NCBI GenBank assembly: GCA_947561715.1
Contig: OX387203.1
Location: forward strand, 9,858,001-9,922,000
Reading direction: 5' to 3'
From: Ascidia mentula
Taxonomy: Eukaryota; Chordata; Ascidiacea; Phlebobranchia; Ascidiidae
Length of the DNA stretch: 64,000 nt
Shown here: piece after piece, positions 1-64,000 of the stretch
How the letters are laid out: each line of letters begins with the position of its first letter
Position numbering within the stretch: position 1 is the first letter of the stretch
Translations under genes and position numbers: made by a program
The notes under the pieces: model-generated
Database searches by the model: none
Seen by the model: only the letters and a program-made list of their open reading frames with translations
What the model was told of the DNA's origin: nothing

Positions 1-659
1 CCACAATGAGTAACGCCAAAGAAAAGCAACAAAGTGCAGAAAAGAAAAAACACAACAAAGAAAAGGGGACAAATCTTGTACGCGATTTTGCCACACAAAT
101 GTGACGACATAAAGAACAACAACGGAAACAATCAAAACAAAACAAGCACGATCACCATGCAAATGTATCGGCCGAGAACACAACAAATTCTATTTGCATG
201 CAGGAGTAACCATGCTCTGCACGTTGATATGTGCCCGTGTCCTGTGCAGCCATTGATCCTCACATATATCCAAGGTTCCTGCAGATGGTTTCTGCACGAA
301 AGTCACACTGTAGCAGCGTGGTAGTGAGGATCGTTGATAGACCATTTGACTGTTTTGTATCACTCGCCAACATAACCCTTCAATATGTAGTATCTCTCCT
401 AAGCACGCGCATCGTTTTTATTCACAACCTTTTGTATTTCCGCAAAGGAAGATATAACCACAAACTGACGCTTAAAGCTCACAAAAGCATTTTATCTGTA
501 GGCCTGTGAATCGTGTTCTGTAAAATGCGCATCAAGGATGGAAGCACTTCTGTTGAGTTTCTGGTGTGTGGCATGTGGTGAATTGCAAATCTAGCTTTGG
601 TTTTTGTCACCAAAGACTTTGTTAAGGAGATAAATTTATGGTCAATGAATCGTCAACAT
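1..659. other. No gene recognised
   Basis: Short open frames on the plus strand (34-324, 231-509) have no recognisable domain, no convincing splice sites and low-complexity composition. I see no RNA gene or clear repeat here. Confidence 0.4.
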
Positions 660-945
660 TGACGACAAAAACGGGAAAATAATACAAACTAACGCAAAAC
701 CTAACCTGTGCAAGTTACGGCATTTATGTTGCAACGTTCCTAACCTGTCATGAGCAGTACGTTGGCCAGACTATAAAAAAATTCTAAACATGATGGATAC
801 AACATAGATCAGACTGGAACTTGACCAAATACAAAACGAGAAGAACCAACAAGACGGCCCTGCAACAGAATCATTATAAAGCGCGCACCCCTCGTCAGGT
901 CAACACCAGCCGATTGGCAGCTGTTTTGCAGTGAAATTTGTTGAA
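660..945 (+). mobile_element. Decayed GIY-YIG endonuclease fragment, probably Penelope-like
   Basis: Reading the plus strand from about 710 gives CASYGIYVAT, then EQYVGQT, the paired GIY and YVG motifs of a GIY-YIG nuclease. After a stop and frame change, about 800-890 reads as a WIQHRSDWN-like helix and a TALQQNHYKA stretch that usually follow in retroelement nucleases. GIY-YIG nucleases of this kind sit at the C terminus of Penelope-like retroelements. The fragment is short and degenerate, and its ends are not defined. It differs in sequence from the other two Penelope-like remnants in the window (near 58.0 and 59.3 kb). Confidence 0.5.
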
Positions 946-1150
946 CAACCTATGGCCAAACAACCAGATAATTGCAAAGCCAAATGGATGAATCTTACCA
1001 AAGCCACATTCCCAAGATTCGGTGAATGATATCTTATTGGCGTTATATTTCTGCTGTGTCCTACGCTTGCAACTTACTTTTCTTCATTGGTATATGGCAT
1101 TTTTAGCTTACGCTCTGTTATCTATTAAATAAACATAAGAGTTACATCAC

Positions 1151-1500
1151 AAGGTTCACAGGCTTCGCAGCCAAGGCATTGCAGCCAAGCTAGATCAGCC
1201 ACTTTTCCCGACAAGTACGGTTGTCTGATTACGGTGGTGGAGATCCTCTACGCATGTGAAGGTCGCCAGACAAGTTGTGCGCTTGCCCACCAGTGTACCT
1301 TGGCCACAATATACCCCGTGAAGCCACTGAGCTCCTGTAGCTCAGTTGGTAGAGCGTTGGGCCTGGTTGGCCCAGGGTCGTGAGTTCAAACCTCACCGGG
1401 AGCTTGATTTTTCAGATATCGCTCCGACTTGTCGGGAAAAGTGGCTGATCCAGCTTGGCTGCAATGCCTTGGCTGCGAAGCCTGTGAATCTTATGATCGG
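1151..1500 (+). mobile_element. Fold-back tRNA-derived SINE
   Basis: A tRNA-like head (1331-1403) is followed by a body of about 90 bases ending near 1495 (CTTGGCTGCAATGCC, GCGAAGCCTGTGAA). The same body occurs in reverse complement at about 1151-1217, so the element can fold into a stem of about 65 bp around the tRNA-like head. Body copies without the full head occur at 29545-29625 and in the introns of all three collectin genes (about 41968-42035, 47942-48011, 55550-55611), showing it is a dispersed family. The inverted half is unusual for a SINE and may be a second insertion in opposite orientation. Confidence 0.65.
1331..1403 (+). tRNA. tRNA-like head of a SINE (probably not a functional tRNA)
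   Basis: A 7-bp acceptor stem (GCTCCTG with CGGGAGC), a D arm with A box TAGCTCAGTTGG, and a perfect T arm (GTGAG-TTCAAAC-CTCAC) are present, giving a full RNA polymerase III internal promoter. The anticodon arm has a 9-base instead of a 7-base loop, so no anticodon can be assigned. With the flanking SINE body this reads as a retroposon head rather than a working tRNA gene. Confidence 0.45.
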
Positions 1501-1580
1501 AATATTAGAGCTGTGATCGCCAAATATAAAGGGCCTGCGCAGTGGGGCGATCCTGCCTTGCTATGCGAAAGCATGGCATT
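1501..1580 (-). repeat. Short interspersed repeat with GATCGCC/GGCGATC dyad
   Basis: On the minus strand this reads TAGCAAGGCAGGATCGCC, a spacer, then TTGGCGATCACAGCT. Close relatives lie at 20280-20355, 29485-29540, 37424-37490, 46115-46185 and 53635-53705 on the plus strand. The 7-bp dyad around a spacer of about 20 bases could form a hairpin. It often abuts SINE-body sequence, so it may be another module of the same SINE family. Confidence 0.5.
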
Positions 1581-1739
1581 ACTTCTGCATAAGAGTTAAG
1601 AATTGATTTTCGCTGACAGGTATTGTGATTTTGTTTTACATCAGTAACAGAAAGTACATGATAAAGTGCCATTGAACGGCAAAAGAGCAAAGGATGGGGA
1701 TGAAACAAATTAGACGTTTCATATTTTCCACTTAAAGGG

Positions 1740-3580
1740 TTGCCACCACCATTTGCAGTTTTCGGAAAATGTGTATTTAACGAACTAAAAATTACACTAT
1801 TTTCATTTTTCTACAGCACCCGGCACCAATTAGCTCCTGATTGAAAAAGCCCCAAACTCCACTAAAGACCGCATATCAGTAATTCTATGAAAATAGTTTT
1901 GCCCGCGGGGAATGCCCGTCTGGTACTCCCCTGTCATAGAGAGTCTCAGTTTCGTCACAAGGCAACCGGTGATGCATTGGGGTCAATTTTCTGGTTGAAT
2001 GAGCAAGAAGTCACGTGGTGTAGCCAGGTAGATTTTCAGCGTGCTTTGGTGCAGTTTTAGTGCATTTCGTTCTTCTCAGTCAGTCAGACGTTTGGTCCAA
2101 GGTGCTGTGAAAAGTTTAGTTGAAAAACCATCAAAATGTTCAAGGGGATGTAGCTCAAAATTGAATCACAGAAGTATACCTTAATATGTAATTTTATGTT
2201 AGGCCAGCCTCTTGGCTACGCAGTAAGGTGAAAATTAGTTGCAAGGTAGTTGCTCAAAGCACCACCTAGGGGTCATTTCGGCCCCCGATCAGTCATTATT
2301 TTAGCTAAATGGGCTGCAAAAAAATGTAAGATGGTTTTGCTAAAAAATGAATCACAAAAAACTCATCCAATTTGCAATTTAATGTTGGCCCTAGCCCTTT
2401 TCACAGGAAAAGGTTTGCCCCCTGGGACTGTTTTTGCTATCCTATAGGACAAAAGATCCTCCTGGAGGCTCCTCAGATCCTTGCTGTGTTTTGCAAAATT
2501 CGGCCGAAACCGAAACTTTTTTACTGCATGCAACGCTGATATGCAAAGATTAGAATCATTGTTCAAACTGTACTAATGTGTTTTAGTTGTTAACTGTCAT
2601 CGAAATCAACTTTAAAAAGTTGGTACAGCATTCTTTAAGTGCCAATAAAAGGCTGTATGACAGGATCAGATCCATTCCAGCACATGTTTTGTTTAAATTT
2701 ATTGCGATTTTAAAAAGATGGACACCAAAATTAGTTTCGGTTTATTCGGCCGAATTTATTGCCGAATATTCGGTTTCGGCCGAATAAAAAAATTGCTGTT
2801 TCGGTGCATCACTAGTTGTTGGCAAAAAGGAAATCACTCCGTATGGGTATTAATGGTGATAGCCTTCAAAACTAGATTTTGGGGATTTAATGCTGATATG
2901 CGGCCTAAAACTGGCAAAGTTCGCCCTAGCAACAGAACATGTGCTCACTCAGCCGTGAATCTTCCATGCATCACCGACTACAATGTGGGTATTTCCCGCC
3001 GGCGAAACTCATTTTAATAGAAATAAGCGTCTTTTTTCGAAGTCATTCTCCGTGAAAAACCAGGGACTTGCATCCACTTTAATTACTTTACCGTCACCTC
3101 TATGTTCTTGACGGATATACATATATTTTTGAGAAAATTGTAGGGGGTTGAAAGTATTTCGACATGCAGTTGATTGTGAAAACGTTTGGTCGTTTTCATT
3201 TAACCATTTGTACTTCCAAATTTATGCATGCATGCCATTATCAGTTCGTAAGAACAGAAATATTCAACGAAGACATGGAAATGAAAAAGTGATATGGTCT
3301 GGAAACGTTTCAGTTCTTGACAAAACTATACTCATCATTATACAACAAAGGGTTTCAGGCACATCATTGGATGCTAGGTTGCAGCTGGACATTTCCGTCT
3401 TTCACTCAAGCAAAGCAACAATACACTTATGCATAGATTTCAATCATACACCATAGGGTCAATTTGCATAATAAAAAATTAAAAACCAGGAACAAAAAAC
3501 TGCTTAGAGCAGTTTTGAAATAAAGGCAATCGATTAGACAATATTTTAAATGTAAACCAAATTATAAAGCCATACATATT
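1740..3580. other. Intergenic, mostly unrecognised; hAT-like end near 2.5-2.8 kb
   Basis: From about 2490 to 2815 there are repeated, inverted blocks of the type TTCGGCCGAA and CCGAAAC, and the segment closes with TTTCGGTGCATCACTAG. The reverse complement (CTAGTGATGCACCGAAA) resembles the terminal repeat of many hAT-family DNA transposons. No matching left terminus or 8-bp target duplication was found, so it is probably a truncated copy. I see no gene elsewhere in this stretch. Confidence 0.4.
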
Positions 3581-3584
3581 TCAG

Positions 3585-3590
3585 TTTATT
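3585..3590 (-). terminator. Polyadenylation signal of the TM6SF-like gene
   Basis: AATAAA on the minus strand begins 4 bases after the stop codon at 3595-3597, implying a very short 3' UTR. Confidence 0.6.
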
Positions 3591-3594
3591 ACCA

Positions 3595-5241
3595 TCAAGC
3601 ATGCTTTTTGCGTTGCCCAATCATGGAAAACGATCGAATCATTGTTGCTATAGCAACGGCTGGGTAAAATAGGTTTGCTAAAACCACAAAAACCATGTTT
3701 TCATTTGGAATTCTGTACTGAGGTTCCATACCAGGGAAAAACTGAGCAATGAGATGAATGTAGGTGCCCTGACAAGCAAAATATGTTTAAAGATTCTAAA
3801 TTGTACACTCAAAATTGAAATCAAACAGAAAAAACTTCCAGTTTTACCAAATGTTGGAAACCTCAACATTGGAAAAGCAGCTGCCTTCAATATACTTTCA
3901 AAAAATACTTACATAAATTGTAAAGGCAACATTAACAAGGCTCCAGTCCAACATCCACATTGCATCTTGAACAAATATTCCTCTTGCTAAAACAACCTAT
4001 AACAGCTAGCATTGTGAGAAGTTTTTATAAAACTAATCATGCCATAAATTATTGCCTAAACGTTAGAAATAAATAATTTTCTTATAAGTAAATCTGTGTG
4101 TTTCTAAGCTGACAGTTGTGCTTTCGCTGAATATCTTTAATTTCCAATGCTAAGTATAATTTAATCCAATCACATTCTTCATTACCTGCAAAAGACTACC
4201 TATAAAAAAGGCACATAAAATCCATATGCTACCAAAGTCTGTTGGGTGAAGTAGGTAAGGCTCATAGTGTTTGACATAAAATTGTGCATGAGGGAATGGT
4301 GAATCCAATGCACTTAGTGCTCGAAGAGTACTAAAGATGCATCCTGCAATCAAGCTTATTGCCAACATTACATCCATTAGACCAAACTGTTCCTTGCGAT
4401 AAATTCTGTAAACAAACATAAACAGCAACTAAGTGGCCATCAAATGACTTCTGGATTAAAGCATGTGTATCAATTACTTATACAATAACATGACCCGTTT
4501 AGTGTTAACACAATTATACTAAACACTTTGAAGTTGATTGCACAGCATGCTACACTTTCAGTAATGCACATTACCATATTAATATGCCTATACATAATTG
4601 TATGCTTACTTGTTTTCTGTGAAATGTCTCGGCTGCATCATGTAGGTTAAAAGGTAGTATACAGGCAAAATACCATATGGAGTATTGAGAAATGCAGCAG
4701 GTTGCATTTCATTGCCATATGATCCACTCATAGCTCCAAAAATCAATGTAACAAGCGACAAAGCCATTGTGGTGCCCCAGTATACAACCAAGTTGCGACA
4801 GTCTTTGGCATTATCAATAGAATATATGATGGCAATATATAAAGGATAGTGTACTATAAAATCCCATAATAGTGAGAGTGCACCATAAGGCGTTCGAAAA
4901 TAGCGTTCTCCCGTTTCTAGATAAAAGGCCATGTATCCTTGAACAACACCAACAACTTCAAAATAAAAAATGAGATCAACCACTGATGAAAACGAAAATA
5001 AACAGCAGGTATAAAACAAAAGCCCTCTTCCAGGTGCATTTTTGTTGGCTTCAAGTTCATGGGTTTTCTTGGTTGGTAAAAAAAGTTTCAACAAAACTGC
5101 AACAGCAAAGAGTGTGACACATCCAACAGGTGCCAGTACAGAAGGGCTTGTAAGTTCAGGGTAAAGCGAAACAAGTTTAAGAATAGGCCAGGCTGTCTGA
5201 CTGAGCAAAATAGCAGTACAAACACCCGATAGTTTGGCCAT
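3595..5241 (-). CDS. TM6SF: Transmembrane 6 superfamily protein (TM6SF1/2-like, EXPERA domains)
   Basis: Four exons on the minus strand: 5241-4610, 4405-4200, 3986-3913 and 3768-3595. All phases agree and give 361 codons plus stop, close to the roughly 370 of vertebrate TM6SF1/2. Exon 1 starts at the first ATG of an open frame and contains SSVVDLIFYFE, GYMAFYLETGERYFRT and LLWDFIVHYPLYIA, which match the first EXPERA domain (vertebrate TSVVDLI, EPYLRTAHG, CYWDGTVHYLLY). Exon 2 has HYEPYLLHPTDF (vertebrate YEPYLRDP). Exon 3 has MWMLDWSLV (vertebrate CSWLPDWAL). Exon 4 has PQYRIPNEN (YRVPEE) and ends in a dilysine-containing tail (GQRKKHA), suiting ER retention. About nine or ten hydrophobic segments are visible. 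Vertebrate TM6SF2 acts in the ER and Golgi in lipoprotein lipidation; EXPERA proteins bind sterol-like ligands. The tunicate role is inferred. The exon 2/3 junction is the least certain: donor at ATAG/GTAGTC, acceptor after TTTTAG. Confidence 0.88.
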
Positions 5242-7285
5242 GCTTGCAGCAATTTTTGAAATGCAGATTTACAACTCTTAAGGCAGCACAGAATCTTATG
5301 TTGTACAGCTGGATAACAATAAAGAGTATAAACTTTGCTATAAAAGCTTTGTAAATGAGTTATAAAATTTCTGATACAGTACATAAATAAAATATAGCAC
5401 ATTCGCATGGTGCAATACTTCTGAAAAAAAACAATTTTTTTTGTCAACTAACATCCCTCTGGTACAATTTGTTAGTTTTTATTAAACATCTTTTGCAAAA
5501 AAATGCTAAAAGCTTTCTTTAGAAAAACGCGTAATAAAGAAACATCACGGAAACAAAATTGGTTCAAAAATAGAATGAAAGCTTGCAAACTCAGAATTTT
5601 GCACTCTGTGGCTGTGCTACGTGCACTTGACAGTACAAAGTCCGCTTAAAGCTTTGAAATGACGTGTTGGTTATTTTGTGTACTGTTTGTTTACATTTTT
5701 TATTATGCGTTTGAACTTTAGAGATAAAGCTAGTTAGAACTTTATCGACAGCTCTTGCCAAATGACAAAAAAATCTCAACCTCTACATGAAAACATTTAG
5801 CATCTATTTAAATGTAGGCGATAATTCAAGCAGAACAGATTCACCTGACCGGTTTTGTTGACCAAGCTGATCTCTATGTTCCACCCGTATTAACAAGTTA
5901 ATAGGAATAAAAAATCAAGTGATAAACAGGTAGCCTAACAAAATTGTTAATTATTACCTGTATTTTGTAGTCATGTTCCTGAGTCATTGACAGCATTTTG
6001 GAACAAGTAATTAAATTTGTCCGAGACTTGACAGGGAAAACAAGATGTCCTGAACGGTTCCAAAAGCGGGTCAGCAGAGGGCGCCATGTAACGACACAGG
6101 ACGTCGCGTTGCGCGGTTTGTGTTCTTCAAGGTGCTGCTGTTTCTACATAAACGGGCATAAAATTAGAGTTAAAACGGAGAAATCAAAACACACTGGTCC
6201 TTACCGAACTATTATAGGATCACAGAGCGACGAAAACGGGCTTTCCCATAATCTTGGGCTTTATACCACACAATCAACAATTCATTCTTACCGTATAAGC
6301 ATGTGCTACAGATAAACTCAATTGACACTTTGCTTTTGCTAAAATTGCCCTTCTTTAAACCGAAAACACAGGTTATTTTTCCTACAGCAATGCATGACAA
6401 CTAAACTACTACCAACTAAGTCAACAACAGCACTATCTGCTTCTGAGTTCTAAATGGACAACGACGTATGTGACGTAACAAAGATACTTGTAGTTGTAAT
6501 GACGTCAAGAAGCAAGTAACACAACATAGAAAACTTACTGAGCGGACAGGAACAAAAATTATGACTTGGTGGTTATAAATGTTACAGGGTGAATTTTCAT
6601 GTTTGGTAATTATTTGTCTTATATACCAAGACTGACAGATTTAGGCTTGAAATTAACGTTTCTGTGATTGTGGGTGACTTTTCATTTTATATAACGCCTT
6701 TCGCTTTTGAATAAATTCGCCCGGCTGCTATGTATGAACGAAGTCTGCTAGGCATGTTCTTACTATTGGCTACTAAATTGACTCCGTGCGTGTGGACAAA
6801 TATATTATTTGAAAGACACATTGCAATACCAGGCGGCGGTTGAATTTATACAACTAATCGCGTTAATGACTAAGCAAGATTAAAATTATGACACGTTACT
6901 GATTTAAAGCGAGCTGCTTTCCAAAAGAGCAGGCGTGCGTACAAGCGAAAGAACCAGACAATAGGAACTGCTTTGATAGGCAGTTAGTTAATACAGGATC
7001 TATAGTTGGTTGGCAGAGTGAAAATGAGCGAACGATTAACACAGCAGGTCACAAGTAGTAAGATAACGTTTTTCTGCAATACAGACGACCCTTTTTGTGT
7101 TCGAAACTTAAGAGTAAATCAGTAAGTGGTGTTCCTATATTTAAAAAAGTTTTTTTTATCTGCGATTTTGCGGTCAAATATAACCGAAAAGTCAGATTTT
7201 GTAAAATTCGTGAACTTTAAAGAGGGCGTAGAGTTGCGTCTTTGAAGAAGTAGGGATTTGCCAAATCAAATCATTGTTAGGAACA

Positions 7286-7605
7286 CAAATCACGGATTTC
7301 CTCATAATTCGGAGTATAAAGAGACTGGCCCATATTGTTGTTAACATTGTCATGATTTAAAAGAAAACATATTTTGTGTTTTGCGTCGCTTGCTGCGCAT
7401 TTTCCGCCTCTAGTGGTGTGTGGCCGATAGCAAAGTGACGTCACCACCCACGCGAGTCTTATCTGTGATGTCGGTCAAGTCAGCTCGTTATAATGATGTA
7501 GCTACACCAACCGCGTCATTCTAACTGATGATGGCATAAGTTTTTGCCGTAACGTTTTTTTTAACAATATGGGCCAGTTTCTTTAAACTAAAATCATTGT
7601 TATTT
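7286..7605 (+). mobile_element. Penelope-like terminal remnant (same family as 57944-58488)
   Basis: The left end (GAGTATAAAGAGACTGGCCC, then ATATTG and TAACATTGTCA) recurs as an inverted copy at the right end (AACAATATGGGCCAGTTTCT). Between them is a block shared with 58255-58440, including GCGCATTTTCCGCC, TGACGTCACCA and CTACACCAACCGCGTCATTC. A CTGATGA-stem-GTAAC motif at 7525-7555 corresponds to CTGATGA-stem-GAAAC in the other copy, the pattern of the hammerhead-like motifs known from Penelope-like elements. No coding remnant is left here. Confidence 0.5.
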
Positions 7606-8027
7606 TACACGCAAAGATATACACACATAAAAAATAAAGTTATACATGGGCCACAAGCCAACGAATCAATCTACAGGTATATTACATAACTCTAAAATGT
7701 GTTTAACGAGCACGAAAGATAAACTTTCCATTAAGTCGTCCCTAATACGATTTAAAACGATATTGCGAAACTGTCCATATTGTTTTAAGGATCTGAAACA
7801 CGTCTGTAGGTCAGAAATTCCGATGTTCACAATTAAATCGGTAATATCAGGTTTTCTGAACTTAGAATTGTCTAACGGGTGAATATCAGCTGGTGGAAGG
7901 CGGTTCTTAAATTCTATTTTTGGTGATCAGTAGCATGAGCGCCGGCCTCCTCCAAATATGTACATTCCACGTCGCTAAGGACTTCAAATGGCTCATAAAA
8001 GATGAAGTGAACTGTGACAGGGATGAA

Positions 8028-8083
8028 GTTGCCTATAACATACAACTTAGCAGAAGTTGCCTATAACATACAGCTTAGCTTCT
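8028..8083 (+). repeat. Short direct repeat (two copies)
   Basis: AGTTGCCTATAACATACA followed by A/GCTTAGC appears twice in tandem with one substitution. It looks like a recent local duplication. Confidence 0.6.
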
Positions 8084-8218
8084 GCTTTACTGCATATGTT
8101 TTAGCATTTATCATCAATAACATTTATCAAATAGTATAGGAGACCTTATTTTTTATGTCCTGCTATATCACTAAAAGTTTAACTGTTAATGTTATGCCAT
8201 TATAACCATAAATGTGTA

Positions 8219-8271
8219 AGCTGCATACAGATGGCCACTGTTTCGACCTATAAGGTTTTATCGATGCAGCT
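8219..8271 (-). ncRNA. Hammerhead-type ribozyme repeat, decayed core
   Basis: On the minus strand: stem I AGCTGCA pairs with TGCAGCT at the other end, GAAA is present, stem III is CAG-loop-CTG, and the cleavage triplet is GTA. Stem II survives as ACC-TTATA-GGT, but the catalytic CTGATGA is TCGATAA, so cleavage is not expected. It is the same repeat as 27895-27948. The plus-strand flank to the right (CCGAACAAACGGCCAA) is also shared, so the repeat unit is longer than the ribozyme. Confidence 0.6.
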
Positions 8272-8857
8272 GGTGTAAATATCAGACGATTTTTCCGAAC
8301 AAACGGCCAATTGGATCCAATTCGTTTATTATGACCATAATTAGTTTCAAACTTTCTCGTTATACGTCTCTCTGCTGTACGATTATTGCTCGTAGTTTCT
8401 TCGTGTCAGTTTTCTGCCAATAGAATTTGGTTTGCTCATCGCGAGACAAGTTTCTTCGTTTCCTGTTTGTTCTTTTCCAACATGTTGGTGGGTGGTATGT
8501 GGCCCCTAACCTAATAATGAGGTATCAAAAACGCATATCGTTCAGCAGACAAGTAGCCACAATACAATATAAAAGATATGAAAACAAAGTTCTGCAAATC
8601 TTGGTTTAAACACTAATCAACTTGTTGTCCCGATTCCTAACTGGGGTTGCAAAACGCTCAGTCACCAAACAAAACAAGTACAATGAGTCAGCAAAAGCAA
8701 CACAAACCGTTCTGCATTCACGTGCGAGGGTAGGGAGCTTCGCTAACTTTATTTGGTTAAGATGAAAACAAGCTCTATGTACATACGTTGTGACTAAAAC
8801 TGGAAATGAACCAGTTTCAAAACGTTTAGTGAAACGGCCGCCGTCAGACACAAATTA

Positions 8858-9010
8858 GCATAGGAAATACTTTGCTGTCGAATGTAATAGGTGGGTATTT
8901 AGTTTGTGCACTGTTGTGTCTACCCAACCTGAAAATTTCGATTTATAGCCTGTGTTCAAGTGTTGCCACGTGCCAAGTTGTCAGACATCATAGTATTTCC
9001 TATGCTTGAT
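8858..9010. mobile_element. Small inverted-repeat element (MITE-like)
   Basis: AGCATAGGAAATACTTTG at the left and its near reverse complement (AGTATTTCCTATGCT) at the right enclose about 120 bases. No target-site duplication was identified, so the class is unassigned. Confidence 0.35.
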
Positions 9011-9853
9011 TTCAGTGTTAGGTTGTCGACTAGAATAGAGATTGTTATTGCCGAGTGACAGTCGACTACTTTTGTTACTGAGTGAAATTTAGTCAGACAG
9101 ACGGCACGTTTTAGTAGCACGAGGCCCAACGCTCAGATTTTGGCGACTGTTTACACAGCACTAGGCTCGCGGGGATGAGAGCATTATGAATTTGTGTAAT
9201 ATTGCTAAATTTACACTAAGTTATGTACCTTACCAGGCATGAAATTATTGACAAGTCGTAGTTATAGTGCTAGAGTGGCATTTAAAGTGGCAGAAAATGA
9301 CGCCCTACACAGTGGATACAGGTCATCTTGGCTACTATTATGTGAAAGATAATTGTGACAAAGCCTGGACAAAACTTAATACCTAGAAATAATTGTGACA
9401 AACAATGCTCTTTACTTTGCGTTCTGTACACTGTCACGCTGATCTTTTGTTGGCCAACAAAGCAAAAGTCAACATAAGTCCACGAGGCAAAAGCTACCGT
9501 TGCTGGAAATTTCGCATTGCAACTAGCACTGAGCAGCTATGCCTCGAGGGTTTGGGAGATATAAAACTGTCCGCGGTTTTAACCAAGAAATTGGTTGGCA
9601 ATAACATATAAAGTGTTACTAAAGCTTTGTAAAAGTACCTTGTTTGCTTGGTGACAAAGGGTACACGCAATCGAATCTTGCAACAACAAAAAGGAAATCT
9701 ACTGATATTAAATTCCAATTAATGGGGGTTTCCAATTTATAAACACATTTTCTCAATCTGAGTTGGGTTACAGATTAAAGGTAAACATGATCCTATATAT
9801 TCCCGAAACAGGCAGTAGATCGAGCCTAATCTCATAATCTCGTTTTTTCCCTG

Positions 9854-12800
9854 ATGCTTTCCGGCGATAGGACAAACAATATGTCGAATGGACAGCTGAA
9901 AAGCGACCCTGAATTAGGCGATTCCAATCAATCTTCCAACCAGGAAAACGACCAGGAAACAGCAGTTTTCATTAATCAGGACGACAGGGTGTGTCGAAGG
10001 TCTAGCGGATCTCAGCGACTCTTTCAAGTAAGAAAATAGCCTGTAATGACATTGTATGTAAGGTTGCGAATGAATTTAGATCTACTACACACGTAGTGCC
10101 AACACGTTTACATAAATCACATGTTTGTTGATGTGTGTGTGTGGTTATATAGTTTGATAAAATAAATCTCTTTGAAACTATAACTAGCAACGACGACCTT
10201 GCACATCTCTAGGCAAGTCAGACATTTGTTTATTATGTAATGGGATTATTTTAGGCGGTAAGGGATGTTATGACGCGACGTTCTTCGAGTCCACAAAACA
10301 GTCCAGTTTCAGGCACTCCACTAAGTTCCAAGCGTTCTCATTCGTTGCAATCACCAGCGATCGCCAAACGCAAAATGTTTTTAAAAAACCGTTTTAAAAG
10401 CACGTGGATGACAGGTGAAACACGTATGCCTTTTATTTTCTAACCTTATTCCAACTTCTAGGAAAATTCAAGTGTAAATTTCTAGTACATTAGCTTTGTT
10501 TATATCCATCAAACATGTATATTTATATGTACGTATTTTGATAAAGTCATCAAAGATTACTGTTTCCTAAACATGTTTAATCGCAATAATCAACTTCCAC
10601 CGCACAATGATGTATGTTTGCGCAAATGTATAGACAGTCTGACATTAGCCCAAAGGCATTATCGCCGATAAATCGTAAATTATATTTAATCTAATCCCTT
10701 TTCGCCAGTTGAAGTAAATGAAGCAGACTTAAATTCGGATAATATTTGCAAGATCTCAGACTCACCAAACTGGACTTTTAAGGTAAGTTCTGTTCATTAT
10801 GAGTCATGAGCATTTGGTTATAAAGCATACGTCACTATATGTACAACACAAACCTCGGTGAAAGCTTGTAGGATTAAATACACGACTACGCATATATGGG
10901 CTTGACTGCTCAAATGCAGACAACTTTTTGTAAGCGCATTGGCACATTCCTTTCGTTTTATATAGTGAAGCTGGCTGGTCTGATTCTTTTGTAATATTTG
11001 AAGCAATGCTGAGCATTAAATTTGCCGAAAAAAGGCTTATAAGTTGGAAAATATATTATTTAAGGTATTAGGACACAGGCATTTTGTTGTAACTAGTATG
11101 CAATCAACAACATGCGGTTTTAACAATGCTGCGGCGTGAGCAAGATTTTCCACAAACAAACTTGCGTGTTAAAAAGCAATCTGACACAATGCATTAGTAA
11201 TGAAGTTCATGAGATTAATATTTCATATAGATGGGGTTAATAAGTGTTAACCCTCGAAAACTAATCCTGGGGTTAAATGACGTAACGGATACGAAGTGTC
11301 GCAACAGTTGCGCAACACCTGGTCAGGTGGTGCCTTAGTTCTGGTTACACGATTGGGTCGAAAACAAAATTTTTGACCTTTTTGTCTTATCGTATTTTCG
11401 CCGAGTCATTTCCCCCGCACTGTGTTGTTGTTGTCTGAGGTTTATTTATTATAGGGCACATTCCATTGATTTGGAAAGGAGAAATGGTTTTTGCCAACGC
11501 ACTGTAACGAATAACACTGGACTCGTTTAATCATAATTCATTTTGCTACGCAAAACTGTTATTTTACCAACAGTGCCATGATTATTCACGTAAGAAAAAA
11601 ATTATTTCAAACACACTTTAATGATGCTTAGGAAAGCTAAGTGACAAAATGACGTCTTTTGTTGAAAGCAAAAGCTTGAGAAAACGAAATCTCAAATATT
11701 CAGGAATTCCCTACGTAGGGATCGATATTCGCTGTTACGTCACAAAGCGGTTTGTTTATCGGCATAAATGGCCTTTAACAAATACCGCCATGTGGTGACT
11801 GGCAGCGGCATGTGGTATGATGTTTGCATAACGATCGTGAATCTGTGCAATGATTTTACCATACAATATGGTGAAAGATGATTCATTTTATTGAGCACCT
11901 TCGTATTGATAAATGTGTTTGCGTTGCTGAGAGAAATTGAGTGAAATCACGATTAAACGACGATTTGCAGATTTGTCGGCATTTTGGGGGATTTTTGTGA
12001 CATTCGTGTGGCATTTTTTGAAAGGCTAATAAGTTTGTTTTTGTATTTTTGAATTTGGCATTAATTTCGCGCAATGGCATTTTACATAAGTACGAGTATT
12101 GCTAGAATTCGTTTCGTTTATTTCGTGCTTTATGTATACAACGATTTACACTGTTTGCAACTCGGTGACAAAACTTGTTATCCTGCATGGCAACTTTAAT
12201 TCTGCGCACGACCGCCGTTAAAGCAGAGTTTCTCAACTGCGTACGCCTAACGGTCCACAGTGACATATTGCGGGGGTCCAACGGACTTTTCTAAACAAGA
12301 ACAGTTTAACAATGAAGTTATGTTTTGTAAACATATACGTTCAACACGAAAAAGGTCTTGAAAACTTTGTCGTTTTTGGGTGAAACAAATTGTTGAAAAA
12401 GTAGTTAAAAATTCGCTAGGTGGTCCACAGACCCATAAGAAACGCTGTTTTCTCTTAACTGCGCTTTGTTCCGTCGAGTGTGGCTGCTATGCGATCGCAA
12501 TCTAAACAACATTTGGCTGCGAATATTAATTATAACAGTATTTGACTTAAAAGGACTAGTTTGTCTTAAAAAAGCCTCCATATCACGATCTTTGCTGGCA
12601 GGAAAAAGTCGTTAATAATTCATCCTAATCGACTCATAAACACTATTTTGACACGGGAAGATATTTGGAAACGTTTTCATTGCTATTGTCATACATCATC
12701 CCCGAAAGGCCAAAATTATTAAATATTAATCAAAAGGACCACGTCGCAATTGAAACTGTTTTTGCCACAAACCATTTTCTAATAACAGGAAAACAGTTTT

Positions 12801-15800
12801 TACGCAATGTTTTGAAAGTCGTGACTCGGCAATTTTTGCACCTGATTTTCGGGTGACGAAGCGCGGATGCCATGAATCAGCAAAAAACATGGAATGTAAC
12901 GTAAAAGGAGACCATTGTTTTTGCTCGCTATTAAGTTACACTCTTTTCAGAGACTTGAACTTTTAAACTTTAAAGCATCTTAATTAACCCATTCTCGTGC
13001 GAGCTACATCTTATTTTGTAGAAAGTGTTTTTGGTCCTTGGCACGAATGCTTTTTGTAACCCTTCTTTCTAACACACATGTAACATCGTCTACGATTAGT
13101 CAAAACGATCTGTGTTACTTTAAAACCTTAAATGAGTCCGTAGCAATGCGCAATCGTCCCTCTTTACGGTTGGTAACGCTTCATTGTTACTTGGGCGTGT
13201 TTTTCTTCACAATGCTCTGTCGGTATATCGTTTTACACGGCTCAACGTCCGGTCATATCAGCTTCCCAGCTGACACTTTGTGTTTGTTCAGCATGCAAGG
13301 CCGTAGTGTTCAGGTTGGTTTATAAGGGGAGACGCGATTTTATCGTAACAGTTTAGGGCAGAGTTGTTGGCACAACGTACGTGTGTTTGTAGTAGTGTCG
13401 GTGTAGCACAACATAGCGTTTACGGAGACCCCGGTTTTTGGCTTGTCTTACATGGAGGCATGCCCAGGACACAATACATACGAATAGCACATCAAGACTT
13501 TGCAACTAAGTTTTTTTGTTTCTTTTGTTTGTTCGTTTTTTCGAGAAACGCGCCTACATATAACAGAACAGCGGGTATTGAAAACATTACTGCGAAATGG
13601 TGGTAGTGGTATCGCGAACCACAAAGGTGCCTTTAAAACGCCTTTAAAACGCTGTTTGTACGAATATTTCAATGTATTGTTGTTGCACCACAACGAGTTT
13701 GTAGTAAAATGGGGTTGAAAATGAATCGTTCTATATTACAACTGAGCCATAGCTGGATTTGCATGAGCGAAAAGTTTTCAACAAGTAGAACCGACACAGA
13801 TTCCAGACAGACCGCCGCATTCGGGAAACGATAAATATTCAATTGCCCGTGTCCGCGCGGATCACTACAGGAGTGTAAACAACAACCCTTGAAGCTTGAC
13901 GGAAAAAATTCTTTTCTGACAACCGGTATAGCAGTGTTGATATTGAACAAAATACTTTTCAAGGCTGGTAAATTTTATTGTAGTGACGTTTTAATCGACG
14001 TTTTAGCGATACAATCAAATTTGCCAGAAGAGCAGTGTTTCAGAATCTAAGCATGCCTTCTTCAATGCATTCAATGTTAGTCTGAAAAACATTGCAGCGG
14101 CGAATATTTGCTTTGCGTAAGTTCGTACACCGTTCGGTAACATATTTGCGTGTCCATGCATTTTCATTGCCATATTTGTTTTACAGTTATGTATTACTAT
14201 AATTTGTTGTGTCACCATTGAAGACAGTAATAAATAAGTAAGAATGTCGCATTGGCCTTCTGTAAATGTTGTCACGCCTAAAGCAAAAGGGTTTCGAACA
14301 CCATGCAAAATGAAGAAGATTTGTAGAATGGTAGGAAATGGCGTCAAAGCAGAAATAACAGAGGAAGACGTGGAATATTCTACCAAGGTAAGAAAATTCC
14401 TGGCTGAACCAAAATTTATCATCCTGCAACGTAACAATAACGACAGGAGCACTGACAATTTTTCATGATCAAATGTAATTCTGTTTCTTCCCGTATGCAA
14501 AAGTCACTGCCCTATACACCGTCTCATTTCGATTATAGTTTCTTCCTAGCTTAACATGCTGTTGAAAGTGTAATGTTTAATGCTTTGTGCCCGACCCGAA
14601 AAATCCTTTAAAGCCTGAAAATAGGCCCAAAGGGAAATAGCGCGGCAAATGTGTAAATTCAGCGAAGTGTAAATTCAATTGCTTTAAAGAGTTTAAGCTA
14701 CGTATAAAGCTTCACTATGAGGTGTGACGCGACTGACGTCACCACATGCTCATTCGTAAAATTGAAGTGCAATTATGACGCAATTTTGACAAGAGCCCTG
14801 ATTCCTTTTGCGATTTTTCAACATTAAACCCGATTTCGAGCCGAAAACCAGGCGCGACTTATACTGCACTCAGTACTGTTTGAAATATTGTAGACAAATT
14901 AATTACATTGAGGCGTATTCCGACAAGCAATCGTTTGTACTGCGCGTTTCCAAAACCGTATGGAAATGCTGCAAAAACAAATTTGATCGCAAAGAGTTAT
15001 ATTTGCTGTTTCCGTGCGGTGATTTAAGTAACACAAACATGAGTTTGAAAGTTACTACAGTTACCAATGCGCACAATTCTGCGAAAAATCTTCTGGTGAA
15101 AACTCCACCTTAGGAGTTAGGAGAAAGTGCATGCAATGAATATCGCCGTTTTCGCGCAACAGCCTACACGTATACTCAGAATGGTAGGTCTTTTGCAGTG
15201 AGCGAGATTGTGGAAGCGTGAAGTCTTAACCTAGTGAGTTGTCTTAAAAACGCATCTGGTACATGGACTTCACCTTTCTCGCTAAAATAACCATGTACGT
15301 TTTTGGTCGTTGAAGTTTTTCAACTGAAACTAAGTCTGTGTTTAAGCATTTCATAGGAATTGGTCAAATGCCAAACATGCAACTACACTTAACTCTAAAA
15401 CAGCATGTCCTTTACCTGTGCCTGTACACTTAAATTTAGGTCGATGTGAATGCAATTACATGATTTTGGATGCTTTCGCGTCATTGCGCGACTTTTAAGC
15501 TCAGTACAAATGCAATTTCCGCCATAGGATATGCGAATGACTCCATGCATGACAGCACATGTGTGGCAGTTTGCTTGCTGTGATGTAATGCATGCCTGGA
15601 ACCAGTCTAAACAAAAGTTTCAAGTTGGCTTTTTGACCTAACATTTCAAGCGTACAGGTGTGTGAACTAGCACATTTGACGAAGTGCAACAACGTGTATT
15701 ATTTGGTTGTAAATCACAAGTTTTGCAGTTGGTGACACAGATAGTTTTGAGTTGAGTGTTACTATAAGTTTAGCTGTATGTCAATGATTAACAAAACTGA

Positions 15801-18800
15801 CAAATAACCGATTCCATTAGGTTGCTGAGTACTTATTATGTTGTTGTTGGAAGTAAATGTCTCCAGGCTGTTTTGCAATTTACAAACAGAGAAGGATTTC
15901 ATGTGACAAGCAAAGATTATGGGAGGATAATTCGCGAACTTGTCTCTGAAATGTTATCGATATAACGAAAACCTGGTCAAAGTTAACTCTTAACTACATG
16001 AATTAGAATACCAGAATACAGCATCATAAGGTGTGTAAATTAGGGTCAGAAGCATTAAGGTGCTCTGCTGTCATTCTAAGTTGCAATTGAATGACTTCGA
16101 AATCAGCAATTCTTTAATAATGCAACACCAACTTGACGCCATAAAAACGCCTTTTTAATAATTAACATGATGTAATTCGACCTCAAAGGTCGCATATGAT
16201 ATCATGTAAACCATCTTTTCGAGCAGGAAACTGAATATAAACAATGTGACATGTAGTCTGCGGGTTTCTTATATTTGCCATTGCTTTACAGACTTCCTTT
16301 GCTATTTATCAGTACTTTGTGGCCATTAATATTTAATTGCGCATTTCTTTAAAATTGTTCCAGTTTTGGTCGTTTGTGTGAATGTTTGAGAAAAGCAAGA
16401 TCCGTTCCAAGTCCTTTAAGACGGACGACGCAGCTCTAGCTACTGTATTGGCAGTAATAACAACTGACTGAGTGAGTGAGTCCACCCTGTACAGCCAGTA
16501 TTTGTCTATTTAATCGATCGTTTTAAAGAGCATTGCTGTTCAATTGTTATAAAATGAAGAGGCATTGTTTGTGGCGTGAAAGAAAGATTGATGCCTTCAA
16601 GCAAAATGAAAGAGATTGTTGCTCAAATATTTCATATTTGTTTAATGGTTTTATTGGCTCCAAACAGGCCCAGCTATTTTATGGCTCGGTCGATGTTGGT
16701 ACTGTAGATTTATTGGCAATTTGTGAGCTATCAGATGGAGCACAGTAACGCTTAATAAGCGTGGATGGGTAAAAAACGTCTTTTACAGCTTGTTTAAGCT
16801 ATGGTAAAAAACTCACCTTTTGCAGAATTTTCTGCATGAAAAAAGTTTGTTAAGGAGTATATATTACCACATGACGTCGAATGGGAGACATGGCTTAAAA
16901 TTTAACAGCCATATGCAGTCTGTTAAGACGAACCTGGCGTACATTGAACGTGATGAAACTGCAAATTTGGATAGAAAACTGTCGTTATTCACTCGGTTTT
17001 TGCTTGCACTTACATCGAGTCAAGATAACGAATTACACACAGCAACATATTGGGAAGATCAGGAGTATGTGGATCGTACCTTTATCAGAGAATATGAGAA
17101 GAAAATCAGTAGAGCGACTGAAGTTAGTGCGGGTTTGGAGTGTTGGCTACGTTTGTCTTAAAAGTCTGTTTTACCATTGTAACTTCTGGTCGTTTTTATG
17201 GCGTGTGTCCACCGTTACCAGTTTCATTATTGGGGGAATTGAGTAGTCGAAAAATGTTCACTCTTTACAGTTTGCTGATTATTATTGGCTTATTTGCTTC
17301 TACTTTTTTGTTAAATTCCAGCTTGCAACCAAGGGAAATGTGAAACAACTGGCCTCAATATGCAACATCAATCCCGACCGCATGATGGCGCGCGATCGCA
17401 AGGGAGCCACTGTTCTTCATTATGCGGCAGCAAGCGAACAGATTTCTATGATAGAATTTATTCTAGGTTTTCCTGGTGGAAACGATCGTAAGTATATTGA
17501 CATCCACAAAATTTTATAAATATTATATCACGTTAAACCAAGTATTTAAAATTGCGTAAGAAACGTGAAACCTGATTTAAAATATCACAATATTTAATAC
17601 ATGTTGTTTTTGTGTTTTTGGAATATGTAAGGGGGGCGTTCTACTTTGAAAATCCATTTATTTGGTAGCTGCATTCTCCCTTTCTTGTATACTGAATATA
17701 ATTATGATAAGCAAAGTGAAGCCAATGAATTGTGAGAGCTGCATAGCAGCAGTGGCCATCTGTATCCAGCTTACACAATTCGTAAAATTTTGTTTTGTGC
17801 TTGTAAGTATGTCAAAGTTACCAATCGATTTGTAAATTATACAACTTGTGTAGTATCGAGTGAATTACAAAGTGATTGTTGCATGGTTCTAGAATAGCGC
17901 AGCCTTGCTTGTTAAAGAGATTGGTACGCCACTAACACAACCACGCTGGATCAAAGCTACTTCAATCTGAAAATATTTCATCATTAGTACTGAATGCAAC
18001 TGACGACCTCTCCTCCACTCCACTTCACTGGGCGATCGAGAACGACAAACCGAACAGCGTGAAGTCACTTTTAACCAAAGGCGCCGATCCGACGTTGAAG
18101 AATTCAAGTGGATATCCCGCTCTACTTATTGCCGTACAAAAGAACTCCCTGAATTCGCTGCAGGCGTTGTTAGAAAAAAAGGTTCGAATTGTTACTTTTT
18201 CCAATGCCATTTATGATTTGTTGCGTGCTTGGAATACTTGTTTCAAACCAGACACAGTTAAAAACATTGGCATTTTTAGAGATTTTGCGCAATTGTAGTG
18301 TTGGTTTCTTATTCTAATTTTTACGTGTATTTTTCCGATACAAACAGATCTTTGTGATACTTTTTTTTCAAATAGTTTTTTTTTAAAACAATTTATGTCT
18401 CAATTGTTTCAAAATGCTTAAATTCTTTGTAGGTCGACGTACACGTGCGAGGCAACGCCGGCGTAACTGCGTTACATGTTGCAGCTGTAAACGACAACGC
18501 AGAAGCCTTTAAGATGTTGCTTGATACTGGTGCGAAACCTTGTATGTCCTGTACACAAGGTTATTACCCGCTACATGCTGCTGCGCTCGCTGGCTCGAGA
18601 AAGTTAGTGATATTTAAAAATTGTTATTTTTTGCATCTTGCTGCCTCTTTTTGCATCTTGCTGTAGATCGGTTCTATTGCACATTTGTATATCGCTATTT
18701 ATGACGTCATTAATAAGTATAGTGCTAATTTAAGTATCGGCCTAAAGCTAAAAGTGTTTTGATTATAACAGTGTTCCTCAAATGGAACTCCATGGGCCTT

Positions 18801-21800
18801 TCCTAAGGGTCCACAGCACTTTCTCAAACAATAGTACTCTCAGATAGGAAGTTATTTTGTGTTGGTTCAAAAAAATTTCGAAATAATTTTCGTCGGTGAT
18901 TGGGATCATAAAGTACAGAAATATCTTGGTGGTCCATTTTTTATATCTTGGTGGATCCAAATTGATTCCTGTAGTAATTTCTTGACATTTTCTCTTGCTT
19001 ATTTGTAGAATCCACAAATTCTTGTTTTGTAGAGTTATGACGTTGCTGTTGGATCACTGCCAGCAATACGGTTACGCGAGTGGAGATCTTCTTTCGTTCG
19101 GAGACAAAGAAAGTTCGAGTCCTCTCCATTGTGCGGTTACTGGTGGTAATATCGTCGCGATAAAGTTGTGTCTAGAGTAAGTAATAAACTCTATCTAAAA
19201 TATAAAAGCTGGTTGAAATTAAACCAAATCTAATTTTTCCATTTTCAAGCACACATTTTTCATATTAATCGGAATTGCTCTTCTGGCACTTAGTTTCTAA
19301 AGTGTTTATTGGAAACCAACGTTTCCTTTGCCATTCGGCGAGACTTCTTCAGGGTTATGTCAACAGTGAAGCATTACGCACATAAAACATAACCCTGAAG
19401 AAGTCTCGCCGGATGGCAGACGAAACGTTGGTTTCCAATAAACACTTTAGAAACTAAGTGCCAGAAGAGCAATTCCGATTAATTAGTATGCCTGGCAACA
19501 AAAATAGCAGTACATTTTTCATATATTTGTACGTTTGAGTTGAACATGGAAAGAAATATAACTACGTTAAAGACAGTGCACACCTGTTTAGACCTGTTGA
19601 CACCATATAGGTCAAAACAATGTGCGCACTGTCTGTAGCTCACTAATCAATATGGCTCATTTGTTTCCATGTAACTAATGCTGCTTTCTTTTGGTTATTT
19701 CACTAAAGTTTATAAAAATAAAATATCTTTGGATAATCTGATTAAAGAATAAAAAAACTGGCCCTTTGGGTAATTAATTTTTTTGTCGCTTATGAAAGTT
19801 AATGTCGGCAAATAAAAAACCTACGCATGTTTGTATAGATACGGTGCTCGCCTGGATGTGAAACAAGCTGATGACTCGACACCCATGCACATGGTTTGTG
19901 GTCAGGGCACACTTGACATCGTGAAAACCATGTTTGAAATCGCAGCTGATCAGGCGCAGGCAAGTTTGTCAATGCTCGACAAGATGGACCACTCGCCATT
20001 GCACAAGTACGAAATTTGAATGTATTCATTAACGTGTCATCTAAAATGTCTTTTTTGTAACAACATTTCCAGCATTTGTAACTTGGTTTCTGTTTTTCAT
20101 TTCTTCGTTATGCATTTTACGCAATATGATACAATAATTTGAATTGTTAATATAGTATAATAACAAATACAAACCAAAATTAATAATAAACAGGTGTAAC
20201 TGTGTTTGCTATAAATGTTTTTTTTGTCTTTTTGGTGATCATTAATGCTTACAACACTATCATCTTACAACGCAAAAGTATATCATTCTGTCGTATGGCA
20301 AGGCAGGATCACCCAACTTTCAACGCCCTTTACTTGCCGATCTCAGCTAGCGAGACCTACGTTACGTTTTCAACAGGGCTGCAATGTTCAACCATCCATC
20401 AGTGATCAAGTACCTGGTGGAGAAAGGAGCGGATCTTGAGATTTCGGATGCAGAAGATCGAACTCCTCTTCTGGTGGCTGCATCTAGGGAGTGTTGGGAG
20501 AGCGTCAGAGTTCTTATTCAACTCGGAGCGGACGTCCTCGTGAAGGTTTGTGGACGATTTTGAGAATCACCTTTATTAGCGATATTCGATAACGTAAGCA
20601 ATTTATCGGTTCACATGCTGTTTCATTTCGCATAATTTTTGTTTATTTATGTCGCATTTGGGTGCAAAATACTTTGAGTTGATTAAAAGTATGTCGTATT
20701 TCGTCATAAAACAGAAAAGTTCAGGTTTGTATGGAATTTGATTCAATAAATTTTCATGGGTTGTTAAACAACAATAATTTTTTTCCGCAATATATTTTTG
20801 TTACAAGGAGTCTTGCAGCAAAATAAATCAAATAAATACCAATCGTAACTCACCAAATAAAAGAACATTAATTTTAAAACCAGCAAATTGCTTTCATGCA
20901 GGATTCGGAGGCAAGGAACATAATGCATATCGTGATCCTTAAGGGCGGGGATATTTCAAAGATTTCATCAGATGATAAAATACAAGAAGCTTGTCGCACC
21001 ATTTTCAACGTCAGTACATCTTTCCGTGTGTTTGAAGTGTCCGTAGATTTATTTTTGTGCTTGTTACAACAAACGTTTTATGGCGTTTCTTGAAAGATGC
21101 CAAGTTCAAGGAGCCAGTGCATTAAAACTATAGAAGAAATTTCGAATAAAATTTGATGATTAAAAATTAGACTTTCTTGTTATTTACACCACAATATATT
21201 CATTTAAAGGCAACACAGACTGGTTTGAAAAGTAAAGACAAATCAGGCGTAGTAACACGTTTAATAATTGCACATGCAATATGCATGTGCGATCACCATC
21301 AAAATTACAGCCAATGGGTTTAACTTGGGTCATGAGCATTCCTATATAGGTTCAAGTTGGAACAGAACCAGCTTTACCATCCTAACGTGTGAACGTTTCT
21401 CTAGAAACCCGAAGTAAAACAGCTACTTAACGAAGCTGATTCACATGGATGCTCTCCTCTGCATTACGCCTGCCAAGAAGGAAATCTTGCGAGTCTCAAA
21501 ACTCTTATGTGTCTTGGGGTCAGCGCGCGACTAAAGTCCTGTAAAAAGCAATCTCCTTTACATTTTGCATCCATGTATGGAAGATTCAACGCCACAAGAA
21601 GGCTTTTGGACAGCGGTCAGGTAGGCCTGCCTTTATTGTTTAAGGTTTGTTGTTGAAAGCGATTTTGGTTGTAATGATATGTGTTAAAAAAGCGTATACT
21701 CAAAGAACAAAGAAAAATAACAGTCGATCACCATTAGTGTATGACCTTTCATGAAAAACAGAAATATCAATTAATGTATTGACAGCTCCTGTCTGAATAG

Positions 21801-24800
21801 GATGCTGATCTTCTGTTACCCATTTTTGAGTTCCTGCATATACAGAAACATGAAAGTCAGATCCGACACTGACCTGCAAAGGCTGATTCCTGTAGTCCTT
21901 ACGACTATTTTTCTATTAATAAAACGTTTAGATTTTCCGCAGTCGCAACACTTCAGACTTAAGATAAAATTTTCGTTTTAGCGGTTTCCCCTCCTGTGTA
22001 ATCTTCCCCGAGGTTTTTGCACTTTTTTTCTTTCGGCAATTCATTGAACATGTTGCGTGGCTTTTATCAACATTTCTAATACCTCAATTCGGGAAAAAAG
22101 GCCCCTAATCATAACAGTAACGTTGACTTGTAACAAGTCTATGGTTTACTATCTATTTTCTGCGACGTTGACCCAGTACGCTTTGCTAAAGCAACTTTTT
22201 GGACACGAAATGAGGGCAATGTTACGTAAAGTGTTGAGAAATTATTTAAAGCAACAAAATTACTGTGAAAACCGCAACCAAGTACGATATACGTATATAG
22301 CTCGTACTTTGTGTGTATACTACTGTTACTAAAAGGAAATTCATCGCCAGGTTATGGTTTGCAGTTGTGGTTTTATATCCACAAACTTAGCACTAGAATT
22401 TGCCATACTTAGTAATTCCTTCTGTTGACACATATTGTTCGAGATTGGAAAAGTAGATGAAAAGTACATAAGCTTAGTGAGCTGCATTGTTGTCACATTT
22501 GCTTGTGTATAAGTTTACATGTCTTTTAGAGCAACATGATCCCTTATTTAAGTTAACAATTTGCAGGGACCGAACATTATTAATGAGAAGGACGAAGATG
22601 GAATGACTCCCCTGCATTTTGCTGCTAAAAACGGCCATGTTAAAGTACTGCAGCTTTTACTTAATAGGTAAAATTTTCTCATATTTTTAGTTCCGTTCAA
22701 GTTTGCGTGGGCGAAACAAAATCGATAACGTTGCAAACACCATTACCTCATTATAAACATTACATGTCCGTCGATAATATACCTGTGTTTGTACATCATT
22801 AGGGGCGCAATTCTGCATCGCAACATCCACGGCGAATCCCCACTGCATGTGGCGGCCTCCAGTGGATACACGAAGACTATTCGCACACTGATTGAAACGC
22901 ACAATCATCTTATCGACCAGTTCGAAGCTGAGGGGGTTGGTAACAGCGCATTTATCTCGCTTCACGTTTCCAGCTAGTCTCGCTTAGCTTGCATGTAATG
23001 TCATAGTACCAAGCAACCTTATGAGAAAATTATTCTATTTTTAGAAAATCGAGATTTTGTGTAAGAATATATAAGCAATAATATGTTTAAATAAAGCTGC
23101 ATACAGCTGAGCCACAGTTTCGGCCTGCTGGGCTTCACTGCAACCTTGCCGTATCTATACGACGTTAGCATGTTTGCCGTGGCAAGATGGCCGTATAGTT
23201 ACCACAAAGCTGCACTGATTGGACCTAAAAGATCGAAACAGTGGCCCTGTGTGTAGATCGCGTAAAATTTATCATGTGTCTTTCTTAGGTGTAATTTGAT
23301 AGAATAAGTATTTGTTTCTTTATAATTCAAATAGTTTTTGCTATAACTTGAATAAAATATTTCTGACTCCTTTCAAAATCTTGTGTCATTTATTATATTG
23401 GATTTATCAAACTAAACTTTTTCTGCTAATGACAGAACACTGCCCTGCACCTTGCCGCGAAAAACGGCCACGTGAGTGCGGTAGAGGTGCTAATGGATTT
23501 AGATGCAACATTTCTTCGTAACAACAAGGGAGCTACTTGCTTTACTGAGGCCATTGTCAACCAAAACAGGGACGTTGCCATGGCAATAGTACAGGTACGA
23601 TTCCAATATTGGACAAGTAAGTTATGACAAGGCGTATACGCATATATGCGATGCATAATATCTGCATTGCATAATATCTGCATTCAAATATCGTAACAAA
23701 ATACATGTTGTGTATATTTTACGTAGGAGTTAACGTTGAGCTTAGCTTTTGTTTGCTTTTATACTTTTTTGGGCACAGAATCGGACGATGCCATTACGGC
23801 GAAATTAATATTTCTGTGAAATTTTAAATAAACGTCTATCACTCTTTGTAAGTTATTTCGATACATGACAATATAAACAGATCCGTCAGTACCACCTAGC
23901 AAGTAGACTGATTCATGTTGTCCGAATGACATTTTCTCCATTTATGATTTTTTACATATTTCCAAATGCGTTTGCCCTGTTAGCAATGGTTTAAGTTTTC
24001 TTCGTGAAACATAATCCAAAAATTTCTTTGCATGCAGCACAGCCGCTGGGAGGAAGCAATGAGCACATTTTACGAACACCAGGGACAGATTATGATTCCC
24101 ATCATGCTGTTAATCCAATACTTACCAGACGTGTGCGTGGTAAGTCACGTGATGTTGGGTTTTCCCCGGTATAATAGGGTTACTTTAGGTCATTTTTGTT
24201 TTCCATTTTTTCAGGCGTTGCTCAACAGATGCAAAGAGACGGCTGATGTGGATGCAAGAAGCCGAAAGTACTGGATTCGATACCACTTTAAGGTAACAAT
24301 TATACTTGTGTTATAATTGATGCTATATTGGTCTAGATATAAGCCAGTGTAATAGAAGATATAGGTTCAAAAACAGTATGAAGGACGCCAATAGAAATTT
24401 TAACCTCGTGAATGAAAATGTTTTAATTGCACGAAAATCGAAACCTGAACAGCAACACTTCTAACGTGACACAAGTGAAACTTCAAAGTCAATTTCAAAT
24501 TATTGAATAAGAACGGTTTATGCTTGAAAAAGCGAAATATGTATTCTTAAAATAGAAGCATTGACACAACGTTATTATAGTAATATTTGAAATTAATAGT
24601 TGAGAACAATCCACGGTACACCTTACAGCAGAAAGATATCCACATTTTGTTAAATTTTAATTACAAAACACATTCATATGATGATAATCAACAATTGTTT
24701 TTAATGCCACTATTGCAAACCCGTCGAGTCTATATTCAAACACTAAACAATTTCCTACAAACACGATTTCTATTTTACTAACCCAAAATGTATCAAAAAG

Positions 24801-27800
24801 TATTTGGAGCCAACGGTGGAAAAAAGGCAAGAATTGTGGAAACACGCGGATGAGTTGAAACGTCAACGCGAGAAGAGCAAAGACGATGATGATGATGACA
24901 CACAGGAACTTGGAAGGCTTGCTCTACCCGCATTAAACGTAAGACTAGTTGTTTTAGCCGCGTATCATTCTTTCAGCATAATGAGCCGATATTTTGCATA
25001 TATTATTACTGATGCTGTCAGGCATGTGTTATTGCTGCAGTACGACTCTTCTGGCAATTTGTTATATCGACGTTTCGGCCACCATGCAGCAGCCTTCATC
25101 AGGATGTGAAAATACTTCTTTAAATAAATTACATGCTGTTGAAGGCTGTAGCTTGGTGGCCGAAACGTCGGTACAATAAAATTATTGCCAGAAGATCTGT
25201 ATTCCATTATTTAACATGATGATGTAGTTCAAAGGGTTTGACAAAATGGTTGTTACTGTTTTTGAAAAAACATCTGTAGTTGTTATTGTTTGCAGAAAAT
25301 GGTGGAATTCAATCGAGTGGAATGCTTGCGCCACCCAGTGTCTGTGCAGTACTTGCGCCAGAAATGGTAAGTTGTACAAATAGCTGTTCTGAAACCGTGG
25401 CAGTGATTACCAAGCATGGAATTAGTTTATGGTTTATTGACATTCATTTTTTACCTATTTTGTTGACAAAGACCTTTACCAAACTTAATGCTTCCTTCGA
25501 AATTGTTTTATGCAATTTGTACTTTGCAATCAAAGTACCATGGGAAAACATTCTCCAAAACAAGCTATTTGGCGATGAAACATTTTTTTTTTTATTTTCA
25601 GGGGAGCGTATGGTCGTCTGTTCCACGGTATTAACCTGCTCTTTTACTTAATGAGCCTCTTTCCAATCACATACATAGTGAGCACGGTACCTACGAGAGG
25701 GCATTGGGAGAACCACAATAGCTTGTACAGCGAGTAAGTATCCCAATATTCATAATTATAGTTATCAATTAAACAGTTGATGAAACAAGCAAAAAGGTTT
25801 GTATTACTGGTGTATTGGATGACAACGTAATACGCATGGCTTTTTTGCTTGCAAGGTTGAGTAAAGGGCATAATGACATTCATTCTTAGCCAAATGGCTT
25901 GAACATTCTGTTTCATTAATGCACATGTTATGAGAAATAAACGTTTCATCCATACATTTTGGGTGATCATTTACTGACATTTTTACTTTTTTTAACAGCG
26001 TCAATGGCACAATGGTTAAAGATCAACCGATGTCATACAGCGGGTTCCAAATCGCTATGATGGTTCTATCAACAATTCTGAATTGTGGGCAAATCATCAA
26101 AGAAATTGTCCAGATATATCAGCAGGTTTGTGCGTTTAGCTACAGCAATAAGTCTGCGATGATGTTGTCAGCGTTTTAAAGCAGGTTCGTCCAAACTTAT
26201 TGGGCCAAAGGGCACATGCGGTTTGCAAACGATTTTCAGAGCAACGTGACGGGGCAATTATATTCTTGTTTTCACAACCCGTTGTTACCGAAACGGACGA
26301 AATAATCAGACCACCGCAGTTTCCAGCCGTTGTAGTTGATGTTTTACTGCACTACATTGTTCATTTCGAAATCTCTCTGGCCAAGGGCCGGATACCCCTG
26401 ATTTAAAGCATTGAAAATGCATTTATAGGATTTCTGTTAAAAATTTGTAGGCCGGTTTTGAAATCTTATACTCCTATTTAACCAAACTGAACATTGAGAA
26501 CTGCAAACAGGGTGTACATACTGTTTCGTACTGTCTTTCTACAATTCTCAATGATTATTATGGCTTTTTTGTACATTTAATCAATCGTTTGTGTTTAGCG
26601 TTTTGCTTACCTTGGGGACTTCACAAATTTGATGGAATGGACGTTGTACATAACAAGTGTGTTGTATGTTGTACCTTTTCTCACTGGTTATCCGGTCCAC
26701 TGGCAGTTCGAAGTGGGAGCAATTGCAATTTTTCTTGCTTGGTTCAATCTCCTCATATTTCTTCAAAAGTGAGCAATCTAATGTTTTTGTTTCTTGAAGG
26801 AAAATCCACGCAAACAGTTTGAGATGTAAGACGACTGACAAACGACAAATGACTAACTTATATGTATATGAAATTATATGAAAGCATAAGCGATAAAAAA
26901 ATCCCATGCAATTCTATAACGATTCTATCTTGCAGGATTCCAGAAATGTAACAAATCTTTATGGTTTTTTGGTGCCCTGTACCTAATGCAAATTTCATTG
27001 GCAGGCAAATACAACATACAAGTATAAAGTGTACAAAGTGTTAGCATTTTCATGAAAAATCCATTTACAATAAAATCAAAAGCCGTAACCGATCAACAAT
27101 AAAATGCACTAAAATTGCATTTAACTGAACTGTAAACAACATCCTTTTAAAGACACTAAGTCATACCAACATTTTGATGGCCAGATTAAACAACGCAATG
27201 GACCGGATTTGGCCAATACCTGTGTAAAATTTTTCCAGACTTCTTTATTTCGGTTTGTTCGCTTGTGCAGGTTCGACATTGCTGGAATTTACGTTGTAAT
27301 GTTCCTTCAAATTCTTCAAACCCTGGTGCAAGTGATTCTCGTGTTTTCGTTTCTCATCGTCGCGTTTGCACTTTCCTTCTACGTTCTCATGCAAGAGGAG
27401 GTAAAAGTGAAACAATTTGCTATAAAATTACGTACTTTTTGGTACTCCAATATAAACTACAGTAGCAGTATTACGAATTCAATGACTTGAAGAAATGTTT
27501 TAAGCAAAAAAGTTTGAAACTTTTAAATGTTAAGTTCAATTTGGTTGCCTATTTTGCATTGTAGCCTAAAATCAGTGTTGTTTTTTTTTCTGAGATGTTT
27601 ACTGTCATTCAAGAGCAATATCTTGAAAAATAAAAATATGCTTATTTCTAAGAAACGTGTTTTTCGATTTTCTTGCTTAGTTTTTATTTTTTTTTGTTAC
27701 AACGGGATTTGAACCCAGGATATCCTGGCCACGAATCCCAACCAGGTTTTCTTCTTGATATATGGGTCGGGCGCTTGGCCAATGCTGCCAATCACCCGCC

Positions 27801-30800
27801 CTTGCTTACTTTTTATCAGTTATATGTCGCAGTGTAATAGACGTTTGCGCCCCATGTGCCCAACAAAAGTTCTTTAAATAAAATAAACTCAGTGAGCTGC
27901 AGACAGATGGCCACTGTTTGGACCTATAAGGTCTCATCAGTGCAGCTTGGTGTGACTCTTAGCCGACTTTGCCGACCAAACGGCCAAGCAATGACTTCCA
28001 CTCTATGTGACTATACAATCACCGTCATCCGTTGAGCACTAAACTAGGTGCATCCACATGCAGAAAGCAAGGTGGAAACTCCAAGCAAACCTAAACCTTT
28101 AGTGCCGTCAGGTTTTTTTGAATATTTCCTACAACTATTCTTATATTTTTAGACCGACAGAGCATTCAAAGACCCGCCTCTTGCTATGCTTCGAATTTCA
28201 ACAATGCTCTTGGGAGAAATTGGCTACGTGGAAAAATTCCTCACTCCGTTTGTTGATGATGATCCCGCAACTTTTCACTTCGGAATTCCAAGCTTGATCC
28301 TCCTCCTGGTCTTCATCCTGATGATGCCGATTCTCCTCATGAATCTCCTCATCGGTTTAGCGGTCGGAGACATCGCACAAGTGCAAAATAACGCCGTCCT
28401 TCAGCGTCTGGCTATGCAGGTTTGTCCAACAGTGCGATATTTTTTAGAAAGACCAATCATTTTCGGATTCCCCAGTCCCCAGTCCCCAGTCCCCAGTCCC
28501 CAGTCCCCAGTCCCCAGTCCCCAGTCCCCAGTCCCCAGTCCCCAGTCCCCAGTCCCCAGTCCCCAGTCCCCAGTCCCCAGTCCCCAGTCCCCAGTCCCCA
28601 GTCCCCAGTCCCCAGTCCCCAGTCCCCAGTCCCCAGTCCCCAGTCCCCAGTCCCCAGTCCCCAGTCCCCAGTCCCCAGTCCCCAGTCCCCAGTCCCCAGC
28701 ATTGCCGTAGTGTCGCTTATGCTCTCAACAAATATTAACTTAATCCGTTACTGACGATGTCAGGCATAATCTTAATTAAAAAGGCATTTCTTATGCCAGG
28801 CTATTAACTCGTTAACTTATGTTGTTTTCAATTTAAAAGGATTACTCAGTATAAGACGGTATGGTACTTCGAACCGAAATGTATATTTGTACAAAGAAAA
28901 TGGTGAATCATTTATAAACGTGCTTTTTGAGGAGAAATTTCAATTAAATTGCGACTGTTCTTTCACAAGCATGCCAATAACACGTGCACCGTCCGCTTAA
29001 CGTAAACCTTAGTTGCCTAATATTGCTGCAGTTGCCGTTCAGTACAGACAGAAGCCTTTCAAAATGGCTATATTTGAGTATATGCAAAGCAAAGTAATTT
29101 ATGTTTATTATTACTTCAGGTTCAACTCCACACATCGATCGAGACGAGACTTCCCATTCAATTCCTGATGAGAGTTGACAAACCATCGGTGACACTTTAT
29201 CCGAACCGCTGCGGGCATTGGCACAAACGTGTATGGCATGCGGTATGTAAGATTACTTTTTATTGCAAATAATAAAAAAGCTTGGTCCTCAGCGTGTATT
29301 TTTTTGCATTAAGTGATTACTTGGACTGAACTAGATTATTGCACAATCATCCAAGATACTGGTTTACAGAATATACATATTTCGCCTATACGGCATTTTT
29401 TGTATTACTTGCGTTTGGATAACACGAGATTGCAAATCGTCACAATGTTAGCAAGAGTAATATTTCATGCAATGGCATGATTGGCAGGATCGCCCCACTG
29501 CGCAGGTCCTTGCTTGGCGATCACAGCTATCGTATCGATTTTTTCAAATCTTGCTCCGACTTGTCAGGAAAAATGGCTGATCCAGCTAGGCTGCAATGCC
29601 TGGGCTGCCAAGCCTATAAACCTAATGTTAGCAAGTTGTCATTCCAAACGTAAGATAAGGCGCTTGTATGTTGTGAAAATTTCTTATTTCCTATGTCTGT
29701 TTGTGCCTAGACTGAAATATGTAGAAAAAATGTGTCCAGCTTCTTTGGTATGGCACAACCCGGCTATTCAACTAATGCTGTGCGCAGGTTTTCCAATACA
29801 CCGGCATCCAAGCTGACTACGGTGACAACGCAGAAGGTGGAAGCGATCCAAGCATCCAATACATGCAAGTTGAAATGCAAAGGCAGAAGCAAAGGTGGGT
29901 ATAGGGCTATATAAAAGACCAATGGTAAATAACAAAAACAACTAATAAAAAGAAAAAGTTGCAATTTTAAATGTTAAGAATGTGTTATTGACTGTACAAT
30001 CAAAATACGCAGTTTTGACAGGTTTATTGTACATCTGTGTTTACATTAACGTTTCAACACATGGAACTTGTGTGGAAGCAATATTTTGCAATTCGATGAA
30101 ATTTGCCCGCGAAATGTTTTTTCAATGCTTTGCCGTTTTTCGTGCAAAAGGCGAGATTCTCGAGGAATTGGTTAATTATAACTATGAGATGCCAAGGCCC
30201 TTCCGCTTTCGCCAACATCACACACGAAAAAACGTCAAAAAGGAATCCTTGTAACGAAATTTAAAACGCCCTGTCGTCAACGGCTTCTAAAATTAACCTT
30301 TTCGGCCCGGAGGTCGCTTATTAAAGTGCGTAATTACCAGTGGTCTTAACTCGTAAGCCTTGGTATGTCGTGTGAAACGAGCGTTTGGCGCTTGTCCTGT
30401 TTGCCCTTTCACGAACGCGTCTGTTGGTTCCAATACGGGATAGGTTTATACAAGACAGGACGTCATAGACCAAACTTACGGTACATTGCTGGTATTTGGC
30501 AAGGTTGTGTGTCGCGTATTCGAGGCTGATAAGCAACATCGTGCTGTAAAATGAACCGCTTTTTATACAAACTTGATTGAAAACAACGTTATCGTTTGAG
30601 TTTCATGGAAATTTTTTATCCCTTCTGGGAAATTTTTTCGGCATTTTGGGAAAGATTCATACACGTTTTTACTTGAATTGGCCAGCACAATTTTATTAAC
30701 CTGTATGGCTACTCTTAATATTTGCGGAATGCACATAAACATCGCACCGAAGTTCATGCGAGGAAAAATCTACTGGTAAAATAGACGGAATATTTTCATA

Positions 30801-33800
30801 CCAATGCACGTTTTATTTGTGTGCCAAGTCAGTTTTTTCAGCTTTATGCCTCGTCTTTTCACGCAAAAAAATGGCGTTCAATATGTCAGCTGTTAATCTA
30901 ATGCGCCTAAACACTTAGAAACAAGAAATTGGCAAAAAAACATGTTTTTTCCCATGTTATTAAATGACTCAAATGCGAAAGTGAAGCTATTGACAATACT
31001 GGTTACACGTAACAGGGTTTCACGTGACAAATCAACAAAGAAAATTAAAAACAGAACAATGCAACACGAAACAGAAACAGTCTATTCGAAACTCGTACTT
31101 TCCAACGCGCGCTTTCTTCCCAGAAGTCGTTTCGTTGCGGTCCGGAATTGCGGACTCACGCAATTGTAGATAATGGCGTTCACGAAGGAATTTCCAAAAA
31201 GGATTCGCGATGCCAGATATGCGCACGAGGTCCAAGCCGCTTTTGCGCTCGGATCAAACCGCAGGTCACGTGGTTCTAATTCAGGGGAAAGCCCTGAAAT
31301 CATTACAGCGATTGCAGGAACAATTGCAAGAGTAAACGCTGCAACCACCGTTCTGACTGTCTTTAGCAAGACTATGTCTTTAGTATGACTCGTAGATGTT
31401 GACGCTCGCGTGTGTTCAGATTTGTCCAACTGTGATGACGTCATCTTGTCATGTGACGTCACATTACGTTGATCGTCAACGTTACGGCTTAGTGAAGGCA
31501 AGGTTGCTTCGTTCACTGAGTTGTTGTTTCTTGTAACGGTTACGTTTGCGTCTTCGTCGTCAGTGCGACGTTTTGCGCATGCGCAGCACATGGCAACACT
31601 AAGGATCCACACTAACAGAAGGCTGAGACCCAAGAATATGAGGTAGACAATGTAAAACTGTAAGAAAACAATAAAAAATTTAAAGAAGAAATCTAAAATT
31701 TCAGCCATATAGTCCAGTAAATATTCAGGTACTGCGCCTGTTACACATAATTTTCTGTTGAACTGTTACTTCACACTCTGTTATTGAAAAGACTTTGCGG
31801 TTAAGACTTACGTTCGGGGCAATGATCACACTCAATGCAGTAACAGTGTAGCGATACCTCTTCACAAAAATTGGAATCAATGCAATTACAAATGACGTCA
31901 CCCATATTGCAGCCAAGGACAAACCCGCCACCAAACGTGTTTTATTTTCTCCAGTTTTCCTCTTTTTTGCGATTTCTGTGTGAAACCTGTCAAAAATAAT
32001 TCGTCAAAGTTTAATGTTTAATAAAAAAAAATTTTTTTGAGCGGAAAATGCAAAATTTAGTCATAATATTCTCGTATACCAACATCCGTCCCAAAAAGTG
32101 CTTTACCTTTCAATCGTTATGGCAACAAGCGTAAATATCGATGTGGAAAACGACATGACCGTAAAAAAGCCGAAGGCGTTGACGTAAGCTGCACTGTGGT
32201 AGTGCGTCATTTTTTGGGACTGTCCCTCTTCAAGAAATGGCCGCGGTTGCAAATACATGCAGTGTGTGGTGTGCATTGATGCGGAAAGCACGCAGCCAAT
32301 CAAAAGGTCCGAACAGGCCAGCGAAATTCTGTAATAACTGAAATTCAAAACAGAACGTTTCTGTTATTTTTGTCTCAATTGCTTCCGTGACCTTTAGTGC
32401 ATTTGAATACAGAAAGGAGCAGCTAAGGAGAAATGTTTGCCGTTTTCCAAGAAAATGTTAATATTGCCGCCCTGCAAAGCATTGCAACATGTACCCAATG
32501 CGCTTTCTGATACAAATCTACGTTTGTTAAGTACGTTATGGCAAGGACACTATTTTCTGCGCATAAACCTAAAGTTAACAACGTTTTACCAGAAGCGCCA
32601 ATTTAAATATATGAATCCGATTTAATTGTATTATTTTAAGATATTTCTGTTGTGTCCCAATCACTATTTCTTGAGTTCTGGATCCATGTTTAATCAACTT
32701 TTGGCCATATTTTTGAACAGTTTTTTATGAGATGTTTTTCAGCCTCTAACTACCACTATGTTATCACAAAGTAGAACATGTTGACTCAAACTAAAAGTTA
32801 AGCACTTTTTTAAATAAATTCAACCCACCCGTGAAGTGTTCTTAACCTCGGTGTTCGTAACGTCACAATGAGGATGACGCAATTAGCGACGACGATGCAG
32901 GCCACTAGAAGTGCATCAAAAGCAAACACAAAATAAATGAGAGCTTGACCTGACTTTGCCATGCAATCATATGAGGATGGCTTTAAAATCTTGTGCTTTT
33001 CAGTGCTGAAACCACATGCAGTTGGCAACGCAAATGGTGCAGCGTGAATCAACCATTCTGTGTACGACTGGTTCTTTTTAGTGAAGTAGTCTTTTATGTA
33101 CAGGCACGCCTTAAACGCCAAATCTCTTTGATCAGAATGCAACCCTTCGCCATAAATTCTGTATTTCTGCGCCTTCAGGTCGATGTTCTGTTTTCCATGG
33201 TCGCTTTTATTGGTCCCATGGTCTAGCAAATCGTCGCAAAATGCTTCGTAATCTTGTAAACTTGTGGAGCAAAATCGAAACAGAGCCATCCTATAATACA
33301 CAGTAAAGTCGTACTTCCGTTTCTTGCATTCCTCATTAAACTGTGTCCGATTGTTGGTGGACAAATTATCCAAATAATGGAGGTAGGAACCCTTTCCTGG
33401 TCTGTACTTTTCTTCAAATGATGACTTGTTTGTGTGGCCCTCAGTGTTTTGTGCTAAAGCAAAAATCGCTACAGCGACTATTGCTAACAAATTCATGATA
33501 ATAACACCTACTGCACAGATTACTCCATAACCTGAAATCGACCAATTTTCGGAAAGTTGTGAATGTTTTGGTCTGACGCACGTTTTCCTAAGACTGCGAG
33601 CCGTGTGCAAAAAATTTTAACGTTTTGTTGGTGAATCGCCAAGAAATTAAAGCACTAAACTGCGCAGTTAACTATCCTTTTTAACATTTTAGAGCAAACG
33701 TGAAAAAAAAGTTTAGAGTTAAATAAAACTGTAAAATCGGAAAATTAGTTACAAAGCGCAAATCTGCAGTAAAAATATTCTTGTCTTACACAGATTCGTG

Positions 33801-36751
33801 CATCATTTTGCAAAGATTAAAAACAAGCCTAATTATTCTATGTTTCCAAAACCACGACACGGTTTGTGTCAAACGATGTCAGCGAGACAGCGAAATTTTT
33901 CAAATCTTATATCTTGCGGTTTGTCAAATTATGCCTCTATTTGTTTAATCGGTTTTGCCAAAGCGCTGCAAGTAAATTTTTTGAGTGATTTTTACTACTT
34001 CCAATTATGAACACTCTGTCACACTCAACAATTGCTTGTGATGACTCCGACGCTCGCTCGACGCTTAAATATCGCTCGAAGAACGAGAGGAAAGATAAAT
34101 GTAGCGTAACTGACGTCACGGCGGCGGGTTAAGCTCGAAGCAGACGCAAGTCGCGCACCAAAATAACCCGAAGTTGTTGAGAACGCGCGTCACATTGAAA
34201 ATGTCAGTCGGTTTGTTTATGCGATTTGAGCGAGATAGGCCGCTTGTAATGAGGCAGTTGGATTGGAATTAGGAAGTGTTAAATTGTGTGTGCGTCAAAT
34301 CAAATAACAAGTGCTTATTTTAATATAAGGACCGTTAAATAGTTAAGTTGTTTACACGCGTGAGTTTTTTTTTATAATTCGATCGCAGTTTGCAGTTTTC
34401 GTACTTTGTCCAACAGTGGACTACAAATTCGTAGAAATTGTCAAAATTTTTTACGTCAACGTTGGTTCATAAATTATTGATTCGCATTGTTTACACAAAT
34501 TTTACCGCAAACAATATTTGAATTTTAATCGTAAAATCCCTATGGTTTTCAATGCTGTTTTTCCAAAATATTAAAAAACAAACGCAAATTATGACCCAGA
34601 AAACGTTAACCGTTAAATGCTATTCACGTACAGACCGTTATAAAATAACACTAAAAAATTACAAACACGGTTTATGCAAATTGCAAAAGATTTATAATAA
34701 AAATGTGGTTACAGGAATCAGCGTTGTTTCGGTCATATTTCATATTAGAACGAAATCGCTTCTATAATTTCATGTGGTTGAATCTCTGTGCTTCGGGTTC
34801 ATTTGCAGGCGTACATGTGTAAAACACGAAAGACCACCTGCTTTATGTACATACACTCCTTAACGCTATTTGCGAGACCATAATCGTGTTAATTTTAAAT
34901 TTCTGTTAGGATTAACTTTTCTTGTGGACACTATAAGCCAGCAAAGTTTAATTAATGTATTTGGGATAAGTCACGTGATTGACCAAAAATAAAGGCTCAT
35001 GTGACGTCACAAAACCAAACGTTTACGTTTGAAATAGTTGGTTCGCCGACAGTTGTGTTTAAGTAGTCAGACTGGAATGTCTTATCGACATAGATGAACC
35101 CACTACTTGGGCGAAACGCTCATCGTTGCGGTTAAGGTTTATTTTAGTAAATGTCCTTAAGTTTCTGCCCTTTAACTTTGTTTATTCTGCCTTCATGATA
35201 TGATTGTCAGGCAAGATTAGTGGTGATTAATAGTGTCTGGAATTTTTACCACTACGCAAAGTGGTGTTTTTTGAACCAGGGCCGCATAACGTAGAGTAAG
35301 CGTACCAAACTTGACACTCTGGTTTAAAACTGGCACGCTAGCAGATTTGACAACTCTGGTTCATTTTTTAATACTATTACCCTCATTTCCAATTGTTGTC
35401 CTTATATTTATAAAAATAGTTCTTTCACGAAATCAACCTATTCCAGCAACACTACTTTTGCGTGACGCAACTGGAAACTTCAAAGTCAATTTCAAAATAT
35501 TAAAAAAACTTATGGTCAAACGCTTTTTTTAAACATGTTTCGCTTTGGTAAGCATTTATTTAAACAACAAATGAATTAAAGCGAAACATGTTTTCAAAAA
35601 TTAAGTATTTTGACACAAGGTTTTTTTTAATATTTTAAAATTGCCTTATTTTTATTTTGGTTTAGATCAAACAACGTTAAACTAAGCTTGAACACGGTAC
35701 CATATATAAACGTTTGTGGTGTGCAGCTCTGTTTTAACCATTGAAACATGAACTATAAAATGTGTTCAACGAACGTTTGGTGATTATGTATCACTTTATC
35801 CAGAAAAGTATGGAATATATATTACATTAAATCCGTTGTTTAAGTTCATACAACACTAATCTACACTAAAATAAGCAAATGTATGTAAAGTGCATGACGT
35901 TTGTATCCATGAGTGATATTTGCATATCACGTAACTGAGGTGAAACAATAATATGAATATTGTCAAGTTTTGCGTCACAGAGCTGTTTCTGTACAAAGAA
36001 CGTAAATAATTTGCCCCAAGGCCAACGTCTGCCCTCGCCCTGAACTTTAAGCACCGGCATACAATCATTCTAACGTACGGGATATTTTACAAACGTTCGT
36101 GCTCTGCGTCATTCAAATAACACTGGATGTTGTCACAGAAAACAAACCAGAAAATTCTGCTCACCTAATCTACATTCTCGTCAATAAGCAAAATTAATTC
36201 CTATTTTATTGTCTATTTTCTCAAACTGACTTGAAATAATAATCACTCACAAAAGTTTATTATTTTAATCTGCTTTAATGTTGTATATCGAAGAACAATT
36301 AACTGCATTTTGGAAAGGTGCGGTCTCTTCCTTTTCGTGACATAATGATAGCGATTTTACGGCACCAGTGCTAGATATTCATGTTTTGCGCCAGATAGCG
36401 TACATAAGTGATATAAACGCAAACAATCGACAACCTTTTTGCACCCTATTTCCAAAAAGTGTAAAAATTACGTATGGAGCACAAATGTGAAAGCACTGTT
36501 CAAACACTAATTATCTTGTGTTTCATCATTTCTGTTTCAGGCTGAAAACCATTCAAGCATCTTTGGACAAGCAGCACGACCTCTTGCGGTTAATCGTTCA
36601 GAAAATGGAAATCCGCTCGGAGGCGGAAGACCAAGATGAGGGCACCACGCCGTCACGTTACGGTTCACCTCCAGGAATTTATTCAGCGCTTCCCGGACAT
36701 TCGGGAAGTAAATTGATGGCGTTGAGGGCCTTGAAAGCACTAAAACCATGA
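9854..36751 (+). CDS. TRPA1: TRPA1-type ankyrin TRP cation channel
   Basis: 26 coding exons, all with GT-AG sites and matching phases, give 1,263 codons: 9854-10027, 10255-10414, 10709-10782, 17322-17487, 17988-18181, 18433-18602, 19033-19176, 19839-20006, 20377-20545, 20902-21009, 21405-21620, 22567-22667, 22803-22935, 23436-23594, 24038-24139, 24215-24292, 24801-24938, 25296-25366, 25602-25733, 25999-26125, 26599-26768, 27271-27400, 28153-28419, 29120-29242, 29788-29894, 36541-36751. Residues 1-136 are a Ser-rich tail; about 137-710 are ankyrin repeats (DGMTPLHFAAKNGH, GNTALHLAAKNGH). Helices S1-S4 run from about 845 to 980, and S5, pore and S6 from 985 to 1100 (MLLGEIGY selectivity region; LLMNLLIGLAVGDIAQVQ). 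A coiled coil near 1195-1215 (DKQHDLLRLIVQKMEI) matches vertebrate TRPA1. By eye, human K710 and C641 are conserved; C621 and C665 are not. It would be a plasma-membrane, non-selective, Ca-permeable sensory channel. The start ATG (9854 or 9896) is uncertain. Confidence 0.93.
12224..12447. mobile_element. hAT-like MITE in TRPA1 intron 3
   Basis: It starts CAGAGTTTCTCAACTGCG and ends with the reverse complement of CAGCGTTTCTTATGGGTC. GGTCCACAG occurs near both ends, as in many hAT MITEs. The flanking 8-mers do not match, so one end may be eroded. Confidence 0.4.
14244..14387 (+). CDS. Candidate alternative first coding exon of TRPA1
   Basis: An ATG opens 48 codons ending ACC AAG at a strong donor (GTAAGA). 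The end is phase 0, exactly the phase needed to join exon 4 at 17322. The peptide (MSHWPSVNVV... KMKKICRMVGNGVKAEI, EEDVEYSTK) has a basic patch followed by an acidic stretch, reminiscent of the vertebrate TRPA1 N terminus just before the ankyrin repeats. Alternative first exons of TRPA1 that change ligand and heat sensing are known in Drosophila. Use of this exon is inferred from sequence only; it could also be a chance frame. Confidence 0.4.
16871..17122 (+). CDS. Possible second alternative TRPA1 exon (weak)
   Basis: The frame is open from ATG at 16820 or 16871 and ends GCG ACT GAA at a GTTAGT donor, the same donor type used by TRPA1 exon 6. The end is phase 0, so it could join exon 4, 200 bases downstream. 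The peptide is charged and helical (REYEKKISRATE). No domain is recognised, and the donor is suboptimal. Confidence 0.2.
17737..17773 (+). ncRNA. Hammerhead-type repeat with core deleted
   Basis: AGCTGCA is followed almost directly by CAGTGGCCATCTGTA and CCAGCTT: stem I left strand, stem III and cleavage triplet GTA of the same repeat as at 27895-27948. Stem II and the catalytic core are missing. It lies in TRPA1 intron 4. Confidence 0.4.
18769..18965. mobile_element. hAT-like fragment in TRPA1 intron 6
   Basis: The left end, CAGTGTTCCTCAAATGGAAC with GGGTCCACAG downstream, resembles hAT MITE termini. Only a partial GGTGGATCC-like block is seen at the right, so it is probably truncated. Confidence 0.3.
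19263..19483. mobile_element. Long hairpin with hammerhead-like motifs (Penelope-type terminal repeats)
   Basis: Two arms of about 98 bases (19263-19361 and 19384-19483) are nearly perfect inverted copies around a loop of about 22 bases. Each arm contains CTGAAGA, then a GTCT...AGAC stem, then GAAACGTTGG, and ends at TGCCAGAAG/CTTCTGGCA. The Penelope-like copy at 58879-59424 shows the same order: CTGAAGA, stem, GAAACGTC, then CTCCACCAGAAGAG. This suggests a head-to-head pair of solo Penelope terminal repeats. It lies in TRPA1 intron 7. Confidence 0.6.
20270..20356 (+). repeat. Short interspersed repeat abutting TRPA1 exon 9
   Basis: CATCTTACAACGCAA, then GTATGGCAAGGCAGGATC and TTGCCGATCTCAGCTAGCGA, matches the repeat at 37424-37490 and its sisters. 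It ends about 20 bases before the 3' splice site of exon 9 (20377), so it occupies the branch-point and pyrimidine-tract region. Confidence 0.6.
23092..23262. ncRNA. Inverted pair of decayed hammerhead-type repeats
   Basis: The plus strand at 23211-23262 reads AGCTGCA, CTGATTG, GACC-TAAAA-GATC, GAAA, CAG-loop-CTG: all elements in order, with two core changes and a worn stem I. The minus strand at 23092-23150 reads a degraded core, GGCC, GAAA, a stem III, CTGTA and TGCAGC. The two sit about 170 bases apart in opposite orientation in TRPA1 intron 13. Confidence 0.5.
25047..25195. mobile_element. Hairpin element with CTGATGA...GAAACGTC motifs in TRPA1 intron 17
   Basis: The left arm starts CTTCTGGCAATTT and the right arm ends ATTATTGCCAGAAG. 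Each arm carries CTGATGA (CTGTTGA on the plus strand), a GGCTG...GGCC stem, then GAAACGTCG. On the minus strand the stem pairs six positions (GGCTGC with GTGGCC, two wobbles). Ends and motif order match 19263-19483, so this is probably another head-to-head pair of Penelope-type terminal repeats. Confidence 0.6.
26182..26400. mobile_element. hAT-like MITE in TRPA1 intron 20
   Basis: It starts CAGGTTCGTCCAAACTTATT and ends GGGCCGGATACCCCTG. It is flanked by TTTTAAAG (26174-26181) and ATTTAAAG (26401-26408), an 8-bp target duplication with one mismatch. At 219 bp it has no coding capacity. Confidence 0.7.
27690..27805 (-). mobile_element. tRNA-derived SINE with oligo-A tail
   Basis: On the minus strand the unit runs from GGCGGGTGATTGGCAGC through AAGCGCCCGACCCATATA and the B box GGGTTCAAATCCC to a run of A. 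Related copies lie at 61783-61885 and 63126-63238. It sits in TRPA1 intron 22, antisense to the gene. Confidence 0.7.
27895..27948 (-). ncRNA. Type I hammerhead ribozyme repeat, near-intact
   Basis: Read on the minus strand, every element of a type I hammerhead is in order. Stem I left strand is AGCTGCA; then catalytic CTGATGA; stem II GACC-TTATA-GGTC; CAAA where GAAA is expected; stem III CAG-loop-CTG; cleavage triplet GTC; and stem I right strand TGCAGCT, 7 bp complementary to the left strand. The single departure is G12 to C, which should abolish or weaken cleavage; the sister copy at 8219-8271 keeps GAAA but has a mutated CTGATGA. It lies antisense in TRPA1 intron 22. Such small dispersed hammerheads are typical of retrozymes and Penelope-like elements. 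Confidence 0.75.
28470..28698 (+). repeat. (CCCCAGT)n heptamer minisatellite, about 33 copies
   Basis: An apparently perfect array of a 7-base unit begins 50 bases after the donor of TRPA1 exon 23. The minus strand carries regularly spaced GGGG runs and could form G-quadruplexes. Because 7 is not a multiple of 3 and no stop arises, the array is open in all six frames, which produces spurious long frames (PSPQSPV, GDWGLGT repeats). Confidence 0.95.
29483..29625 (+). repeat. Composite of short interspersed repeat and SINE body
   Basis: GATTGGCAGGATCGCC...TTGGCGATCACAGCT (the dyad repeat) is followed at 29545 by CTTGCTCCGACTTGTCAGGA and AGGCTGCAATGCCTGGGCTG, the SINE body seen at 1404-1495. At 1404-1580 the same modules are adjacent but face each other. 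It lies in TRPA1 intron 24. Confidence 0.55.
31082..33610 (-). CDS. Rhodopsin-family (class A) orphan GPCR with long N-terminal ectodomain
   Basis: Four phase-consistent exons (33610-32829, 32337-32107, 31986-31812, 31657-31082) give 587 codons. Residues about 28-52 are hydrophobic (signal anchor or signal sequence). They are followed by about 170 residues with several cysteines and N-glycosylation sites, an unusually long ectodomain. TM1 ends in VANCVIL. TM2 has LACSDLLIG (canonical LAxAD). TM3 ends ITIERF in place of DRY. TM4 has IWVTSFVIALIP. TM6 is AAFTLAIVPAIAV, without the CWxP tryptophan. TM7 is NSFVNAIIY, with Ala for the Pro of NPxxY. The third intracellular loop is long and Ser/Thr-rich. 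It is nested antisense in the last intron of TRPA1, so sense and antisense transcription could interfere. The ligand is unknown, and I cannot assign a named subfamily. Confidence 0.82.
35085..35125 (+). repeat. GATGA-stem-GAAAC motif, hammerhead-like remnant
   Basis: TAGATGA, then CCC-ACTACTT-GGG, then CGAAACGC has the order of the Penelope-type hammerhead motifs seen elsewhere in the window. The first two bases of the core differ and no stem I is evident. Confidence 0.3.
35532..35597. repeat. Short perfect hairpin
   Basis: AAACATGTTTCGCTTT and its exact reverse complement AAAGCGAAACATGTTT are separated by about 30 bases. Its function is unknown; it may be a tiny MITE or a transcript hairpin. 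Confidence 0.6.
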
Positions 36752-37266
36752 GACATTTGTAATGATATTGGGGTCTAAATTTTGTACAGAATTCTTTGCA
36801 CTAAATTCGTTTCGTGTTGTGTAAAACATGTGTTTGACACTTTTGCCTAAATATCGTCTGTTTTCTGTCATAAATTGTGATAATTAACTCGATTTGTTCG
36901 TGACCTCATCTCATCCCTAAAACCACCTCACATTCTCCCACTTTGTGGTAATTTTCCAAAATATGTATTGTGCCAGTTTCAAAGGACCATTTTTCTGTAT
37001 TGACCGCCAAACACTTTGTGTTCCATGATTGGACGTATGTCACTTATTGTTAACTATTATTGAAATGTGTTGTATTTCACTGTAACCACTCTTTCTCTAA
37101 TTCAACACCCTTTCTTTGTTCGGTGCCTTCATTTCTTTACCTATCTCAGTTAATCTGACAATGTCTATTTTATGCCATCTTTAAGCAGTTACAAATGCAA
37201 AGAAATAACCTTCGAACCATGAACAGCCATTTTACTTGTGATTAATTGACGATGTTTCTTGTCACC

Positions 37267-37272
37267 AATAAA
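37267..37272 (+). terminator. Polyadenylation signal downstream of TRPA1
   Basis: The first AATAAA after the TRPA1 stop (36751) gives a 3' UTR of about 540 bases. It is preserved in units B and C at equivalent positions. Confidence 0.5.
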
Positions 37273-37499
37273 TGTTGTTTTTGTGACACTATCTTTTCAG
37301 CTGGAATAGCGCCTTTATAATAATTCGCTTTTTATAATCTTGGTCTATCCCTATCCAGGAAAATTTATTTGGGATGACAATATTGAATACTTAACATCTT
37401 ACAACGCAAGAAGTGCTTTTCGCTTAGCAAGGCAGGATCGCAGGTCCATTGTATTTGGCGATCTCGACTCTCGTATTTAGTTTACAAGGTTCACTGGCA

Positions 37500-38264
37500 T
37501 TTCAAAAGCATTGAAGCCGTGTGCATAGAAGCGAAACCTCTTTAAAGTTCACTGTTCCGAATCATTTCATTTTGAAGTGTTCTGTTTTTCTCATGTTTAG
37601 GTTTGATGTAACTGGGCATAAATTCGAGGAAACCGCTTTGGCTGTTTACCTGCAAAAATCCAAAAATGCCCCTAAACATATATGTTTCCAATAGAAGTGA
37701 TTCTAGGACTAGCCTAGGTTATTGTGAAATGGTCCAAGACGCACTATCGTATGAATATATATATTTTGGGCAAATGTCCCCCGGGGTACATAAGTTGAAA
37801 TTGATGCCAAAAACTTTTTTACAGCAATACGTATTGCATGCGAATTTTCAGAGCAGAGACAGACAATATTCGATCACACATGGCACAACCTGTATCACAA
37901 GATACCTAAAAGGTTGCGGACATTTCAATTCACTATTTTTCGATGAAACAAAAAAGCGACTGAGAAAACTTAGGGGACACCCCGGGGGCAGTTGCCCTAA
38001 ATATTTTTATTCATTCATTAATGCGTTTTTGACCATTTCGCAATAACCTAACCCAGTCTTACAATCAATTGTATTCGAAACATACATGTTTTGAAGCTTT
38101 TTTAGATTTTAGCAGGGAAGCAGCCGAAGCACTTTCCTCGAATTTATGCCCATGTTCCATAAACCTAAACATGAGAAAAACAGAACACTTCAAAACGAAA
38201 TGATTCGGAACAGTGAACTTTAAAGAGGTTTAGCTTGTATGCACGCGGCTGCAAATAGTTTTGA
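37500..38264. repeat. Large fold-back (arms about 285 bp) upstream of collectin A
   Basis: The left arm (about 37500-37795) and right arm (about 37975-38264) are imperfect inverted copies. Paired landmarks include AACCTCTTTAAAGTTCACTG, GGGCATAAATTCGAGGAAA, AGGTTATTG and CCCCCGGGGT, each found in reverse complement in the other arm. The spacer is about 180 bases. The right arm ends about 280 bases before the collectin start codon. The same structure occurs in units B and C, and the right arm alone at the start of unit D. Confidence 0.8.
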
Positions 38265-38545
38265 CACGTCTGCAGTAGGCAAGAAATAAATTTCTCGCAG
38301 CAAGATATAACAATGCCGAACTGTAGACGAAATATATATATCAGAAACAAAATAACGACAAAAAGCACTTACTTGAAGAAGTGATTAAAGAATAGCGTAA
38401 AGGCATTATGACGTAACGAGAAAAAAACTTACAAACCAGATTTATTTGTGGTTTGTGTCGATTTGAACCTGGCCACGTTTAAATACCTGAAGAATTATTG
38501 TTGAAGGAACTTTCTAAGTTTTGTTTGTTTCAATATCAGCAAAAC

Positions 38546-41500
38546 ATGTCGAAAGTTTTTGGGATTCTGATAATCGCAATCTTTCTACAAGCAGCATCAC
38601 CTCAAAGTCACAACTCTGCGCCAATGGTGAGTTTGAACAAAAGTTGATTTAATCTTTTCAAAACGCAAATCCGAAAACTATCTGTACATTCTCGCCTCGA
38701 GCATGTTTGAGGTTTGAGCAAAGGTTCTATTTGCAACCACCAACAGCAGACCAGGAAGCGCACCGCAGATCTACAACAACAAGGAACAGACCGTGGTTTG
38801 TTACTCAAACGGATTTATGCCCATCACCAATGTTCACCCCGTTAGGAAAATATTAGCATCGTCAGCATTGTGAACGGTTTTGTGCAGTCGTTACCTAGTG
38901 TCGCGCCGAATACGGAAGTGTGCGCTATATTTGGTTAAGGCTGATTCCCACTGGCTAACGATACGACAACAATTGGGAAATACCCGCGCCTCGCCCGATT
39001 TCGCAAACCGTATCTGATACGACGCTGCGACGGCGCATGCACACTGGTACGATTGTACGTTGCGCAATTGCTTTGGTGTGTTTTATATGTAGTTCCAGTA
39101 AAGTTAAAAGTTCGCGTGCAAACCTTCTTCAAAGCATCTGGTTTATAGAGAAATAATTGATAGAGCTCCAAAACCACAATGTTGCTGCTTTCAAAATTTA
39201 TTCACGCTTCCAAAACACATGATCAACAACATGAAACAATTGTAAATAGCTTGCTGCTATTATTTTCACAAAACTTAATTTGTTGTTTTTTGAATATGTG
39301 GGTCCTTCCAGAACATGCTTTATGTGAAAAACAACCCAATTACAAGCCTAGTAAGTAGGTCACCTCATTACCAACTGCTTGAAAATACAATCTGTTGTTT
39401 TTTCTCTTCTGTAAACAATAAATTTGTCAATTTTATTAAGAACTAAAGGTGTTACTAGCAATACATATAAATATCTGACAATATTAAGTGCTTAAGCATC
39501 AAGTACAATCTAAATTATGGGTATTCTGCCAGCAATCACTGTTCCATAAAATAATTTATCTTTTTGAATGTATATATTTTTTTTAATTTATTTATTACTG
39601 ACAAACCACAAAAAGCTACTAACAGTACAATATTAAACATTATGTAACTTGAGCAAAACTGTATTCACATTCTGTGTCAAAAATTTTATCACAGGTATAT
39701 GCAATGGACAGTCAAATTCCTGATCCTAGTAATAGTGAATGGCTGTAGCAAAAGCATTTTTTGATAAACTACTGTTGCCACATGCTAACATCTTGTACAT
39801 ATTCACTCTTACATATATTTGGTCCTGTAGCGACATAATATGTTGTAAAGATGTACCGTCGCGGGTTGATTTGGTTTCAGTGCTTGTTACCTTTTTCTTG
39901 CGATTCTCTCACGTGTCATGTGTCACGCCATGTTCGCATCATTCGATTTACTTCGAATAAAGAGCAAGCACGCCACATTTTGGTGACCCCGAGCGTCAAG
40001 AAACGATATTTCTTGGACAATGCAGGATCAAGAAGAAGTACCACACACTGCTATTTGTTTGAAACTACCCACGTTCTGGACTGAACAACCCCGAGTGTGG
40101 TTTCAACAAACCGAAGCACAAGTAACGCTACGCAAAATATCTTGCGATAGAACGCAGTATTATTATGTGGTGTCAGCATTGGACCAACTAACAGCAAGCC
40201 GTCTTTTGGATCTACTTGAAAGTCCGCCTGAGCAGAACAAATACGCAGCAATCAAGGAACGCTTGCTTAGAACATTTGGACTTACGGAGTATGAAAGAGC
40301 TGCACGATTGCTTAACATTACCGAGCTTGGAGACCGATCACCATCGCAGCTCATGGATGAAATGTTGTCCCTGATGGCCGGTCATAAGCCATGTTTTTTT
40401 GTTTCACTACATTTTTCTTCGAACCTTGCCAGAAGAAATTCGGCTCGTGTTGACAAAAGAGACGTTGGTCGAACCAAGGCAATTAGCACAACGTGCCGAC
40501 GTACTTTGGAAGGCAAGAAACAGCGAGCAATTTTTCGTTTCAAAAGTCCGCAAGCGTGAGATGCCTTCAGCAAGACCTGCGCAGCAATCACGTAAGAACG
40601 GTTTCTGTTTTTTTCACCAACGCTTTGGCGACCGTGCCCTTAAATACCAGCAACCTTGTGCTTATCAGGAAAACTTAAAGGCCGGCCGTTGTTAACTGCA
40701 GCAGCGGCCAGCACAAGAACTTGTTTTTTCTATGGGACCGTAATTCACAACAAAAATTTTTGGTCGACACTGGAGCAGAAGTTAGCGTTTATCCGGCCTC
40801 CAGTAGGGAACGCTTGCGTCAATGCAACGACTTCAAGCTTATTGCCGCTAATGGGAGCGCCATTAAAACAGTTGGAACAAAAACAATTTCGCTCGATTTA
40901 GTAGCCGGCAAGTTTTCTTGGAAGTTTGTTTTAGCCCACGTGCCCAGGCCGCTTCTCGGAGCAGATTTCCTGCGCGCAAATTCCTTGCTTGTCGACCTGA
41001 GGCACAAATGCTTGTTAAACGCTCGTTCCTTTGCAAGTGCACCACTTCATTGTACCAATTACTCACCAATGCAACTCAACGCACTTTCGACAAGCAACAA
41101 CATTTACCCACAATTGCTAACGCAGTTTCCTTCCATAACTACTCCCAAGTTCTCCGCAGCAACGCCAAAACATCAGGTAGAACACTATATTCCAACTGAC
41201 GGTCCACCAGTTCACGCAAAAGCACGACGCTTGTCGCCAGAAAAATTGCAAATAGCAAAACGCGAGTTTTCTAAAATGTTGCAAGTGGGTATTATTCGCA
41301 GATCTTCCAGTCCATGGGCATCACCATGACATATGGTGCCGAAATCCTCCGGTGATTGGCGACCGTGTGGCGATTATCGCCGTCTGAATGCTGCCACAAT
41401 ACCAGACCGTTACAACATACCGCACATTCAGGACTTTAGTTCAAGGCTTGATGGAGCAAAAGTGTTTTCAAAAATTGATTTGGTGCGCGGATACCACCAG

Positions 41501-43426
41501 GTGCCAGTTGCTAAAACCGACATTCCAAAGACAGCCGTCATCACCCCCTTTGGTTTATTTGAGCCTTTTGGATTAAAGAACGCTGCTCAAGCTTTTCAAA
41601 GACTTATGGATTCTGTTTGTCAATCATTGGATTTTACCTTTGTTTACCTAGATGATATACTGGTTGCGAGTTCCTCGTTAAAGGTTCACCGCACACATCT
41701 CAAACAACTATTTCAACGACTTGCAGACAATGGCCTTGTCCTTAACGTGAATAAATGCGTTTTCGGAAAAACGCAAATTGATTTTCTGGGACATCGAATT
41801 GATTGCAACGGAGCTCAGCCACTTCCTGACAAAGTTTCAGAAATAATAATTAAAAACTTTCATTTGTAGTTTGATCACACATGAATCATCACAAAATTGT
41901 TGTAAATATCATAAAAAATGAGGAAATTTTTCAGAAATGAGGAAATGCAGAAGTAGTACCATATGCTGGGAGCTTGATTTTTCAGGTCTCGCTTCGGAAA
42001 AATAGGCTGATTGGCTGCGAAGCCTGTGAAAATTATGATCGTCTCTAAGAGCATTTTTAGGACATTCTTATAATTTTCGGCATAGAGCGTTAAAGAAGAC
42101 ATATGCATTTAGGCTCCACCGGGGCAGAATGGTCTACATAGGTCAGATGGTCGCAAAGGGAATAAAGGAGATTCGGTTTCAAGATCAATCATCACAAACC
42201 TTAAACGTGAGAAATCTTGACGTGAAAACTTCGTTGAAATCAAACCTTTTTTGTTTTATTCAGGTCGTGTAAGAAACCTGGAGTTGGGTAAGTCGTAAAG
42301 AAATTGCATGATGGCAATTCTTACCATTGTTTGTGGACAGAAATTGCATAAAAAACATTTTGAAAAACATGTATATCTAAGCCTTGCATTAAGGACCAAA
42401 TGCATTTACTAAGCATACAAAAAATGCACACATTTTTTTCTGCATGTGGGAAGTAATCTTTTAAAAAATCTCACGATCGATGCGAATAATTAGACAGACA
42501 AAGAGAAAATTTTACAGATGAGCATTGGACTGGAAGTTTTACTGCAACAAACGGATATCGCTACAAGATCGTAACTCACAGACCTGGCTACGAACATGGG
42601 AGATTGAAATGCTTAAACATGGGTGGACGGGTTGCTTCCGTTGGAATGAGAATTGAGCCTGTCTACAGGTTTCTACTTGTAAAATAACGTAAACATTCAT
42701 TGAACATGCTGACGGTAGTGAACAATATTTCGACCTAATATATACGTCGTCAGTGCATCTGGTGACTGTGGCACTGGATTAGCCGGTAAACCAGCCACGG
42801 ACAGATTCTTACACTTTGTGGTGGTGTACGATCCGTTCCTCATAACTAGGTGGTGAATAACAGAGACGAACTAAGTGAAGGGCACAATGGCTAAACTAAA
42901 CTATACTTGTGAAAAAAAACATAATATATCGGCGAGCTGCAGACAGTGTGTGTACACGCACTGTTTTTGACCTGTAAACTATGTTTGGCAAACAGTAATG
43001 CTAAAGGATCGGGTGTAATCCAAATCATATAAACAAACATTAAATTTCAATAAACAGTAAGTCTTATATAATTGGCGACTCGATATTAAAATAAAAGGCG
43101 ATATTTTCCGCGTTAAATAAATTTGTTATCAAGAAGATAAAAAAATAAAACCCTTTAAAAGGAAATAAAAATAACTCATCGTTCATTTTAGGAGTGTGAT
43201 TGCCCACTACGGGAGTCAACTTGACTTTACGGCCATTGGTCTAACTGACATCATAACTGAAGGAAGTTTTGTGTGGGAGGATGGGATTCCACTTCTAGGA
43301 TTTACAAACTGGTATAGAGGTGAACCGAACAGTCAAGGAAATGAAGATTGTGTTATTCTGGATGATAACGCATGGCATGATTATGGTTGTTCACTTATTT
43401 CTAAGACTCTTTGTGAACTTGTGTAG
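38546..43426 (+). CDS. Collectin-like C-type lectin, copy A
   Basis: Exons 38546-38626, 42113-42206, 42264-42287, 42518-42668 and 43192-43426 agree in phase (194 codons). Exon 1 encodes a signal peptide ([17 protein letters not shown]). Exon 2 is a short collagen region ([15 protein letters not shown]) in which two expected glycines are changed. Exon 3 adds a short heptad-like neck (RRVRNLE). Exons 4-5 form the C-type lectin domain ([25 protein letters not shown] at the sugar/Ca site; [13 protein letters not shown]) with the four conserved cysteines. EPN predicts mannose-type binding; the usual WND Ca ligand triplet reads WHD. Compared with copy C, the N-terminal Cys region and first collagen stretch are deleted in frame. 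Intron 1 holds a 2.7-kb Gypsy fossil. It would be a secreted immune lectin acting through trimers. Whether this reduced copy still trimerises is uncertain. Confidence 0.8.
39195..41944 (+). mobile_element. Ty3/Gypsy LTR retrotransposon fossil in intron 1 of collectin A
   Basis: Absent from the matching introns of units B and C, so inserted after duplication. A candidate 5' LTR (about 39826-39977, TGTAGC...CCACA) is followed by a primer-site-like TGGTGACCCCGAG, a gag region (about 40020-40560), a protease region around 40740-41000 and a reverse-transcriptase region (about 41100-41865) with the YxDD-box motif. RNase H, integrase and a 3' LTR are not seen, so it is a 3'-truncated copy. It is broken, with a few interruptions. 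The first 600 bases of the inserted segment are unassigned. Confidence 0.8.
41965..42035 (+). mobile_element. SINE body in intron 1 of collectin A
   Basis: GGGAGCTTGATTTTTCAGGTC through GCTGCGAAGCCTGTGAA matches the body at 1396-1495. It is shared with units B and C, so the insertion predates the duplication. Confidence 0.65.
42705..42973 (-). ncRNA. Pair of hammerhead-type motifs in intron 4 of collectin A
   Basis: On the minus strand, 42759-42705 reads GATGCA, CTGACGA (position 7 of the core is freely variable), a weak stem II ending GGTC, GAAA, and a CCGTC cleavage triplet with GCAT complementary to the left flank. On the same strand, 42973-42935 is a second 3' half: GGTC, an A-rich core remnant, stem III CAGTG/CACTG, triplet GTC and TGCAGCTC. 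The spacing of about 210 bases in the same orientation resembles a dimeric retrozyme. Stem III of the first motif is short, so activity is doubtful. Confidence 0.45.
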
Positions 43427-43498
43427 TTGTAAATAGTTTAACGAATCGCTGCTACCATTGTAAAAGAAATTTTATAACATTAGAGTAATCGAAATATA

Positions 43499-43504
43499 AA
43501 TAAA
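43499..43504 (+). terminator. Polyadenylation signal of collectin A
   Basis: AATAAA lies 73 bases after the stop codon. The equivalent position in unit B reads AATCAA, and unit C has no clear match. Confidence 0.5.
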
Positions 43505-45238
43505 TACGGGCTTAGCTTTGATTAACAACTTTGATACAAACTTTAAAATGAGTTGATTTGTGAACTGTGGTGTTATTAAATTTTGAACAATGATTGTTTT
43601 TTTAAAGTGACATTCAAAATAACTGTTGCCTATAGTTGCTTTTGCATTGTATAGTATCTCTTAAACCGACCGAGTAATTGGACTGCTTTTCCTATATATT
43701 TTGAACTGAATGTGCTATTAATTACATTGGGGTGTCGTTCTTATAGCTTGTGTAAGTTACTAACCTTTATATTTCATTGACCAACAAATAACAGAGTTGG
43801 TCTTCACGCAATTATTAAGCTTGTACATCATTGGTGCCACTCTGCACAATCTGCATAAAACCATTAATTAAGATCCATTTTTACTGATAATACGCAATGT
43901 TCGAATAAAGGGTCAGCTAGAGCATTTTCCCAGCCAGAATGTATATAAATGAGAGATGAAACTATCTTAAAACCACAAAAAGCTCTTCTGCGATTTATAA
44001 GTTAGTTTAACGAGAATCACGATGTCTAAAAACACACGAAACCATATTAAACCGCCTGAAATCTTTGTTTTTCATTTCATTTATGCTCATTTAAATGCAA
44101 AATTGATCGTCGCACATCACTAATACTTTTCACCATGAAACTAACCTTAAAATAAACAAAAAGCAGGATATTTTCCAAGTGTTTTCACCAAATTATCAAC
44201 GACCTACTGACCAACTGACCAATAACCCCAAAATCACTTCAAAACTGTATGAAATCAGGTAGATGTATTTACATAATTCACACATTCATCGACTGTCATT
44301 AAATGTTTGATCTTTTCGAAAACCGGTCGTTTCAAAAACAGTTTCAAGAAGACACGTTTTTTGCAACACCGTGATCAGAATTGAACCGAAGTTATGTCGT
44401 AGTGTCATTGTACTTTACTGCCCACTAGCGGATGCTAGTTTTAATAAATATATCCGCATATTTCGTCAAAGATCTTGCAGAGTAAAAAATATTCGATTTG
44501 CAAGAAAAAAAAAATTGGCTAAACTTAACGTTGATGTACCTACGTTTCGGAAGCGTTATTGTGCTGCAAATAAACACGTATCATGCAAAGATTTTTCATG
44601 AGTGATAGTTGCTTATCACGTAACTGAGGTGAAACAATAATATAAATATTGTCAAGTTTTGCGTCACAGAGCTGTTTCTGTACAAAGAACGCAAATAATT
44701 TGCCCCAAGGCCAACGTCTGCCCTCGCCCTGAACTTTAAGCACCGGCATACAATCATTCTAACCTTGGGATATTTTACAAACGTTCGTGCTCTGCGTCAT
44801 TCAAATAACACTGGATGTTTTCACAGAAAGCAAACCAGAAAATTCTGCTCACCTAATCTACATCCTTGCCAATAAGCAAAACAAATTCTTATTTTATTGT
44901 CTATTTTCTTAAATTGACTGGAAATATTAATCACTCACAGAAGTTTATTATTTTAACCTGCTTCAATGTTGTATATCGAAGAACAATTAACTGCATTTTG
45001 GAAAGGGGCGATTTCTACCTTTTCGTGATATAATGATAGCGATTTTAGGGCACCGGTGCTAGATATCCATGTTTTGCGCCAGTAAACGTACATAAGTGAT
45101 ATAAACGCAAACAATCGACAACCTTTTTCCACCCTATTTCCAAGACCTGTCAGAAAGTGTACAAATTACGTATTGAGCACAAATGCGATAGCACTGTTCA
45201 AACACTATTTATCTTGTGTTTCATCATTGCTGTTTCAG

Positions 45239-45449
45239 GCTGAAAACCATTCAAGCATCTTTGGACAAGCAGCACGACCTCTTGCGGTTAATCGTTCAGA
45301 AAATGGAAATCCGCTCGGAAGCGGAAGACCAAGATGAGGGCACCACTCCGTCACGTTACGGCTCACCTCCAGGAATTTATTCAGCGCTTCCCGGACATTC
45401 GGGAAGTAAATTGATGGCGTTGAGGGCCTTAAAATCACTAAAACCATGA
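45239..45449 (+). CDS. Duplicated TRPA1 terminal exon (copy B)
   Basis: It is an intact copy of TRPA1 exon 26 with its 3' splice site (CTGTTTCAG) and stop codon. It encodes 70 residues differing from the proximal exon essentially by LKSLKP instead of LKALKP. The phase would fit exon 25. It could serve as an alternative terminal exon if splicing skipped 7 kb and collectin A; otherwise it is a promoterless relic. Confidence 0.55.
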
Positions 45450-46197
45450 GACATTTGTAATGATATTGGGGTCTAAATTTTGTACAGAATTCTTTGCACT
45501 AAATTCGTTTCGTGTTGTGTAAAACATGTGTTTTACACTTTTGCCTAAATATCGTCTGTTTTCTGTCATAAATTGTGATAATTAACTTGATTTGTTCGTG
45601 ACCTCATCTCATCCCTAAAACCACCTCAAATTCTCCCACTTTGTGGTAATTTTCCAAAATATGTATTGTGCCAGTTTCAAAGGACGATTTTTCTGTATTG
45701 ACCGCCAAATAGTTTGTGTTCCATGATTGGACGTACGTCACTTTTTGTCAACTATTATTGAAATGTGTTGTATTTCACTGTAACCACTCCTTCTCTTATT
45801 CAACACCCTTTCTTTGTTCGGTGCCTTCATTTCTTTACCTATCTCAGTTAATCTGACAATGTCTATTTTATGCCATCTTTAAGCAGTTACAAATGCAAAG
45901 AAATAACCTTCGAACCATGAATAGCCATTTTACTTGTGATTAATTGACGATGTTTCTTGTCACCAATAAATGTTGTTTTTGTGACACTATCTTTTCAGCT
46001 GGAATAGCGCCTTTATAATAATTCGCTTTTTATAATCTTGGTCTATCCCTATCCAGGAAAATTTAATTGGGATGACAATATTGAATACTTAACATCTTAC
46101 AACGCAAGAAGTGCTTTTCGCTTAGCAAGGCAGGATCGCAGGTCCTTTGTATTTGGCGATCTCGACTCTCGCAGTTCGTTTACAAGGTTCACTGGCA

Positions 46198-46950
46198 TTT
46201 CAAAACCATTGCAGTCGCGTGCATAGAAGCAAGACCTCTTTAAAGTTCATTGTTCCGATTCATTTCATTTTTAAATGTTCTGTTTTTACTTAGTTTAGGT
46301 TTGATGTAACTGGGCATAAATTCGAGGAAACCGCTTTGGCTGTTTACCTGCAAAAATCCAAAAATGCCCCTAAATATATATGTTTGCAATAGAATTGATT
46401 CTAGGACTAGCCTAGGTTATTGTGAAATGGTCCAAGACGCACTATCGTATGAATATATATATTTTGGGCAAATGTCCCCCGGGGTACATTAGTCGAAATT
46501 GTTGCCCAAAACTTTTTTACAGCAGTACGTATTGCATGTGAGTTTTCAGAGCAGAGACAGGCAAAATTTGATCAAAGATGACACAACTTGTATGACAAGA
46601 TACTTAAAAGGTTGCGGACATTTCAATTCACTATTTTTCGATGAAACAAAAAAGCGAATGAGTAAACTTAGGGGACACCCCGGGGGCATTTGCCCTAAAT
46701 ATTTTTATTCATTCATTAAATGCGTTTTGGACCATTTTGCAATAACCTAGCCCAGTCTTAGAATCAATTCTATTGCAAACATACATGTTTTGGAGCATTT
46801 TTAGATTTTAGCAGGCAAGCAGCCGATGCGCTTTCCTCGAATTTATGTCCATGTTCATGAGAAAAACAGAACACTTCAAAACGAAATGATTCGGAACAGT
46901 GAACTTTAAGAGGTTTAGCTTGTATGCACGCGGCTGCAAATAGTTTTGAC
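46198..46950. repeat. Large fold-back upstream of collectin B
   Basis: This is the unit B counterpart of 37500-38264, with the same arm landmarks. The right arm lacks a few bases near 46855 (the CCTAAAC after CATGTTC). Confidence 0.75.
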
Positions 46951-47230
46951 ACGTCTGCAGTAGGCAAGAAATAAATTACTCGCAGCAAGATATAACGATG
47001 CCGAACTGTAGACGAAATGTATTTATCAGAAACAAAATAACGACAAAAAGCACTTACTTGAAGAAGTGATTAAAGAATAGCGTAAAGGCATTATGACGTA
47101 ACGAGAAAAAAACTTACAAACCAGATTTATTTGTGGTTTGTGTCGATTTGAATCTGGCCACGTTTAAATACCTGAAGAATTATTGTTAAAGGAACTTTCT
47201 AAGTTTTGTTTGTTTCAATATCAGCAAAAC

Positions 47231-49407
47231 ATGTCGAAAGTTTTTGGGATTCTGATAATCGCAATCTTTCTACAAGCAGCATCACCTCAAAGTCACAACT
47301 CTGCGCCAATGGTGAGTTTGAACAAAAGTTGACTTAATCTTTTCAAAACGCAAATCCGAAAACTATCTGTACATTCTCGTCCCGAGCTTGTTTGAGGTTT
47401 GAGCAAAGGTTCTATTTGCAACCACCAACAGCAGACCCGGTAGCGCACCGCAGATCTACAACAACAAGGAACAGGCCGTGGTTTGTTACTCAAACGGATT
47501 TATGCCCATCACCAATGTTCACCCCGTTAGGAAAATATTAGCAGCGTCAGCATTGTGAATAGTTTTGTGCAGTCGTTACCTAGTGTCGCGCCGAATACGG
47601 AAGTGTGCGCTATATTTGGTTAAGGCTGATTCCCACTGGCTAACGATACGACAACAATTGGGAAATACCCGCGCCTCGCCCGATTTCGCAAACCGTCTCT
47701 GATACGACGCTGTGACGGCGCATGCACACTGGTACGATTGTACGTTGCGCAAGTGCTTCGGTGTATTTTATATGTAGTTCCAGTAAAGTTAAAAGTTCGC
47801 GTGCAAACCTTCTTCAAAGCATCTGGTTTATAGAGAAATAATTGATAGAGCTCCAAAACCACAATGTTGCTGCATTCAAAATACCTTAGACATACAAATT
47901 CTACATCGTCTCTAAGACAATGCAGAAGTAGTACCATATGCTGGGAGCTTGATTTTTCAGGTCTCGCTTCGGAAAAATGGGCTGATTGGCTGCGAAGCCT
48001 GTGAACCTTATGATCGTCTCTAAGAGCATTTTTTAGGACATTCTCATAATTTTCGGCATAGAGCGTTAAAGAAGACATATGCATTTAGGGTCCACCGTGG
48101 CAGAATGGTCGACATGGGTCAGATGGTCGCAAAGGGAATAAAGGAGATTCGGTTTCAAGATCAATCATCGCAAACCTTATACGTGAGAAATCTTGACGTG
48201 AAAACTTCGTTGAAATCAAACCTTTTTTGTTTTATTCAGGTCGTATAAGAAACCTGGAGTCGGGTAAGTCGTAAAGAAGTTGCATGATGGCAATTCTTAC
48301 CATTGTTTGTGGACAGAAATTGCATAAAAAAACATTTTGAAAAACATGAATATCAAAGCCTAGCATTAAGGACCAAATGCATTTACTAAGCATACAAAAA
48401 AGCACACATTTTTTTCTGCATGTGGAAAGATAATCTTTTAAAAAATCTCACGATCGATGCGAATAATTAGGCAGACAAAGAGAAAATTTTACAGATGAGC
48501 ATTGGACTGGAAGTTTTACTGCAACAAACGGATATCGCTACAAGATCGTAACTCACAGACCTGGCTACGAACATGGGAGATTGAAATGCTTAAAAATGGG
48601 TGGACGGGTTGCTTCCGTTGGGATGAGAAATGAGGATGCCTGCAGGTTTCTTCTTGTGAAATAACGTTAACATTCATTGAACTGCTGACGGTAGCAATAT
48701 TTCGACCTAATATATACGTCGTCAGTGCATCTGGTGACTGTGGCACTGGATTAGCTGGTAAACCAGCCACGGACAGATTCTTACACTTTGTGGTGGTGTA
48801 CGATCCGTTCCTCATAACTAGGTGGTGAATAACAGAGACGAACTAAGTGAAGGGCACAATGGCTAAACTAAACTATACTTGCGCAAAAAAACATAATATA
48901 TTGGCGAGCTGCAGACAGTGTGTGTACACGCACTGTTTTCGACCTGTAAACTATGTTTTGCAAACAATAATGCTAAAGGATCGGGTGTCACCAAAATCAT
49001 ATAAACAAACATTAAATTTTAATAAACAGTAAGTCTTATATAATTGGCGATTCGATATTAAAATAAAAGGCGATATTTTCCGCATTAAATAAATTTGTTA
49101 TCAAGAAGCTAAAAAAATAAAACCATTTAAAAGTAAATAAAAATAACTCATCGTTCATTTTAGGAGTGTGATTGCCCACTACGGGAGTCAACTTGACTTT
49201 ACGGCCATTGGTCTAACTGACGTCATAAATGAAGGAAGTTTTGTGTGGGAGGATGGGATTCCACTTAGTCTAGGATGGACAAACTGGTATAGAGGTGAAC
49301 CGAACAGTCAAGGAAATGAAGATTGTGTTATTCTGGATGATAACGCTTGGCATGAATATGGTTGTTCACTTATTTCTAAGACTCTTTGTGAACTTGCGTC
49401 GTTGTAA
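47231..49407 (+). CDS. Collectin-like C-type lectin, copy B
   Basis: Exons 47231-47311, 48089-48182, 48240-48263, 48495-48645 and 49164-49407 agree in phase (197 codons). It has the same signal peptide as copy A and shares the in-frame deletion that joins QSHNSA directly to PM, removing the N-terminal cysteines and first collagen segment. The collagen stretch is [20 protein letters not shown], with Trp for one glycine. The lectin domain keeps [22 protein letters not shown] and [19 protein letters not shown] predicts mannose specificity, and WHE replaces WND. An extra cysteine (NEDACR) appears at the end of exon 4, which could alter disulphides or be a decay mark. It is expected to be a secreted sugar-binding protein, and less likely than copy C to form regular collagen trimers. 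Confidence 0.8.
47918..48011 (+). mobile_element. SINE copy with target duplication, collectin B intron 1
   Basis: A SINE body is flanked by ATCGTCTCTAAG on both sides (about 47906-47917 and 48012-48023), a 12-bp target duplication. The same flanks are visible in unit C. Confidence 0.65.
48683..48945 (-). ncRNA. Pair of hammerhead-type motifs in intron 4 of collectin B
   Basis: This is the counterpart of 42705-42973. The distal half at 48906-48945 keeps GGTCGAAAA, stem III CAGTG/CACTG, triplet GTC and TGCAGCTC on the minus strand. The proximal motif keeps CTGACGA, GGTCGAAA and CCGTC. Confidence 0.4.
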
Positions 49408-50389
49408 ATATTTGAACGAATCGCTGCTACCATTGTAAAAGAAATTTTATAACATGAGAGTAATGGAAATGTAAATCAATACGGGCTTAACTACGTTGAT
49501 ACAAACTTCAAAATGAGTTGATTTGTGAAACTGTGGTGTTTGCATTGTATAGTATTTCTTAAACCGACCGAGTAATTGAGCTGCTTTTTCTATATATTTT
49601 GAACTGACAGTGCTATTAATTTCATTCGGATGTCGTTCTTATAGCTTGTGTAAGTTACTAACCTTTATATTTCATTGACCAACAAATAACAGAGTGGGTC
49701 TTCACGCAATTAGTAAGCTTGTATATCGTTGGTGCCGCTCTACACAATATGCATAAAACCATTAATGAAAATCCACTTTTGCTGATAATACACAATGTCC
49801 GACTAAAGGGTCAAATGCACTCCAAAGGGTCAGCTAGAGCATTTGCCCAGTCAGAATGTATATGGATGAGAGATGGACCTATCTTGAAACCACAAAAAGC
49901 TCTTCTGCGATTTATAAGTTAGTTTAACGAGAATCACGATGTCTAAAAACACATGAAACCATATTAAACCGCCTAATATCAACATTTTTCATAGTTCATT
50001 TATGCTCATTTAACGACAAAGTTGATCGTCGCACATCACTAATACTTTCCACCACGAAACTTACTTTAAAATAAACAAAAAGCAGTTTATTTTGCATCCG
50101 TTTTAACCAAATTATCAACGACCTATTGACCAACTGACAAATAACCCAAAAATCACTCCAAAACTGGCAAAAACACGCTTGAAATCGCCTTAGCAACCCA
50201 CAATGCGCCTGTGCGTGCTTATTCAACCGTAATATTGACAAATTTTCGAAACGGAAGTAGTTCCTTTACTGGCTTCTTGTCTTATGCATACATAGCTACA
50301 TTAGGTAACAGTACTTTCCAAGTTTCATACCATTGGTTGTTTGTATACACTGCGGGAATCAAAGTTGAAAAGTTTTTCCAGTTGTAAAT

Positions 50390-50560
50390 ATGTTCGATTT
50401 GAGACAAATTGCACAAAAAGGTGTAGACGAAGCTTATGCAAAAGCTGTCACAAAAAATAAAATTACAACTAATATTTTCCATCAACATTTTTCAATGTTT
50501 AGGCAACATCCGTTTCGCGATAACATACATAAGCTTGACATTGAAGCGGCAATTTTCTGA
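50390..50560 (+). CDS. Small hypothetical open frame in unit B
   Basis: It encodes 56 codons starting MFDLRQIAQKGVDEAYAKA. The unit C relative (57645-57920) starts FDLRQIVLKGVDEAFARH, where the ATG is TTG, and runs longer. The partial conservation could simply reflect recent duplication. No domain is recognised. A splice-acceptor-like TTTAG inside both copies hints that this may be exon debris of a lost gene. Confidence 0.25.
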   Translation: MFDLRQIAQKGVDEAYAKAVTKNKITTNIFHQHFSMFRQHPFRDNIHKLDIEAAIF

Positions 50561-50642
50561 TAGCAGAACCATATGAATCACCCTTCACGAGTTTTGCGAT
50601 AACAACACATTACGATATCAAGATCAAAGTTATGCTTTAAGT

Positions 50643-51339
50643 CAGCGGTGCACAACCTTTTTACTACTGCCGGCCGCAACACACACACCACTGTGTGCTA
50701 ACGGCCGCCACTGAATATACTGCTTTTTCAACGATATACCCCTGATAATTACGACAAGTTGACGTGAGCATTATTTGAAAGGAATGGAAATGATTCCATA
50801 CCTGAAAAATGTGCACTATTTATTATTTACATTTGCCAAATTACGTATATTACAATGTAATGAAATGTCGAATTATTCAATGACTACCTTGTCCTTGCAA
50901 GCTAGGTTCACGTCTCCATCACAAAATAATCCACTTCCCATTTGGGATTAAACGCCCTTTTCTCTTGTTTCAACAACCTTTTGCGTTTCAGCGACATGAC
51001 TGAGTGATTGCACTGTTTAGCTTTACGACAACTGTACATGCGTACATTACAATTCACCGATATGCTATTGATGTTTTATGACGTCACCATCCCTATTGTT
51101 GCGCTTTGTCTCGATTGCGGTGGCTGCACCAGTTACTACTCGCTACAGAGAACGAATGTGTATGACGCGGAAAAGGAAATGGGCCTAATTAAAAGCTTAA
51201 CTCTTGAGACCGCTTGAAAAACAAGTTTCATAAGCAACGACGGCCGCCAATGCATATATTTTGATATAAATGTGCACGGCCGCGAAAAATAGCGTCCGCG
51301 GCAGCATGCGGCCGTACGGCCGCAGGTTGTACACCGCTG
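50643..51339 (-). mobile_element. hAT MITE with transposase N-terminal remnant, copy 1
   Basis: Terminal repeats CAGCGGTGCACAACC and GGTTGTACACCGCTG are flanked by a perfect 8-bp duplication CTTTAAGT (50635-50642 and 51340-51347). On the minus strand 50997-50908 encodes MSLKRKRLLKQEKRAF, then NPKWEVDYF, the start of hAT transposases of the BED/GTF2IRD2-like type; the rest is deleted. The matching site in unit C (near 57890) is empty. Confidence 0.9.
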
Positions 51340-51614
51340 CTTTAAGTGATAGTTTCTGGTGTTACTTCGTCATCCAAAACTTTCATTCACAAATTTTAAA
51401 CATTAAAGCAATAATGTTCTCTTAAGAATATCTTGGAGTTTGTTACGCCAACTCAGCATTACCAAAAGCATTTGTTCTGTACAAGTATCACATACATATA
51501 ATTATGAAGGTGATGTGAAACATCATGGGCTGTAGAATAGATTATTATACTAAAGCATTGAAACAAGAGTATCTCTTTTCACTGAGTGAATATATCACGA
51601 AATTCTAAGAGTTT

Positions 51615-52480
51615 TTATTTATAATCCTCGTGATGATGAATCGGGTTTAAATCACAAGGATCTCCACACAAGAGAACGCTCATTCGTTTCGCAAATTCAT
51701 CGTCCAAACCATCAAAACCCCTCACCAAGGCATCACGTAGAATCTTGTCGTCGTTTCCAGGCCCTGCCATGTCTACAATTTCGTTCATATCCAGTTTTCC
51801 CCTCGGTGGTTTGATGGGGAGAATAAAAAACTAAAACAAACGAACAATCGTGAGAATTTAGCCAGAGATGCCGACTATTTTCAGCTTTAAGAAACTGACT
51901 TTTTGCCAGTGGATTCAATTCTATACTATCCATGATTCGTCTGGGGTATCACGGTTACGTTAGTTACAAACAACGTTAGTTTTTGTGCCACTTCTGTTTT
52001 TTCGAAAACAGAAGAGCAGCGCACTAAGTCGTTTGTCTTAGAACTAGGCCCCATGTACATTGATATACATGGTCCTCTTAGAGAGGTTTTTGTTCATTTT
52101 CTCGAGGATGACTTACTTTTTTTGTTTGAAACCATCAAGCTTAATAAATACCAGGGTTGTTAGCAACAAATTATGCTTTTGGTAATATTACAAAACACAA
52201 TGCCCACCAGAGCACACGAATCTCTTATTTTTTTCGCCTCCATCGAAATGGAATCTTGCGATTTTCCATCAGTGATGAGAAGAAGGATATCTCTTGCCTC
52301 CACTCTAATTCCCTCTGTTTTTCAATAAAACATCCGCCGTGTAGTTCAGTGCGTTGCCAGTATTCGTTCCTGAGGTAAGTTAAACATTTTTAATAATTCT
52401 TTGTTCAACAAAGAAACTGTGTCCGTGCGCAATGATTCAGCAACGATATCTTTGTTGTCACTGTGCATAGGAGACATAAA
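51615..52480 (-). pseudogene. von Willebrand factor A-domain gene, broken copy B
   Basis: Minus strand. The 3' exon (51801-51615) encodes KLDMNEIVDMAGPGND, FDGLDDEFAKRM and LLCGDPCDL, the last helices of a vWA domain and a Cys-containing tail. An upstream exon (52369-52117, donor GTAAGT) has GTNTGNALNY, a vWA hallmark, followed by a region homologous to VLLITYGKSQDS in unit C. The farther upstream segment (to about 52480) reads TVSLLNKELLKMFNLPQ, the preceding vWA helix. This copy carries an in-frame TAG and indels near 52290 and 52175, and both copies share a one-base offset before GTNTG. It is probably a pseudogene. The first vWA strand and metal-site DxSxS are not found. Confidence 0.6.
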
Positions 52481-52920
52481 ATCAGTGATGAAAATCCAAT
52501 TTTGCTGATTTTTTAAACCAAATAATGTCCAACTAAGGGGTCAAATGCATTTGTCCAGCAAACAACTTGTCACAATGTAAGAATAAATAAGAAATAAACC
52601 GTTCATAAAATCACAAATAAATTTTCCACAATAACTTTTCAGATTAATTTTTTGGTTTAATTTTTTATGAAATCAGGTAGATGTATTTACACAATTTACA
52701 CATTCATCGACTATTATTAAATGTTTGATCTTTTCGAAAACCGGTCGTTTCAAAAACAGTTTCAAGAAGATACGTTTTTTGCAACACCGTGATGAGAATT
52801 GAACCGAAGTTATGTCGCTGTGTCACAGTACTTTACTGCCCACTAGCGGATGCTAGTTTTAATAAATATATCCGCATATTTCGTCAAAGATCTTGCAGAG
52901 TAAAAAATAGTCGATTTGCA

Positions 52921-52974
52921 TTCGGGAAGTAAATTGATGGCGTTGAGGGCCTTGAAAGCACTAAAACCATGGGA
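52921..52974 (+). pseudogene. 3' fragment of TRPA1 last exon (copy C)
   Basis: The last 17 or so codons of exon 26 (SGSKLMALRALKALKP) are present without a splice acceptor. The stop TGA has become TGG. It cannot contribute to a channel transcript. Confidence 0.8.
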
Positions 52975-53722
52975 CATTTGTAATGATATTGGGGTCTAAA
53001 TTTTGTACAGACTTCTTTGCACTAAATTCATTTCGTGTTGTGTAAAACATGTGTTTTACAGTTTTGCCTAAATATCGTCTGTTTTCTGTCATAAATTGTG
53101 ATAATTAACTCGATTTATTCGTGACCTTATCTCATCCCTAAAACCACCTCAAATTCTCCCACTTTGTGGTAATTTTCCAAAATATGTATTGTGCCAGTTT
53201 CAAAGGACCATTTTTCTGTATTGACCGCCAAATACTTTGTGTTCCATGATTGGACGTACGTCACTTATTGTCAACTATTATTGAAATGTGTTGTATTTCA
53301 CTGTAACCACTCTTTCTCTAATTCAACACCCTTTCTTTGTTCGGTGCCTTCATTTCTTTACCTATCTCAGTTAATCTGACAATGTCTATTTTATGCCATC
53401 TTTAAGCAGCTACAAATGCAAAGAAATAACCTTCGAACCAAGAATAGCGATTTTACTTGTGATTAATTGACGATGTTTCTTGTCACCAATAAATGTTGTT
53501 TTTGTGACACTATCTTTTCGGCTGGAATAGCGCCTTTATAATAATTCACTTATTATAATTTTGGTCTATCCCTATCCAGGAAAATTTAATTGGGATGACA
53601 ATATTGAACACTTAACATCTTTCAACGCAAGAAGTGCTTTTCGCTTAGCAAGGCAGGATCGCAGGTTCTTTGTATTTTGCGATCTCGACTCTCGTAGTTC
53701 GTTTACAAGGTTCACTGGCATT

Positions 53723-54474
53723 TCAAAAGCATTGAAGCCGTGTGCATAGAAGCGAAACCTCTTTAAAGTGCACTGTTCCGAATCATTTCATTTTTGAATG
53801 TTCTGTTTTTACTTAGTTTAGGTTTGATGTAACTGGGCATAAATTCGAGGAAACCGCTTTGGCTGTTTACCTGCAAAAATCCAAAAATGCCCCTAAACAT
53901 ATATGTTTCCAATAGAAGCGATTCTAGGACTAGCCTAGGTTATTGTGAAATGGTCCAAGACGCACTATCGTATGAATATATATATTTTGGGCAAATGCCC
54001 CCGGGGTACATAAGTTGAAAAATTTTTTTACAGCAGTACGTATTGCATGCGAATTTTCAGAGCAGAGACAGACAATATTCGATCACAGATGGCACAACCT
54101 GTATGACAAGATACTTAAAAGGTTGCGGACATTTCAATTCACTATTTTTCGATGAAACAAAAAAGCGAATGAGTAAACTTAGGGGACACCCCGGGGGCAT
54201 TTGCCCTAAATATTTTTATTCATTCATTAAATGCGTTTTGGACCATTTTGCAATAACCTAGCCCAGTCTTAGAATCAATTCTATTGCAAACATACATGTT
54301 TTGGAGCATTTTTAAATTTTAGCAGGCAAGCAGCCGAAGCGCTTTCCTCGAATTTATGTCCATGTTCCATGAACCTAAACATGAGAAAAACAGAACACTT
54401 CAGAACGAAATGATTCGGAACAGTGAACTTTAAAGAGGTTTAGCTTGTATGCACGCGGCTGCAAATAGTTTTGA
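53723..54474. repeat. Large fold-back upstream of collectin C
   Basis: Unit C counterpart of 37500-38264, with both arms present and the same spacer. Confidence 0.75.
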
Positions 54475-54756
54475 CACGTCTGCAGTAGGCAAGAAATAAA
54501 TTTCTCGCAGCAAGATATAACGATGCCGAACTGTAGACGAAATATATTTATCAGAAGCAAAATAACGACAAAAAGCACTTACTTGAAGAAGTGATTAAAG
54601 AATAGCGTAAAGGCATTATGACGTAACGATAAAAAAACTTACAAACAAGATTTATTTGTGGTTTGTGTCGGTTTGAATCCAGCCACTCTTTGATTAACTG
54701 AAGAAATATTGTTAAAGGAACTTGATAAGATTTTTTTGTCGCAATATCGGTAAAAC

Positions 54757-56942
54757 ATGTCGAAAATTTTCGGGATTCTGATAATCGCAATCTTTCTACA
54801 AGCAGCATCATCTCAAAGTCACAACTCTGCGCGAATCTGCCGCATTCCAACAGTTTGTGACGAACCTTACTCTACTGAATGGAGGGAGGTTAGTCTTGAT
54901 GGAATGAAAGGCGATAAAGGATTGCCAGGAAAGAGGGTAAGAAAATGGTTTCAACAACGAAAAAACCTCCTTGAAAAATTTCGTTGTATTTCGCAGTATG
55001 TCAAGAGAAAAAACGTGTGTTTACACAAAAACGAATGTGATATCGAATAACTTTTTAAATCGTTTTTGGAGCAAACCAACATTCTTTTATCGTTTAGGGA
55101 CCAATGGGACCCATGGGAGCTAACGGAGCCTTGGGGCCAATGGTGAGTTTGAACCAAAGTTGACTTAATCTTTTCAAAACGCAAGTACAAAAATTATCTG
55201 TTCATTCTCGTCCCGAGCACGTCTGAGTTAAAAAACGTTCCTTTTGCAACCACCAAAAGCAGAAGCGCACATCCACAATAACAAGGAACAGACCGTGGTT
55301 TGTTACACAAACGGATTACGTTAGCAGCGTCAGCATTGTAAACGGTTTTGTGCATTCGTTACCTAGTGTCGCGCCAAATACGGAAGTGTGCGCTATATTT
55401 AGTTACCGCTGTCGGAATAACGGCCACATGCGATCCCATATCGCCAAGCAACAGCGTTTCACAAATATGGGCAACACTACCTTGGACATACAAATTTTAT
55501 ATCGTCTCTAAGCTAATGCAGAAGTATTACCCCCTCATCGGAAGCTTGAGCTTGATTTTTCAGGTCTTTTTTTTGGCTGCAATGCCTTGGCTGCGAAGCC
55601 TGTGAACCTTATGGTCGTCTCTAAGAGCAATTTTTTAGGACATTCTTACAATTTTCGTTCATAGAGCGTTAGAGTATGTCATATGCATTTAGGGTCCACC
55701 GGGGCAGAATGGTCGCAAAGGGAATAAAGGAGATTCGGTTTCAAGATCAACCATCGCAAAACTTGAACGTGAGAAATCTTGACGTGAAAACTTGGTTGAA
55801 ATCAAACCTTTTTTTGTTTTATTCAGGTCGTATAAGAAACCTGGAGTTCGGTAAGTCGCAAACAATGTAAATTGTACCTAAGCAGTTGCATGTTGAAAAT
55901 TTTACCGTCATTTCTGGGCAAAAATTGCATAAAAAAACGTTTGGCAGCATGTATATTAAAACCTAAAATTAAGGACCACATGCGTTTAAATAATAATACA
56001 AACACAATTTTTTTGTTACACAATTATTGCATGTGGGAAGAAAAACTTTTAAATGTTTCATCGAAAAATTCTCAAGCTCGATAAACAAAGGCAAAAAAAT
56101 AAACAAAATTTCACAGATGATGGAAGTTTTACTGCAACAAACGGATATCGCTACAAACTCGTATTTCACGCCCCTGGCTACAGACATGGGAAATTGAAAT
56201 GCTTGAATATGGGTGGACGGGTTGCTTTCGTTGGAATAAGAAATGAGACTGTCTACAGGTTTATTTTTGTGAATTGACGTAAAAATTCATTGAACTGCAT
56301 GCAGACGGTAGTGAACAATGTTTCGACCTATTTTATACATCTCGTCAGTGCAACTGGTGACTGTGCAGCTTGTAAACTAGCCACGGACAAATTCTTACAC
56401 TTTGTGGTGGTGTACGATCCATTCTTATAACTACGTGGTTAGTAACAGAGACGAACTATGTGGAGGACACAATGGCTAAACTAAACTATATTTTGCAAGC
56501 AATAATGCTAAAGGATCGGGTGTCACCCAAATCATATAAACAAACATTAAATTTCAATAAACAGTAAGTCTTATATAATTAGCGACTCGATATTAAAATA
56601 AAAGGCGATATTTTCCGCATTAAATAAATTTGCTATTAAAAACCTAAAAAAATATAACTCTTAAAAAGGAAATAAAAATAACTCATCGTTCATTTTAGGA
56701 GTGTGATTGCCCACTACGGGAGTCAACTTGACTATACGGCCATTGGTCTGACTGACATCATAACTGAAGGAAGTTTTGTGTGGGAGGATGGGGTTGCAGT
56801 TAGTCAAGGATGGACAAACTGGTATAGAGGTGAACCGAACAGTCAAGGAATTGAAGATTGTGTTATTCTGGATGATAACGCTTGGCATGATTTCAGTTGT
56901 TCACATATTAATAAGAGTCTTTGCGAAATTGCACCGGCGTAA
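54757..56942 (+). CDS. Collectin (mannose-binding-lectin-like), full-length copy C
   Basis: Six exons (54757-54936, 55098-55142, 55693-55768, 55827-55850, 56117-56258, 56699-56942) agree in phase and give 236 codons, near the size of vertebrate MBL. Signal peptide ([17 protein letters not shown]), then an N-terminal Cys segment (ICRIPTVCDE) that in collectins links subunits. Collagen Gly-X-Y follows over three exons ([41 protein letters not shown]), then a neck (KLERRIRNLE). The C-type lectin domain has [55 protein letters not shown] and LCEIAPA. This lines up directly with vertebrate MBL (ITDEVTEGQF, EPNDHGSGEDC, LWNDISC, AVCEFPA). EPN predicts mannose-type binding. WHD for WND replaces one Ca ligand and is shared by all copies. 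Role: secreted pattern recognition, possibly with lectin-pathway proteases. This is the best candidate for a functional gene of the three. Confidence 0.9.
55525..55611 (+). mobile_element. SINE copy in collectin C
   Basis: Flanked by TCGTCTCTAAG on the left (about 55509) and right (about 55614), with the body GAGCTTGATTTTTCAGGTC...GCTGCGAAGCCTGTGAA. It has an internal deletion relative to unit B. It lies in the intron before the third coding exon. Confidence 0.6.
56295..56355 (-). ncRNA. Hammerhead-type motif in collectin C intron
   Basis: Minus strand: GTTGCA, CTGACGA, a weak stem II ending GGTC, GAAAC, then CCGTC and TGCATGCAG, whose TGCA pairs with the left flank. The second, distal half seen in units A and B is deleted here. 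Confidence 0.45.
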
Positions 56943-57439
56943 ATATTTTTGACTTATCAACGCTACTATAACAAAAGAAATTTTCTAACATTACAGAACA
57001 ATTGAATTGTAAAAAAACATGAAAATGATCTCATTTGTGCGATGGTGTCATGTAATTTTGAACAATTACAGTTTCTTTTAAAGTGAAATTAAAAACAGCC
57101 GTTTGCTCCTGCCTTGTATAGTATTTCCTATACCGACCGAGTAATTTCGCTGCATTTCCTATATGTTGAACTGAATGTGTCATTAATTTCATTGGGGTGT
57201 CGTTCTTATAGCTTGTGTAAGTTACTAACCTTTATATTTCATTGGCCAATACAAAACAGAGTTGGTCTTCACGCAATTATTAAGCTTCTATATCGTTGCT
57301 GGCACTGTGTATAGGCTATTGCTGAAAACATGCTTAAAATTGCCTAAGTAACTCGCAATGCACCAGTTAAACCGTAAGATTGAAGTTTCTTGACTGACTT
57401 CCTGTCTTATGAATATACGCGTATAAATTTCAAGTCAGT

Positions 57440-57500
57440 TAGAATCTTTGAGGTCATTACGGACCCCCGAGAAGTCGTTGCGGACCCCGGTTTGGAAACC
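57440..57500. mobile_element. hAT-like terminal fragment
   Basis: The minus strand begins CAGGGGTTTCCAAACCGGGG, then TCCGCA and GGGGGTCCGTAATG, as in hAT MITE ends. Only one end is found. Confidence 0.4.
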
Positions 57501-57644
57501 CCTGAGTTAGATTTTTGTAATAATCAATAATAGTATAATAACTTGTTACCAGGCATAGACATTGGATAACAGTACTTTCCAAGTTTCACACCGTTGGTTG
57601 TTTGTATATACTGCGAGAAACAAAGTTGAAAAGCTTTACCAGTT

Positions 57645-57920
57645 GTGAATTTGTTCGATTTGAGACAAATTGTACTAAAAGGTGTAGACGAAGCTTTTGC
57701 AAGACATAAAATTAAAATTAATATTTTCCATCTACATTTTTTAATATTTAGGCAACACCCGCCTAAAGCTTTTGCAAGACATAAAAAAATGAAGCGTCAA
57801 TTTTCTGATAGCAGCACCCGCATCCTAGATGAATCACTCTGCACGGATTTTGCGATAAAATACACATTACGATATCCAGATCAAACTTATGCTTTTAAGT
57901 CATCCAAAACTTTCACTTAA
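57645..57920 (+). pseudogene. Unit C relative of the 50390 open frame
   Basis: An open frame of 91 codons from an ATG three codons upstream of the unit B start, with an internal repeat (AAGCTTTTGCAAGACATAAAA at about 57690 and 57768). The product is unrecognised (FSDSSTRILDESLCTDFAI in the C-terminal half). Differences from unit B include length changes, arguing against strong coding constraint. Confidence 0.25.
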
Positions 57921-57943
57921 ATTTTAAACTTTAAAGCAATAAT

Positions 57944-58488
57944 CACAGATTACCTCATAATTTTGAGTATAAAAAGACTGCCCCATATTGCTTTAACATT
58001 GTCATGTTTACAAAACCTGATCATGTGGACAAACCTACATCGGACAAACATGTCGAAACTTGTACACGCGCATCGCCGAATACAAGCAATACAAAATCGG
58101 AAGTGTGCAAACACCTACTTGACCCCCCGACTACCTTGCGTTGGCGAGGTATCGTCTCCTGCTAATGGAGTCGTTGTCCATACAACAGCAACAACCACAA
58201 CTTAATGTGGACGGCACTTTTGCACCATTATTTCTATTTAGTGTTTACTTTGTATTTTTTGCGTTTTGCGTCGCTTACTGCGCATTTTCCGCCACTAGTG
58301 GTGTGCGGCCGATAACAAAATGACGTCACCAAGCGCGAGCCTTATCTGTGACATCGGTCAGGTAAGCTCGTTATAATGATGGAGCTACACCAACCGCGTC
58401 ATTCTAACTGATGATGGCATAAGTTTTTGCCGAAACGTTTTCAAAAATTGACAATGTTAATAACAATATGACCCAGTCTCTTTATACT
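57944..58488 (+). mobile_element. Penelope-like element, 5'-truncated, unit C only
   Basis: Flanked by AAAGCAATAAT on both sides (an 11-bp duplication; the unit B site near 51398 has a single copy). Near 58040 it encodes TYIGQTCRNLYTRIAEYK, part of a GIY-YIG nuclease. GAGTATAAAAAGACTG at the left and CAGTCTCTTTATACTC at the right are inverted. A CTGATGA, GGCA...TGCC stem, GAAACGTT motif is at 58408-58438. Penelope-like elements are known to combine a GIY-YIG nuclease with hammerhead-like terminal repeats. Confidence 0.7.
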
Positions 58489-58878
58489 CAAAAAGCAATA
58501 ATGTTCTCTTACAAATATCATGGCGTTTGCATCACCGTAAAGAGTTTATTACGCCAACTCATTACCAAAACAATTTGTTCTGTACAAGTATCACATACAT
58601 ATACATCTGGGTTGGATGATTAAGTAGCAATCTTGGCCAGTCCTGGGTATCACTTTTTGACATGTATATGAAGGTTATGTGAAACTATATGGGCTGTAGA
58701 ATAGATAATTATATATAATAAATATATCACAAAATTCTGAGAGTTTTTATTCATAATCCTCGTGATGATGAGTCGGGTTTAAATCACAAGGATCTCCACA
58801 CAAGAGAACGCTCATTCGTTTCGCAAATTCTTCGTCCAAGGCATCGAAACCCCTTACCAAGGCATCACGTAGGATCTT

Positions 58879-59424
58879 GAAAACTGAAAATAGGCTTTGA
58901 CCACCAGGTATCATAATGAATTATGAATCTGACGCTCTTCTGGTGGAGAACAACAAATATACACCTTTTGTTTAAAAAAGATTGTATTTTCTGACGTTTC
59001 GCCTGTACGTACGACTAGGCTTCTTCAGAGAATAAAACAAACACAGTAGCGAAGCGAACCCACAGGGCAAAGAAATTGAGCGACGAAAAACAAAAGGGCG
59101 TAATTCAATGGACAACATCGATCATGGGTCAAACGGCCATACATGGGAAACAATACTCACGAATTGTTACGGGCGAAATTGCGGAACACGGGCGAAAGTA
59201 CTTTTCCATCGTTCCGATTTAAAACATTCGGTAGCGAATTAATATAATCATTTTCCACAACCAACCGTTTTGCCAAAATTGTTTCTTGTTTTAATACTTT
59301 TGCTTCCTTCCAATTGATACGGTGGTCGGTGTCAAGCATGTGGGCACATAGGGCAGATTTATTGGGTTCCATATTGCGTATGGCTGCCTTGTGTTCTTTA
59401 ATACGGGACGTTAAATTGCGCTTT
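58879..59424 (-). mobile_element. Penelope-like element 3' end inserted in vWA gene copy C
   Basis: The minus strand encodes RNLTSRIKEHKAAIRN, LCAHMLDTDHRINW and LPNVLNRNDG, the C-terminal part of a Penelope-type GIY-YIG endonuclease, ending near 59157. Downstream (minus) is CTGAAGA, an AGCCT...AGGC stem, GAAACGTC, then CTCCACCAGAAGAG: the same terminal module as the hairpins at 19263 and 25047. It is 5'-truncated; the left join uses a run of A. Confidence 0.75.
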
Positions 59425-59488
59425 TTTTGCTTGAAACCAACAAGCTTGATAAATATCAGGGTTGTTAGCAACAAATTATGCTTTTGGG

Positions 59489-60146
59489 CAGGGGTGCACA
59501 ACGTTTTTACTATTGCCGGCCGCAACACACACACTACTGTGTGCTAACGGCCGCCACTGAATATACTGCTTTTTCAACGATATACCCCTGATAATTACGA
59601 CAAGTTGACGTGAGCAATTTAAGAAAGGAATGGAAATGATTCCATACCTGAAAAATGTGCACTATTTATTATTTACATTTGCCAAATTATGTATATTACA
59701 ATGTAATGAAATGTCGAATTATTCAATGACTGCCTTGTTCTTGCACGCTAGGTTCACGTCTCCATCATAAAATAATCCACTTCCCATTTGGGATTAAACG
59801 CCCTTTTCTCTTGTTTTAACAACCTTTTACGTTTCAGCGACATGACTGAGCGATTCCACTGTTTAGCTTTTCAACAACTGTACATGCGTACATAACAATT
59901 CACCGATACACTATTGATGTTTTATGACGTCACCATCCATATTGTTGCGCTTTGTCTCGGTTGCGGTGGCTGCACCAGTTACTACTCGCTACAGCGAACG
60001 AATGTGTATGACGCGGAAATGGAAATGGGCCTAATTAAAAGCTTAACTCTTGAGACCGCTAGAAAAACAAGTTTCGGAAGCAACGACGGCCGCCAAAGCT
60101 TATATTTTTTATGTAAATGTGCACGGCCGCAGGTTGTGCACCGCTG
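59489..60146 (-). mobile_element. hAT MITE with transposase N-terminal remnant, copy 2
   Basis: Ends are CAGGGGTGCACAACG and GGTTGTGCACCGCTG, flanked by a perfect 8-bp CTTTTGGG (59481-59488 and 60147-60154). It is collinear with 50643-51339, including the transposase start on the minus strand (59843-59754). The unit B site at about 52171 is empty with one target copy, and this insertion interrupts a vWA exon. Confidence 0.9.
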
Positions 60147-60960
60147 CTTTTGGGTAATATTGCACAGCACAATTTCCACCAGAGCACCAGAATCTCTTAT
60201 TTTTTTCGCCTCTATCGAAACGGAATCTTGCGATTTTCCATAAGTGATGAGAAGAACGATATCTCTTGCCTCCACTCTGTTCCCCCCGTTTTTTAATAAA
60301 ACATCCACCGCGTAGTTGAATGCGTTTCCAGTGTTCGTTCCTGAGGTAAGTTAAACATTTTCAATATTTCTTTGTTCAACAAAGAAACTGTGTCCGTACG
60401 CAATGATTCAGCAACGATATCTTTAATGTCACTGCGCATTTAGGAGACATAATATCATTAATGAAAATCCAATTTTGTTGATTTTCAAACCAAATAATGT
60501 CCAACTATAAGGGCAGTATTTCTGGGTTGTATGGGAGCACCTTTCCTTAATTAGCGGATATAGTTCGATTTTTAAAACCCAAAATGTTCGGTACTTTTTT
60601 TGGGTAATTTTTTAAGAAATCGGGTAGATGTATTTACACAATTTGCACATTCATCCACTATTATTAAATATTTAATCTTTTCGAAAATCGGTCGTTTGAA
60701 AAACAGTTTAAATAAGATACATTTTTTGCAGCACTGTAATGAGAATCGAACCAAAGTTATGTCGAAGTGTCACGGAAATGCACTGCCCACTAGCGTATGC
60801 TAGTTTTAATAAATATATCCGCATATTTCGTTAAAGATCATACAGATTAAAAAAATCAGTTTGCAAATTTTGGCTAAACTTTAACGTCAGTGCACCAATT
60901 TCGGAAGTGTTATTGCGCTGCAAATAAACACGTATCATACAAAGACGCTAAACAATTATA

Positions 60961-61454
60961 ACGTAGCACGTAAAGGGCATGTATAATGTTTTTGAAAAGC
61001 CAAAGATAATCGTTGATTAGGATCTACCTAACTAAACAAACTGGATTTTGCTTTACGTACCGCTTCCGTCCTACGGAATTAGGTCCAATGCGCACAAAAT
61101 TGCACCCAAAAAAAACGTAAGTTAATTTTTACATATTATTTAAATACAAAGTTTAGATATAGAAAAAAAAGTATGACTCGCGTAGTATTTGACTCAAGCT
61201 TAGACAGTACAAGTTACATATGACCATTTGTTCTTGTTCTTACTTGTGTCTGTTCATCCACCACCCTATATTGTAACGGATTACTGAATACTGTGTGGAG
61301 TCGAAACGAACTTCGAAATCTCTGTTAATAATAATTAAATTCATTCAGGTTTAAAAATTTAACGCATTTTTCATTCTTGCATTATTTCCAGCATAGATTA
61401 GCGGAGAGCACACCCGAGACGCGAGACGAAAAAACTAATTGCAGATGGTCGCCG
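60961..61454. other. Spacer between unit C and the second Gypsy fossil
   Basis: AT-rich sequence with no recognised gene or repeat. Confidence 0.4.
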
Positions 61455-61782
61455 TGTTACATATTTTGATCGTGACTCCTTACCGCCTCTACCGACCGCT
61501 AATATGTTATCTATGACCGCTTCTGGGTGTGGTGATCTGAGACTATGTATGTGTGATAGTAACGCGAAGGAGCCGTTGTGTAAAGGGCTTATTTGTTTTG
61601 GCCGTTTTCACGATTTTGATACATGCCCTAATGGTTTTAAACAGGTCCTATGAGCCTTGAGAAAGTTAAACCTTACAAGGGCGTGCACGCCAGGACCTGC
61701 ACTAGTAGTTGAGATAGAAAAAAAAATGGAATTTTCAATTACCCTATTCCGCGTTTTGAGCAAAGTTTAAACCTGTTTTTTT

Positions 61783-61885
61783 TTGTTTTTTTTTTTACTA
61801 CAACGGGATTTGAATCAAGAAGGTCCTGAGCACGAATCCCGACCAGGTTTTCTTCTTCTCCTTGGTATATAGGTCGGGCGCTTAA
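61783..61885 (-). mobile_element. tRNA-derived SINE inside the Gypsy fossil leader
   Basis: Minus strand: AAGCGCCCGACCTATATACC, AAAACCTGGTCGGGATTCGT, then a B box GATTCAAATCCCG and an oligo-A tail. It is the same family as 27690-27805. Confidence 0.65.
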
Positions 61886-63125
61886 CGAACAATCTATGAA
61901 GGTTTTTGAAAGCTTTTGCGCCAGTGTTAATGCAAATGAGGCAACCAAGCGCTGCGCGTTTTTGTCATACTTGCCGGAGGACCTTGCAATCGAGTGCAGA
62001 GATACGGACGACTCTGCCTCGCGCAATAACGTAAAACAACTCCTTCTGCAGCAATTTTCAGCTGCCAGAAGAGACTATCAAGAAGTTTGTTATGAAACTC
62101 TGCAAGTTTGGACAAAAATCATACCCTAAAGAAGAGCAAAATGCCATTTTAAACGAAATACTGTACATGATTTTAACGCGCGGTCTGCAAAACCTGTCTT
62201 TAGCGAACAAGATTTCAAATTCATCCGTTTCTGAAGACAATCCGTCCTTCCAACAAGCCAGTAGAGTGGCAATTAACAGCGCTGACACTTCAACTGAGGG
62301 TACTCAGGGGCAAGACATCTTTGCTATGGCACCTTCCAAAGCGCCAAACCTCAAACTAAGTTCCTTACTAGAGCAAATTCCCATTACACTAGCCAATCTT
62401 ACTGGCAGGCATGACAACCATGTTGGATTTTCCGGGCAAGCGTCCTTAACCATTAAGTGCTTCAAATCATCTGTACCTTGTGGAAATCGTCCCGGTTGAA
62501 CTTCGCCGTTAGCAGTTTGCAACTCATGCATTGTTAACTATAATGAAACGGAACCCATGAAAAGGGTAGAGATCTACCGTGGAAACAGAAGGACCCTAAA
62601 AGTTGGAAAGAATCTCTCTCGTCAGTTTGTGCCACCTATACCGCCACTCGTCACGAAGAAACTGAAATTTCCCCACATCAATTACTGACTGACCGAGAAC
62701 TTGGGTTGCAAGCTGATCTGTCTTCAAACTGATCCAGGAGTCGTATTGAACTGCAGAGGAAAAAGATGAAGCCACGCTATGAAAAAATGTTTGTGTAAGT
62801 ATTGTCACCAAAAATGTCTTGGTATATATTATCACCTTACTTTCCGCACTTACGACACGACACAGTGTAGTGTTCTTCAAGGAGTTGTTTTGGCGCACCA
62901 AATGTTGACAAGTAGTTTTGGTTGTTTCTTGGTTTGGGGGATTGAAGTTTTTTGTCTAATTTATGGAGTGTGGACACTTCTTTCGCAGAGGGGGGAGTAT
63001 GTTACATATTATTATTATTATTATCTCCTTACCGCCTCTAGCGTCCGCTAAAACGTTATCTATATGACCGCTTCTGGGTGTGGTGACCTGAGACTATGTG
63101 TTTGTAGCAGTAACGTTGAGGACTC

Positions 63126-63238
63126 AAGTGCCCGACCCATATACCAAGAAGAAAACCTGATCGGGATTCGTGCCCAGTATATCCTGAGTTCAAATCCCGG
63201 TGTGGTAAAAAAAAAAAATAAATAGAAAAAAAGGTTCT
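63126..63238 (+). mobile_element. tRNA-derived SINE inside the 3' LTR
   Basis: A 113-bp insert with B box GAGTTCAAATCCCG and an A-rich tail, flanked by a perfect 12-bp duplication CGTTGAGGACTC (63114-63125 and 63239-63250). The 5' LTR lacks the insert. Confidence 0.9.
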
Positions 63239-63624
63239 CGTTGAGGACTCGTTGTGTGAAAAGCTTATTCGTTTTTTCCGCTTTTACGTTTTTAATAAAG
63301 GGATATATACCCTAATGGTTTAAAGCAGGTCCTACGAGCCCTGAGAAAGATAAACGTCACAGTGACAGATAAACCATACGAGCATTGTGCTGGTTTTTCT
63401 GAGAGTAGGTTTTGGATTCATAGGAACGTTTGCCGACGGAACACAAAATAAACAAATGTGTACAGCGGTCTGCATTTACGTGATTAGTTTGTTGCAGTTA
63501 GCAACATTAAGATGCCGTTTTGGAGCCCAAGGCAAAATATCTTGGCATGTTTTTCGAAGAAACCTTAGCTATAATATAGTATTGAAGTTTAATCGCAATC
63601 TCCTAACACAATCAAAGTCAATAT

Positions 63625-64000
63625 CCGTCTGCCCCCGGGGGTTATTTGACCAAAATATATATATTCATACAATAATGCGTCTTGGACCATTTCGCAATAA
63701 CCTAGGTTAGTTTTAGAATCACTTCTATTACAAACATACATGTTTTGGAGCAGTTTTCGATTCTAGCAGGGAAACAGAAAATGAAATGATTCAGAACAAT
63801 GGATTTTAGAGAGTTTTATCTTCTGTGCACGCTGCTCAAGGCTTTCGACACGTTCGCAGTAGGTTTATATAAAGCTATAAGAAATAAATTGCTCGCAGTA
63901 AGATGTAACGATGCCGAAATGTAGACGAAATATATTAATCAGAAAAAAATAACGAAAAATGACTTAGGTTTTCTCTTATGTATCTCATTGAGGTTTAAGT
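63625..64000 (+). repeat. Start of a fourth duplication unit (D)
   Basis: CCCCCGGGGG, TGCGTCTTGGACCATTTCGC, AATAACCTAGG, AAACATACATGTTTTGGAGC and the GCTCGCAGTAAGATGTAACG block match the right fold-back arm and the following collectin promoter of units A-C (compare 37985-38370). A fourth collectin gene is therefore expected just beyond the window. Confidence 0.7.

What the first reader, a model, noticed from the sequence alone, without database searches (positions are those of the whole stretch)
27895..27948. Dispersed type I hammerhead ribozyme family
Five or more loci on both strands (8219, 17737, 23092, 23211, 27895, and intron motifs in the collectins) share one plan: AGCTGCA, CTGATGA, GACC-TTATA-GGTC, GAAA, CAG-loop-CTG, GTC, TGCAGCT. 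Each damaged copy is damaged differently, so the inferred family sequence is an intact type I hammerhead. Sequence outside the ribozyme is shared too, so this is a mobile unit carrying its own ribozyme, such as a retrozyme, rather than chance pairing.
Basis: partly seen in the sequence, partly recalled or inferred. Interest (0 to 1): 0.85.

Follow-up and report, generated by a model that had tools for sequence, protein, structure and literature searches.

The report
Sea-squirt retrozymes with hammerhead ribozymes
This sea-squirt genome holds about two thousand sites of a tiny jumping element that carries a self-cutting RNA motif, and the scars at its insertion sites match those of the genome's own Penelope-type retroelements, which points to who moves it.

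Summary
The window lies in a 196-Mb ascidian genome. An intact-core pattern matches 1046+1041 places genome-wide against 1+0 for the reversed control.

A shortened inverted copy sits at the 5' end (9 of 9 inverted pairs diverge; 33 of 33 two-arm clusters). Target duplications are 12-14 bp and one end is longer by 23-33 bp in 9 of 10 insertions measured. Penelope-like elements (PLEs) of this genome do the same: 17 of 17 pairs diverge, duplications of 12-13 bp in 6 of 8, tail 27-44 bp in those 6, and minimal hammerheads of their own. The window holds one such PLE remnant.

I conclude: a non-LTR retrozyme family, moved in trans by PLEs. Self-cleavage and RNA circles are untested; covariation is uninformative.

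The parts
27894..27948 (-). Type I hammerhead copy, subfamily A, one core letter changed (CAAA for GAAA)
   Evidence: E=8.5e-20
27895..28112 (-). 5'-truncated retrozyme copy (unit positions 69 to 285, then 1 to 7); no target duplication found
8213..8310 (-). Retrozyme remnant with hammerhead 8218-8272, core damaged
   Evidence: E=9.6e-17
23207..23259 (+). Hammerhead, forward arm of an inverted pair, core damaged
   Evidence: E=1.2e-10
23094..23146 (-). Hammerhead, inverted arm of the same pair, core damaged
   Evidence: E=2e-6
17698..17777 (.). Fused inverted and forward arms; helix II lost (17736-17772 in the model search)
   Evidence: E=0.057 (weak)
19589..19641 (+). Subfamily-B-like hammerhead, damaged, beside the PLE remnant
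   Evidence: E=0.01
26492..26581 (.). Subfamily-B inverted pair, decayed
   Evidence: E=0.29 for the minus arm
42747..42977 (-). Subfamily-B-like remnant, in pieces
48719..49002 (-). Subfamily-B-like remnant, in pieces
   Evidence: E=0.4
56292..56356 (-). Hammerhead that keeps CTGANGA and GAAA; helix II damaged
   Evidence: E=1.4e-5
56449..56537 (-). Subfamily-B unit fragment near the hammerhead of 56292-56356; same insertion not shown
19266..19511 (.). 246-bp remnant of a Penelope-like element: two hammerhead-bearing ends head to head
   Evidence: both arms match L095 and L097
19253..19265 (+). 13-bp target duplication of the PLE remnant, left copy
19512..19524 (+). 13-bp target duplication of the PLE remnant, right copy

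Best explanation
[quoted passage not shown] The unit is about 285-295 bp and carries a type I hammerhead whose predicted cleavage site lies about 41-58 nt before the element's 3' end. SHOWN by sequence: hammerhead cores intact at about 2,000 places; dispersed insertions with 12-14-bp target duplications; 5' truncation; in about half of the clusters examined a shortened inverted copy at the 5' end; unequal ends; tandem units; and the same anatomy in PLEs of this genome. INFERRED: unit transcripts are cut by the hammerhead and may be circularised; a PLE protein (reverse transcriptase plus GIY-YIG endonuclease) nicks both strands of a target about 12-13 nt apart; each nicked strand primes reverse transcription on a retrozyme RNA, near nt 41-58 on one side and near nt 7-19 on the other; the two cDNAs meet head to head. 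Long or circular templates give tandem units.
For: Intact-core pattern 2087 vs 1 in the reversed control. Helices I (7 bp), II (4 bp) and III (4 bp): 94.7% of 375 pair cells standard against 20-35% when slid. One subfamily-B sequence has the hammerhead as its minimum-energy fold. A 285-bp array of six copies with a 100% complementary 148-nt inverted stub. Exact direct repeats of 12-14 bp at the ends of 15 of 64 clusters against 19 of 2000 mismatched pairings; the 15 are 10 distinct insertions. Inverted pairs diverge in 9 of 9 (hammerheads, first 100 places listed) and 17 of 17 (GIY-YIG, 121 places), in 6 of 6 pairs in the table, and in 33 of 33 clusters with arms on both strands. Control: of 150 Exo_endo_phos (LINE-type endonuclease) hits, 0 of 6 pairs within 6 kb are inverted. 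TSD and end lengths agree between PLEs and retrozymes. The PLE frame carries RVT_1 and GIY-YIG. Minimal hammerheads in 8 of 8 PLE insertions and in 8 of 10 further regions downstream of GIY-YIG hits. PMC3846280 (passages) describes this head-to-head form, a tail and 8-10-bp TSDs for Penelope elements; PMC11167929 (main text, part 1 of 2) reports a PLE protein that cleaves and extends both target strands.
Against: The units share no sequence with the PLE flanks sampled (the one match, in L098, is a retrozyme copy near a PLE), so no partner is named. No RNA, cleavage or circle data. The hammerhead of subfamily A is not the minimum-energy fold on its own (-15.1 vs -17.4 kcal/mol; z=-1.55). Helix I shows no internal loop for the loop-loop contact. 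The share of paired cells is no higher than in shuffles of the 3' letters (94.6%, 290 of 500 as high), because the columns hardly vary. 49 of 64 clusters have no repeat of 12 bp or more and 31 of 64 have no inverted arm; 2 of 8 PLE insertions gave no TSD, and no separate null was run for the PLE TSDs. L050 has a 12-bp TSD but no stub. The LINE control looks at one domain only.
Confidence: 0.82

Rival explanations
1. A DNA transposon or MITE whose terminal inverted repeats happen to hold a hammerhead-like motif, moved by a transposase.
For: Inverted arms with outward-facing ends and target duplications look like TIRs at first sight.
Against: The two ends are unequal (longer by 23-33 bp in 9 of 10) and vary between copies (unit nt 7-19 and 41-58, 28 in the L044 group, by BLAST ends); the body is truncated at many positions; units occur in tandem; 31 of 64 clusters have one strand only.
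Confidence: 0.04
2. A PLE internal-deletion derivative: the unit is what is left of an autonomous PLE's pseudo-LTR rather than an independent retrozyme lineage (it would still be moved by PLEs, so this does not exclude the main reading).
For: Same insertion anatomy and hammerhead near the 3' end; the window's 246-bp PLE remnant shows that bodiless PLE copies arise.
Against: Neither unit matches the sampled PLE flanks (five families) at E<=0.5 or E<=1 apart from a retrozyme copy in L098; the retrozyme hammerhead has a 4-bp looped helix III, whereas the PLE hammerheads have a hairpin-less helix III and an extra base before helix II.
Confidence: 0.1
3. Retrozymes moved by LINE machinery; the similarity to PLE insertions is coincidence.
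For: LINEs were considered possible movers in PMC7229834; 5' truncation, TSDs above 10 bp and inverted 5' ends by twin priming also occur with LINEs (recalled).
Against: Inverted pairs diverge in 9 of 9 (retrozyme) and 17 of 17 (PLE), with the same TSD length and a similar end asymmetry. Of 150 LINE-type endonuclease hits none of 6 neighbouring pairs within 6 kb is inverted, and 1 of 28 within 10 kb, in the converging sense. That control is weak: the domain lies towards the 5' side of LINE frames (recalled), so inverted stubs could escape it.
Confidence: 0.08
4. Chance pairing or a satellite repeat without ribozyme function.
For: Rfam hammerhead models stay below their gathering scores; covariation inside the family is uninformative; folding z-scores of the ribozyme are weak (-1.05 to -1.55).
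Against: 2087 vs 1 matches, several subfamilies with changed loops around the same core (the core was fixed by the search pattern), and insertions with TSDs rather than satellite blocks.
Confidence: 0.03

Closest known systems
Metazoan non-LTR retrozymes (Cervera and de la Pena 2020, PMC7229834; parts 1-4 of 6 read)
   Same: Type I hammerhead; units within 170-400 nt; G+C below 50% (0.47); tandem copies; target duplications longer than 4 bp; coexistence with PLEs that carry minimal hammerheads.
   Different: Its main text describes tandem repeats and does not hold the word 'inverted' (supplements not seen); here 33 of 64 clusters have a head-to-head inverted arm. Expression and circles are shown there, not here.
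Penelope-like elements (PMC3846280, passages; PMC11167929, passages and main text part 1 of 2)
   Same: Head-to-head inverted partial copy, short TSD, extra tail at one end, tandem copies, hammerhead near the 3' end.
   Different: The retrozyme unit is too short for an RT/GIY-YIG frame and shares no sequence with the PLE flanks sampled; its hammerhead has a looped 4-bp helix III. TSDs in the rotifer paper are 8-10 bp, here 12-14; some rotifer families have direct pLTRs only or no TSD.
Newt/salamander satellite hammerhead repeats (as described in PMC7229834)
   Same: Short repeat with a type I hammerhead.
   Different: Helix III is longer here (4 bp) and copies are dispersed insertions. A palindromic helix III loop, as in amphibians, is at best weakly supported here.
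Plant LTR retrozymes (PMC7229834 as above; PMC7761336, passages)
   Same: Non-autonomous, hammerhead-bearing.
   Different: Type III hammerhead, LTRs, primer-binding site and 4-bp TSD in plants; type I and 12-14-bp TSD here.

Membership tests
Type I hammerhead ribozyme | Core CUGANGA ... GAAA ... UH in the right order with helix I open | tested here: met
   1046+1041 matches vs 1+0 control; alignment of 25 copies. The pattern itself fixed CTGATGA, GAAACAG and CTGT
Type I hammerhead ribozyme | Three helices | tested here: met
   94.7% of 375 cells paired; helix I 93.7%, II 91.0%, III 100% (III largely fixed by the search pattern); 20-35% when slid
Type I hammerhead ribozyme | Covariation of helices I and II | tested here: inconclusive
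   One pair with a two-sided change, no better than shuffles (194/500). Across five PLE hammerheads 22 of 22 helix I and 23 of 23 helix II pairs are standard, G-U included, but those strings were cut and laid out by hand
Type I hammerhead ribozyme | Rfam gathering score | tested here: not met
   Sub-threshold hits of RF00008 and RF03152 in L061, L064 and L066, E 0.18-3.1; none in the window, none in five PLE flanks. RF00163 on the genome: none, but its control genomes rang nowhere
Type I hammerhead ribozyme | Loop 1-loop 2 tertiary contact | tested here: inconclusive
   Helix I reads as 7 uninterrupted pairs; no internal loop seen by eye
Type I hammerhead ribozyme | Self-cleavage | not testable with these tools
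   needs RNA
Metazoan non-LTR retrozyme | Unit of about 170-400 nt with one type I hammerhead | tested here: met
   285 nt (L061) and 295 nt (L066)
Metazoan non-LTR retrozyme | No coding capacity | tested here: inconclusive
   open frames of 110 codons or more were listed; the unit was not searched by protein profile
Metazoan non-LTR retrozyme | Tandem copies | tested here: met
   six copies at 285-286-bp spacing in L061; a minority form: 7 same-strand neighbour pairs within 1.2 kb among 100 listed places, 5 of them in this array
Metazoan non-LTR retrozyme | Target duplication longer than 4 bp | tested here: met
   12-14 bp in 15 of 64 clusters (10 distinct insertions), null 19 of 2000
Metazoan non-LTR retrozyme | Low G+C (<45-50%) | tested here: met
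   0.474 and 0.471; below 50%, not below 45%
Metazoan non-LTR retrozyme | Expressed as circular RNA | not testable with these tools
   no RNA data
Penelope-like element | Encodes RT with or without GIY-YIG | tested here: not met
   unit of 285-295 bp against a PLE frame of 892 codons; it inserts like a PLE but is not one
Penelope-like element | Head-to-head partial copy, tail, short TSD | tested here: met
   compared with passages of PMC3846280
TIR DNA transposon / MITE | Fixed, equal inverted termini | tested here: not met
   unequal, variable ends

The most novel reading that the evidence does not exclude
Retrozymes and PLEs share a two-sided target-primed reverse transcription: both nicked target strands prime on hammerhead RNA, at two start sites about 30 nt apart just downstream of the cleavage site, so an insertion is born as an inverted dimer. 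Such a copy has one sense and one antisense hammerhead and cannot by itself yield RNA circles; only the rare tandem arrays can act as source loci. This would fix who moves animal retrozymes and explain the inverted ends and tails of PLEs with one mechanism.
Probability: 0.4. Interest if true: 0.75.

Novelty: new member of a known kind. Interest (0 to 1): 0.58.

Why it matters
Animal retrozymes are small circRNA-producing elements whose mobilising enzyme has been inferred (PLE or LINE) from coexistence, tandem copies and shared ribozymes (PMC7229834). Matching insertion anatomy of retrozymes and PLEs in one genome is direct structural evidence and a test that can be run on any genome. It also brings a retrozyme family with about 2,000 intact-core sites to an ascidian; the only tunicate hammerhead report I saw is nine type I loci in Didemnum vexillum (PMC8704543, one passage). 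That is the only tunicate paper I opened of those listed.

Tried and rejected
Rfam scans for hammerheads: none in the window, weak sub-threshold hits in three of five loci scanned (L061, L064, L066; none in L077 and the PLE locus L082), none in five PLE flanks. RF00163 on the whole genome: no hit, but its control rang nowhere, so uninformative. The RF00008 (type III) alignments in L061 begin 25 nt upstream of the core; I read them as driven by the shared core and rejected type III, without a separate test. Covariation inside the family: inconclusive. Palindromic helix III as sign of a dimeric ribozyme: shuffled loops reach the energy of subfamilies A, B, E and D in 75, 27, 22 and 123 of 500: weak for B and E, not supported for A and D. 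Do bodies start at the cleavage site, a sign of cleaved templates? One distinct B insertion (L065/L066, copies of each other) starts at nt 1 and the L036/L038 group restarts at nt 3; other starts are scattered: not supported. PLE partner by sequence: none. Folding z-scores of the ribozyme are weak (the L066 fragment folded there lacked the 3' strand of helix I). LINE control: 0 of 6 pairs inverted within 6 kb; weak, for the reason given under the LINE rival.

Rows dropped: one search left out 9 clusters under 60 bp and 18 taken as duplicates by a 50-nt key (counts); this dropped L068, which was then measured. Of the distinct insertions with a TSD of 12 bp or more I measured all but L050 (single arm); L047 stands for the L044 group and L036 for L038. 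L020, the tenth of ten, gave an end difference of 316 bp because it holds an extra unit. The fuzzy scan (up to 3 mismatches) gave overlapping weak hits on both strands that I did not count. Hits are the best-scored candidates only (40 of 1109, 150 of 382, 150 of 243). Three relevant papers are not held, so a prior report of this link there cannot be excluded.

Full report
Setting. The window is contig C71:9858001-9922000 of a 196-Mb, 79-contig assembly. The mitochondrial COX1 on contig C79 reads without a stop under the ascidian code, which puts glycine where table 5 puts serine, in stretches I recognise as conserved from recall; so the host is an ascidian tunicate.

The observation. On the minus strand, 27895-27948 reads helix I, CTGATGA, helix II with a TTATA loop, CAAA (core letter changed), CAG-loop-CTG, TC, helix I. 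CTGATGA alone is not enriched in the window (9 against 6.7 expected), but the longer motif is (2 against 0.01). None of the eight window copies aligned there is intact.

Is it a hammerhead? Core letters and three helices of a type I hammerhead are present, and subfamilies change the helix II and III loops around the same core (the core was fixed by the pattern). 94.7% of pair cells are standard against 20-35% when the partners are slid, though shuffling the 3' letters leaves 94.6%, because the columns hardly vary. Folding gives the hammerhead as minimum-energy structure for one subfamily-B sequence but not for A, where a CACUG/CAGUG helix competes, 2.3 kcal/mol lower; z-scores are weak. Rfam models stay below threshold. 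The enrichment nevertheless rules out chance; catalysis is not shown.

The unit. In L061 six copies follow each other at 285-286 bp. A second subfamily has a 295-bp unit (L066). Folded as RNA, the 285-nt unit is more stable than shuffles (z=-2.66; 4 of 200 fold as well). Among the first 100 places listed, 7 neighbouring pairs within 1.2 kb are same-strand (5 of them in the L061 array) and 9 are inverted, so copies are mostly single and dispersed.

The insertion anatomy. In inverted pairs the hammerhead 3' ends point outwards: 9 of 9, 6 of 6 in the table, and 33 of 33 clusters with arms on both strands; 31 of 64 clusters have one strand only. Of the 64 clusters, 15 (10 distinct insertions) have an exact direct repeat of 12-14 bp at their ends, against 19 of 2000 mismatched pairings. 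In ten two-armed insertions with such a repeat, chosen for it, one arm ends at unit nt 7-19 past the cleavage site and the other at 41-58 in nine and 28 in one (BLAST ends, which can fall short where copies diverge); the length difference is 23-33 bp in 9 of 10 and 316 bp in L020, which holds an extra unit. L050 has a TSD but no inverted stub. 49 of 64 clusters have no repeat of 12 bp or more; I take these as older or truncated copies, untested.

The PLEs. GIY-YIG hits number 121 (150 of 382 candidates scored), in open frames up to 892 codons; a frame of 892 codons carries RVT_1 and GIY-YIG, and neighbouring hits there are 2870 bp apart. Of 23 neighbouring pairs within 6 kb, 17 are inverted and all 17 diverge. 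Of eight insertions whose two ends I fetched, six have a 12-13-bp duplication and, in these six, one end longer by 27-44 bp; two gave no duplication. All eight carry a minimal hammerhead, as do 8 of 10 further regions downstream of GIY-YIG hits. In five PLE hammerheads laid out by hand, 22 of 22 helix I and 23 of 23 helix II pairs are standard although the helix sequences differ. Within the window, 19266-19511 is a 246-bp PLE remnant, head to head, with the 13-bp duplication ACATTTTTCATAT. As a control, 150 LINE-type endonuclease hits give 6 neighbouring pairs within 6 kb, none inverted, and 28 within 10 kb, one inverted and converging; this is weak, since it sees one domain that lies towards the 5' side of LINE frames (recalled).

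What this means. PMC3846280 (passages) describes, for some Penelope families of a rotifer, direct and inverted pLTRs head to head, the inverted one 37 bp shorter in the example given, a 31-bp tail and TSDs of 8-10 bp; other families there have direct pLTRs only or no TSD. PMC11167929 (main text part 1 of 2) reports that a PLE protein cuts and extends both target strands and starts reverse transcription inside the template. The retrozyme insertions have this anatomy with dimensions close to those of the PLEs of their own genome. The simplest account is that PLE protein moves retrozyme RNA in trans. That PLEs may do so has been proposed (PMC7229834, parts 1-4 of 6 read; PMC8969392, passages). 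None of the text I read compares the insertion ends; I searched and opened only part of the papers listed, and three relevant papers are not held.

Limits. No RNA data. The partner PLE is not identified; the units share no sequence with the PLE flanks sampled. LINE copy ends were not read. The loci fetched are best matches and the first places on one contig, not a random sample. Body starts are scattered, so they do not show that templates were cut by the ribozyme.

Noticed in passing
window 19335-19414: The sub-threshold Rfam hit 'mir-3747' (E=1.1e-4) lies in the hairpin made by the two inverted PLE hammerhead ends, so it is probably no microRNA; the four papers that name mir-3747 are on honeybee by their titles (search listing).
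   Followed up: yes
window 27125-28500: The 27.9-kb hammerhead copy lies just upstream of, and antisense to, an open segment (28153-28500) that matches Ion_trans just under its cut-off (24.2 of 25 bits, E=2.2e-5); the segment 27125-27487 on its other side matched no Pfam family. It may sit in an intron of a channel gene.
   Followed up: partly
window 27681-27777, 61780-61883 and 63125-63222: Another dispersed repeat of about 100 bp, 81-88% alike, with tRNA-like letters; about 120 bp from the hammerhead copy and not matched by the retrozyme units.
   Followed up: no
L063 (C1:1923000-1928000): Two retrozyme copies 2810 bp apart lie in similar surroundings with a tRNA-like sequence between them; a pair with nearly the same spacing recurs at C1:1953760 and 1956572.
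   Followed up: no
L044-L047, L051 (C1:1.21-1.66 Mb); L053 and L054 decayed: One retrozyme insertion with the same target duplication recurs in a local multicopy segment, so it seems multiplied by segmental duplication.
   Followed up: partly
retrozyme hammerhead, subfamilies A and B: A CACUG/CAGUG helix competes with the hammerhead, and CAGUG is kept in four of the five loop types looked at; it could be a switch that spares circles from cutting, or common descent.
   Followed up: partly
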